64,000 bases of DNA. It comes from Solea solea. Taxonomy: Eukaryota; Chordata; Actinopteri; Pleuronectiformes; Soleidae. The notes under the pieces are model-generated. The model did no database searches. It was given only the letters and a program-made list of their open reading frames with translations, and was not told the origin of the DNA. The stretch spans positions 18,197,284 through 18,261,283 of the forward strand of contig NC_081142.1 of the NCBI RefSeq assembly GCF_958295425.1. Direction: 5' to 3'. Position 1 is the first letter of the stretch. Each line of letters opens with the position of its first letter. Shown one piece after another: positions 1-64,000 of the stretch. Both the position numbers and the translations under genes were made by a program.

Positions 1-200
1 TTTGTCGTGTATGATGTAATAGATTGACTGAGAAATGCCTAAAAAGGCTTTTAACGCTACGTACAGTTGCACACATACTTCATTTAATAAATTGATTCCC
101 CTCTAGTGTTTGTATACTGGGACAAGAACAGCAGTCCAATTAAATGGCGTAGTCATAACAACTAATCCATAGCTCGTCTTAACTGTGTGTGGTAACGTAC
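1..200. repeat. dispersed repeat, copy 1 (paired with 11530-11720)
   Basis: Shares ACTTCATTTAAT..TGATTCCC, CTAGTGTT, CAATTAAA and CATAGCTCG..TAACTGTG in the same order with 11530-11720. Old copies of one family; the element may begin before the window. Confidence 0.65.
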
Positions 201-3200
201 CGGCTCTCATCTATCCCTCTGAAACAAACTCAAAGACTCTATTTCCCCAAAAAAGTCCCAACAATTCCTGTAAAAACCATGAAAACACATGCGTGCTCCG
301 GTGTTAGTTTACGGAGCGTTGCTCAACATTATGATTACATTAATTCCTGCTTGCTCACTGGATTCACAATAGCTTCGAGTAGAGCGTGTAACACTATCTT
401 CCTGAACTGCCGTCAAGTCATGTCAGGACGACATGGTGTTTGGTCTCTGCATTGTGCCAAAGCCCTGGTTACCAAGCTGCTGTTTTTGTTTGGTTTTTTT
501 CTTTCACATAAACACACATGGTGGAAGTACAATAATTTGTCTTGTCTGGGGTGTCGAACAGATTTATGGAGGATGGCAGCTCTAAAGATGGATCAGGTGA
601 TGCAGCAGAAACCTTAGGCATCAGGGTTCATACCAGGGTGGTTTATAAGGACGCATGACTCACATGATGCTGTGCGGATTGAATTGCATTATAGAGGTGT
701 GTTGAATGACTTTATTAGGCATTTGGACATCATTTGGGTCATTTTGTGTCCTTTTTTTCTTGGGTTCATCCCTCCCCCAAAGCATTTTTTCAGCTCTACA
801 ACAGGACAAGACAGGGACTTGATTTTTGAAGAATTTGGTCTTAAAACCATTAGGCGTTATTAGCATTAGCAGACCGCGCTGCCGTGACGCCTCAGTGCGA
901 TGCAAGTGTTGACATGTGATGCAACCCTGCACGATCTCGGCTCTGTCAGAAGAGAAAAAGAAAAATCCACTCAGAGAATCCTGATTACCATATGAATGAG
1001 CGTCAGCAGGAATGTATGGCACACTGCAAAAGATTCCCTCTGAAGGGATGGTGGGGGGGGCTTGGAACTCTGTTTTCACAACAAAGTGTTGTCTGTATTG
1101 AGGAGAAAACTAGCTGGTGTGTGTTTTGCACTTATAAAAAAAAGAGGAGCCTCTATGAAGGAAAGAGGAATTCAGGAAAGAAATGAAAAGCCTATGGGAA
1201 AGTGGATAGCGTGTTGTTGCTGTCTTCGAGGAGGAAAAAGATTCAGTCACTCAGGAGATCAGACACACAAATATAATTGGATTTGCGGTCATGCTCACAT
1301 GGCGCAGGTTTCTAGCAGCCCATCCAGGAAATCAGCATCTGTCTTTCTAAGTTTGCATTCCTCTCAGCACCTCGGACAAGAACCTCGATCTCCCCACCAG
1401 ATTCTCTTCTCTATTCCTCCCACAGACGTGCACCCTACTATGAGCTCTGGCCATCTGCTACCTCCAGGTCAGGGGTTTGAGTTTTCCGTGCTCTGACAGA
1501 ACAGATCATTTTCATACCATGGCAGCATGGGCTTTGTGTTATGAAATGTTAATAGACCGAGCTTTTCTTGTGCTCTTCATTGTGCTTAGAGGCACCTGAT
1601 GGTCATCAGTCTGTCTCACAGTGCTATTCTTATTTTTACTGGCTGGAAAACTACTTAACCTCACATGTCAAACTAGTACTTCTTTGTGGCTGTGTGTTAG
1701 GATTGTGAGCGTTTCAAATAAGATGACTTTTAATGATAATCTCTAGGGACAAACCAACGCAGAGATGCCTACTTTAATATTTGTTTTTCATCAGGCTGAA
1801 CATTCAAGTCTGCCATTACTATATTTCGTGTCTAAAGTATGTAAGCGATGAAATACTGACAAGCTGCGAGCAGATGGTTGCGATGGTTTGATTCGTAACA
1901 GGAGTGAAAAAATGTCTCCCTCGTGAAGTCAAAGCAGCAGCGTGCTGTTGCTCCTGGTGGAAGGTGTTTCTCCCGTGGAGGAGTGTGACACCGGTGAGGC
2001 AGTAAATCTGGAGCTGTGGCCTGGAATGCTGCTCATGTCGGTACACGCTTCCTCTTCCAGTTATGAAAGACCCCTTGAAAAAGATGGCCTGCCTACAACA
2101 ACTCCACGCATAGCTATCTCACCTCTGTTAATCTTGTGTTACCAGGCTGAATGTTGGTGGCAGCAGTTTGCCGCGGCACATTTTTTTTTCTCCCCCCTTC
2201 CGCTCTTAAAAATTCTCTTTCAGTTGATGTCACGCCTGTTTACACATCAAACTAATCCTTCGCTACTTAATTCATACAATCAGGTGACTGTATACTTTAA
2301 ATTAAATATAGTAATTTTATCTTCATTTTCTGCCAAAATGAATATTTAAACTTACTTTAGGTCTATAGCCCATGTGCCTTTTACATGTAGCATCTTTTCA
2401 GACTTAGTTATTTAAATTTGATGTATATCCAATTATGCACAGTCACTAAAACTAATGCAGAGTGCAGCTGATTCTGCTGAAAAGAAAGTTCCCTTCGCTA
2501 TCTATTATTTTTGCCAAGGAGCCTGCAGTTGTCGGCGAGGTTTTGTCTTAAAAACGTATCCGACTTTAACGTCTCTTCATCTCCTCGTGTTTTCTGTTTT
2601 CATGCTTTAGAGCGTTACAAGGACCGGTTAGGCCAAAACAGCTGAAAACAAACCATGCTTGGTTATTATAGCCTGCCAGCGTGGGCCTACACATTATCTC
2701 ATGGGAGTACAGAGTACAGAGCCAGAAACATACTTCTCTCCCTCACTCAGGATTGTGCACATGCTAAAGCTGCTGAGCTCAAGGTCTGCAAACACAACAT
2801 CGACCTCTAATCCAGGCTAATGGAAGCCAATGTGCCGGAGTGGACAGAGAAGCTTTGATTAGTCGTGTTGTCGTCATTCAGGTTGTTTTTTTTTTCACTG
2901 TGTGGCTTAGTGATGCCTGAGAAGTGGTCTCTGATGTTGCCTCAGAGAGCCATTTTATACACAGAGGCAGTTTATATTATTAGCCGGAAGGCAGAGGAAT
3001 AACAACAGAATCCGTTCGATTCCTCTTTACTTTATGCCGTGCTTGTTACATTTCCCTCGTGGCGAAAAGGTCAAGCAGCGGCGATTCCATGTCGTGAAAA
3101 TCATGAGAGCAACTGTAGAGTTGGCATTTGAGGGATTTTGTGGCGGCAATTATTGTGAGTCAACAGTTGCGTTATACTGTTGCCTTGTAGATCACAGTAA

Positions 3201-3357
3201 AACTGAAAGCTGTTTGACTTCCAGAGGAAAGTAAATCCCAGTGAAGCGCACTGCTCTCTACGTGCCACTTTCAGGCCTTTGTCAATAAAAGCAGCCAAGC
3301 AAAAAACTACATTCTTCTCAATCTATTGAGCAGACGTTATGTAATATGAAACCATGT

Positions 3358-3359
<2 letters not shown>

Positions 3360-3386
<27 letters not shown>
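3360..3386. repeat. poly-T tract (27 bases)
   Basis: Uninterrupted run of T, ending at TAAGTAGAG. Could be the tail of a minus-strand retroposed sequence or slippage; no retroelement body was recognised next to it. Confidence 0.9.
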
Positions 3387-3388
<2 letters not shown>

Positions 3389-3956
3389 GTAGAGCTCCTG
3401 TTTTCTTCCATGGCACTGCCATGAATTAATAACACAAGAAAAGCGTTGTTGTATTCACGACACAGTCTTGCGCGCACTTGATGCCCCGTGCTACATTTGT
3501 ACTTCTGTAAAGTGAAAATATTTCTCTCTAATTTGGTTGATTTAGTCGCAGGTTGACATACACGAACTGCGTTTCCTTGAGGAAAAAGGAGAAGTTGTCA
3601 TTATAGCATGCGGAGGGGCTCGTCTGGGAGCTGCCCAGGATCAAAACAGTCTTTAACACGAGTCGGCTGTGCATGTTACAGCAAGACCCTGCCCTCAGCA
3701 CGTCTCTCTGTCATGCACACACACACACACACATGCACTGAGGTTGTTTTTCTTCAAGCATGTTTCTCTAAAATCACGTCAAGTGATCTGCAGCTGAGTT
3801 TTTTTTTATTTGTAGAACAAAGACAAAATTCCTACTTTCACCTTTGAAACTATGCAGACAGGTTTGTGTGGTGTTTGTTTTAAGGTACCACTTCCACATC
3901 GCTATTATTTGTCCTTTTGTTACCATGCACATGTTGCCACCAGCTCTACTTATTTT

Positions 3957-3989
3957 ACACACACACACACACACACACAGACACACACA
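3957..3989. repeat. (CA)n microsatellite
   Basis: CA dinucleotide run with one CAGACA interruption. Confidence 0.95.
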
Positions 3990-4291
3990 GCTCCCCCCTC
4001 TGTTTTATTTTCACAGCTGTAATGCCAGCGGTTTCTCGTATTTTTCCAAGTTGCTCCGATGGAAGATATGCATCCCCAGGCCCTCCGTCTTCTTGTGATC
4101 TCTCTTGAAATCACAGCTCTCATACATGCGTCGCTGAGGAGAAAAAGAGGGGAGGTGCGGTGGAGGGAAACTTTGACGTTTGCCTTTAAAACGGTTTTAT
4201 GATTTTTCCATCCAAAAACATGCCACGGACACATGTGACTGAGCAGAAATGGGGTTCTTTTCCGGTGACTAAAAAGGCAGAAAATGTAATG

Positions 4292-4547
4292 GCATATTTC
4301 CACCGGCTCTACTTTCCTCACCACGCCACGGTTTAAGTGGCGTTTCCACTAGCTACAGGAGCCTGGTGTAAAGTCACTAGTCACTCGTGTGTGTGTGTGT
4401 GTGTGTGTGATGTATAAAACAAAGTCACCACAGTTTCACTCAGCCGTGCAGTGATGACTCCGCCCACGTTAAGTAGGACCTTTTTTTGTAGTGGAGAAGC
4501 AACCTAATCGTGCCGTGCCGAGGTGAGTAGAGCCGGTGGAAATACGC
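4292..4547. mobile_element. short terminal-inverted-repeat DNA element (MITE)
   Basis: The left end GCATATTTCCACCGGCTCTA is the reverse complement, with few changes, of the right end TAGAGCCGGTGGAAATACGC. The match extends inward through CTCAC and GCCACG / CGTGCC and GTGAG. About 256 bp, no coding capacity, and a (GT)n tract inside (4384-4410). Type unresolved. Confidence 0.8.
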
Positions 4548-4672
4548 TATAAGAGGAAAAACTGAGAGAGCATTCATTGTTTACACCTGGTTTCTTGATA
4601 CAGATGTTTTCTTCAATGGTATATGACACAAATAGTCTGAGATTGAGTGTTTTATTCAGTGCAACTACTTAA

Positions 4673-5030
4673 AGGTCCAGTGCGTAACATTTAGTAGGTT
4701 GTATTGGCAGAAACTGAATATAATACCCCTATGTATGTTTGTATAGGTGTATATTTGCTTTAAAATAAAAATAAAATAGTTTTTTCGTAGCATTAGAAAA
4801 AGCCTTTTATATGTACTTTAGACAAAGACCTTGTCTCTACAAACAGGCAAACCAGAAAGAGTGTGAATTTCATGTTTTTAAGTGGGTCCTTAACCCTAAC
4901 CCACAAATAAGGAAGAAAGCCATATTTTTTGGTACATAAAGACCACTGTAGTTTCCTGAGCAGAGGAGTCTATCATTCGTTTATCTGCAGTCTCACCATT
5001 AGATTACTAATTCTTACACACTGGACCTTT
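4673..5030. mobile_element. piggyBac-like MITE flanked by TTAA
   Basis: The ends are AGGTCCAGTGCGTAACATTT (left) and ACTAATTCTTACACACTGG plus ACCTTT (right), which are inverted repeats. Both outer borders are TTAA (4669-4672 and 5031-5034), the target site of piggyBac-type elements. About 358 bp and non-coding. It lies 97 bp upstream of the first visible syde2 exon. Confidence 0.8.
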
Positions 5031-5127
5031 TTAAATCATCTTGATCATGAAAACAGTTTAATATTTAGATTTTTTTGTGTCTCCTATCATGGCGTTGCAC
5101 TCACATGCATCTCTGTCCCTCCCTCAG

Positions 5128-5438
5128 CTCTCATTGAGAATGTCCAAACCCCGTGTGCTAATGGCCGTGAGGTGGCCAGGTCCACCGAGCCTTCGTCGTG
5201 GAGGCAGCCGCTCACCACCATCACTGTCTCCAAAAAGCGCAACTGGCTGCAGCAGAGTTCCCTCGGGAGGAATCACTGCCCCAAGGACGAGCAGCCCCAA
5301 GGAATGCTGGGAGCTGACGAGGAGGGCGGCCAGTGCTTCCATCAGCCTCCTCCTCCTTCCAGTCCCTCCCCAGACCACCTGAGACCCTCGGGGGGAGCCC
5401 CAGCCCCACTACGGCCAGTTCGCCTTCAGCTGCCGCAG
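5128..5438 (+). CDS. syde2: syde2 visible exon 1 (N-terminal disordered region)
   Basis: The exon follows a pyrimidine-rich acceptor (ctccctcag at 5119-5127) and ends at CAG before gttagc (5439). It starts inside a codon (two bases of a split codon), so at least one coding exon lies upstream. It gives 103 complete residues, including ITVSKKRNWLQQSSLG, followed by a proline/serine-rich stretch with PPPPSSPSPDH. No folded domain is visible; this matches the low-complexity N-terminal half of SYDE proteins. It ends in phase 0, which fits the next exon after a 196-bp intron. The evidence is open frame, splice sites and phase agreement, because the region is poorly conserved in the family. I infer it belongs to the same transcript. 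Confidence 0.72.
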
Positions 5439-5634
5439 GTTAGCTTCAGCATTTTCTGTTTTACAAGGACGGGTTTTATGTTGTGTTTTGTTAAGGGCCA
5501 CACACCAAGAACAATATCTACAATGAAAGACACTGCAACTGTTCGATTAATATGTGACACAGCATCATTATAATGAAATATCTTGCTCTTCACTTGAGAA
5601 ACAAATGGTCTGTGTCTCACAATCTCCTCAAAAG

Positions 5635-6010
5635 GTCAGCGTTGGTCAAACTAAGGTGTCTCCACACCCTCGGCGCATAGACCCAGCTGAGGAGAACGAT
5701 GCAGACGATGAAGGAGAGATCTGGTACAACCCGATCCCCGAGGACGACGAACTTGAGGCGTCGCGCAGACCCACCGTGCGGCTGCTGGTCCCCCCTCGAA
5801 CGGAGCTGGAGAGGAGGCCCAGCAGGGGAGGAGATGTGGCTCACAGGACCCTGGAGGGCATCGGCGTCCCGGAGGCACTAGGTGATGGCGCTTCAGGAGA
5901 CGGGAGTCAGGGGAATGCTGTACATTCCACAGAGGCACTACATCTGCACAGACAAATGCATGCGTGCAAACCTCAAGAGGAGGGGGGGCCTTCCACCAGC
6001 AGAGCCACAG
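5635..6010 (+). CDS. syde2: syde2 visible exon 2 (EGEIWYNPIPEDDEL motif)
   Basis: The exon starts at GTC after ctcaaaag (phase 0, matching the previous exon) and ends at 6010 before gtgaag (phase 1). It encodes 125 residues plus one base. The acidic-then-aromatic motif EGEIWYNPIPEDDEL (residues 129-143) is the recognisable part and is a short conserved motif of SYDE proteins as I recall them. The rest is charged and low in complexity, ending in EGGPSTSRAT. A second in-phase donor, cactag/gtgatgg, ends the exon at 5881 instead and would drop 43 codons (see findings). A nearby tag acceptor in GTCAG (5639) was not chosen because it breaks the phase. Without RNA data the exact 3' border is open. 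Confidence 0.8.
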
Positions 6011-9000
6011 GTGAAGCAAAAAAAAAAAAAGAAAAGCCACCCACACCTTCTATCATTCTTACGTCCCCTCCCTTCCTGCTCTGCGTCGACTCCTTCATTC
6101 ACTTCTTTCTCTTACTCTTTCTGGCTGATGAGGGCCAATTACTATCTGATGTTTTCTTCCTCAGCCCTCAGACACTCTGGGCAGATTTTTGTGGTCGTGC
6201 ACACCTTAAGCACTAATTACAGCTAGTGTTGAAATTGTTACCAGTTGAAGGATACACAAATTTTATTTACCAGTAAATCATTAAATACAGTCTATGTTAA
6301 GGATTTAGGAGAGACGTGTTAAGATATTAGTCCACTGGGTTTAAAAGTTTCCTCACAAAATATGCTGTGGCTGTACCAGCTGAGGTCTTTCTTATTCTGT
6401 CATGTTTGATTAGCGCAAACAGGAGCTGTAGTCTTGTCATCGTATCGCTCCATATCGGTGTCCCTCATTAGTTAAACTCATACAGACATTAGGCAGGAGG
6501 AATTCAGGGCCCGGCATTCCTGAGAGGAAGGAATATCCGTTTACATGTGACTGCACGGTGCGTGCCGCAAACCTTGTAAACCGCTGGTTCGAGATTGCGA
6601 GTTCTCCGTCGAACATAAATCCTCTCACCTTGAAATACAGATTCGGAGTTTCAAATAGTTGTGTGCATGCAAATGGTTGACAACTCTGGTCGGTCTACAG
6701 CAACGGCATAACGATGACAGCCAGCACACGGCTCCCTGTCTCTTAATAAGCTCGGCCTGTCTTTCCTAACTTCCGACTTTTTGTTCTCTCTGATGTGGCA
6801 ACACAGTAGTTTGAATCAAGTGGCACATCTTGAGCTGAGCCTATAATTACAACTTTTGACAACACTTCTGTGGCACGCAACAGCCATTTGTAGTTTTAGG
6901 AGCACAAAGCAGGGCTGAATGGTTTGGGGTTTGCTTTGTGAAATCTAATATGTTCGCTGCTGTGTTCACGGCGTACAGATTTACTGCAGGGAAGAAGCCT
7001 CAGAAATAAGTTCCAGCCTTTAACACTGCAGGGGTGTAAAAAGAAAATGAAGCAGTGCGTGTTTTGAAACGGCAGTCACTACGTACAGAGGAAAAAAAAG
7101 TTTCAGGAACGTCTTTAACAGCAGGAGGTGTTGCATTATCTCACTAAACTAATCTGCCCTTGACAAGGACGTTGATTTGATTGACGGCCAACAAACTCCC
7201 TGATCGTCATTGACTGGCATGGAACTCCTGGCTTTTGCTGACATCACGTGTGGCTCATCAAAACTCTCCCTCCTGGGAAACTTTCCTTGTGGGATTAGGA
7301 TTAAACTAGTCCCAAATGCACTTGCCCAGCAACTAATCAAGACACAGAGCTAATTCAGTTTAGGCTATTTCTGTTCTGTTGTACAGTTAAAGCCTTTTTG
7401 TGCCTGGTAAGAAGATGAGTGGACAAAATCAGAGGTGTCCATCACAGACATGGGCCTCATTTTACATCTTGTACAGCAGCTCTTTTGAACAGGAATGTTT
7501 AGCTTCTGCTCTGTGATTGTGATAGTTTGTGTTGCTGCTCTAACTGGAAGCTGTGATAGTGGGAGTAGCAGTGATGTTTTTTCTTTCCCTCTTGCTCCGG
7601 AACTGATCCCCCCTCCACCCCTCTCTCTCTCTCCCTCTCTCCCTCTCTCTCTCACTCCTGTCTGTTGACTTTGCAATTGATTCCTGTGAGTTTGGCTCCG
7701 CCATCCCACACTACACATCTACAGCGACGACAAAAACAAGGCAACATATCCACCTACTGTACGTGTCATCAAAGAGGAAACAATCATTATTGGTTGTGTG
7801 TTTGTGTATGTCTGTGTTGTGGAAGCTGTGGGCACTTTGGTTTTAAATCAAAAGGAAATGTTAGACTGACTGCTTTTTTTCCCCTTGTCTTTAGTCAGAA
7901 ACCTGCTCAAACTATTGCTGCTTGTTTGTATTGGCTGCATAATGACACCAAACTCCTTCCTGCTCTCTTAACTGGTTGGGAGTGTTGGGGGATGGTGGAC
8001 AGGAGTGAAAAGGACAACAGCCTGCTGTCACTTCACTCTGCAGTCAATCACTACGTTTACACGCACAGCTTAGCTGAGCTGCGGCCGTAGCTCGACTGAG
8101 TCAGGCAATCGGACAATCAGATTTATTCTGTATCTCGCTGTATCGCTCTATAGATAGAGCAATTGAATCAGTTTCCTGTAGACCTTTTACGCCACGGACG
8201 GACAAACAAACAGCGAACGTTGAGATGGAATATTTGGTTACTTTAGCTGCCCAAGCATGAATGTCGTCTATTCGTCTGTCCAAAAGTTGGTCTTCTCCGC
8301 AGCTTTCGTTCTAGCCCATGCCATGTTGTTGTTTGCTATTTTCCCGCAACACTACTGCAGTTTATACGTCGTCTCCATCTACTTCAGGGTCAAAGACCTG
8401 GGAAGTCCGACACCAGTCTCTCAAAGCATATACATGCAGGAGCAATCAGAATTCGAAATTATTGAATTATCTAGGTATGTTAGTCCAACTTCCCTCCAGA
8501 TATGAAATTGATGAGCAGATTGTTCATCACAATAAAATTAATTAATTCATATCATCACGGCTTTACTTTACTCTGTTGACTGTGAAAAATTCTGAATTTG
8601 GTTGAAGTGAGTTGTCAACTAAACTAAATACTACTCTACTTCATGTTTAGCACAGAAACAGCAGAATAGTGTGAATTTTGCACGAAACAGCAAACTTCTC
8701 CAGCGATACTTATACATCCTCTGTACATATGTCAGGATATCACATTATGCTATATTTGTAAAGGTGCCACGCCTCTGAGGCGAATAATGGACTTTGATCT
8801 CGGCCATGACAAAGTCTTCAATGTGCAGCCACAGTGCTGAACGCCATTATTTTCATCCCATCGTCTCTGATTTCTCTCTGACTCTTCGTGAATGCGAGCT
8901 CATACAGGCTCCACTTTATCTGCGGGGCTAGAAATTTGACAGGCCTTTCGTTGATTGAGCATGAGTAAAGAGCGTCTGCTGAATTAATGAAGCAGTGCAG

Positions 9001-11486
9001 ATGTAGATGACTCTCTGTGGCTTTAGTTTCCCTCTGTTCGACTGGCTGGTTCTTTTGCCCTCACCGGATACACTCCAGACTCCTCATGCGCTGCCTATTG
9101 ACTGACTTTTTGTCCATCTGAATGCTCCATTTGTATGGAGAATAATGATTGATGGACTTTGGGGGTAGAGAGCATGATGTCTTCCCAATCTCTTGTTCCC
9201 TTTAGCGCCTGTGTGGGGAATCTGACTTGGCTGGTGCTCAGAGTGGGATCAGAGCTATTTCTGGGGGGTTGTTTTGGTCATGCTGGCTGCTGCATTTTAG
9301 AGTTGGCCCGGTTGCTAAAGTTACATGCAAGTTCAAGCCTCCGAGTTCAAACCTGGAATTTAATCTTGAGTGGAGATTGCACGGTTAGGTCTGGAGGAAG
9401 TCAACAACTCCGGACAGCAACATTGTGAGAACATAGCACTTCAATCTCAGATCACATAGTTTTCTCACAGCTCTTTCTCTCGGGTCTGTTCCCCGAGTCA
9501 TCAATAGCAGCAGTTCTAGAAATGATAAAACTGCTGTTTTTCTCTCATGCAGAATCCTTTCTCACTATAACGCAATAGACATAAACTGGAGGTCATAGCT
9601 CCTGACGGTATCAGGGGTTTATTTGGTAGCGCGTTTGATCCCGGGCGTTTGATCATGTGCTGGAGTTGGAAACACACCAGTCAATCCCAGTCCAGCTCTT
9701 CAGAAACAAACTTCACCTTCAAGCAAAATCGGTTTAGTTTTGTCCAAGTGGTGATCATCAAGCCGTAAAACCATAAAAAGCAACTCAATTTAATCAAGCA
9801 CATCCTGATTCTTCATGGTTAGCAGCAGTGTAGTCAGTTTCAGGCTTATGTGACCTTGCTGACAAATCATCTCATCAAATATCAGATTTTCTGGTCAATC
9901 AATTTACTGTTGGCACTGCTGCCATGTAAACCTAATACATTAGCATCAAATTTCCATTAATCATTACCTTCTGCCAATGTTTATTTTGGCTGGTTTTCAG
10001 ATAGAAGTAAGTCATTTGTCAACACATTATTACCTCCCTATCAGTGCTTTGTCGCTTTGACTCTGGCGTTGCAGTGAGGCCGTGGCTGCTGCCTAGAAAT
10101 AGCAGCCACTCTGTCGGTTGAGTTACAGCAGAGCAGGAATGCCTCTAGCAGTGGGCGAGTTAAGACGACACGAGGACTTCTTTGGCAGGGGGCCATGTTG
10201 TGCTAGTGAGAAGGCCTGCATGCTTGGATATATTAGCAGGGGTTTTGTAACCATTGTAATGCAGTGGCCGGGCTCCCGTGGCCCTTGAAAGTGCTTCCAA
10301 CACTTCTGAATTAGACCTGTAAGGAGAGGAAGCTGCAGTGCGCTGCAGTGCAGTGCAGTGCCGGGCCTCGGTTGCAGAGTGAAGAAACTACTGGACAAGA
10401 ATGCCATTCAGTCCTTTATTTACACTCCTCTTGTTTGTCAGCACCCCCCCCGGTCCTTTCTGTTTTTACATGTAACACACACGTGTGGCAGACATGCTTT
10501 TACAGACACATGCATACTCAAGTGAATACAAGCGGTTTTACATGGGTAATCAGGGACAGCAGATTATTGTCTACCCTCCAGGCTTATCAGAATAAAGACG
10601 CTCGCTCTCTCTCTCTCTCACACACACATAGATTAACATTCTTCTCAGTCAGGTGTGTAACATTCAGAAAACGTCTAACTTTATCTGACTGTTATTAGTG
10701 TTTTGACATCTGAGAGAGTGACAATTTGGTGGGTGCAAAAATATGTGCGGCATATCTGATAATGAGTTTGTATCAGACACACACACACACACACACACCC
10801 TTGCTCTGCACCTGACTGGTGCCAGCGTTGTGAAAAGCCCTTGTCATAAATTCCTAGGCTTTGTTAAGAGGTGTCATGAGAGGGCCACGGGGTCAGGGAG
10901 GGCAAGTCCGTGTGTGTTTTTCTTCATGAATGCATATTTACAGGCACTCTCTCTTTGTGTTACAGTAATATGGTGAGTGCAAGTGCATGTTTAAGTGTTG
11001 GGGGGGTCGGACACTGTTGCCGGGCTCAGGTGTCACCCAGAGGAATTCGGACCCTTTTCCCCTTTGACCCCCGGAACATGGCCCAGGAGGGTTGGGTGTC
11101 AAGCCATCGCCCCTGAACCTCAGCTAGTGAGGTGTCGCGTTACTCTGTTGGCTGCTGCCACAAGGCCAAAGGCTACAGAAGACACAGCTGTGTGTGTGTA
11201 AAGCCACCGTCATTAACAATGCAACAGTCATTAACTTTGTCAGATACTGGTGGACGTCACCCCCCACCCCCCCAGTCCATGCTGAATCTCAAAGCAATGA
11301 AAAAATGTAGTAGTATTGTGTTAGTCTGAACTAGAAGTTTTTACCAAACTGGCCTAAGTGCTCTGAGCAGTTCCCTCCCCTGGGGTTTGACCCGGAACAG
11401 AAGCTGGTACTCGGAAGAAAACTGCAGCAAGACAGACACGGAGAAATTCAGACTGTCTGGTGCTCTGTCTGGTGCTCTGTCAGCTT

Positions 11487-11522
11487 TACCATCTATTAAC
11501 ATTTTCAAGTTAATAGATGGTA
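11487..11522. repeat. perfect 14-bp hairpin
   Basis: TACCATCTATTAAC and its exact reverse complement GTTAATAGATGGTA are separated by 8 bases. Just upstream, CTGTCTGGTGCT is tandemly duplicated (11452-11482). No T-run or gene context suggests a terminator. Confidence 0.9.
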
Positions 11523-11529
11523 TGAAAAC

Positions 11530-11720
11530 TTGGTGTGTGATGTAATAGGTCAACCAGAAACCAGCTAATACTGACCAGCTGAAAGGGGGCAGTGTAGCAG
11601 AGAAAGACACACTTCATTTAATCAACTGATTCCCTACTAGTGTTCATATTTTATATATAAGAACAGTAGTTCAATTAAAAGTTACAACCATAGCTCGCCA
11701 TAACTGTGCGTGGAAACGCA
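11530..11720. repeat. dispersed repeat, copy 2 (paired with 1-200)
   Basis: Same ordered blocks as 1-200, including GTGTATGATGTAATAG-like start, ACTTCATTTAATC, TGATTCCC and CATAGCTCG. Likely a fragment of an old DNA element. Confidence 0.65.
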
Positions 11721-13329
11721 TTGACTGAATTAGGTTCTTCTTATTCTCTCTTATTCATGCATTCCCTTTGCTATTAATATAGATTAAAACAAGTCAGAGT
11801 TACTGTTTTTGTGTAGTAACATAATTGTAGGCAGCAAGTGTCGTGGGCTCCAGTCAAGTCATTTTTTTGATATCTGTTTTCATTGTCAATTATTTTCTCC
11901 AATTAACACCTCACTGTGTAATATTCAATGCTCCTAATGTCCCAAACTCATATAATCACAGTTGGACTTAAATTGACTTTAATTAAAGGCTTTCATTTGG
12001 ATTTTTTTTTAAAAACAACCGTATCAATATGCAATTCTAGAGCAAGAGTAAGCCCATTATTGCCAAGCCCTGCAGTCAATACTTTGCTCATGGAAACCTT
12101 GTTTCAGACCTTGACCGGCGCTCTCTGTGTACCCTCCCCAGATGTTGTTTGGTGAATTTGCACCTCTAGTGCCCTCCACCCATTTTCTCAGAGAACCTCT
12201 TGTGTATATTATTGGCAGGAAGCTGTCACAGGGAAAGTTATTCAGCTAAGAGGGAAAGGGAGGCTAAACATGGCTTGGTTAGGAATGTGAGAGAACAGCC
12301 GTGTTCATTTGTACATTCACCAACCAGCTTGCCAGCCTTCCAGTCGCCCATCCAGACCTCTGAGAGCCTGGACAAGGGGTGCCTTTGTCCCCCATCTACA
12401 GGCTACACCCTGCCCTTCTCCTGCCCCCCATCTTTCCCTTCTCTCCATCCTCTACCTCCCTCCCTTTTCACTTGCGGACCCTGGTCCCAGAATAGCACAG
12501 CAGGTCCCTTCTGAAAATAGAGCTGGTGATGTTGGCAGGGTCAAGCTCTCCCTCACTCTTCTTTCCACTTTGTATCTCTCCTTGTGTTTTTCTCCCCCCT
12601 TTACAGAATCCCTCTTTTGTTTCAGAGATTTATTCAAAGTAATTAGCCCGTCAAAAAAACAACAAGTGCATTTTCATTTGAAGTTTCACAGCCAAACTTT
12701 TTCTACAGGTTAAAAGCTCCCATCATTAGAGTATTTTTTGTCTAAATAGCTCACCAACCTCTGGACATCGTGTCTTATGTAAAATCTTGCCAGCGTCTTA
12801 AAACGCTATACAAAACATCTTCAAAATGTAAATTCTTCCTACTGAGTCATGTGGTCCAGCCTTAATCTCCCATTAACTCACGCAGTGAGGTGTTACCATT
12901 CAGGACTCAGACACAGGTTAGCCACAGAGGAAATCATATAAAAGGAGCACTGAATACAGAAAAGGCTGTTTTCCAGTTTGAGAAAGGCCCACACCTCCTT
13001 GTGGGAAAATAGCAGAGATGCCTCTTATTTAAAGAATTCCACTTTGATCACTCACACCAAGGCTGGCAGGTGTTTTTTTTATCCTAGAAGAAGAGTGAAA
13101 GCTTTGCATTTAGGTCAGCGATGGCAATCTTTCTACGTGTTTTAAGTGTGTAGAATAAGATTAGTTGTGTAGTAAATGTTTTTCAATCCCGGGTTTTGAA
13201 TCTGTGTATTTACTTGGCTATAACAGGCAAAGTGAAATGCATTGTTACTTTATTATCTATTGAAAAACCCTCTGTATGCTATCTGCCATCACTAAACTGC
13301 ATTTGGAGCCACTAGTGCTTGTGCTTTTG

Positions 13330-13500
13330 ATTATTAATAGAATACAATAGAAAGCCTTTATTGTCATTGGTCAGGACTATGAAATGAATGGTGCGTCTTC
13401 TGAAAACCACTACAATAAAAAGGAATCAAACATAAGACACACAAATAATAACCAAACGGAAGACATATCATAATTATAAGACATATCTCACACCAGAGAG
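13330..13500. repeat. dispersed retroposon-tail-like repeat
   Basis: Contains AGAATACAATAGAAAGCC followed by TTTATTGTCATTG, a phrase I associate with abundant fish retroposon ends. A weak echo occurs at 19560. Family not assigned. Confidence 0.4.
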
Positions 13501-13549
13501 CTGAAGCCGCTGCATCTGTGTGCGGCACCATCTGGACACTTGGCCATGC

Positions 13550-13975
13550 TGCATTTTCACCAAGGGGGTCCAGTGCAGTTCAGCTCGCCATGGTACAGTT
13601 TGGAACAATAAACCCTGATCCGGTGTGTGTTTCCACCATGTGATTTGTAGGCACCAGCTGCCATTTGTAAATAGTGTGACGTCATATCAGTCCTGAATTC
13701 AATGAAGGCAAATGTGATACTGTAAACACAGCTGCGTGCTGTTATTATTCGTTAAAACCAAATCACAACCAATTTGACTCCTCACTCTGTCCAAATGCTC
13801 CATATATTTGGACTGCAGTGTCACCCTCCACCCATTTGGCACCCCCAACAGAAGGGTGCCAAAAAGTGGGATGGGTTAGCAATCAGATAACTTGGAAATG
13901 GAATTGGAAATACATTCGCAGCATACAAAAACTCAACCGAAATGTACCAATTAGTGGAAACAGGGCTTTAGTGAG
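13550..13975. mobile_element. degenerate inverted-repeat DNA element
   Basis: The left part TTTTCACCAAGGGGGTCCAG..GGTACAGTTTGG and the reverse complement of the right part (GTTTCCACTAATTGGTACAT) resemble each other and the TTTCCACCAAGCGGTCC-type ends known from fish DNA elements. Weak and eroded. Confidence 0.45.
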
Positions 13976-15022
13976 TAAATGGTGAACATGTCAGTCGAGG
14001 TTTTAGCAATTATCAGACATGTCCACATGGAGACCAAAAGAGAGCTATAAGTGTCCATCACCACAACTCCAAGTGGAATGTCAGCGGTGCTCCATGGTTG
14101 TTGCTCCAAATATTTGCTAACGGATTTACCTTAACCCTTTTACTACCACGGGGATCACCGGTGACACCGCGGGTTAACATCTTCAAAAGTGATTACATGT
14201 CATGTCAGCGTGACTGCCAGTTCTCTACTGTAGACTAAACAACGACCGACACAACGGCCGACACTCTGGCATAGACATCTAGACCCTGAAATTTCATGGC
14301 ATAGACATCTACTTAGGTAAGAGCTGCCCTCAAGGTCCGGTCCAAATGGTTATTTTTCAACTTGAATAATCACAGAGTAACTCTAGCTCTAGTTGGTGTC
14401 TCTGTTCAGACATTTCCCTGCCTATAGGCTGCTGTTTTTCCTGGAGCAACTAATGACATTCCACTTCAGTTTCCCCAATGTTTGATCGAATGAAACTCAC
14501 TTTTAAAACACCTCATGGAAAACTTCTTGGTGGACAATTTATCTGTTTATTTAAAAACCATCAATTAGCCTAATTAGGGTAGGTCTAGGTTTACATCTAT
14601 AGACTATACCTTTATTATATAGCGCCGAAATGTTTATATGATGTGTTGCCCGTTCAATGTATCTCTGTCAGTGGATTACTGGGTTGCATGTAAACCTAAT
14701 GTCTTGATGATGGGCTGCAGAGGTGTAGTTCTTTCCTGGAGACTGTAAATTATGGCTCATGCACACTTTGCCTGTGGGTTTTCTGTCTTGTCTTTCCTGT
14801 ATGTCTACACTGGACAGTTACTTGTAATCACAACAATAACGTAGATTTCCTAGTGATGCCAGTGATTAAACTGACTTAAAGAACTTGTAGCTGGCAGTAG
14901 CCATTTATTTCTGGGAGTAATCCAACAAAAAATACTTTAGAGTAAAGATTATGGCTACAAAATGTTTCAACTTGAAAGAAAATTTGGAATAAAAATTTTT
15001 CCTGCTCTGTTATTTCTTCTAG

Positions 15023-16137
15023 ATGTTGCTGATCTGCCCAACGCTGTTGGCTTCTCCCCTCCTTCCAGTCCCAATCCAGCCAAGAAGAGCAGCTCCATCA
15101 ACTGGTCATTCCCAGACAAGATCAAGTCCCCACGTACCGTCAGAAAGATCTCCATGAAGATGAAGAAGCTCCCAGAGCTTAGCCGTAAACTCAGCATTAA
15201 AGGGACCCCAAGTAGTAACGAGTTGGAACCGAGAGCCCACTCCCCTCGAAATAACGCCAGTGGTTCAGAGGTTGTCCCCCAAACTTCAGGCCCTACTAGA
15301 TTGGCAGCCCCTGGGAGTGGTCAGGCGAGCCGCAACGTAATCTCCCGATACCATCTGGACAGCAGTGTGTCCACACAGCACAGCTTCAGCAAGAAGAAAA
15401 GTAACGGCACCTCAAAGTCCGCCAGCAAAGGTGGCTACCTCAGTGACGGTGACTCTCCAGAGCTGGTGGCCAAATCTGGGAAGCACGGCTCTTCAGAAGG
15501 GAAGGGAGGGAAAGGCAAGGAGTTGGAAGGAGGTGGAAACTCCAAAGTTAATGGCACAGAGTTGGACATTGATGCTTTCCGCCATTACAGCTTCACAGAG
15601 CAGCCCAAGTGCAGCCAGTACATCTCTGGACTCATGAGCCTGCACTTTTATGGCGCTGAGGACCTTAAACCTCCACGTATTGACTCTCGAGATGTATACT
15701 GCGCCATTCAAGTGGACTCCGTTAACAAAGCACGAACCGCTCTCCTCACATGTCGTACCACCTTCCTAGACATGGACCACACGTTTAACATTGAACTGGA
15801 GAATGCCCAGCATCTGAAGCTGGTGGTGTTCAGTTGGGAGCCCACGCCGAGACGCAACCGCGTCTGCTGCCACGGCACAGTGGTCCTGCCTGCGCTATTC
15901 CGGGTGACACGATCGCACCAGCTGGCGGTGAAACTGGAGCCGCGGGGGCTGATCTACGTCAAGCTGAGCCTGATGGAGCAGTGGCAGAACTCACTGGATG
16001 GCGGGCCACGTGGAGACAGGGAACCCCAGGTGTTTGGTGTGGAGGCGTGGCGGGTGGTGGAGAAGGAGAACTCGGGACTGATGGTGCCACTGCTCATAAG
16101 CAAGTGCATCAATGAAATTGAGAAGAGAGGCTGTCAG
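15023..16137 (+). CDS. syde2: syde2 visible exon 3 (basic region, C2 domain, start of RhoGAP)
   Basis: This is the largest exon, with 371 complete codons plus a split Asp codon at its start. The acceptor is ttatttcttctag at 15010-15022; the donor is gtgagt at 16138. In order it holds [16 protein letters not shown] (252-267), the basic [18 protein letters not shown] (269-286), a serine/glycine-rich linker with [13 protein letters not shown], and a C2 domain from [19 protein letters not shown] to VKLSLMEQW (about 428-549). It then begins the RhoGAP domain at VFGVEAW (565), ending in [11 protein letters not shown]. The C2 strand [19 protein letters not shown] is clear. SYDE C2 domains are thought to contribute to membrane or partner binding rather than classic calcium sensing; I did not verify calcium-binding aspartates. 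Phase-0 end fits the next exon. Confidence 0.93.
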
Positions 16138-17455
16138 GTGAGTCTGTGTATGATTCAGTGTGTTTGACGTGGAGACAGGCCAGGCCAAAGGTCTGGTTTG
16201 TCTTAAAGCATAACCGTCTATCCTCTTGTGTCCATGTCAAAGGATGTGGGATAAGGATAATTTTTTTTAAATTATAGAAGGACTTGAATGAGGGATCACT
16301 TATACTAGTTAGTGAGTTAGATAGATTATTTTAACACTTAGGACTGCAAATGCTCTGTTTTCATCGTATTATTCTTTTAAAGTAATTTCCCAGAGCTCAA
16401 AGTGAGCTCCCTTGAAGTCTTAACCCCAAAACACAAACAGAAGATGTACCATGATGTGAAACTTGAAAAATATCCACACTTTGCCAAACCACAAATAATA
16501 AATTGTTTGATTGTTTGGTTATAACAATAGTCAGTCAGCCAAAAACTTTAATATCTTGACATGCTATGTATAAAGGCAAGTGTTGGAAGAGCATGTATGG
16601 TAGAAAGCTGCTTTCAACCTGTTCTGTAAATTAAAAATACAAGGGGATTAATTTGAAAAGGAGCAGGGTACAATTATATAATGCATGTTTTGTGTGGATT
16701 GAAAGAACAGGGAGAGAAGTAATCTTACATTCAGAGCATCCTTTTAGCTTTGTGTTCCATGTGTTCGCCCTGCAGCCAGTAATAATGCCGCATGACTGGC
16801 ATGAGCAGAAAAGATACAAGGGACGTGCGATATGTGCTACACTTCATGATGACATTGAGCTTTCCTGAGGCGACGGGCTCCTTTATTCAGAGAGAAGAAA
16901 GACTGACTTTTAAGAGACTGGTGTGGTGGTGGTGATGATGTTGGAGTAGATCATGTGATGGTCCCCCCTGTTCCCCCTCCATATTTTTTGTGTCCTTTGA
17001 AGCCCAGAAAGAGGTGGCGGTGTTCCTCCTAATTAGAGCTGAGATAGGGGCAGTAAAAGTGTCTGGCCACTGTTCCTGACTGATCACTCTGGGCAGGGGG
17101 TGCATGCCAGGGGCAGTGGATGCCTGGAGCCAACATGCAAAACATTAGACCTCTCCAAGCAGCCAGTGACTTGTGCAGTCTGCTCGCAGAAGCCTCTTTC
17201 ACACTGGAATTAGTGGGTATATTTGGGATTGTTGGGGTTTTACTTAAGTCCTCCAATTTTAAGGAGCTACCAAGAAAACCCTAAACCTAATATGTGAGAT
17301 TCGCTATAAAACATTCATGGCCTGATCTCATTGTATTGTTGTGGCAGAAATCACATGTTTTTGCCGATCGGAGCTGAAGCCATTAAAAATCAAAAAAGTG
17401 GATTGCATGTACTTCACCAGAGAGTGAACTATGATTCAACACGTTCGCAGTGTTG

Positions 17456-17489
17456 AAAACCCTTTTAAACCTGGGATTAAAAGGGTTTT
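17456..17489. repeat. perfect 13-bp hairpin
   Basis: AAAACCCTTTTAA and TTAAAAGGGTTTT are separated by ACCTGGGA. No gene border is nearby. Confidence 0.9.
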
Positions 17490-17592
17490 TGACTGGTGGG
17501 AATGTGGTAGAACACTCAGCTGTTTTTGCCATTTTTGCACTGAAGTGGGAACAAATAGGTTTTCCACTTTGCTGCTTCATCATTCATTGGAA

Positions 17593-17750
17593 TGAACATC
17601 CATCCATCCATCCATCCATCCATCCATTTATCGAGATCACATTGTGGGGGTAGCAGCTCTAGCAGGAGGCCCCAGACTACCCTTTCCCTGGACACATCGT
17701 CCAACTCTGACTAGGGAATTCCCTGGTGCTCTCAGACCAGTGAGGAGATA
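17593..17750 (-). mobile_element. 5'-truncated RTE/Rex3-like LINE 3' end
   Basis: On the minus strand the sequence encodes a VWGLLLELLPPQCDLDKW-like peptide and ends in GGATGGATGG repeats (+ strand CATC repeats at 17597-17627). A tail of GATG repeats after a LLRLLPP-type reverse-transcriptase C-terminus is the pattern of Rex3/RTE elements of fish, as I recall it. Only the last ~150 bp remain. Confidence 0.7.
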
Positions 17751-20020
17751 CAAACATTTTTTCACACAACAACCAATGAAATAGTTTGGTGTATTTTTCA
17801 CCACAGTTTTCCAAAACCCAAAGTTCAACTAACAGTTCTTTTCTTTTTTTTCTTTTTTTAGCTTACTGAAGGACTCTCATAGTTCATCAATCTCGCTGAC
17901 GATTGTCATATTTGTGCTTCAACACATTAGCCATTTACATGACCTTGATTGTGCACTTTCCATCATTTTGGTGGGCTGGAACTGTCGCCTCAGGGAAGCT
18001 GTCTAAGATGCACTGTGGGGAAGTTCACCTATTTGACCTCTTCATGGGCTGTAGCTTTCACAAGTTATCCATTTAGTCGGTTCACTCAGGTTTCCTCTGT
18101 TTGCCTAGCTCACCCTGCTTCATCCTGCCATATTGTGATTCCCATCTGTTTCTGTCTCGCCTCGTCTGCCTGTGTTATGTCTGTTTCTCCCTCTGTCTCC
18201 CTCTTTTTTCTACTCAGTCTTGACTCCTGTCCCTCACAGTGTTTTCTCCTAATCACTCTCCCCTTCTTTAATTACAGGGAGGGTATCAGGGTATCAGTCA
18301 GAGATCAAGTGTAAGTGCTCCTCCAGGTTGGAGGCAGACAGAGGTTAGGACGGGGTTGACACCAGATCCCGGAGGAATTTGTTTCAGGTTGTGTCACCGA
18401 AGCACGCTCAGTCAGACGTGTAGCTGTGCGCCTTTACAAATGATTATGTGGATCTTTGATGGAGTCTCTTTTTCAGAGGAATTGTGTGTCCTCGGGGCCT
18501 TCTCTAGCTTTTATGACGCTGGGTGATTGTGGGTGTTTTGAAAAGACTGCAGATAATGTCTGTGTCAGATGCAGGAGTTATGTTAGTGAGCCCATTAAAA
18601 AGTTATATTAAAAAAAAAAAAAAAGGAGCTATCCCAGTAACCTACATACATTCTGTCAAACATGACAGAAAAAGTGGAGCACATGTTGTGACCTGTTATC
18701 ACAAAACGGAATTTGTTATGTTGTCAAGACTGCAGCTATACTAAATGGGATTATTGTCTGACCTACCATTTTTAGGTGATTTCTTTGACCAAGAGTCTAA
18801 ACTTTAAAGATATACAATACTCAGTAAAACAGACAAAAATTGAGCTGAAAATGAGCTGAAAATTCATAATATGGTCAAAAACGGAGGCTCAAATAGGCAA
18901 CATGCTTTTGTTATCTTATATGGAATTCATTACATTGCTGGTTTCATTGGCTTCAGGAATAACGTTTGGGCTTTTAAGTTGTGCAAAGGTCAAAAAGGTC
19001 TTTGTTAAATTATGACAATATTGTCACAGGTTGACTAATATATAGCTGCAGACTGTGGTGTTCGTCTTTGTCTTGTGGGGATTATTATACAAAATATGAA
19101 GAGTGTGATTGGCATTTTCCAGGTTCATCTAGAAAAGAGGCATCAAGTGCAGTGGCTGCTGTCGCTCTTTGTTTTGTTTGCATATTTTTTATGTATTTAA
19201 AATCACACCCTTCTGATTGCAATTATAAATCTCTGTTCTCCTGTCAAACGACAGGGAATGGTACATTTTTACCTCATTATTTTCATTTGAAAAACACATT
19301 TAAGATGATTACTTTGTGATATTTGTGCAGATCTGTGAGAAACAAAGACACTCTCGTCCATCTGTAGAATAAGATGTGACAAGAAGATCAAGACAATAAT
19401 TCATCTAAAATTATATTTTGACCTAACAAATATTGCGATTTCAATATTGCAGTAGGCTTTCGCAATTTCGATAATATTTCGATAAATTGTTCAGCCCTTA
19501 TGGGGAACCTTTACATTTTACCTGTAAAGTGTAAAGTTGAAGTTGAAGTTGTGTGGAAGTTAAAGACAATTTATTGTCAAAGTAAGTAATTGGCCCTTCA
19601 GTCGGCGTGCATCCGCTCTGAGGTCGATGGGTCTCGCTTGGTGCTTTGGTCATTGTCTCCGCCTCATTCTACATATGGCTCTTAGCTGGTGCTGCTTGTT
19701 GTGTTGCCCGGCAGCCAAAGTGCATAAGTGCGAGCCCTCTTTCCGCTAACAGCTGTTGCCCGCCTGCACTTGGGCTCTCCCCCTAAAGAGAGAGACTGTT
19801 TTTTTGTTTTTTTTCTGAATGGACTTGTTGTTCATTGTACCCAATGACTTGTGTTTACTCTCACACAAAGCCAAATCCCTGCCTAATCTGTCCTCCTCTC
19901 TCCCTCTCATGTGAGGTTTAGAAAACACTGCTCAACTGGAAGAGCAGAGCTTGCGAATTCTCGCCGTGGTGGGATGGGGAGACATTAAAATGCTCCTACA
20001 TTGGAGCCCGGAAAGGCCAC

Positions 20021-20024
<4 letters not shown>

Positions 20025-20068
<44 letters not shown>
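20025..20068. repeat. (GT)22 microsatellite
   Basis: Uninterrupted GT run of about 22 units; likely polymorphic. Confidence 0.95.
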
Positions 20069-20069
<1 letters not shown>

Positions 20070-20625
20070 CTGGACCCGACCCGCCATTCACAGCCCACTG
20101 ATTTAACACGTTACTGGGGCAACCACACTAGTTGGCCTGCTATGCCACATACCAGACAGACACATGTAGGAGAAATTATGGTATGTCTGTCGCTGGGCTT
20201 AATCCTAACATAACAAAGACTCCACTGGTGCCAAGTTTCAACTATCAAATGTCAGAAAGTCCTGAGGAAATAGTTAGTAGTTCCTTCAGGTCACACGCTG
20301 GAGGCTTAGGCAAGGAAAGGATGTTTTTCTGCAGGACAACAAGTATAAAACTGAGTCTGAATCTTCCTTTTCAGTCGGCAACTTGTAGTTGCCTGGTTCT
20401 GTGTCACACTGGCCCTATTGATTTTGAAAAAAAAATTTTTTTGTCAGTTATTCAAATCAGCTGTTGTTTTGTAGAGAGAAAACAGACTAGAGTTCTGAGG
20501 TGAGTGGATTGGATTCTTCTGTGAAATTCCCTCTGGCTTCTGTCCATCACTTGCTTCTCTGTCCACTGTTTGCCTCCCAAAGCCATGCATATTTAGTTGA
20601 CCTACTTGTGTGTGTGCATTGCCAG

Positions 20626-20752
20626 GTGGTCGGTCTCTACCGTCTGTGCGGATCCGCCGCCGTGAAGAAGGAGCTGCGCGAGGCGTTCGAGAGAGACAGC
20701 CACGGCGTGGAGCTGTGTGAAAACACGTATCCCGACATCAACGTGATCACAG
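20626..20752 (+). CDS. syde2: syde2 visible exon 4 (RhoGAP arginine finger)
   Basis: A 127-bp exon between a tgtgcattgccag acceptor and a gtaaaa donor. It begins [20 protein letters not shown], which directly continues EKRGCQ from the previous exon. The GLYRLCG box is the RhoGAP signature; its Arg (CGT at 20641-20643, residue 606) is the arginine finger that completes the GTPase active site and stabilises the transition state (family knowledge). The exon ends YPDINVITG with a phase-1 split Gly codon. The fold and catalytic Arg are intact, so GAP activity is expected. The target GTPase (RhoA, Rac or other) cannot be told from sequence. Confidence 0.95.
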
Positions 20753-21662
20753 GTAAAAACACACACAAGGTCACCCCTCACAGATCACTGTTGTCCTCGA
20801 GTTACGTTTCCAAAATACTGTTATCATTATTAATACATAAAACAACATAACTGAAAAAACCTATTCTATGGAATAATCTACACTTGTTTTACAATAAATC
20901 TTAAAATGTTTAAAACAGAATAATGAGTAGAGAAGCATATGCAGCCTGCAGTACAATAAAAGAGGGATTTGAAATGTAATTTAAGTAAAAATGAGAATAG
21001 TTTCTGAGCTGAGCTGGAGGCATAACATATATATTAATTTGAAGTCTGGGTTTAGTATTGATCCAGTCTTGAATGTGATTGAATGGGTGTGTTGGCTGCT
21101 TGTCTCAGAATCAGCCTTCTGTCGTAAAAGCATTCCAGTAGTCAACATACCTGTATGGACTGATGTCTGAGGGAAGGGCTAACGTACACAAGCACACACT
21201 TTAGGTCATTCTTGCTCCCAACAGGTTAGCTCATGTTTTCATAAAGGCTATTAAGATGCATCATGGCTGATGTGATCACAAGTGGACATGACTAATACGT
21301 GTGTAAACACACCCACACACAGGATGCAATGAGGGCACACGGTTTGAGCAGCGTGTCCGTGAATGTGTCCTGGGCCGAGCTGAAGGCACAGGCTCTACAG
21401 AAAACCTCTGTGTTATAGAAGTTGTACATGTAAACAAGTCGTGCACATTAATTATGCTGGCTTTGTGCAAAAAATGTCAAAAAACCCTTTTGAAATCTAC
21501 AGTATTATGGCCGTGTCAAACATTTGGGTGATTTTATTTGCCTGGAACACACAGGAATAGCGTGCACTGTTTGATTTCTTCTCCCCTTTTTTTGATTCAC
21601 AAAGGACGAGGTTATTAGTGTCCATGTGTTTGATCTTCACAAAGGAATATGTCATGGACAAA

Positions 21663-22428
21663 GGCCCCATTTACACGTGGCATTAAAATGTGTTTTCCGT
21701 GATCGGAGAGCACCTGACCACTTGTAAGTACAGGTGTAAATACACCCGAGACACATCGAGGACGGATTATTATCTGATCTGTCAGACCTTTTCAGGCGGT
21801 GGTCGGAGACGTGTTGTGACCACTGAGAGTGTAAATGCGATGACTCTCAGGTGCGTCTCAGCCATGTCACCCTCTGAAACTGGAAGTTCAGAAGACGTCA
21901 CCTGCAGCCAGGATCATATGTGATGATATCAGTCTCTCCATGCTTCATTGTCCATTTTCCTCTAAATGAAAACTTAATTTACAAAATGAACATCATGTTG
22001 CTATTGAGGAAGACCCCCGAAACTAGCAATGGAGACCATTAACTCCTCAGGAAAATGTGTACTGACGTTATCACTCATGCTCTCATAGACTTTTTGCAAC
22101 CATATATCCTACGTCCACGGGGCTTCACTTTTCAAAGAAGGCTTTGTCCAGTTCTTAAGCACGGGCAGCACGTTGGTCAAATGGAAAGGGAACTTGGCTT
22201 GTAACCGGAGGGTTGCCGGTTCCAGTCACCACCAGCTCAAAAAATGGCTGGGTGACTTCTAGTAGAGGATGGGTTAAACGCAGAGAAGGAATTTAAGTTA
22301 AGTTAAATGAAGAGAAGGCCTGGTTTATTTATTTATTTATTTATTTATATAGACTAGATCCAAGTGTGAACTGATGAAGTGAGTTGTCCACTTGTGATTA
22401 CATATTAATGCCAATTATGAACACAGCC
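21663..22428. mobile_element. inverted-repeat DNA element carrying a nested SINE
   Basis: The left end GGCCCCATTTACACGTGGCA plus TTAAAATGTG matches the reverse complement of the right end (GGCTGTGTTCATAATTGGCA plus TTAATATGTAATC). CACTTGTAAGTAC/ATCACAAGTGG follows inside. Non-coding. A tRNA-like SINE sits within it at about 22163-22315. Confidence 0.6.
22163..22315 (+). mobile_element. tRNA-derived SINE fragment
   Basis: GGCTTGTAACCGGAGGGTTG followed by CCGGTTCCAGTC resembles an anticodon-arm and box B region of a fish SINE head. A short body follows and then (TTTA)n at 22324-22349. Confidence 0.6.
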
Positions 22429-24159
22429 TCACACAGGTTCTATGGTATTATTTTAAGATGATGGTGGTAGTGAAAGCGTTTCACACACGTCATTGCAGTC
22501 ATTTCTCAAACATCCAATGTCATTTTCATGTTGTTTCCACTCTCGTTTTTGTAAAAAATTGAAATAGAATCGTGTAGTTGCGGCACATCTTTGCAGTCAC
22601 CTAAATTAGCCACGTAATGAACAGCAGTGCAGCAGAATTTAGGGTGGGCGGGTGGAGAGGTTGTAGAAAATGATGTAGTCATGATTTTTTTTTTTCTCTC
22701 ACAAAAAAAGAGGACGGCCGTGGAAACCCCTACACATTGTAGGAACTGCTGTTGGTTTTGGGAAGAGGCCCCGTATAGGCGTTGTCCTATCATGCCTGCT
22801 TTGATCCACTTGCATTTGCCTGGCAGGGCAAAGAACACAGTTAACAGATGAGTGGGCTAGAAAAAAAGGGCCAGCACCAGCGTGGATTGTTGGTTTTTGC
22901 TCATTGCCTAAATTTGCTCTGCCAAGCGAGTTGCTGTCGCAGATTGTCCCGAGCGAGGGAAGAGGACAGAGTGTAGGTGGCGGTGGGGCTCACATTAAAC
23001 ATTTTCAAATCAGTCGATTATCAGTAATTATCATGATGTAAGATGATTTAAAAACAGGTTTTTCTATGAATAGCAATTGTATTGTCATGTAATCCGTGTG
23101 TCTTTCAAGAAATAACTTTTATTTTAAATCCATGGTTTTTATATATTTTTTTGTAGTATTAAATTAAAAATGTAGATTCAAAAATAATTTTGTATTTTTC
23201 ACTCAGTAATAAGCAAAAAGCAAGTGGATGAGCAGCGAGAGCGGGCGTGTCACGTGGCTAATTTAAAAGCAGAGGTAGTGAAAGGGATTATCCGGAGGTC
23301 AGAGTTCAATCCAAAGCTTGCAAAACATGCCCAGTGTGCAGCCTTCCATTGTTTCAAATCACAATCCAGTCAAAGGAGGCAGAAATGTGTCATCAACACG
23401 AGCAACAAGCTGTGAAAAATCAAGGCAAACAACATTATCTTCGGCAGTTTGCCCTCGGCAGTGTTCAGCGTTCTCCTCCGGGAGTTGATCTGTGCATTAT
23501 TACGCTCTGTGGACACTTTAGACGGCAGGCAGAGGAAATTCTTTCTGTAGATCAGCTACAGAATTCCTGGAAATTGTTGCAATAATTCAATAAAAAAAAT
23601 ATATATTGCAAAATAATTGTCCTGAAAGGTCTGATATACATCAGTATAATGACACACTACACATACTTGCTATAGTTGCCAGAGTTATTGGTATCAACTT
23701 ATTTGACATTATTTTTTATTGTGAAAACATTTTCAGTGTTTCAACAACTGCACTTTGCACTTAATGTCCCAGAAACTGAACACTGTGATTTCTTCATTGG
23801 GTCAGTAGGGGGAATTACAGCAGGCACGTTGTGTATTTGGATTTGAAAGGGACGTCTGTCAGCGGAGATGAAATGCAACAGTCTTTAAGTCATGGGCGTG
23901 AGTCTGGAACATTGAACCGCAGTGTGACATCTATACACAGATCGAAATAAACAAGACTTAATGTGTTAAATATTAGTGAGCTGTAAAGGCGCTGGGAGGT
24001 GGTGGTTGTTATTTTTGGACATGGCTTGGCGAACTGTTTCACCTTTGTCCGGTTTGTAGCTGAGCAGAGAGAGAGTAAACAAGATCATGGAACCCGAAAG
24101 ATGCCTGGAGTATATGCATCTATTTATTATTTTATAGATTCATCTTTCCATTTTTATAG

Positions 24160-24310
24160 ATTATAGATGAGTTGTGTGGTCCATACAATGTCAGAGAAGT
24201 TCTTAGGTGTCTTGTTTTGTCTACAAATGATTTAGTTTGAACGATTTCTTTATGTGGAGCAAAGGAATCGGACAATATTCACATTTAAGATGAAAAATCT
24301 TGTTGGCTTG
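24160..24310 (+). mobile_element. DNA-element fragment related to 28551-29399
   Basis: Contains ATGTCAGAGAAGTTC, CTTGTTTTGTCTACAAA, GGAGCAAAGGAATCGGACAA and TATTCACATTTAAGATG. In reverse complement these correspond to blocks in the right half of the element at 28551-29399 (for example GGAGCAAAGAAACCAGG and CATTCACATTTAAG). Confidence 0.6.
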
Positions 24311-26874
24311 TTGTAATAATAATGATAAAAATGATGAATTCTTGTAGCTCTATTGGAATATTTGTTAGTTTGTAAAAATCTGTAAATAATACCAGATGAT
24401 GTTTCTCTATCGGTGAGGCACACTTGACTCAAGCAGACAAGTGACATCCCATAATACCGTGTTTATGTTTTGGGGCTTCGTCACGTCAGCGGCGTCTTCA
24501 GCCACAGCAAAGAGAGCATTCATTGTTTAAAAAAACCCTTAACTGTTACAGTAAATTACAATTTATTACAAAATAACCACAAGTGGATAAGAGAAGTAAA
24601 CATATAATCACCTTGGGAAGGGTTTGTTTGTTTGGTCACTTTGAATAATGATTAAGCTCTCAGCTCATCCTGTTTGGCCTTAGTGTAGAAACAAAGCTTC
24701 TATAGTGAAGCAGTGATGGGAAACTGGTTCAGTTATGTGTTCTCTCTCTCTCTCTCTCTCCTGTGTGTCCCAAGCTCTGCTGGTGGAGAGCCCTGGACAG
24801 TTATTGATCCTAGTTTGTGGTTATTTTAATTTGCCTTTTCCATAGACTACTTCCCCCCCTCACCCCCCCAAACCCCGGCCCTCAGGAGTACTTCAGCGAA
24901 GACAAGGAAAGTCATTAACAAGTGCCCCCTTTGTTGCCGAACAAACACAGATGGTATTTGGCTCATGCATGGGGGATTAGCTGAACCCTGGGCCGTCCAG
25001 AGAAGCAGGGAACCACTTTACAATGACCTCCAGGCCTGTGTGGGTGTCCGGATATTTCTTTAACTGCAGGTTAGCATTCCCAAGTTTTGCAGATGTATTC
25101 CGGAGTGTTCACACGTGGCATCTGAGCGTCTGAGTTAAAACTCAAGAGTTTTCTTATTTAAAATTTTTTTGGGGGGGGAGAACACAGGGCTGTGCTGCGG
25201 AGTGAAAAGCAAACACACTGCAGAGCTTTATGGGGCCATCGGACAAGGCAGCAGTACACACACGTCTCCCACCCAGTGCTGTGGGGGCGTGGAAGACAGC
25301 AGGGAGGGGGGCAGGACGGAGAACAAACCCCCGATTGTTCTCCGGGGCGAAGCGTTGACTGCAGCACTGACAGGAGGAATGACCTTCCGCTTTGTTTGAA
25401 CAACAGGTCAAAGGTAGAGCCGTGCACCGGTGCATTGTGTGCCATGTAGTCTTTGGTGGCACATTGGAGACTGAATCAAACGGTCTGAATCGATTAAGGG
25501 AAAACGAAAAAGCGGCTGTCGTCTGTAGCTGTAGTCTTTGTTTGTTTGTTTGTTTGTTTGTCCTTGAAACTGCTTATGATTTCAATCCTCCAAACCTCCA
25601 GCACTTTAAATGTGAGAGGACGGACGCTCAGCGGGGGCTTGTTGTCAGCTCGGCACCTGAAGAGGAAGCACACCTGTTCACTCCTCATCCCATGACCTTG
25701 TGTGTGTGTGTGTGTGTTTGTGTTCTGGCATAAACACTGTCCTCATACAGACCAAAAGTCCTAATGAGGCAGCAGCTAATTTCTAAAGAAATTGGTAAAT
25801 TTAGGGCTAACATTTGGAATAATGCTTTAGTTAAGGATGAGGCTTTGTTTAGAAATGAGTGGAGGTCAATGAGAGTCCTTAAAGGATAGCTGTGTGAGCC
25901 TGCGTGTGTGTGTGTGTGTGTGTGTGTGTCCTGATCAGCAGCTAAGACACAAAAGTAAACACTAACACTGACTCATAGCAGGCTAATGATTTACTTGAAT
26001 GGCTGTATTATCCTCACTACAGACTAACACAAGCACATGTGCACAGGCACGTATGTGAGCGGGGACTGAGTGGACGGAGTTCTTTTTTTTATTTTTATTT
26101 TAAATGATGACAACAGAAAAAGTCTTAACATGTTCATCATGTGACGTTTTCATAAACTGGGGTGTGAGTTAAAAATGGGGTGGGCGTGTTTCAGGAGGCG
26201 CTGCTTACGTGGAACAGATGTGTTGTTGTGTCTAGGTTGATGTGCCTCACAGCACAGGGAAGGTCAGAGGGTCCGCCGGGTATGAGTTTCCATTTTGAGG
26301 AAAAAAACAACAAATAAACGCTATCTCTGTGCAACTTTGTAAAAGATTGTGTTAAATTGTGTTCCCCTTGCGATGAAACAAGCAGATTATTATTATCTGG
26401 GGAAAGATTGACAACAGGAAGCAGGAGGATGTTCACAAAGCATTCCTGCGTAATCTGTTTTGGGAATCAGCGTCTGGGAAAGGCTTCGTGTAGAATGAAT
26501 GTATCATGCGTTTATGGGCTTTTAATCACAAATCCGGGAGCACAGTTCATTCCAAACCTGGTGGAGATGAAAGATAAGACAAGCATTTGATAATGAGAAT
26601 CTGAGCAGAACGCAGGAGCTGCGCTGGCTGACATGGCACCAGCACGTGGGGACGTGTGTCACTGCTGTGACATTTTTATCAGTGTTTTTAAGAGCATGTT
26701 TGCCTGAAACTGTTAAAAGTCTGATCCCACTCACACAGAGCTGTCTTTATGTTTGTCTACCTGAGGTGAGAGGGCTGGCATTATATGGCTATGCTGTTGT
26801 TTTTCTCCAGAGTACGTGCGTGTGTAGAGCCGTACTAAAGCTGCACAGTTATGTGAAAAATAATCAAAATCGTA

Positions 26875-27172
26875 ACGCGACCAAGTGCTTTAAGTCAAGA
26901 CCCAGGTTTGAGATGTGGTTGGAACAACGGCCTTTCTTCATGGAGTTTGTATGTTGTCCCTGTGAGTGGGTTTTCTCCAGCTTCTCCGGTTTCCTCCCAC
27001 CGTCCAGAAACATGCAGATTTGGGGATTGGGCAAATAGGACACTCTTAATTGACCATAGGTGTGAGAGTGGATGGTTGTTTGTCTCTATGTGGCCCTGTG
27101 ATGGACTGGCGACCTGTCCGGGATGTACCCTGCCTATGTCAGCTGGTGCCAAATCCCAGCTGACATAGGGCG
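26875..27172 (+). mobile_element. tRNA-derived SINE copy (old)
   Basis: Shares GACCCAGGTTTGAG (box B-like), GGAACAACGGCCTTTCTTCA, CTCCGGTTTCCTCCCACCGT and CTGACATAGGGCGA with the copies at 33690, 44930 and 62205. A 13-bp inverted repeat CTATGTCAGCTGG/CCAGCTGACATAG lies at its 3' end. Confidence 0.8.
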
Positions 27173-28550
27173 AACAATGTTTCGCAAGCTGTTTTTTTTT
27201 TTTTACCATAATCAAAAAATTACACAAATGACAAGTACAGTGACATGAAAAGTCACACTTGTCAGTATTATTAATGTTATTGTTATTATAATAAGGATTT
27301 ACCATCTGCAGATCACCATAACGTTGTTAAAAAATCCCAATTCCCAGTTTTTAAGTCCATATTCAGAATGTAAACCCAGTGTATCTTGACTTTTAGCTTT
27401 AATCTACAAGCTACAAATTGTATTTTCCACCTGAAAAAGTATCCGTGGTATTATGGACTGTGAAGTGGTTTCATACTCCATAAGAACGACCCGTCCCTTT
27501 CCTGATAAGTGGCGACGTCCTGTTAGAGCTTTGACTGTCGCTGTGAAGACACTGAACCTAACGCTTATCTGAGACTTTGTAGTGTCACACCAAACTAAAT
27601 TTAGATCCTAATCACACACTCAAAGAGTCTTTTTTTTACTGTTGAAGAATAAGAAAACGAGGAATGAAAGTGTGCCATCATCTGAGTTCTCTTGAGATTT
27701 TTCACTTTACTTTTCAGAGGCCGATGATTGATGGACTGACGCCTCTCGAGTAAAAAGTGTTAAGCCTCGGTCTCACTTAAGAGCAGAGTGGGGACTTACA
27801 GGGATTAAAAAGTTAGCGTGTTAAACTGTGCTTTCTGTTCTCCTTCCTGGGCCAAAGTGGATCTGAGTGGATTTATGACGAGTCTTTCCTGTGTGTCTCT
27901 GTAAATAGCAGGCAAGTAAAAAAAATAACACCACAAGTATCTGGCAATGCAGAAGCGGTGATGTGGGTGCCTTTATTTACAGCATCCTAATCAGCATCTT
28001 CTATACAAGCTTAAGGGATTTTATGACTACTTTGGGAATTCCAGGGAAACGGGGCGGTGTGTCATGTCATGATAAGCGTGCTCGCACAAGCAACCCATGT
28101 AACAAAAAAAAAAAAAAAGGAACAAGAAATCTCAGCGGTCGTCACGGTCCAGAGTCGCCAGTGGAAAGAAAATCTCTTTTTTTTTTTCTTCTTCTGGCCT
28201 CAGGTTTTTGTTTGAACATAAGCGCGGATAAGATAAGTGAGTGAAACATGAAGTTGGGGGAACATCGGCAGCTGTAGCGGCGCGATTACTCTCCTCAAAC
28301 AAAGACGGTCCTGAGGCAGAGAGAGATTTGACCGCTGTTCAAGCATCAGCAGTTTGGGAGCATTTGCGACGGAGCAGGGGAGCAGCTGCACTGCCGAGCA
28401 CAACACATGCTGTGCTCTGCTGTAACTGCACTGTACGCTGCAGCGTTGCAAAGTTATCTGTCACAACTGGCTGACGGGTGTCTTCTGTTTGGAGCTCATT
28501 GTCATGGACATAAACTGGCAGAAGTCAAATCTATTTATCTATTTATACTC

Positions 28551-29399
28551 GGGCTGCAACCATTAGTCCATGAACTATTTTGATTATTGAGTGTCAGGGC
28601 GATCGAGTGTAGAATAAAACAGAAAACAAAAGACACAGTAAATATCAAATTAACTCAAATCGGGCACTGGTTACAAATCATATCTCTCTTTTGTAGATGG
28701 AATTCAAGCATGTCCAACCACGTTAGATGGTTGTCAGCGGTTCCCCTTTATTTTTTAAGATATATATATATATGTTGTTCCAGTCATTGTAAAAAATTGG
28801 CTTCTGTCATATCATTCAAAGGTGATTTTCACTCCAGTTAATGTGTGTTTTTTTAGGTGGAGATACAATTTTAAAATATCTATATCGTGTGCCAGATTAA
28901 TTTACTGTAACACATATCTTGATTCTGATCATTCTGTAATAATCTCACATGTCTTCGCTTTGGTTTGAGACCAAGACTTTACACACACAGACCCTGTAAT
29001 TGTGAAGATATACTCATACAGATATGACTCGGATTTCGGACAATAACAGCTTAGATGTAGGGGCGTCTTTGTTGATTACAGTTGGGTACAATGCATTTCT
29101 TCACTATGTAGGATAATATGGTTATCCTCTATCCTGGTGTGTCCAGTTCTGTTTGAGTATATTTTCAAATATTACAACAAGCTTTCTGATTATTCAGCTT
29201 CTTAAATGTGAATGTTTTCCTGGTTTCTTTGCTCCATATAATAAAGAATTCATCAAAACTGGTGGAGAAAATCACCATTTCCAAATTTGGTAAACAATAA
29301 TCAATATTTTTCAACTTTTTCTGACATAGTAATCGATTATTCTGGAAAATAAGAGACAAATCAATTGATGGTGAAAAATAATCATTAGTTGCTTCCCTA
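28551..29399. mobile_element. DNA element with eroded terminal inverted repeats
   Basis: The left end GGGCTGCAACCATTAGTCCA and the right end (reverse complement AGGGAAGCAACTAATGATTA) match. Internal ATCGATTA and GGAGCAAAGAAACC blocks (minus strand) fit an abundant fish inverted-repeat family. An (AT)n tract is at 28761-28775. Confidence 0.65.
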
Positions 29400-30675
29400 A
29401 TGTATACATATCTCTTCTGTTAAACCTTAAACCTTTGATAAAAACTGACATTAAACTTACATTTGGGATGATAAAAATGCTACAGGTTTATACACAGTGT
29501 GTAATTTCTGCAACTGGGGGTTGTTTGTCAGTCAAAGAATGACAAAATGACAAAATGATGATTTGTAAGGAGCAGAGGGTCATGGGAGTTGTGTTGTTTA
29601 GTTCCTCTGTGTGTTTACGCTTTATGAGGAGACACACAGTGGCCGAATGGCAATGCGTAGATGAGTTAGATGAATTAGTGACAAATACACACAATAAAAT
29701 GAAATAAACAAAAACAAAAGTAGGACAGAATATCTCCTTCTAGTAGAGAATGGTAAAGTGGATTATGCAAACTGCAATGTTCTTTTCCTCCTAAAAAGAA
29801 ATGGATTTAAAGAGTGATTACAATTCTCAACAAAACATCAGTGTCACTTTAAAATATATATTTTTTTGTATCTCACAGTGTGATGTTTGCACTTTCTAAA
29901 TGCTTTAAACAATCCACATCCTTCCATTTCAGGGTCATTTGATAATGGTAATTCCAAAGAGACAAACTCACTGGCTTTGTGACTCTTCATAAGCGCAGTG
30001 TGTGTTACGCTGGAGCATAACCAATTTAGTTGATAACACTGCCTGCAGCCTTGACTGAAAACTGATCTGTCTTCACGCAGAAGGAAAAGAGAGCAGACAC
30101 TCACCACAAAGAGCTGTCACACTGCCAAGAGCCTTTTTTATTCCCCCTATTTATCCTTTTTTTTTTTTTTTTTAAAAACCCTCTTTGCCTTTGATGAAAA
30201 GACATGCCAGCGATATTTGAGGGGCTTAGCAGAGACAGACAGCGTGGGTTTCATGTTTTCCCGTCGCTTTTGTCTGAACTGTGGGCGTGACAGGTCACAG
30301 GTGTGAATGTGCCGTCACTGACACAAGGCCTGCAAACACTTCTGGCTCTGCAGACTCCAACCTGGCATCCCAGCAGACGCCACAGGGTCGCCTGTGGGAA
30401 ACAATGGCACCTCCTCTGCACCAGGTTCAAGAGAGAGGCACAAGTTGAAGACTCCCCCCCCCCCCCGCCCCTTAAAAAAAGATGTTGTCAGTGATCTGTC
30501 AGGAGCAGCTGCCAGCGGGGAAGATAAGAAATTCTTGTTTACACTCGTGCGAGGCACTGCGGCACAAAGGCGGCTCATGTATGACGAGCAGCCACGGAGG
30601 CGTTTATGGGCGGAAAATCGTAGAAAATCATAAGGATGGACAGGAAGTCAGTGAGTGAGATAACGTCTGTTGATG

Positions 30676-30977
30676 TGGGGCTGCTCGAATACGGAAACAA
30701 TTTAAATCACGATTATATCAAACGATTACTGGAATTTATTGCACAAAATTTTGTATGCACCTTTTGAATTTACCTTAATATAACTTGATTATTATCTATT
30801 GTATCTATCTTTACTCACATTGTGTGTTTAACCCGGGGATTCCACTTCAATGGAAGTCGGACACCGTCAAATTAAAAGCGTTATTTGTTAGTTTTGTAAT
30901 AAACATTTTGTTTTTGTAATCATCCGGGGGCCATTATTGTAATCGAAACACAAGTTTGGATTCATTGCACAGTCCTA
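30676..30977. mobile_element. short inverted-repeat element (MITE-like)
   Basis: The left end GGGGCTGCTCGAATACGG..AATCACGATTATA and the reverse complement of the right end (ATAGGACTGTGCAATGAATC..TTTCGATTACAATA) share the same layout. Non-coding, AT-rich. Confidence 0.5.
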
Positions 30978-31009
30978 TGTCGATGTATATAGTTAGAATT
31001 ATAGCATTT

Positions 31010-31140
31010 TATTTACACATTTATTTATTTTACCTTTATTTAACCAGGTAAGTCAGTGGAGAACCAGTTCTCATTTACAGCGATGACCTGGCCAAGGGGC
31101 AGCACAAAAAAGACACACAAACAAGAAGAGACACAACAGT
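31010..31140. repeat. dispersed fish repeat
   Basis: TTTACCTTTATTTAACCAGG, TAAGTC, AGTTCTCATTTACA and GACCTGGCCAAGGGGCAGCA appear in the order typical of a repeat seen across many fish genomes. Class not assigned. Confidence 0.5.
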
Positions 31141-31569
31141 CGCTCATTTGAGTTTCATATTCACCACGTCCACACCTAAATAAGCTACATTAATGCACCA
31201 AAAGAGACAAATGTGGGAAGTCTTTGTTTTGTAGCTCACAGGTCACGTCTTTCCTGTGTTGTGTGCGGTTGCAAAAACTCAGCGGTGCGCGACGCACACG
31301 TAGCACCATGACATCTTTCTGGAGTCCTGGCACCCAGCACGCCAGCAGAGATGATGTCATTTCTGGTGCACACACACACACACACTCTCGCACCAGGCGT
31401 GCTGTGGCGAGTATAAATCAAGATTATGTGTCGTTCAAGGAAAGAAAGAGAAAAAAGAAGTTCTATTTTTTGATTTTGAATAACAGATGTCCTAAAATGA
31501 AACCTCCACGCCTTCCTTCCCTCTCTCATGCTGCATGTTTCCGCTCTCCCGTTGTCTCCCTCTCTGCAG

Positions 31570-31751
31570 GCGTGTTGAAGGACTATCTACGAGAGCTGCC
31601 GTACCCTCTGATCACCAAGCACCTCTACGAGGCCGTGCTGGAGTCCATGGCCACGCGGCCTCTGCGTATCGGAGCGGCGGGCTGCGAGAACGACCAGGCC
31701 GACTCGGAGCACACCGTCGGCCTGCTGGAGAACCTGCCGGAGGTGGAGAGG
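31570..31751 (+). CDS. syde2: syde2 visible exon 5 (RhoGAP core)
   Basis: Acceptor ctccctctctgcag ends at 31569; donor gtgagg starts at 31752. The two starting bases complete the Gly codon left open by the previous exon. The encoded [20 protein letters not shown] is the conserved RhoGAP helix in which the LKxYLRELPxPL pattern helps form the GTPase-binding face. It then runs [14 protein letters not shown], a variable stretch, and [10 protein letters not shown], ending in phase 0. The variable stretch [16 protein letters not shown] is longer than in many RhoGAPs but is typical of SYDE proteins as I recall them. It is separated from exon 4 by the largest intron in the window (10.8 kb). Confidence 0.95.
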
Positions 31752-32764
31752 GTGAGGAAGATAAACTAACCCCCTCCCCCCCCATGGATCTAATGGTTAT
31801 TATCGAGCCTAAATAGTGTCACAGAACAGAAGTGGTGGTGAAAGGGATAATTGTGGTGTAGATAATAATGGTGGTGATACAAAGATTACTACTGTTAAAT
31901 TTCTGTTACGTACGCTGTTACATCAGGGGATATTAGTGGTTGTGCACTCGCCCGCATCGCTGCACCACCGTGTGTCTGCACGTCCTTCCAATATTATTTT
32001 CAAATTTTAAGAAATTTCAGATTAACCATTAGTGCTCATCCATGGTAAATTGCCGTGGGAATAATACACAACTCCTTATATGGACATCCTGGGGGGGGGT
32101 GTTTATAGGTCACATCTTCAGGCTTTTTAAGAAATGAGTTCTTATGTGTTGTTGAGTCAAAGTTACGATTCATTTTATATCGCATTTTTCTGGTAGTGAT
32201 GTAAAGTAGCAAATAATTGTGCAGAAGTTGCAAAATAGAGCGTTTTATTTTCTTTTTGTTCATAAAGAAACGAGTGAAAGTGAAATTTGAACTGTGACAT
32301 ATTTCCAAATTTCACAAATTCAATCCGATTTTAACTGCTCATGTGTGTTTATTTAGTTTTTTTTTTCATCAGATTGCCTAAAAAAAGGATATAAGACTCT
32401 ATGTTGCACATTCTTATAGCCTCTGTTTATACTGTACGCTTAAACATAGTAATGGAAAAAAAGCAGTTCTAAGGGTTAATGATAGATGACTGATCTGAAC
32501 TTATTGATCAATGCTATTATCAGTGTTTTGGAATGAAATTTGATGTAAAATAGGATGGAAGAGATATCTGGGAGACACAGTTTTGTTGTTACTACTATCA
32601 CAGTTCTTACTATAATGGGGCCAACCAAAATATGTCAGTGGAGCATTAGTTTAGAATCGTATTCTTACACTAACTCATTTTTAGAAGTAGATTTTGTGTT
32701 TTACTCCAGCTGCAGCTAAATCATCCTATCTGTGTTTGTCTCTGTGTGTGCGTACACAAATCAG
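31752..32764. other. syde2: syde2 intron (1.0 kb)
   Basis: AT-rich intron with no repeat or motif I can support beyond short homopolymers. Confidence 0.8.
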
Positions 32765-32996
32765 ATGACACTGCGGAAGCTCCTGGACCACCTGAAGCTG
32801 GTGGCTTCCTACCAGGACGTGAACAAGATGACTTGTCAGAACCTGGCGGTGTGTTTCGGGCCGGTGCTGCTCAGCCAGCGTCAGGAGGCGTCGTGTCACA
32901 CCAACCGAGTCTTCATCGACTCCGAGGAGCTGGCCAGTGCCCTGCACTTCAAGAAGCACATCGAAGTCCTGCATTACCTCCTGCAGCTATGGCCAG
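32765..32996 (+). CDS. syde2: syde2 visible exon 6 (RhoGAP C-terminal half)
   Basis: Acceptor cacaaatcag ends at 32764 and donor gtaatg begins at 32997. It encodes [20 protein letters not shown], then [16 protein letters not shown]. The NLAxxFGPxLL box contains the conserved RhoGAP Asn (residue 729, AAC at 32840-32842) that contacts the GTPase. It ends [16 protein letters not shown] with one base of a split Val codon (phase 1). No disruption is seen. An ATG sits exactly at the exon start, but this is an internal methionine that follows LPEVER of exon 5, not a translation start. Confidence 0.95.
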
Positions 32997-33689
32997 GTAA
33001 TGAGCTCTTTGTCTCTTCTGTCAGGTGTCAGGTCTGTACTGTATACACCAGCCTTTTATCCTGACCGTCTTTTACTGATGAGCACCAGCTCTTGTGGTTG
33101 AGGCTCTACAAAGGCCTGAGCTGCTTTGATGGTTGAGGGTTATCCGCTCCTGGCTCAAGTACAGCTGATAGCCATTGGCCACCATCTGTTAACTCCCCAG
33201 GGATGAAACTCCGCAGAGTGCTTCACCGCGGAGCGCCGAGCCAATCGCAGTCAAGCCAGTAATGTAAACCAAACATTGGAGGCGTGTGCGCCTCCCATCT
33301 CAAGATAAATCACCGACACCGAGGACAGTTGGCTAGTACCAGCTTCTCCCAGCACAGCTTGTCTGTCTGCCTGCACAGCCGCTCTCTGCACCGGCTGCAG
33401 CTGTCCGCTCGGCGTGAGGCATGAAGGAATCCAAGGATTATTCAAGAGAGAGAGCTGAGAGTGATGAAACGAGCTGCGGCGGTGTAAAATAACTGTTGGT
33501 CACGGCAACTCATTTTCAAACGTTCTGAACTTGTCGGTTAAAAATCTGTGTGTGTGAGCCGCTGCCTTAGTGCACTTTTAGTCTAATTTCATTTCAGAAA
33601 GTTGCACCATTACCATTTTGGAAAAAAATACCCACACTGCAGTTCTTTATATTTACCTTTTCTTCCCTAGTTTGAATAAGGGTGTGTTA

Positions 33690-34010
33690 CTTCATCCATG
33701 CATCCATTTTCTACCACTTTATCCTCCGTCGCGGGGGGAGCTGGGCCAATGTCAGCTGACATAGGGCGATAGGCGGGGTCCATCACAGAGACACATATAG
33801 AGACAAACAACCATTCACTCTCACTCTCACACCTAGTGTCCAATTTACCTAATCCCCATATGCATGTTTTTGGACAGTGGGAGGAAACCGGAGAACGCGT
33901 AGAAAAGCGACGCACACACGTGGAGAACATGCAAACTCCATGCTGAGAGGCCCTCGTTCCAACCGGTGCTCGAACCCGGGTCTCCTTGCTGTAAAGGCAA
34001 GAGTTGGGTT
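33690..34010 (-). mobile_element. tRNA-derived SINE copy, minus strand
   Basis: Contains TTTATCC..GTCGCGGGGGG, GGGCGATAGGCGGGGT, CAACCATTCACTCTCAC, GTTTTTGGACAGTGGGAGGA, AACATGCAAACTCCATGC and GCTCGAACCCGGGTCTCC. These follow the order of the copy at 44930-45312, in the same orientation. Confidence 0.85.
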
Positions 34011-35417
34011 CCTCGAGTTTTACAAATTTTAGGATTATGATAGTGGTTAAAAGATTCAGGCTCACACTTTTTAAACAGCACACACCTCTCACATCTCCTC
34101 TCTTACATCATTAAGGTGTGTGTGACCTGCAGATTTAACCAGATCTGCTGATGAATGTCTGAGTAGAAAGTGACAGTGTCAGCATTTTTTTTTCCTTGCA
34201 CAGTCAAGTTGAGGTTACAGTTGTACTATAGTCGAGCCGCGCGGTTCAGTTTACTACGTGCACGGTCACTTGTTCTGCAGTCGGTGTCTGCAGAAGTTAC
34301 CAAGAATGTTTGTTGACAAGTTATAGAATTTAGCAGAGGCTGCAGTGCACAGGGCTGGTCCCTGAAGCTGAAATTTAAAGTTTCATATCAGGCCATGTTG
34401 AATCCCTCACGATATCGGCAGATATTGGCCTTAAAATGTATTGTATTGTATTGTATCAGATGTCGTCAAACACACCAAGATCTGACTAATGACTGCAACA
34501 TTAGGCTAAATAGGCAGTTACTTCTGTTTATTTAGTTGGCTCAATGAAGGAAATGTATGTCTACATCTGCTGTGACATGCGTATGTGAATATTATGTTTA
34601 TATTATGTTAATATTAATATTATGTTCATTTCACTACAAAGGAGACCAAACTACAAAACATATACTGTATATATGTATAGATTGATTATTTGGCATATCT
34701 GATATTGACAAAAAGTCCAATATTGTGCATCCCTTCCTCAGGGCTAACTATTAAAACAACCAGTAAAAGACAATGCAGACATTTTGATCACGTCCTGTTT
34801 CCAGCTTGTTTTTATAAGGCCGTCAATGAACGTAAAAATACCCAATTCTTAAATGTGATAAAGCGTAAAATGACCATGTTGTCTTATCATCGTCCTCGAC
34901 TCGAGGTCCGACTTTGAGAACTTTAATTTAGCGCAATTTCAGTCACGTTTTCATGTATTTTTAAAAGTCCAGTTTTAGTTGGACTAACACAGTAATTTGT
35001 TTGTTTGTTTATTCAAATGGCATGTTGACATTCCGACTGTCGGGGCAACTGGGGGAAGAAAGGGTATTTTTACATTTAACAGTCGACCGTTAAATGTGTG
35101 GAGAGTGAAAGTCGAAAGTCGTGGTGTTTTCTTTTATGCAAAGACTCAATCGCGTGTGTCCTGTCTGCACCTGATGTTCCCGGCTCGCGCCTGAACGACC
35201 TGTAATAACCTTGAAAAAACAACAAACCGCTCAGGTCCAGGTTCAACTTTAACTTCATGCCTTTGTTTACTGCCTGTCCTCGTCCCGCGCTCACACAGCG
35301 TGGGACGCCTGGACTATAATTAAATACATTCCAGGCTTAACCTTAGCCCTCAGCCCCTGAAGCTTCACCCTAACATTTCACAATCATTATGGGATATTTT
35401 CAGCCGCCTCTTCACAC

Positions 35418-35448
<31 letters not shown>

Positions 35449-35595
35449 AACCCTCCGAGGCATTGTTACTCACGCTTCAAATGTGCATACCTTCGGGGAA
35501 GTGCAGGTACAACACAAACTAACACTTCTTACAGGAAGTGGGAGAGAGCATGTGTGTTGGGGGGGGGGCTTTAAGTGTGAATTATGTCAGGTCTG

Positions 35596-35795
35596 TCACC
35601 TGTACAACATTTACATGTGTACTTGAGTACATTTTATATCAGAAAATCGTTTTTGTTGATACTCAAGTACAGTAAATGTCATATAATTTAAGACTTTTAC
35701 TCGAGTAATATTGTAAAAGGTGACTTCAACTTCTACTTAAGTTATTTTCTGTTAAGATACCTTTGCTTTTACGCAAGTATCCCTCAAGTAAAGGT
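35596..35795. repeat. CTCAAGTA-type dispersed repeat
   Basis: Repeated GTACTTGAGTAC, ACTCAAGTACAGTAAA, TTTTACTCGAGTAA and ACTTCTACTTAAG phrases. Related in wording to the ends of the elements at 58012 and 59258. Confidence 0.55.
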
Positions 35796-35939
35796 GAGAT
35801 GTGAAAGTGAAGGATATTGTGTGTTTTCTCGTTGAGTTAATGTAATAGTATCCAAGCCAAGGATAAAGCACAGTCCTCGGAACTTAATTGTCGCCTCATT
35901 TTAGTAAATTTTTATGAGTTTTGTTTGTCTTTGTTAGCG

Positions 35940-36203
35940 CGATGAGCAATGAGTCAATCAGAGGAACAGCACATGTTAGATGTTCTGGAGATAAGGTCAG
36001 AGAGGCCAGAATGAGATGGTTTGGTCATGTACAGAGGAGGGATAGTGAGTATATTGGTAGAAGGATGCCGGGGTTGGAACTGCCAGGCAGGAGGTCTAGA
36101 GAAAGACCAAAGAGAAGGTTTATGGATGTAGTGAAAGAGGTGGAGGAGGTTGATTAGCTGTGGCGACCCCTGAAGGGAGCAGCCAAAAGGAAAAGAAGAA
36201 GAA
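35940..36203 (+). mobile_element. 5'-truncated LINE 3' end with 17-bp target-site duplication
   Basis: A 78-codon frame includes VREARMRWFGHVQRRDSEYI and RRSRERPKRRFMDVVKEVE, the C-terminal part of a LINE reverse transcriptase ORF. It is followed by CTGTGGCGACCCCTGAAGGG and an A/G-rich (AAG)n tail. The perfect 17-bp direct repeat GTTTGTCTTTGTTAGCG lies at both sides (35923-35939 and 36204-36220). Clade not resolved. Non-functional fragment. Confidence 0.9.
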
Positions 36204-36939
36204 GTTTGTCTTTGTTAGCGTCTCGTCACCACGTGCACAATCTTCAGCATGAATTAACCCACAGACCCTCAAAAAAACAAAGAAGACATGCACATTAAGT
36301 ATATGTTTTTGTACTGTAACACAATTTGCAGTATTTGTTCTCTTCTCTCAGCCTCCCTTTCCTCGGCTGGCGGGTAATCGTTTAATCCCGTCCTCGGTGA
36401 ATCATGTCTGAATTTTAAATAACACGGTGTCTCTTTGAGGAGGATAATTTGTGTTTGTTCTCGTCGGTAATAGCTCGAGTCTTTAGCGCCTCGGGAGAGA
36501 TACAGAGCTACTGCTACTGCTGCATGTAAATATACTCCATCAACGACCGCAGCTCCTGATGAGTGAGCTGCAGCCGACGCGTCTGATAATCCAACATTCT
36601 ATACATCACACGTGATCGCTGTTAGTTTAAAAAAGGAAAAGTATCAAGGTCCTCCTTGAAATCCCTGGAGACAAAATACCTTCGCTCATGTTTGTAGAGA
36701 AATTGAAAACATCAGGAAAGTAATGAGTTTAAGGTACAGTGCGTACAATTCAATTCTTTAGCCTCCACATGAGGGTCGCGGGGTCGATTTCTTTGTTACT
36801 TAATTCAGTAATCGATTAATAATTGATGGATCGAGTAATTGTTTCAGCTCTAGTAGTTACACGACGGTGGGAGAGAGTGGGAATTTAGTTTGGCCTGTTT
36901 TTGCACATAACAAACAAAAATGTTATTGTAAATACGCTT

Positions 36940-37115
36940 CAAATTGAACTCATTTACAACTGCAGTGTTTTTCTAAATAAATCACATACAACAGTATTTT
37001 AACATGCAGTCAATTGTAAATAACTGCTAGATATTGAAAGTTAGTCTGGAAAAATGGACAAAAGCATTTAGTTACAGGACATTCTCTGACCCTTTTATGG
37101 TTTTTTTTTAAAAAA
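36940..37115. repeat. dispersed repeat shared with 58390-58495
   Basis: ACATGCAGTCAATTGTAAA, GATATTGAAAGTTAGTCTGG, AAAAATGGACAAAAGCA and CCCTTTTATGG occur in the same order and spacing at 58390-58495. Confidence 0.7.
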
Positions 37116-37722
37116 AAAAGCCCAGACATACATTTTGACGGTTAGGTGTTAGAAGGTGTTAAAGTTTACAATTAACCTCTGCATGTGAAACCTGGACAAA
37201 TGCAGCTTTCTGTTGAAAACTCAAATGTTAAATCACATTAAGAGTAAAAACATTAGCAGCACAGTTCAGCCATCAAGGGCAAACACACAAAAAGTCACAG
37301 ATCAGGAAAAATCTTAAATGGACAAATCAGAATATCTTTCATTTAGGTTTAATCTTGTATCTGCTCTCTGTGACTCAAAGCCCTAACCTTTAACACTTCC
37401 TGTTGTTGTTTTTTTGTTCCTTCCCAATCCAGCGAGGGAGTGAGGGAGGGCTAGCGGTGTCAACAAGTGTAGGTACACAGAGACAAAGAGAGACAGGTAA
37501 CCAGACTGTGCTGGTTGTGTTGCAGTGCTGTTTCCGAAGAGAGTTTTGTGTCTGTGGCAGACGTCATAAAAGTAGTGTTCCCATTTCCATTTTTTAATTC
37601 AGTCAAAAGCAGTCAAAGCAGCTGGCACCACAGTCGCAGGTTGTTGTTTGGTTGGTGTGACTTCAGCACGTGTTTGACTCGGAGCGAGGCATGGCATGGC
37701 ATGTTCCCGTTTGGATTGTTTT

Positions 37723-37724
<2 letters not shown>

Positions 37725-37759
<35 letters not shown>
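37725..37759. repeat. (GT)n microsatellite
   Basis: Uninterrupted run of about 17 GT units. Confidence 0.95.
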
Positions 37760-37760
<1 letters not shown>

Positions 37761-39020
37761 CAACGGTAAATCAGGGTTAGTGAGTTTGCTGCGTACTTAG
37801 AGAGGAATGTTAGAAGAAATGTTTATCCTTCTGTAAATGATACGCAGTATTATGTTGTCAAGAAAGGGGCTTATAAGTGCCTCGTTTGTGCTCGCTGGGA
37901 AAACGTGTTGTTGACTGTCCCATGAAAAAGAATTTAATTCAGACAATCCTCACTCCTCCACACTTTTCATTACCTACTTCAAACTGACTGACGTCTAAAA
38001 ATGTGTCCAGGCAATACCTAAAAATATCTGCATGGCTAGACGTTACCATAGTGACAAATTGTGATTCATTTTTTGGGTTAAGTATCTGGGTACTTTGTCA
38101 TTTTGGGAAACATTCACTCCAAATATATCAGTTTCTCCCATTTGTCATTTCTAATTTTTGGGCACAAAATGCTAAATTGTGGCCACGATATACTAATTTG
38201 TGGGTTTAGTATCATTCCCACCAACAGCTGGGTGAGCAAATGGAGCGCACCCTCGCTTGAAACTGTGACAGTAAGTAAAGTTAGAAAGATATTCACAGAT
38301 TTCAAACATGCACGATCAATAACATTTACAAACAACAAAACTTTGTTGAAACACGTGTTATACATATTTTGAATCATAGTGATGTAGACAACAAGCTACA
38401 ACATTGTTTTTCTCAAAAAGAGTCAGAGAAACTACATTAATCTCTACTTAAGGCTAGAGCTCAGGGACCGTCTACAAAGTGCAACACCTGAAAAAAATAA
38501 AATAATAATAATTCAGTAACTACATCGTGATACAGCGTACTGCCATTAAACTCACCTCACATGTTTCCTTTGGATTGTACTACAAAAAAATATTCTTTTA
38601 AATGATTTTTTGGATATTTATTAGTAACAATTGTCAACAACTTCACTTTAATACAGTGTAGTGTCATTAAACATTCTGTAAATGTCACAGTGGTACTGTT
38701 CATGATACTACACCACTCAGTCATATGTTCTTGATTATTTATTAGTACTAAATGTCAATAATTTCATGTTATACCCATTTCGTGGAGTTCCGTACAATCT
38801 CGTCTAATATCCAAGATAAGCTAAATCAATTAAATTCATCATTTTGGCCTAGTAACATGAGAGAGGTTTCAGTGTTCTCATCCAACTCTTGGCAAGACAG
38901 GTCTCCCATTTCCCAAAATGTTGAAGTATTCCTGTAAGGCTTCTAGTTCAAATACCCACTATATTGTAAGTTTTATTAACTCTGTCTGTCTTTTTTGTCT
39001 CTTTCTCTCTGCTCCTGCAG

Positions 39021-39766
39021 TCGTGGACCCACACAGGCCGTCATCAGCTCAGCCTCCTGCAGCCTCAGTGTCACCAGATCAGCTCTCGGCTCCTCCTCTA
39101 CGTCGGAGAAAAGAGCGCCCCCAGGTGCTGAACCTCAGCGAAGCCGAGATAGCCGGTGTTTTGCGACCTAAACCGGGACGCCTGGACAGCCCCAGCAACC
39201 GCTACGCCGGTGACTGGAGCGGCTGCGGCGAGAGCTACTTCCCCTCTGAGATGATGATGCTGCTGCCTCCCAGCAAAGAGGAGGCGGACTATGATGACGT
39301 TCCCTCAGAGGACACGGAGACAGCTGAGGAGGAGGAGCAGCAGCAGCAGCAGCAGCACAAGTCTGAAGATGAGGATGATAAAGCAGAGCAGGAGCAGGTC
39401 ACATCTTCTCCTGCTCTGTGTGATCCCTCCGAGCAGGAGCAACCTCCGAGAGAGGATGCGGTGAACGTAGAGGACGAGAAAGGGAGGGAAGAAGAAGAAG
39501 AGGACAAGCAAGGAGAAAGCGATAGTTCGGGCAACAGCAGCAGGCAGGGATTAGAAGACGAGGAGCAGGAGGAGAGGGTGTGCGACCATATCCTGCTGCC
39601 TCGGCTGCCCAAGGAGCACACGTACCAGGCGTACATGAAGATCCAGGACATCAGCCCAGTGTTGAGCAACAGGGTGAACCTGAGAGACCTGCAGGAGAGC
39701 ATCGACACTCTGATAGGAAACCTGGAAAGGGAGCTCAACAAGAACAAGCTCAACATCGGATATTGA
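39021..39766 (+). CDS. syde2: syde2 last coding exon (acidic/Gln tail, stop)
   Basis: Acceptor ctctctgctcctgcag ends at 39020. The two first bases complete the Val codon of LQLWPV. It gives 247 further residues and the TGA at 39764-39766. Visible parts are a proline-rich start, RRRKERPQVLNLSEAEI, SPSNRYAGDWSGCGESYF (a SYDE C-terminal motif by recollection), and a long acidic stretch DYDDVPSEDTETAEEEE. Then come six Gln codons (CAG)6 near 39338-39355, more Glu/Asp/Gln-rich sequence, and a final amphipathic segment NLRDLQESIDTLIGNLEREL that could form a short coiled coil. The tail is probably disordered and may bind partners; this is inference. Confidence 0.93.
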
Positions 39767-42617
39767 CTACTACTACTACACACTCACACACAGACTAACA
39801 CACACACACACACACACACACACTCGTACAGTCACAGTGTTTCCATGGAGATCCTGTGAGGTCACCGTGGCTGCGTGACCTGCCGTTGCTGCTCTTAAGA
39901 ACCTAAAGGATGAGATGAGAGGAAATGTAAACAGGGCACCTCTGGTCTGTTTGTACCCATAGACATTCCTAATGTTTTGTTTTCCTTTTTATTTTGTCAA
40001 CTCTCCGACTTCATGTCGTTGTAGGTCTGTCACAGTCCACAGTTCTGTGTTCCGTGTTGTTGTTGTTGTTGTTGTTATTGTTGCTTCTCTTCTTATTAGA
40101 AGAACCCATTGACCCTCATTGAGGGGTTTAAAAAGGTGCCTTAATTGTGCGAAGGTGGTACGCCCGAGATGAAAATCCACCCTGGATATAAACGCATCCC
40201 CTCCTCTATTACAGTATAACCTCTCAGATTAGTGAAGACTTAGAAAAAAAAGTATATTATTCTTTTAGCAGGTACGACTTGTGAGTGAGTAATAAGTGAT
40301 ACTGATGGCAGCACTTGTAAATGTAATACAAATTGTATTTAAATCTTCTCATTTTCAAACCAAAACATCCTTATTCAGGAGTTTCCCCACCTTCTTGGCA
40401 GAATCTGACAGAGCAGACACAGGAAAAATCTGGGAATCATTAGGCGTCTTGATTAAGAATTGGTTCCCAGTGAAAGTATGTGATTAAATAATTGAATTAA
40501 TGAAAAAAAGAAATGTGTTGGTCAAGGCAGCGTCTTTATTATTATGATTGGAAATAGAGGAGAACTGCTCTGATGTTTTTTGGACGCGATGGATTTGTTT
40601 CAAGATTCTGGTTTTATCCACTCTGTGGCTCGTGCTCGTGCTATTTATTAAATATTAAATTAAAATACTCGAGGGATTTCAAATCGCTTTTCCCAGAAAA
40701 CCTTGAGCAGACTGAAAAAACAGTGTGGTTGAAACTGCAGCGTCAGAAGCTCAAAAAAATAGATGTTTACAAGCATGTTTGAGGTTTTTATTTTATTTTT
40801 TAACCCTTTTCTTTTAACCTCCCTCCTAGAACTGTTTTCTAAAGTAATGCCTTCTGGTGAGTAAAGTCATCAGTGTTGTTCGCTTAGTGCAAACAATTGT
40901 CTTGAGTAGGAACTTGTGTGTTTGTCCTGTTTCAGGGTGGATTTCTTTTCTTTTTTCTGTGTTAAGGCAGCAGAGAGCTGCATTTTCTGTCGAGGTATGA
41001 AACACTCAATGTTGTACAACAATAATGCACTTATGAGGTATGTGTGGTAGTACAGGCTGTCATTGTTGAACATGCATTTAAAAAAATAATAATATTGTGG
41101 CTGTGGACTGAATTTCAAACAGCTGCCACTGAAATGATCCAATCTGGGTTGAACTTTGTGCATATTTGTCAATGTCAATGTTAAGACTCCATAACTACAC
41201 TCACCTGTCAGACCTGATATGATCTCTCAATGTACAGTCAAGATTTATTCATTATATCAGTGAAACATATTCATTTTAAGCTCTACAAGAATAGTTCAAC
41301 ATCGTTTGTTTCTCCCCCTTTTTTGCTGAGACTCGGATGAAAAGCTCAATATCACTCTCATGTCTCCACAGTGGACAGTAATACAAGCCGATGCTGCAAT
41401 GAGACAATAACTGTGCTCGAACTGATTCGAGAAGATTGGTGTTGGTATGTCATTTTTTTTTTTGTCTCTTTTGGCTGCCGTCCCAAGATGGCTCATAAAA
41501 AGTAACAGTTTATTTATTCCAGGGCTATGAAAAAGCACATGATTTGTATTTTAAAGTGTAATATTTGAGTAGTATAATTAACATCTTGCATCTTTGGTTT
41601 GATATCACAAGTTTTACTTAAATAAAGTGATTATTTTTTATTTCCGACACAGAAATAATGTCGTCTGGATAATAGACACAGGATAAGGTGTTAGTTGTTG
41701 CCTTAAGTCAATTTGAAATAACTTTATTTCCTAAGTATCACCGCTACGTTCCTTGTGGCATGTGGACATGACATCATTTATATAGAAATAAAATGATTGA
41801 ATAAAACCTGTAGGTTTATCAAGTCCAAAGAAGAAAATTGAATTCTTGAAGCCTCACATGTTAAAGTGTGTTTGTGTAATTCAAAATATTACAGGCTGAT
41901 CTACTCACATCGGACTGTTATTGAACCTCTCATTTAATTCTTGGCAAGAAAATAAACTATTAAATAAAAGTATCAAACTCTTCCCTCTTTGAAATCCCTG
42001 CTTCCCTCAAACCGTGAAACAAAAACAAAACCGAGTTACAGAACCTCTTAAAAAAACGACAAAGGATGTCTTCATCAATCCAGGGATTCAGAACGATCAG
42101 TATTTAACCTTTTATGTATATGTATAAAATTATATAATTGTATTTGGAGTGTATTATTTTTTACACATTCTGTTTTCCCGACGGTGTATATTTAAATACT
42201 TCTGATGACCTTGTCATGTTGATCTGTAGCAATAGTTCGCTTTCCTTTCCCCCTTCAAGCTACCTGTACACATCTTAATGTGCTGGACTAATGGTACAAC
42301 TTAAGCTGTATAATATGTGATGAAATCGTGCTCTGTGCAGATAAAAAAAAAAGTGATATTGTTATTTTTGTTATATTGTGTATACGTGTATATTTGACAT
42401 TGTTTAGCGTTGCTGGTGGACTAAGCTATGTTTATGTATGTTTGTTTATGTTTTTTTGAAAGGTACTGAACGTCGCATGGTCAAAAGCTTTACCGGTATA
42501 AATGAGGCTCTTTCTCATCTGCCTTTGTATTTCATATTTATGTGTAAAAAGACTATTTTGTAATGTATGCTCATGTGTCACCCTGTTTCCTCCAATAAAC
42601 AGATAACTGCATTGTGC
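39767..42617 (+). other. syde2: syde2 3' UTR (predicted)
   Basis: This AT-rich stretch follows the stop codon with no supported ORF. It contains a (CA)n tract at 39799-39823, a (TTG)n tract around 40058-40083, and several AATAAA hexamers (41621, 41787, 41800, 41951, 41963, 42594). The last one, in CCTCCAATAAACAG, comes before the satellite and is taken as the distal poly(A) signal. A shorter UTR ending near 41.65 or 41.82 kb is equally possible from sequence alone. Confidence 0.6.
42594..42599 (+). terminator. putative distal poly(A) signal AATAAA
   Basis: Canonical AATAAA preceded by a T-rich stretch and followed within 25 bases by a GT/T-containing segment (TTGTGCAAGCTTTTCTCC). It is the last such hexamer before the satellite array. 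Upstream alternatives exist at 41621 and 41800. Confidence 0.5.
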
Positions 42618-43013
42618 AAGCTTTTCTCCAGAGGACTTACCATGCTCAGTGACTCACTTTGGTGCAGCTGTACGCAAGAGTATGAGGGGCACATGTAAAA
42701 AACAAAAAATTTAAAGAAAATGTGACAAAAAAAGTAAGATAAAACGTTCCAAAAAGTCATAGAATAGTAAGGTGTCCAAAATGTGACAATAGTGAGTTTA
42801 GTTAGGTGTCCGAAATCACTCAAAAAGGTCATAGTATAGTATGTCGTCCAAAATTAGACAAAAAAGTCATGGTATAGTTTGTCATCCAAAATCACTCAAA
42901 AAAGTCATAGTTTAGTATGTCGTCCAAAATCACTCAAAAACGTCATAGTATAGCATGTTGTCCAAAATCACTCAAAAAAGTCATAGTCATGTCTAATTTT
43001 TTGTCAAAATTTG

Positions 43014-44231
43014 ACAAAAAAGTCATAGTATAGCATGTCATCCAAAATTGAACAAAAAGTCTTAGTATATTATGTGGTCCAAAATCACACCAAAAAAGTC
43101 ATGGTATAGTATGTGGTCCAAAATCATCCAAAAAAAGTCATAGTATAGTATGTGGTCCAAAATCATCCAAAAAAGTCATAGTATAGTATGTCATCCAAAA
43201 TTAGACAAAAAAGTCATAGTATAGTATGTGGTCCAAAATCACCCAAAAAAGTCATAGTATAGTATATGGTCCAAAATCACCCAAAAAAGTCATAGTATAG
43301 TATGTCTTCCAAAATCATCCAAAAAAGTCATAGTATAGTATGTGGTCCAAAATCACCCAAAAAAGTCATAGTATAGTATATGGTCCAAAATCACCCAAAA
43401 AAGTCACAGTATAGTATGTGGTCCAAAATCATCCAAAAAATTCATAGTATAGTATGTGGTCCAAAATCACCCATAAACGTCATAGTATAGTATGTGGTCC
43501 AAAATAACCCAAAAAAGTCATAGTATAGTATGTGGTCCAAAATAACCCAAAAACGTCATAGTATAGTATGTGGTCCAAAATCATCCAAAAACGTCATAGT
43601 ATAGTATGTCATCCAAAATTAGACAAAAAAGTCATAGTATAGCATGTCGTGCAAAATTGAACAAAAAGTCTTAGTATATTATGTGGTCCAAAATCACACC
43701 AAAAAAGTCATGGTATAGTATGTGGTCCAAAATCATCCAAAAAAAGTCATAGTATAGTATGTGGTCCAAAATCATCCAAAAAAGTCATAGTATAGTATGT
43801 CATCCAAAATTAGACAAAAAAGTCATAGTATAGTATGTGGTCCAAAATCACCCAAAAAAGTCATAGTATAGTATATGGTCCAAAATCACCCAAAAAAGTC
43901 ATAGTATAGTATGTCTTCCAAAATCATCCAAAAAAGTCATAGTATAGTATGTGGTCCAAAATCACCCAAAAAAGTCATAGTATAGTATATGGTCCAAAAT
44001 CACCCAAAAAAGTCACAGTATAGTATGTGGTCCAAAATCATCCAAAAAATTCATAGTATAGTATGTGGTCCAAAATCACCCATAAACGTCATAGTATAGT
44101 ATGTGGTCCAAAATAACCCAAAAAAGTCATAGTATAGTATGTGGTCCAAAATAACCCAAAAACGTCATAGTATAGTATGTGGTCCAAAATCATCCAAAAA
44201 CGTCATAGTATAGTATGTCATCCAAAATTAG
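43014..44231. repeat. 609-bp higher-order repeat, two tandem copies
   Basis: Rare variants recur exactly 609 bp apart: AAAAAGTCTTAG at 43059/43668, CACACCAAAAAAGTCATGG at 43098/43707, and CCATAAACG at 43471/44080. Since 609 is 16 monomers plus one base, this is a tandem duplication of a 16-monomer block. A diverged third relative lies near 46490-47040. Confidence 0.9.
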
Positions 44232-44929
44232 ACAAAAAAGTCATAGTATAGCATGTCGTGCAAAATTGAACAAAAAAGTCATAGTATAGTATGTCGTCCA
44301 AAATCACCGAAAAACTTCATAGTATAGTATGTGGTCCAAAATCACCCAAAAAAGTCATAGTATATGGTCCAAAATCACCCAAAAAAGTCATAGTATAGAT
44401 GTCTTCCAAAATCATCCAAATAGTCATAGTATAGTATGTGGTCCAAAATCACCCAAAAAAGTCATAGTATAGTAAGTGGTCCGAAATCACCCAAAAACTT
44501 CATAGTATAGTATGTTGTCCAAAATCATCCAAAAACGTCATAGTATAGTATGTGGTCCAAAATCATCCAAAAACGTCATAGTATAGTATGTCATCCAAAA
44601 TTAGACAAAAAAGTCATAGTATAGCATGTCTTGCAAAATTGAACAAAAAAGTCATAGGATAGTATGTGGTCCAAAATCACCCAAAAACGTCATAGTATAG
44701 TATGTGGTCCAAAATCACCCAAAAAAGTCATAGGATAGTATGTGGTCCAAAATCACCCAAAAAAGTCATAGTATAGTATGTCTTCCAAAATCATCCAAAA
44801 AAGTCATAGTATAGTATGTGGTCCAAAATCATCCAAAAAATTCATAGTATAGTATGTGGTCCAATATCACCCAAAAAAGTCATAGTATAGTATGTGGTCC
44901 AAAATAACCCAAAAACGTCATAGTATAGT

Positions 44930-45312
44930 CAGTCAGTCAGTCATCATCTACCGCTTTATCCTCTGCCAGAGGGTCGCGGGGGGTGCTGTGCCAATCTCAG
45001 CTACATCGGGCGATAGGCGGGGTACACCCTGGACAGTTCGCCAGTCCATCGCAGGGCCACACACAGATAGAGACAAACAACCATTCACTCTCACACTCAC
45101 TCCTATGGTCAATTTGGAGTGTCCAATTTACCTATCCCCACATTGCATGTTTTTGGACTGTGGGAGGAAGCCGGAGAACCCGGAGAGAACCCACGCACAC
45201 ACGGGGAGAACATGCAAACTCCATGCAGAAAGGCCCTTGTTCCAACCGGGGCTCGAACCCGGGTCTTCTCGCTGCAAGGCGAGAGTGCTAACCACTACAC
45301 CACCGTGTGGCC
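44930..45312 (-). mobile_element. tRNA-derived SINE inserted in the satellite
   Basis: On the minus strand it begins with a tRNA-like head (GGTGTAGTGGTTAGCACTC near 45290-45310 as box A region, GGGTTCGAGCCC as box B near 45250). This is followed by a body with GAGTTTGCATGTTCTCC and CTCCCACAGTCC. It is flanked by a 14-bp direct repeat CGTCATAGTATAGT (44916-44929 and 45313-45326), and the satellite resumes in phase. Related copies occur at 26875, 33690 and 62205. This is a common teleost SINE type; the family name was not assigned. Confidence 0.88.
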
Positions 45313-48300
45313 CGTCATAGTATAGTATGTTGTCCAAATTCATCCAAAAACGTCATAGTATAGTATGTCATCCAAAATTAGACAAAAAAGTCATAGTATA
45401 GCATGTCGTGCAAAATTGGACAAAAAAGTCATAGTATAGCATGTGGTCCGAAATAACCCAAAAACGTCATAGTATAGTATGTGGTCCAAAATCATCCAAA
45501 AACGTCATAGTATAGTATGTCATCCAAAATTAGACAAAAAAGTCATAGTATAGCATGTTGTGCAAAATTGAACAAAAAAGTCATAGTATAGTATGTCGTC
45601 CAAAATTAGACAAAAAAGTCATAGTATAGCATGTCGTGCAAAATTGAACAAAAAAGTCATAGTATAGTATGTCGTCCAAAATCACCGAAAAACTTCATAG
45701 TATAGTATGTGGTCCAAAATCACCCAAAAAAGTCATAGTATATGGTCCAAAATCACCCAAAAAAGTCATAGTATAGATGTCTTCCAAAATCATCCAAAAA
45801 AGTCATAGTATAGTAAGTGGTCCGAAATCACCCAAAAACTTCATAGTATAGTATGTTGTCCAAAATCATCCAAAAACGTCATAGTATAGTGTGTGGTCCA
45901 AAATCATCCAAAAACGTCATAGTATAGTATGTCATCCAAAATTAGACAAAAAAGTCATAGTATAGCATGTCTTGCAAAATTGAACAAAAAAGTCATAGGA
46001 TAGTATGTGGTCCAAAATCACCAAAAAACGTCATAGTATAGTATGTGGTCCAAAATCACCCAAAAAAGTCATAGGATAGTATGTGGTCCAAAATCACCCA
46101 AAAAAGTCATAGTATAGTATGTCTTCCAAAATCATCCAAAAAAGTCATAGTATAGTATGTGGTCCAAAATCATCCAAAAAATTCATAGTATAGTATGTGG
46201 TCCAATATCACCCAAAAAAGTCATAGTATAGTATGTGGTCCAAAATAACCCAAAAACGTCATAGTATAGTATGTTGTCCAAAATCATCCAAAAACGTCAT
46301 AGTAATTATGTCATCCAAAATTAGACAAAAAAGTCATAGTATAGCATGTCTTGCAAAATTGAACAAAAAAGTCATAGTATAGTATGTCTTCCTTAATCAC
46401 CCAAAAAAGTTATAGTACAGTATGTGTTCCACAATCACCCAAAAACGTCATAGTATAGTATGTGGTCCAAAATCATCCAAAAACGTCGTGGTATAGTATG
46501 TGGTCCAAAATCATCCAAAAAAAGTCATAGTATAGTATGTGGTCCAAAATCATCCAAAAAAGTCATAGTATAGTATGTCATCCAAAATTAGACAAAAAAG
46601 TCATAGTATAGTATGTGGTCCAAAATCACCCAAAAAAGTCATAGTACAGAATATGGTCCAAAATCACCCAAAAAAGTCATAGTATAGTATGTCTTCCAAA
46701 ATCATCCAAAAAAGTCATAGTATAGTATGTGGTCCAAAATCACCCAAAAAAGTCATAGTATAGTATATGGTCCAAAATCACCCAAAAAAGTCACAGTATA
46801 GTATGTGGTCCAAAATCATCCAAAAAATTCATAGTATAGTATGTGGTCCAAAATCACCCATAAACGTCATAGCAGAGTATGTGGTCCAAAATAACCCAAA
46901 AAAGTCATAGTATAGTATGTGGTCCAAAATAACCCAAAAACGTCATAGTATAGTATGTGGTCCAAAATCATCCAAAAACATCATAGTATAGTATGTCATC
47001 CAAAATTAGACAAAAAAGTCATAGTATAGCATGTCGTGCAAAATTGAACAAAAAAGTCATAGTATAGTATGTCGTCCAAAATCACCGAAAAACTTCATAG
47101 TATAGTATGTGGTCCAAAATCACCCAAAAAAGTCATAGTATATGGTCCAAAATCACCCAAAAAAGTCATAGTATAGATGTCTTCCAAAATCATCCAAAAA
47201 AGTCATAGTATAGTATGTGGTCCAAAATCACCCAAAAAAGTCATAGTATAGTAAGTGGTCCGAAATCACCCAAAAACTTCATAGTATAGTATGTTGTCCA
47301 AAATCATCCAAAAACGTCATAGTATAGTATGTGGTCCAAAATCATCCAAAAACGTCATAGTATAGTATGTCATCCAAAATTAGACAAAAAAGTCATAGTA
47401 TAGCATGTCTTGCAAAATTGAACAAAAAAGTCATAGGATAGTATGTGGTCCAAAATCACCCAAAAACGTCATAGTATAGTATGTGGTCCAAAATCACCCA
47501 AAAAAGTCATAGTATAGTATGTCTTCCAAAATAATCCAAAAAAGTCATAGTATAGTATGTGGTCCAAAATCATCCAAAAAATTCATAGTATAGTATGTGG
47601 TCCAATATCACCCAAAAAAGTCATAGTATAGTATGTGGTGGTCCAAAATAACCCAAAAACGTTATAGTATAGTATGTTGTCCAAAATCATCCAAAAACGT
47701 CATAGTATAGTATGTCATCCAAAATTAGACAAAAAAGTCATAGTATAGCATGTCGTGCAAAATTGAACAAAAAAGTCATAGTATAGTATGTGGTCCGAAA
47801 TAACCCAAAAACGTCATAGTATAGTATGTGGTCCAAAATCATCCAAAAACGTCATAGTATAGTGTGTCATCCAAAATTAGACAAAAAAGTCATAGTATAG
47901 CATGTTGTGCAAAATTGAACAAAAAAGTCATAGGATAGTATGTGGTCCAAAATCACCCAAAAACATCATAGTATAGTATGTGGTCCAAAATCACCCAAAA
48001 AAGTCATAGGATAGTATGTGGTCCAAAATCACCCAAAAAAGTCATAGTATAGTATGTCTTTCAAAAACATCCAAAAAAGTCATAGTATAGTATGTGGTCC
48101 AAAATCATCCAAAAAATTCATAGTATAGTATGTGGTCCAATATCACCCAAAAAAGTCATAGTATAGTATGTGGTCCAAAATAACCCAAAAACGTCATAGT
48201 ATAGTATGTTGTCCAAAATCATCCAAAAACGTCATAGTATAGTATGTCATCCAAAATTAGACAAAAAAGTCATAGTATAGCATGTCGTGCAAAATTGAAC

Positions 48301-48879
48301 AAAAAAGTCATAGTATAGTATGTGGTCCGAAATAACCCAAAAACGTCATAGTATAGTATGTGGTCCAAAATCATCCAAAAACGTCATAGTATAGTATGTC
48401 ATCCAAAATTAGACAAAAAAGTCATAGTATAGCATGTTGTGCAAAATTGAACAAAAAAGTCATAGTATAGTTTGTCGTCCAAAATTAGACAAAAAAGTCA
48501 TAGTATAGCATGTCGTGCAAAATTGAACAAAAAAGTCATAGTATAGTATGTCGTCCAAAATCACCGAAAAACTTCATAGTATAGTATGTGGTCCAAAATC
48601 ACCCAAAAAAGTCATAGTATATGGTCCAAAATCACCCAAAAAAGTCATAGTATAGATGTCTTCCAAAATCATCCAAAAAAGTCATAGTATAGTAAGTGGT
48701 CCGAAATCACCCAAAAACTTCATAGTATAGTATGTTGTCCAAAATCATCCAAAAACGTCATAGTATAGTTCGGGTCCAAAATCATCCAAAAACGTCATAG
48801 TATAGTATGTCATCCAAAATTAGACAAAAAAGTCATAGTATAGCATGTCTTGCAAAATTGAACAAAAAAGTCATAGGAT

Positions 48880-51800
48880 AGTATGTGGTCCAAAATCACC
48901 CAAAAAAGTCATAGTATAGTATGTCTTCCAAAATCATCCAAAAAAGTCATAGTATAGTATGTGGTCCAAAATCATCCAAAAAATTCATAGTATAGTATGT
49001 GGTCCAATATCACCCAAAAAAGTCATAGTATAGTATGTGGTCCAAAATAACCCAAAAACGTCATAGTATAGTATGTTGTCCAAAATCATCCAAAAACGTC
49101 ATAGTATAGTATGTCATCCAAAATTAGACAAAAAAGTCATAGTATAGCATGTCGTGCAAAATTGAACAAAAAAGTCATAGTATAGTATGTGGTCCGAAAT
49201 AACCCAAAAATGTCATAGTATAGTATGTGGTCCAAAATCATCCAAAAACGTCATAGTATAGTATGTCATCCAAAATTAGACAAAAAAGTCATAGTATAGC
49301 ATGTTGTGCAAAATTGAACAAAAAAGTCATAGTATAGTATGTCGTCCAAAATTAGACAAAAAAGTCATAGTATAGCATGTCGTGCAAAATTGAACAAAAA
49401 AGTCATAGTATAGTATGTCGTCCAAAATCACCGAAAAACTTCATTGTATAGTATGTGGTCCAAAATCACCCAGAAAAGTCATAGTATAGTATGTCATCCA
49501 AAATTAGACAAAAAAGTCATAGTATAGCATGTCGTGCAAAATTGAACAAAAAAGTCATAGTATAGTATGTTGTCCAAAATCATCCAAAAACGTCATAGTA
49601 TAGTATGTGGTCCAAAATCATCCAAAAACGTCATAGTAATTATGTCATCCAAAATTAGACAAAAAAGTTATAGTATAGCATGTCTTGCAAAATTGAACAA
49701 AAAAGTCATAGTATAGTATGTCTTCCAAAATCACCCAAAAAAGTTATAGTACAGTATGTGTTCCACAATCACCCAAAAACGTCATAGTATAGTATGTGGT
49801 CCAAAATCATCCAAAAACGTCGTGGTATAGTATGTGGTCCAAAATCACCTAAAAAAGTCATAGTATGGTATGTTGTCCAAAATAACCCAAAAAAGTCATA
49901 GTATAGTATGTGGTCCAAAATCACCCAAAAAAGTCATAGTATAGTATGTGGTCCAAAATCACCTAAAAGTCATAGTATAGTATGTCGCCCAAAATCATCC
50001 AAAAAAGTCATAGTATAGTATGTGGTCCAAAATCACCCAAAAAAGTCATAGTATAGTAGGTTGTCCAAAATCATCCAAAAAAGTCATAGTATAGTATGTG
50101 GTCCAAAATCATCCAAAAACGTCATAGTAAGTATGTCATCCAAAATTAGACAAAAAAGTCATAGTATAGCATGTCTTGCAAAATTGAACAAAAAAGTCAT
50201 AGGATAGTATGTCGTCCAAAATCACCCAAAAACGTCATAGTATAGTATGTCGTCCAAAATCACCCAAAAAAGTTATAGTATAGTATGTGGTCCAAAATCA
50301 CCCAAAAACGTCATAGTATAGTATGTTGTCCAAAATCATCCAAAAACGTCATAGTATAGTTCGGGTCCAAAATCATCCAAAAACGTCATAGTATAGTATG
50401 TCATCCAAAATTAGACAAAAAAGTCATAGTATAGCATGTCTTGCAAAATTGAACAAAAAAGTCATAGGATAGTATGTGGTCCAAAATCACCCAAAAACGT
50501 CAGAGTATAGTATGTGGTCCAAAATCACCCAAAAAAGTCATAGGATAGTATGTGGTCCAAAATCACCCAAAAAAGTCATAGTATAGTATGTCTTCCAAAA
50601 TCATCCAAAAAAGTCATAGTATAGTATGTGGTCCAAAATCATCCAAAAAATTCATAGTATAGTATGTGGTCCAATATCACCCAAAAAAGTCATAGTATAG
50701 TATGTGGTCCAAAATAACCCAAAAACGTCATAGTATAGTATGTTGTCCAAAATCATCCAAAAACGTCATAGTATAGTATGTCATCCAAAATTAGACAAAA
50801 AAGTCATAGTATAGCATGTCGTGCAAAATTGAACAAAAAAGTCATAGTATAGTATGTGGTCCGAAATAACCCAAAAATGTCATAGTATAGTATGTGGTCC
50901 AAAATCATCCAAAAACGTCATAGTATAGTATGTCATCCAAAATTAGACAAAAAAGTCATAGTATAGCATGTTGTGCAAAATTGAACAAAAAAGTCATAGT
51001 ATAGTATGTCGTCCAAAATTAGACAAAAAAGTCATAGTATAGCATGTCGTGCAAAATTGAACAAAAAAGTCATAGTATAGTATGTCGTCCAAAATCACCG
51101 AAAAACTTCATTGTATAGTATGTGGTCCAAAATCACCCAGAAAAGTCATAGTATAGTATGTCATCCAAAATTAGACAAAAAAGTCATAGTATAGCATGTC
51201 GTGCAAAATTGAACAAAAAAGTCATAGTATAGTATGTTGTCCAAAATCATCCAAAAACGTCATAGTATAGTATGTGGTCCAAAATCATCCAAAAACGTCA
51301 TAGTAATTATGTCATCCAAAATTAGACAAAAAAGTTATAGTATAGCATGTCTTGCAAAATTGAACAAAAAAGTCATAGTATAGTATGTCTTCCAAAATCA
51401 CCCAAAAAAGTTATAGTACAGTATGTGTTCCACAATCACCCAAAAACGTCATAGTATAGTATGTGGTCCAAAATCATCCAAAAACGTCGTGGTATAGTAT
51501 GTGGTCCAAAATCACCTAAAAAAGTCATAGTATGGTATGTTGTCCAAAATAACCCAAAAAAGTCATAGTATAGTATGTGGTCCAAAATCACCCAAAAAAG
51601 TCATAGTATAGTATGTGGTCCAAAATCACCTAAAAGTCATAGTATAGTATGTCGCCCAAAATCATCCAAAAAAGTCATAGTATAGTATGTGGTCCAAAAT
51701 CACCCAAAAAAGTCATAGTATAGTAGGTTGTCCAAAATCATCCAAAAAAGTCATAGTATAGTATGTGGTCCAAAATCATCCAAAAACGTCATAGTAAGTA

Positions 51801-51997
51801 TGTCATCCAAAATTAGACAAAAAAGTCATAGTATAGCATGTCTTGCAAAATTGAACAAAAAAGTCATAGGATAGTTTGTCGTCCAAAATCACCCAAAAAC
51901 GTCATAGTATAGTATGTCGTCCAAAATCACCCAAAAAAGTTATAGTATAGTATGTGGTCCAAAATCACCCAAAAACGTCATAGTATAGTATGTGGTC
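48880..51997. repeat. 1667-bp higher-order repeat, two near-identical tandem copies
   Basis: Rare markers recur 1667 bp apart: AAAAATGTCATAG (49211/50878), CTTCATTGTATAG (49441/51108), GTCGCCC (49984/51651) and AGGATAG before TTGCAAAATTG context (50201/51868). Further left, TTCGGG markers are 1591 bp apart (48769/50360), because the second copy gained two extra monomers. Differences between the copies are few, which points to a recent duplication. Confidence 0.88.
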
Positions 51998-53332
51998 CAA
52001 AATAACCCAAAAACGTCATAGTATAGTATGTTGTCCAAAATCATCCAAAAACGTCATAGTATAGTATGTCATCCAAAATTAGACAAAAAAGTCATAGTAT
52101 AGCATGTCGTGCAAAATTGAACAAAAAAGTCACAGTAAAGTATGTCGTCCAAAATCACCCAAAAACGTCATAGTATAGTATGTGGTCCAAAATCACCCAA
52201 AAAAGTCATAGTATAGTATATGGTCCAAAATCACCCAAAAAAGTCATAGTATAGTATGTCTTCCAAAATCATCCAAAAAAGTCATAGTATAGTATGTGGT
52301 CCAAAATCACCCAAAAAAGTCATAGTATAGTATATGGTCCAAAATCACCCAAAAAAGTCATAGTATAGTATGTCTTCCAAAATCATCCAAAAAAGTCATA
52401 GTATAGTATGTGGTCCAAAATAACCCAAAAAAGTCATAGTATAGTATGTGGTCCAAAATCATCCAAAAACGTCATAGTATAGTATGTTGCCAAAAATCAC
52501 TCAAAAAAAGTCATAGTATAGCATGTCGTGCAAAATTGAACAAAAAAGTCATAGTATAGTATGTCATCCAAAATCACCCAAAAACGTCATAGTATAGTAT
52601 GTGGTCCAAAATCACCCAAAAAAGTCATAGTATAGTATGTGGTCCAAAATCACCTAAAAAAGTCATAGCATAGTATGTCTTCCAAAATCATCCAAAAAAG
52701 TCATAGTATAGTATGTTGTCCAAAATCATCCAAAAACGTCATAGTATAGTATGTCATCCAAAATTAAACAAAAAAGTCATAGTATAGTATGTGGTCCAAA
52801 ATCACCCAAAAACGTCATAGTATAGTATGTGGTCCAAAATCACCCAAAAAAGTCATAGTATAGTATGTCCTCCAAAATCATCCAAAAAAGTCATAGTATA
52901 GTATGTGGTCCAAAATCACCCAAAAAAGTCATAGTATAGTATGTGGTCCAAAATCACCCAAAAAAGTCATAGTATAGTATGTCGCCCAAAATCATCCAAA
53001 AAAGTCATAGTATAGTATGTGGTCAAAAATCACCCAAAAACGTCATAGTATAGTATGTCATCCAAAATCACCCAAAAAAGTCATTGTATAGTATGTGGTC
53101 CAAAATCACCCAAAAACGTCATAGTATAGTATGTCGTCCAAAATCATCCAAAAAAGTCATAGTATAGTATGTTGTCCAAAATCATCCAAAAAAGTCATAG
53201 TATAGTATGTGGTCCAACATCACCCAAAAAAGTCACAGTATAGTATGTGATCCAAACTCACCCAAAAAAGTCATAGTATAGTTTGTGCTCCAAAATGACC
53301 CAAAAAAGGCATGTATGTCGTCCAAAACGTCA

Positions 53333-53475
53333 TAGAACACACCAAATCATTATTAACAGCTTCAGCTCCAAGTGGGGCTTGATCCCTGGTGTTTTGATTC
53401 AAAGTCAGGAGTGTTAACCGCCACACTAACCATTAACTGCAATTCCATTGTTAGCCAAAAGTATTATAGTTTAGT
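53333..53475 (-). mobile_element. captured tRNA-like (SINE head?) segment in array, copy 1
   Basis: About 140 bp of non-satellite DNA within the array. The minus strand reads GTTAGTGTGGCGGTTAACAC, then ACTCCTGACTTTGAATC, then GGGATCAAGCCCC. That resembles box A and box B of a tRNA-derived SINE head. It is shared with a second copy 722 bp downstream (19 monomers), so it was amplified with the satellite. The tRNA relation is inference. Confidence 0.6.
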
Positions 53476-54054
53476 ATGTGGTCCAAAATCACCCAAAAAA
53501 GTCATAGTATAGTATGTGGTCCAAAATAACCCAAAAACGTCATAGTATAGTATATTGTCCAAAATCACCCAAAAAAGTCATAGTATAGATGTCTTCCAAA
53601 ATCATCCAAAAAAGTCATAGTATAGTATGTGGTCCAAAATAACCCAAAAACGTCATAGTATAGTATGTTGTCCAAAATCATCCAAAAATGTCATAGTATA
53701 GTATGTCATCCAAAATTAGACAAAAAAGTCATAGTATAGCATGTCGTGCAAAATTGAACAAAAAAGTCATAGTATAGTATGTCGTCCAAAATCACCCAAA
53801 AACGTCATAGTATAGTATGTGGTCCAAAATCACCCAAAAAAGTCATAGTATAGTATGTGGTCCAAAATCACCCAAAAAAGTCATAGTATAGTATGTCTTC
53901 CAAAATCACCCAAAAAAGTCATAGTATAGTATGTGGTCCAAAATCATCCAAAAAGTCATAGTATAGTATGTTGTCCAAAATCACCCAAAAAAGTCATAGT
54001 ATAGTTTGTGCTCCAAAATGACCCAAAAAAGGCATGTATGTCGTCCAAAATGTC

Positions 54055-54197
54055 ATAGAACACACCAAATCATTATTAACAGCTTCAGCTTCAAGTGGGG
54101 CTTGATCCCTGGTGTTTTGATTCAAAGTCAGGAGTGTTAACCGCCACACTAACCATTAATCGCAACTCCATTGTTAGCCAAAAGTATTATAGTTTAG
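54055..54197 (-). mobile_element. captured tRNA-like segment in array, copy 2
   Basis: Near-identical to the segment at 53333-53475 (for example ACCAAATCAT at 53341 and 54063, 722 bp apart), with a few substitutions such as AGCTTCAAG versus AGCTCCAAG. It lies in the same satellite context on both sides. Confidence 0.6.
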
Positions 54198-56840
54198 TAT
54201 GTGGTCAAAAATCACCCAAAAAAGTCATAGTATAGTATGTGGTCCAAAATCATCCAAAAAATTCATAGTATAGTATGCGGTCCAAAATCACCCATAAACG
54301 TCATAGTATAGTATGTTGCCAAAAATCACTCAAAAAAGTCATAGTATAGCATGTCGTCCAAAATCAGTCAAAAAAGTCATAGGATAGTATGTGGTCCAAA
54401 ATCACCCAAAAAAGTCATAGTATAGTATGTGGTCCAAAATCACCCAAAAAAGTCACAGTATAGTATGTGGTCCAAAATCATCAAAAAAAGTCAAGGTATA
54501 GTATGTGGTCCAAAATCACCCATAAACGTCATAGTATAGCATGTCGTTCCAAAATCACTCAAAAAAGTCATAGTATAGTATGTCATCCATATTCACTCAA
54601 AAAAGTCATAGGATAGTATGTCGTCCAAAATCATCCAAAAAAGTCATAGTATAGTATGTGTTCCAAAATCACCCAAAAAAGTCATAGTATAGTATGTCGT
54701 CCAAAATCATCCAAAAAAGTCATAGTATAGTATGTTGTCCGAAATCACCCAAAAAAGTCATAGTATAGTATGCGGTCCAAAATCATCCAAAAAAGTCATA
54801 GTATAGTATGTGGTCCAAAATCACCCAAAAAAGTCATAGTATAGTATGTCGCCCAAAATCATCCAAAAAAGTCATAGTATAGTATGTGGTCCAAACTCAC
54901 CCAAAAAAAGTCATAGTATAGTATGTGGTCCAAAATCATCCAAAAAAGTCATAGTATAGTATGTGGTCCAAAATCATCCAAAAAAGTCATAGTATAGTAT
55001 GTTGTCCGAAATCACCCAAAAAAGTCATAGTATAGTATGCGGTCCAAAATCATCCAAAAAAGTCATAGTATAGTATGTGGTCCAAAATCACCCAAAAAAG
55101 TCATAGTATAGTATGTGGTCCAAACTCACCCAAAAAAAGTCATAGTATAGTATGTCGCCCAAAATCATCCAAAAAAGTCATAGTATAGTATGTGGTCCAA
55201 ACTCACCCAAAAAAAGTCATAGTATAGTATGTGGTCCAAAATCATCCAAAAAAGTCATAGTATAGTATGTCGCCCAAAATCATCCAAAAAAGTCATAGTA
55301 TAGTATGTCGTCCAAACTCACCCAAAAAAAGTCATAGTATAGTATGTCGTCCAAAATGAGACAGAAAAGTCATAGTTTAGTATGTCGTCCAAAATCAGTC
55401 AAAAAGTCATAGTATAGCATGTCATCCAAAATGAGACAAAAGTCATAGTATATTATGTCTGACAAAATCACTCAAAAAAGTCACAGTATAGTATGACGTC
55501 CAAAATCACTCAAAAAGGTCATAGTATAGTATGTCGTTCAAAATAAGACAGAAAAGTCATAGTATAGTATGTCTAACAAAATTAGACAAAAAAGTCATAG
55601 TATAGTATGTCGTCCAAAATCAGTCAAAAAGTCATAGTATAGTATGTCGTCCAAAATCACTCAAAGAAGTCATAGTATAGTATGTCTTCCAAAATCATGA
55701 AAAAAAGTCATAGTATAGTATGTCTAACAAAATTAGACAAAAAAGTCATAGTATAGTATGTCTAACAAAATTAGACAAAAAAGTCATAGTATAGTATGTC
55801 GTCCAAAATCACTCAAAGAAGTCATAGTATAGTATGTCTTCCAAAATCATTAAAAAAAGTCATAGTATAGTATGTGGTCCAAAATTAGACAAAAAAAGTA
55901 TATAGTATGTCATCCAAAATGAGTAAAAAATTAATCAAAAAAGTCATAGTATAGTATTTTTACAAAAATCATTCAAAAAAGTCATAGTATATTCATATAT
56001 ATATATAGTCATATATAGTATAGCATATTGTCTATAGCATAGAAGAAAGTCATAGTATAGTATGTCGTCCAAAATGAGACAAAAAGTCATAGTTAGTATA
56101 TTGTCCAAAAACAGTCAAAAAAGTCATAGTATAGTATGTCGTCCAAAATCAGAGTTTTGTATGCTCCTAAACTGTTTCACTCTGACAAAGCTATAAACCT
56201 AGTAAAACTTAACCTCTTCCTTTCCCCCAATTCATTTTCCTGCTTCTGTTTCATACTTATTTCATGGTGCAAGTTTGTGATAGTGCTGCTCCATGGTGAT
56301 AGTGTATGTGCCTGCTGCTGACACAACAGAGAGTGTTTGGTGAAATTGATTTCAGCAGGGTTTCCTGTCGCACCATCTGTCTGTCTAGACAACACAAAAA
56401 CAAACAAGGGCCTCATTTCAATAAGTCAGAGTGGAGAGTGGAGCATTTGCTGCATCATTTTACCTTATTTAAATAAATGGATAAATGGAAATAATGGATC
56501 TTTTCCAAAGGGATTGAGATGTAGCAAAGGATACATCTAAAAATTAAAGTTCATTGTTTTGTCCTCAATAATACATAAAAAAAAAAGGTTGAAACAGTTC
56601 TAACTGCAGCATAAAGTCTGTTTTAGTCAGAACATTCCTTTTAAATCAGCTGCTCAGTGTTGAGCCACAACATCACTTTGTGTAGAGAAACTGTTACGAC
56701 GTTTAATATGAGAGCAACATACATTTTCATTATCGGTCAGTTCATCTGGCTCATGTTCTGTGATGATAAATAAATAAATAAATAAACCAATATGAAACAC
56801 CTGCATTTATTTTTCATGTTACATCAGTCGGTCGTGTCCG

Positions 56841-57103
56841 TACGGAAGAGTATTAGGGCCTAGTGTAATTTAAAAAAATAATAATATTAATAATAATCTG
56901 ACATTAAAGTCAGAATTCTGACTTTTGCTTCAGTCAGGGAATTCTGAGAAAAAAGTCATAGTTCCGAGATTAAAGAACAAGTCAGCATTCTGAGATTAAA
57001 GAAAAAAATCAGAATTCTGAGATTAAAGAAAAAGTCTGAATTCTGAGATTAAAGTCAGAATTATGCGATTTATTTTTCCATGTGGCCCTGATACTCGTCT
57101 GTA
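56841..57103. mobile_element. TA-flanked MITE with internal minisatellite
   Basis: The left end CGGAAGAGTATTAGGGCC (from 56843) and the right end GGCCCTGATACTCGTCTG are inverted repeats with two mismatches. TA flanks both ends. Between them a unit of about 25-28 bp (ATTCTGAGATTAAAGAAAAA) repeats about five times (56930-57060). TA duplication fits Tc1/mariner-type mobilisation (inference). Confidence 0.75.
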
Positions 57104-58011
57104 TGTTCTCTTGGTCATTTGGAGAGATAAAAGAAAAGAAAAAAGAAGCCACATCACTTAACAAAAGAGAAGAACTGCTTTGTATCGATCCAGAGAAATG
57201 TACAATCATAATAAGGTACAAGATTTTACATCTGTACGTGGACCATGTCTGTTCCTGCAAGTGATGGAAAGTCTTGTTATCATTTATGTTTAGTTTAATC
57301 CAGTTCAGGCTCACTGTTGTATCGGCTCGATGCTGGTGTCACACAGCTCCAAAGACTATCTTTGTTTTATTGAAACCTTGTGGGAAAAGTTTATCTAAAC
57401 TTCAGGAAAGAGGGACTGTTGTTTTGGTTTTTCTACATTGATCTCGTTTTCTGTGGAGCACAGTCATCAAACCACAGCAGTGCAGAGATAAATAAGTAGG
57501 GGAATTGCCCTTGATGGCTTGTGGGAATCTCCCAGAGCAGTGTTCTGCTTCAGGGACATTCCCAGGATACAGCTGCATTCAGCCAACTAGTAAAAAATCC
57601 ACTGCTGGAAGGTTGATGTTTTTTTTTTTTTTACATTTCACTGTGGCCAACATTACATTCATGATTCATATACGAGACATTTCTAAACGTAGGACAGCGT
57701 GTACTCAAAACAGCGACGTGTCATTCAAGTATTTTCCAAAACAAGTCAAAGACGACTATAAAAATCTGTGCCCGAGTGGCTCCAGCTGAGGTGATAGGCA
57801 TCTCTGGCGCTCGGCATGAGAAGAAGTCAGAGCAGCCACAGGCCTTTCAGCACTAAATGGTTTTCAGGCCTGTTTGATGTCACGACTGTAGCTTCATATC
57901 ATGTATTATAGCTGTTTTCACAGATATGAGGAAACTTTAGGGAACAGAATGTACACATACCTGTCTGCACTCCTCTATTATAACCCTGCTACACTTAGAT
58001 GGGAATTTACG

Positions 58012-58688
58012 CAGAGGTGGAAAGTAATGAGTTACATTCACTTGTACTTTTTAAAGTCATTTGTAATTTTACTTTAACTTAACCCTTTAACACGTTTGCA
58101 CTAGTCCACTTTGCATTATCGAAATTACGCAACGCTTTGTGCTATCAGAAAAACTCAGTGTTGCAGGAAGCAGGGCAAATCAGCATCTTAGTCACCAGAG
58201 ATGAGAGAGTTGGAAAAACGCCTGTTCATCGTGTCCTTTTTTGTTTTTGTACATTGAGACAAAAAAAACCTCAAACAAATGTTATTTTAAACATGTTTTA
58301 TACTGTTCAAATTTCAAATTGAACACACAAAATCTGGTGTTCATGCACAAAAACTTTGTTTTTCTTCATTTTAAATTGTGAAAACGGTATGTTAACATGC
58401 AGTAAATTGTAAACTGCCAGATATTGAAAGTTATTATGGAAAAATGGGCAAAAGCACTTAGTCACAGCACATTTTCTGGCCCTTTTATCGTTAAAATAAG
58501 CAAAAAAAAAATCAGCACTTTAATTTGTAAAGGTTTGCCTTTAATTAACAACAATTAATGTGATATTTGTGAGTTTACTAACTTTTACTTTAACCTAAGT
58601 AAATTTTCAGAGCAGTACTTTTACTTGTCCTTAAGTAAAATGTTAAAATAGTGGTACTTTTACTTTTTCAGTGCTATTTCCACCTCTG
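58012..58688. mobile_element. inverted-repeat DNA element with foreign core
   Basis: The ends CAGAGGTGGAAAGTAA and (reverse complement) CAGAGGTGGAAATAGC match, and both ends continue into ACTTTTACTT/AAGTAAAAGT wording. The middle (58390-58495) matches the repeat at 36940-37115, so it may be a nested insertion. Confidence 0.65.
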
Positions 58689-59257
58689 GATTCACAGGTA
58701 CATTTCACAGTGTATAAAATTTCAAACTCATTTATTTTGGGTACTTCACTGAACCTAACTGATAAATAACTCTCTCAATCTCCCGTATGCATTTCTATCT
58801 GAGTTAATTGTATCTCCAAACCACTGGAACAATGTTTATTTTTGCATTCAGGCACGGAAACGGGTATTGAACATCCATTTAAAATCGTTCACGTTTGACT
58901 TGCAGAGCAGATCTCTCAGTGCCAATAAAATCAAAGCGTGAAATCCCATATGAAGACAGAGGCAGACAGAGTAACACAGTCTGTTTGGACAGTCAGGGTC
59001 ACCACTCGATATCAGGTCGTCTGGCTGAGTGAACCCGACTGAACTTTTGTTCATTTCTAATTTGGGAGAGAAGAGATACAGGTCTCTTTAGGTAAACATC
59101 CTTGACAGCCACCTGCATGTGAAACTAGAACTTTTTTACTCCTCCTCCTTCTCTTCTGTTCCCTTAATCTCCACTGCTGGCCTTTGAGCAAGTAACATGA
59201 CCAGCACAGACACACCATCTTTGCTTCAGACTGTTTTTTTTAAATTTGGTATAACAT

Positions 59258-59580
59258 CAGAGGTGGAAAGAACACAGAAATAGTCTACTCAAGTAGAAAT
59301 ACCACTATTTTGGTAACATTTAACTTAAGTACAAGTAAAAGCACTGGTCTAAAAATTTACTCAAGTTAAAGTTACTCAGTTACTTTTCTTTTAACAAGGT
59401 TGGGGTTCTTTCTTGTATCATGCAAAAAGGACAAGGGAACACCAATCTTCCATGAATTGTTTTTGATTAAAGGCAAACCTTTACAAATTAAAGTGCTGAA
59501 AATAATATATGTAAACACATAAGGTATGAATCAAAATGGGTAAAAGGTCACAAATGTTTTTACTTTCTCATTCACTCAGG
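59258..59580. mobile_element. partial relative of the 58012 element
   Basis: Starts CAGAGGTGGAAAGAACACAG with CTCAAGTAGAAATACC. It later contains TTAAAGGCAAACCTTTACAA and ATTAAAGTGCTG, which is the reverse complement of 58513-58547. The right end is lost or abuts the minisatellite. Confidence 0.55.
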
Positions 59581-59601
59581 GACCTTAATTAGCGCCAATT
59601 C

Positions 59602-59940
59602 ACCTGTCTTCATCATTCACCTGTCCTCATCATTCACATGTCCTAATCATTCATTCACCTGTCCTAATCATTCATTCACCTGTCATCATCGTTCACCTGT
59701 CCTCATCATCATTCACCTGTCCTCATCGTTCACCTGTCCTCATCATCATTCACCTGTCCTCATCATTCACATGTCCTAATCATTCATTCACCTGTCCTCA
59801 TCATTCACATGTCCTAATCATTCATTCACCTGTCCTCATCATTCACCTGTCCTAATCATTCATTCACCTGTCCTAATCATTCATTCACCTGTCATCATCG
59901 TTCACCTGTCCTCATCATCATTCACCTGTCCTCATCATTC
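59602..59940. repeat. minisatellite, 18 copies of a 15-21 bp unit
   Basis: The unit CATTCACCTGTCCTCAT alternates with CATTCATTCACCTGTCCTAA and CACATGTCC variants. I counted 18 CACCTGTC/CACATGTC cores. A block of several variants recurs, so it also has higher-order order. Confidence 0.92.
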
Positions 59941-62204
59941 CCAGCCAAAGTTTCTGAATTTGTCCTAAAAACATTTATTATACAACTTCCACAGTAACTT
60001 AGGAGACAGTATGTTAACGCCAATGTCTCTGTTCCACTGAAACTGAACTAAATGTACAATTTCAATCTCAACCTCTAACCTGTATCCAGCCAGCAATTTT
60101 GTTTCCCACCACAACATAATTGTGGTCGTACAACATTCTGCCAAACAGATGAGTTCCCCTCGAGTCTGTGTTATTACTTCTGTTCTCTTCGTCTTGTCAA
60201 GACGGAGAAGCTCACTTGACATAAACGTATGTCGCATACTTCTGAGCACAGATCAGACTTTACCAGCGCCTGATTTGAACTTTTGATTGATTACGTTGGA
60301 CGACGTGGTTGTTTGCTTATGTTGGTCGGCCGCCGTCAATCCTGTGATTAAAACACAACCACACAAACCTTTACAGATTTTTTTTATACACTGATTTTTA
60401 TCTTTGATCACCAATATGTTATTAATACCGAACGCCGCATAAAAATAGAACAAGATTTAGGACCCAATTTTCTTCTGTTTACTCTAGAAGATTTTTATCT
60501 TGTGATAAGACAACGATGAGACGGTCGTGTTGGGACTCAAGCAGATAAAATGATAAAATGTGGAATGCACCCATCATTTCTCACTTCATTCAGTTTATAC
60601 TTTCAACAGAGGTTACGGTAATGTGTGTGTAAAAACATTTCTTGTCTTTTTGACATCCTTCCCTGGACTTGTCCAAGAGGCTCCGGTTGGTTAATGGTAT
60701 GTAGGCGGCCTATAGTATATATACATTCACTCACTCCTTATGGACATGGGAGAGATAAGCTTAGATAATTGATGGGAAAGTTAATGCACTGACCCTGGGC
60801 ACACATTCCATACATGCAGTGAGGGCTATGAAACACATTTTACCAAGGTCTCAGCCTCTCTGGTGTTTTTTTTTTTGTTTTTTTGTGGGGGGGACCTTTT
60901 GTTCCCCTACGGTCCAGCCTCTGTACTTGGCAGCTCATCTGAGAGCCTCGGGGCAGATCTCTTGACGCACTGCTGACAGATCAGCAGTGATGATGAGAGA
61001 GCGGAGCAGAGGAAAAAAGGGGGGGAGATGATGAGGAGAGAGCGAGAGGTGAAAGTGAAGAATGGAGGGAGGGCAAACACAGACGAGCGGCACTTCAGAT
61101 CCTGAGGGGGCCGGGCCTCACGCAAACGTAGGTCCTCTCCTCTGTCCACCCTGCTTCTTTCCTCCTCCACCTCCATTGCTCTGTCACTCAGGACTAGACT
61201 ATTTCAATTTAATAAGGCTAATCCCTCCTAGAGGTAAGCTGCTCATCACCCCTCTCTCTCTCTCTCTCTGTGTCTCCCTCCCTGCTCCTCCAGAAGAGAG
61301 CAATCTCCTTTCAGCAGGAGGACAGGATGAGGGTGAAGGCCGCTCTGCTTGATAGGAGAGAAAAATGTGAAAGGTGAGACTGAAAAGAGGACTTGACAGC
61401 AGCTGTGGTCGAGCTCAGTTTGGAAGGTTTGGGCATCAATGGTTTGATAAACTTGCAGGTGGCACACCTTTAGTGCCGATTCATCCAGCTTTTAACATTA
61501 TGCCGATATGAAGCGCGGTGATAACTTTGTCCTCCAGAGAGGAAGTGGAGTGATACAGTTGGTATTTTAGTGTGCGCTATTGCCCGCCTCCTGTCAGCAG
61601 AGCACTCTCCAGCTGTCAGCAGTAAAACTTAGTTTGCCTGCTGCTGGAGGCTTTTATTCTTGATGCCGACTACCACTGACTTTGCTTCGAAGTAATGGGC
61701 ACAATGAAGAATAAATAAAAGAGTTTATGTAATCTGAAGACAGGGGGTTCAGCAATGACACTGCTTTAAAACAAACACAACTTTTTTAATATAAACAAAG
61801 GTCTATTACATTCCAGTGCTGCTCACAGGAAGTGATTAGTTTGATGTCGGGACAGACAGAGTTATAAATAACATTATAATAGTAAAGCGAGACGACTAAA
61901 GTATGACTAAAAATACAAGGAGTCATGAAATCAAACAAAAAGGTTAACGTGTGATCGGGTGATGATTAAAGAATGAACTTGTTGTTGTTGTGGTGTATGA
62001 ATGTTGCCGTCGTGACATTAACCCATGCAGCTATAGAATTCCAGACTTCACGTGACAGAACACATAACACCGTCATGTTGAAAAATGTTGGCACCAGTGC
62101 TTGTTTCAAGGATTAAGAGTTCACTGTGCACTTTAAATCTACAGAGACTGAGGAACACATCACAGAACCTGACAGACTTATCCTGGACATTATTATTATT
62201 CCAG

Positions 62205-62525
62205 AGTGGTTAGCACTCTTACCTTTGCAGCAAGAAGACCCAGGTTCGTGACCCAAGTGGAACAAGGGCCTTTCTGCATGGAGTTTGCATGTTCTCCTCG
62301 TGTGTGTGTGACTTTCCTCCAGGTCCTCCGGTTTCTTACCACAGTCCAAAAACATGCAGATTTGGGGATTAGGCAACTTGGACACTCTAAATGGACCACA
62401 GGTGTGAATGTGAGAGTGAATGGTTATTTGCCTCTACCTGTCCGTACCACTTTTCGCCCTATGTCAGATGGGATTGGCACAAGCGCCCCCTGGGACCCTC
62501 ATGTGGAGGATAAAGCAGGAGAAGG
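62205..62525 (+). mobile_element. tRNA-derived SINE copy, plus strand
   Basis: Head GTGGTTAGCACTCTTACC, GCAGCAAGAAGACCCAGG and TTCGTGACCC (box B), then GGGCCTTTCTGCATGGAG, CTCCGGTTTCTTACCACAG and a 3' end GGATAAAGCAGGAGAAGG. Same family as the copies at 26875, 33690 and 44930; no gene function. Confidence 0.85.
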
Positions 62526-64000
62526 TGAGTGAGTGTTGGAGTTTGGCATCCAGATTCGTAGCTTCCCAGTCGGCAGTCAAGAATTCCTGCCAAAATGGCA
62601 TTGTCTCTGTTACATGACTTCATCTCAACAAAGCTCTATACTGAGAAACACAGACAGAGAGTCACGTGGAGCTGATTGGTTAAATCATTATTGTGTTAAG
62701 TCATTCTCCAAATTTTTGAATGTAACAAATATTTTTTGTTTAAGGGTCGCACACACACAAATGTACTGGATAAATAGAAACGTATCCCCCGACAAACAGC
62801 ATGTTACTGAATGAATTAACTGCATTTGTTACTCCTGACAATCAAATCCATGCTGGTGATGTTTTTACTATAAACATTACTACAGCTTCTGGTTTCTGTG
62901 TTCATAGAAAAGAAAAAAACCCTGCAGGGTTTTTCCATACATACCATTGACTGATGGTTTAGATGACAGATCCCACTCTGATGCTGAATATGGGTCTGCA
63001 TCCTGGTCTGGATTTATGCCAAGATACTTAATGAAACACTTATCAAGCCTCGGTGATGATGGAGTGAAATTTCATCACTTCCATACGTATTCCGTTGTTA
63101 AAAAAATATTGTGAAACATTTCTTAACTGATGGGCTTGCATTTGATCCGTCTCGCTCATGCTTGCAGGCACAAGTTAAAGTGAGAGGAAATCTCACTTTA
63201 TTAATTGAGAATGCTAAAAAAAATGTTTCTGTAAGAGCTTACAACGTACCCAAATATTGAAATATCTCTCCCTCTGTTAGAATTAGCATACTCTCTGTAA
63301 TTACAATGTCCTATTTTATCTTGTTTAAAATGCTTATGGTACAGTATAGTACAGTATTACACATTATAGGATATAATTAAATTAGGACTATTTCAAAATA
63401 GTTCCTAATGACTTTGGTGATGATAATAGATGATAATCAGCAATAGTTTGGCTCATATTGCCTGTAATGCTATTGTAACTGTGTCAGCACGAAGATGTTA
63501 ACACCAACTAAATAATGTTCAGATTGAACCATCTTCAGGTGATTATTTAGTGTTTCAAAACCATTTTTATATGAACCTATTGTAAGGCAACCCAGTTCAC
63601 AATTGAAATCATGACATCAAGAGCAAATTTTAATACTATCTCTAATACACTTTTAAAGAAACAAACTAAGAGATATATGTCTGATAAATGAATTGTAACT
63701 TACTTGTTTGGACATGTTCCTTAATCCCGACCCAGTTTTTGGAATTTACTGGGTTTAGAGCATGTGCTCAATGCTCTTCTTTGAATAATTGACACAACTA
63801 CAGCTACTTTACAAGATTTGGGAAGCTGAAGTATAAGTAATTTTCACTCACACACTTGAGGACACATCATAGACATAATGCATTGCCTCACCCCTTACCA
63901 GAACCTTAACCATCACAACTAAGTAACTAAACCTAACCCTAACCCTACCCTAAAACCCAAGTCTAACCCTAAATCTAAAACCAGGTCTTGACTTAAGTTG

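What the first reader, a model, noticed from the sequence alone, without database searches (positions are those of the whole stretch)
42720..56152. Large 38-bp satellite with an old-edge, young-core layout directly behind syde2
About 13.4 kb of one 38-bp monomer sits in otherwise single-copy, gene-bearing DNA. Monomers at both edges share an apparent ancestral wording (GTCCAAAATCACTC) and are degenerate. The interior is uniform, with derived CACCC, CATCC, TTAGAC and TTGAAC classes. This gradient is what expansion from the middle by unequal exchange predicts. I do not recognise the monomer as a named fish satellite.
Basis: partly seen in the sequence, partly recalled or inferred. Interest (0 to 1): 0.75.

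Follow-up and report, generated by a model that had tools for sequence, protein, structure and literature searches.

The report
Fish satellite array grown by blocks
A 13-kb run of a 38-letter DNA repeat lies just behind a fish gene; it resembles a satellite repeat already described in Asian seabass and appears to have grown by copying blocks of many repeats, so it is mostly ordinary.

Summary
The array is real: 42808-56151, 38-bp unit, about 351 copies, one orientation, directly 3' of syde2. Its edges are set apart: the CACTC wording occurs 8 times in the edge zones (27 usable monomers) and 4 times in the interior (305), edge monomers group on a tree, and left and right edges are mixed within it. 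(1) The monomer is not without a named relative: it resembles Lca_38, a FISH-mapped pericentromeric tandem repeat of Asian seabass (30 of 38 identical; 0 of 500 shuffles as good). (2) The interior is not uniform: monomers there differ on average at 4.93 of 38 positions and lie in multi-monomer blocks. (3) There is no symmetric centre-out gradient: young DNA fills about 43-52 kb, almost to the left edge, where a 609-bp block is duplicated with 607 of 609 identities; the right 4 kb is older. The Lca_38 oligo does not show the edges to be ancestral. Best mechanism: repeated tandem duplication of blocks by unequal exchange, with old rims escaping turnover. Genome-wide copy number, species and read support could not be tested.

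The parts
42808..56151 (+). 38-bp satellite array, about 351 copies by TRF, head to tail in one orientation
   Evidence: TRF; wrap-around alignment with 354 segments, inserts included; the only minus-strand self-match is one 25-bp palindrome
42702..42807 (+). degenerate outermost repeat remnants on the left
   Evidence: TRF weak row 42702-42755; alignment from 42751
42808..43076 (+). left rim: 7 divergent monomers, 4 of them CACTC type
   Evidence: the last one (43040) is also the first monomer of the 16-monomer block
43040..43648 (+). 16-monomer block, first copy (609 bp)
   Evidence: 607 of 609 identical to 43649-44257
43649..44257 (+). 16-monomer block, second copy, directly adjacent
44930..45312 (-). 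tRNA-derived SINE-like insertion, flanked by the 13-14 bp repeat (C)GTCATAGTATAGT
   Evidence: Rfam tRNA match 45246-45302 minus, 32.8 bits, cut-off 29; related copies at 33710-34004, 26897-27137 and 62205-62535; flanking repeat; uninterrupted paralogous sites at 99.2%
48737..50327 (+). 44-monomer block, first copy (1591 bp; 76 bp, i.e. two monomers, shorter than its partner)
   Evidence: 1589 of 1591 aligned bases identical to 50328-51994
50328..51994 (+). 44-monomer block, second copy, directly adjacent (1667 bp)
51995..55348 (+). older right part of the interior
   Evidence: best-block divergence 4.7-7.4% per bin at 52.3-55.3 kb against 0-3.3% at 43.3-52.3 kb; no block of the strict search right of 51956
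53340..53460 (.). non-satellite insert B, first copy (borders set by eye; SINE-like by eye only, not tested)
   Evidence: the surrounding 201 bp are 196 of 201 identical to the second copy
54063..54183 (.). non-satellite insert B, second copy, 723 bp further on
55349..56151 (+). right rim: 20 usable divergent monomers (CACTC, CAGTC, GAGAC and AACAAAATTAGAC types among others)
   Evidence: best-block divergence 12-14%
14941..39766 (+). syde2 coding pieces found here (C2 exon, two RhoGAP pieces, C-terminal exon ending at 39766); introns and missing exons not worked out
   Evidence: Pfam C2_SYDE and RhoGAP, 2 of the 4 frames given; protein search with the C2 exon; frames 31602-31769 and 38861-39763 match Kryptolebias SYDE2
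42594..42599 (+). possible poly(A) signal AATAAA of syde2
   Evidence: read; no transcript evidence

Best explanation
This is a local array of a satellite family related to Lca_38, already described as a pericentromeric tandem repeat in Asian seabass. It sits in the DNA just behind syde2 of a teleost. Shown: the array contains duplicated blocks, and the two clearest recent events are directly adjacent duplications of 16 monomers and of 44 monomers. Inferred: these arose by out-of-register exchange between sister or homologous arrays. Blocks in 43-52 kb turn over quickly, while monomers at the two rims have few neighbours to pair with and keep older, diverged sequence. Inserts landed at different times; insert B was later carried along in a copying event, the SINE-like element at 44930 was not. 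Nothing found here points to a coding role; a regulatory role was not tested.
For: Lca_38 oligonucleotide in PMC4833346 (passages; section 9): 30 of 38 identical with the consensus, 33 of 39 aligned columns with the edge form, 0 of 500 shuffles as good for either. Adjacent duplications of 609 bp (607 of 609) and 1591/1667 bp (2 mismatches plus 76 gapped bases); outside the 44-monomer pair identity drops to 86.2% and 95.7%. Monomer offset 44 is the best period in 45.3-53.3 kb (4.18 against a mean of 5.23 differences) and 16 in 43.0-44.9 kb (2.35 against 4.40). Edge and interior labels need 10 changes on the monomer tree; 200 shuffles average 22.6, minimum 17; 98 circular shifts, minimum 15. Left (before 52 kb) and right interior labels need 36 changes against a shuffle minimum of 39. 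No open frame of 90 aa or more inside the array except two across the SINE-like insert and one across the left end.
Against: Kinship with Lca_38 rests on one 38-nt oligonucleotide; interior monomers differ from it in 8.7 columns on average, 6 at best. Slippage, gene conversion or replication-based copying would also leave adjacent blocks. The pair at 53.3/54.0 kb is not a clean 723-bp tandem duplication: beyond the 201-bp core, identity falls to 89.7%. Near-identical 1.6-kb blocks could be an assembly duplication, untested. The step-like layout is a description: within the interior, block divergence still falls with distance to the nearer edge (rho -0.39), about as strongly as it rises with plain position (rho 0.40), and no shift control was run on that subset.
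Confidence: 0.8

Rival explanations
1. Centre-out expansion: the array grew from its middle and pushed older monomers symmetrically to both edges.
For: Both rims are divergent, share the CACTC form and are mixed with each other on the tree (6 changes, shuffle mean 6.2, 114 of 200 shuffles as low). Nearest-neighbour and block divergence fall with distance to the edge (rho -0.32; -0.49).
Against: Circular shifts of the same series do as well in 31 of 332 and 45 of 325 cases. Best-block divergence is low from about 43.3 kb, next to the left rim, and is 4.7-7.4% already at 52.3-55.3 kb. A 607-of-609 duplication starts 232 bp from the left end of the TRF array. Mean monomer distance shows no relation with distance to the edge (rho 0.04).
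Confidence: 0.15
2. Assembly artefact: false tandem duplication of two haplotypes, or a mis-sized array, makes the near-identical 1.6-kb and 0.6-kb blocks.
For: The two copies of the 44-monomer block differ by 2 bases and 76 gapped bases, as two alleles might.
Against: Eleven other block pairs at 98.3-99.8% identity lie at other offsets, so real block duplication is likely in any case. The window holds no N, though this does not exclude an artefact.
Confidence: 0.15
3. The array is an outlying part of a pericentromere, so that syde2 lies at the pericentromere border rather than in an ordinary chromosome arm.
For: The Lca_38 signal is pericentromeric in Lates calcarifer.
Against: Outside the array the window holds a gene and shows GC of 0.358-0.477, and a BLAST of the monomer found only short word matches elsewhere in it (E 0.065 or worse). 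The position of the window on its chromosome is not known.
Confidence: 0.15

Closest known systems
Lca_38 tandem repeat of Lates calcarifer (PMC4833346, passages and section 9 read)
   Same: 38-bp unit, shared 16-bp word GTCATAGTATAGTATG, A-tract in the same place, tandem organisation; 30 of 38 identical
   Different: About 20% different in sequence from the consensus; here one array beside a gene; pericentromeric position not testable
Higher-order-repeat satellite arrays such as human alpha satellite (PMC2853522, abstract read)
   Same: Diverged monomers in multi-monomer blocks duplicated with high identity; that abstract names accumulated crossovers that homogenise and expand arrays
   Different: Unrelated short sequence, no fixed block length (16 and 44 monomers), no centromere evidence
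Minisatellite arrays with divergent end copies (recalled, from no call)
   Same: Short unit, rims older than the body
   Different: Block structure of 16 and 44 monomers; how usual this length is was not checked

Membership tests
Lca_38 satellite family | 38-bp repeat unit | tested here: met
   TRF period 38; oligonucleotide of 38 letters named Lca_38
Lca_38 satellite family | Sequence similarity beyond chance | tested here: met
   30 of 38 identical; 0 of 500 letter shuffles reached the score. Only the oligonucleotide was available, not the supplement consensus
Lca_38 satellite family | Tandem head-to-tail organisation | tested here: met
Lca_38 satellite family | Pericentromeric FISH location | not testable with these tools
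   No chromosome position; the genome search unanswered
Lca_38 satellite family | Many copies across the genome | not testable with these tools
   Same six unanswered calls
Higher-order-repeat array | Multi-monomer blocks more alike than their monomers | tested here: met
   Block copies 99.7-99.9% identical over aligned bases, against interior monomers differing at 4.93 of 38 positions
Higher-order-repeat array | One block length repeated many times | tested here: not met
   16- and 44-monomer duplications, each seen as one adjacent pair, plus block pairs at mixed offsets
Centre-out expanded array | Divergence rises with distance from the middle on both sides | tested here: not met
   Asymmetric profile; correlations with edge distance exist but are reached by 31 of 332 and 45 of 325 circular shifts

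The most novel reading that the evidence does not exclude
A satellite family that is pericentromeric in Asian seabass also seeds and actively expands beside a gene in a chromosome arm of a fish, so this array, with its 16- and 44-monomer duplications and its inserted elements as time marks, could be a young seed of a larger heterochromatic block.
Probability: 0.2. Interest if true: 0.4.

Novelty: new member of a known kind. Interest (0 to 1): 0.25.

Why it matters
It ties an anonymous array to a repeat described in a published fish genome, and gives a worked case in which old rims are real but the simple centre-out model does not describe the layout. If the blocks are polymorphic, the array could serve as a marker near syde2.

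Tried and rejected
Symmetric centre-out gradient: rejected as a description. Edge form as ancestral by outgroup: the edge wording fits Lca_38 a little better as a consensus (33 of 39 against 30 of 38), but per monomer there is no difference (mean differing columns: left 9.67, n 6; right 8.50, n 18; interior 8.70, n 303; Mann-Whitney p 0.54), so I do not claim it. Left and right edges as each other's closest kin on average: not so (mean difference 7.47 left-right, 6.77 left-interior, 6.91 right-interior). Coding array: rejected, no long frames beyond those named. tRNA gene: ARAGORN found none (bacterial code); the Rfam tRNA match lies inside the SINE-like insert. The C2 exon had no match among solved structures. 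Copies in other collections: the 20-base core had 0 exact matches in viral contigs and 0 in genome contigs; these are viral and prokaryote collections, so this says little.

Literature: of the sequence-word searches, one search found one paper (PMC4833346), 15 papers held at least one term, but only PMC4833346 held a sequence word, the other 14 only the letters lca38, PMC4833346 and a mouse paper (PMC6033878, one 12-letter word, seen in the listing only, taken as chance). A search for 38 bp with tandem repeat, teleost and satellite gave 0 papers, and 38-bp, satellite DNA, fish gave one plant paper. Searches for Lca_38 with pericentromeric and satellite, for seabass repeats and for array edges were read as listings, apart from PMC4833346 (passages and section 9), PMC2853522 (abstract) and PMC4110674 (passages, 12 of 29 places shown; '38 bp' has 0 occurrences in its main text). 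The edge zones were drawn after seeing the alignment, so tests of edge against interior are partly circular; 22 of 354 segments (inserts and very divergent copies) were dropped before the monomer statistics. One search stopped with an error after printing the block profile; its later part was run again.

Full report
The observation. TRF reports one array of period 38 at 42808-56151 with 351.3 copies, 83% matches and 2% indels. A wrap-around alignment to the consensus extends it to 42751 and cuts it into 354 segments, of which 332 are usable monomers; 22, occupied by inserts or too divergent, were dropped. All copies point one way; a minus-strand self-search gave only one 25-bp palindrome. GC drops to 0.319-0.370. 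There are no N. Chance is not an issue at this size.

The neighbourhood. Eight frames were given to Pfam; two matched, with C2_SYDE (3.8e-60) and part of RhoGAP (1e-11), both upstream of the array; the four frames taken from beyond the array did not match. The C2 exon matches named fish SYDE2 proteins (Nibea 83%, Liparis 85%, Goodea 86%, Kryptolebias 87%, Paralichthys 90%); proteins named SYDE1 reach at most 50% among the 120 of 205 hits listed. The frame 38861-39763 matches the end of Kryptolebias SYDE2 (160 of 238 columns) up to its last residue, and also Ctenopharyngodon SYDE2 (63 of 116); a further RhoGAP piece matches 44 of 51. So the coding end of syde2 is at 39766, and an AATAAA stands at 42594-42599, about 0.2 kb before the array. 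'Directly behind syde2' holds, without transcript evidence.

Inserts. A 0.38-kb element at 44930-45312 has a tRNA-like part on the minus strand (Rfam, 32.8 bits against a cut-off of 29), relatives at three other places in the window (77-86%), and a 13-14 bp flanking repeat; the flanking repeat is itself array sequence, so it is weaker proof of a target-site duplication than usual. With the insert and one flank repeat left out, the site matches uninterrupted places in the array at 99.2% over 130 bp, at 48136, 49003 and 50670, so it probably landed after those blocks had been copied. A second insert exists twice, 723 bp apart, 196 of 201 bp alike with its surroundings, so it probably landed before a copying event; beyond those 201 bp the two places are only 89.7% alike.

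Layout. I compared monomers and 8-monomer blocks along the array. Best-block divergence, in 500-bp bins of block centres, is 4.4% in the first bin, 0-3.3% from 43.3 to 52.3 kb, 4.7-7.4% at 52.3-55.3 kb and 12-14% beyond. The strict block search covers 205 of 354 segments and nothing right of 51956. The left rim is only 7 usable monomers, the right rim 20. This looks like one step at the left and two at the right, rather than a gradient from the middle. Correlations with distance to the nearer edge exist (rho -0.32 for nearest neighbour, -0.49 for blocks), but circular shifts of the same series do as well in 31 of 332 and 45 of 325 cases. Inside the interior alone, block divergence goes with edge distance (rho -0.39) and with plain position (rho 0.40) about equally, without a shift control. 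Mean pairwise difference has no relation with the edge (rho 0.04), and inside the interior it goes the other way (rho 0.23). On the tree, interior monomers left and right of 52 kb are also set apart (36 changes; shuffles 39 or more).

What supports old rims. GTCCAAAATCACTC occurs five times, all in the rims; TCACTCAA occurs 8 times in the rims and 4 times in the interior, and all four interior cases lie right of 52.4 kb. On a FastTree tree of the 332 monomers, rim and interior labels need 10 changes; 200 shuffles gave 17 or more and 98 circular shifts 15 or more. Left and right rims are mixed (6 changes, shuffle mean 6.2). The zones were drawn after seeing the alignment, so this is partly circular. 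On average the two rims are not closer to each other than to the interior.

Growth mechanism. The interior is a mosaic of CACCC, CATCC, TTAGAC, TTGAAC and AACCC classes, in blocks. Two duplications are clean and adjacent: 43040-43648 with 43649-44257 (607 of 609), and 48737-50327 with 50328-51994 (2 mismatches in 1591 aligned bases, one copy 76 bp shorter, which is two monomers). Eleven further block pairs at 98.3-99.8% lie at other offsets. Adjacent copies in whole-monomer steps are what unequal exchange leaves; slippage or conversion cannot be excluded. The abstract of PMC2853522 describes crossovers that homogenise and expand human alpha satellite arrays.

Identity of the family. A word search found GTCATAGTATAGTATG in one paper of the library, PMC4833346. 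Passages and section 9 give the oligonucleotide Lca_38 and its pericentromeric FISH position in Asian seabass. Against it the consensus has 30 of 38 identities and the edge form 33 of 39, with 0 of 500 shuffles as good for either. I take them as related; the window's species is unknown and no claim is made that it is Lates. Distance to the oligonucleotide does not separate rim from interior monomers, so polarity stays open.

Verdict. A real array with real rims, but a relative of a known repeat, grown most likely by ordinary block duplication. The most useful correction is that the young part reaches from near the left edge to the centre, and the old part lies mostly at the right.

Noticed in passing
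59598-59940: A second tandem array (17/38-bp unit with ATTCACCTGTCC) of different sequence lies 3.4 kb beyond the satellite.
   Followed up: no
56947-57070: A short array of 26-bp units (AAAAAGTCAGAATTCTGAGATTAAAG); the BLAST of the satellite monomer matched it by a 14-bp word only.
   Followed up: partly
33710-34004, 26897-27137, 62205-62535: Relatives (77-86% identity) of the SINE-like element that interrupts the satellite.
   Followed up: partly
42997-43021: A 25-bp palindrome (96%) in the left rim, the only minus-strand self-match of the array.
   Followed up: no
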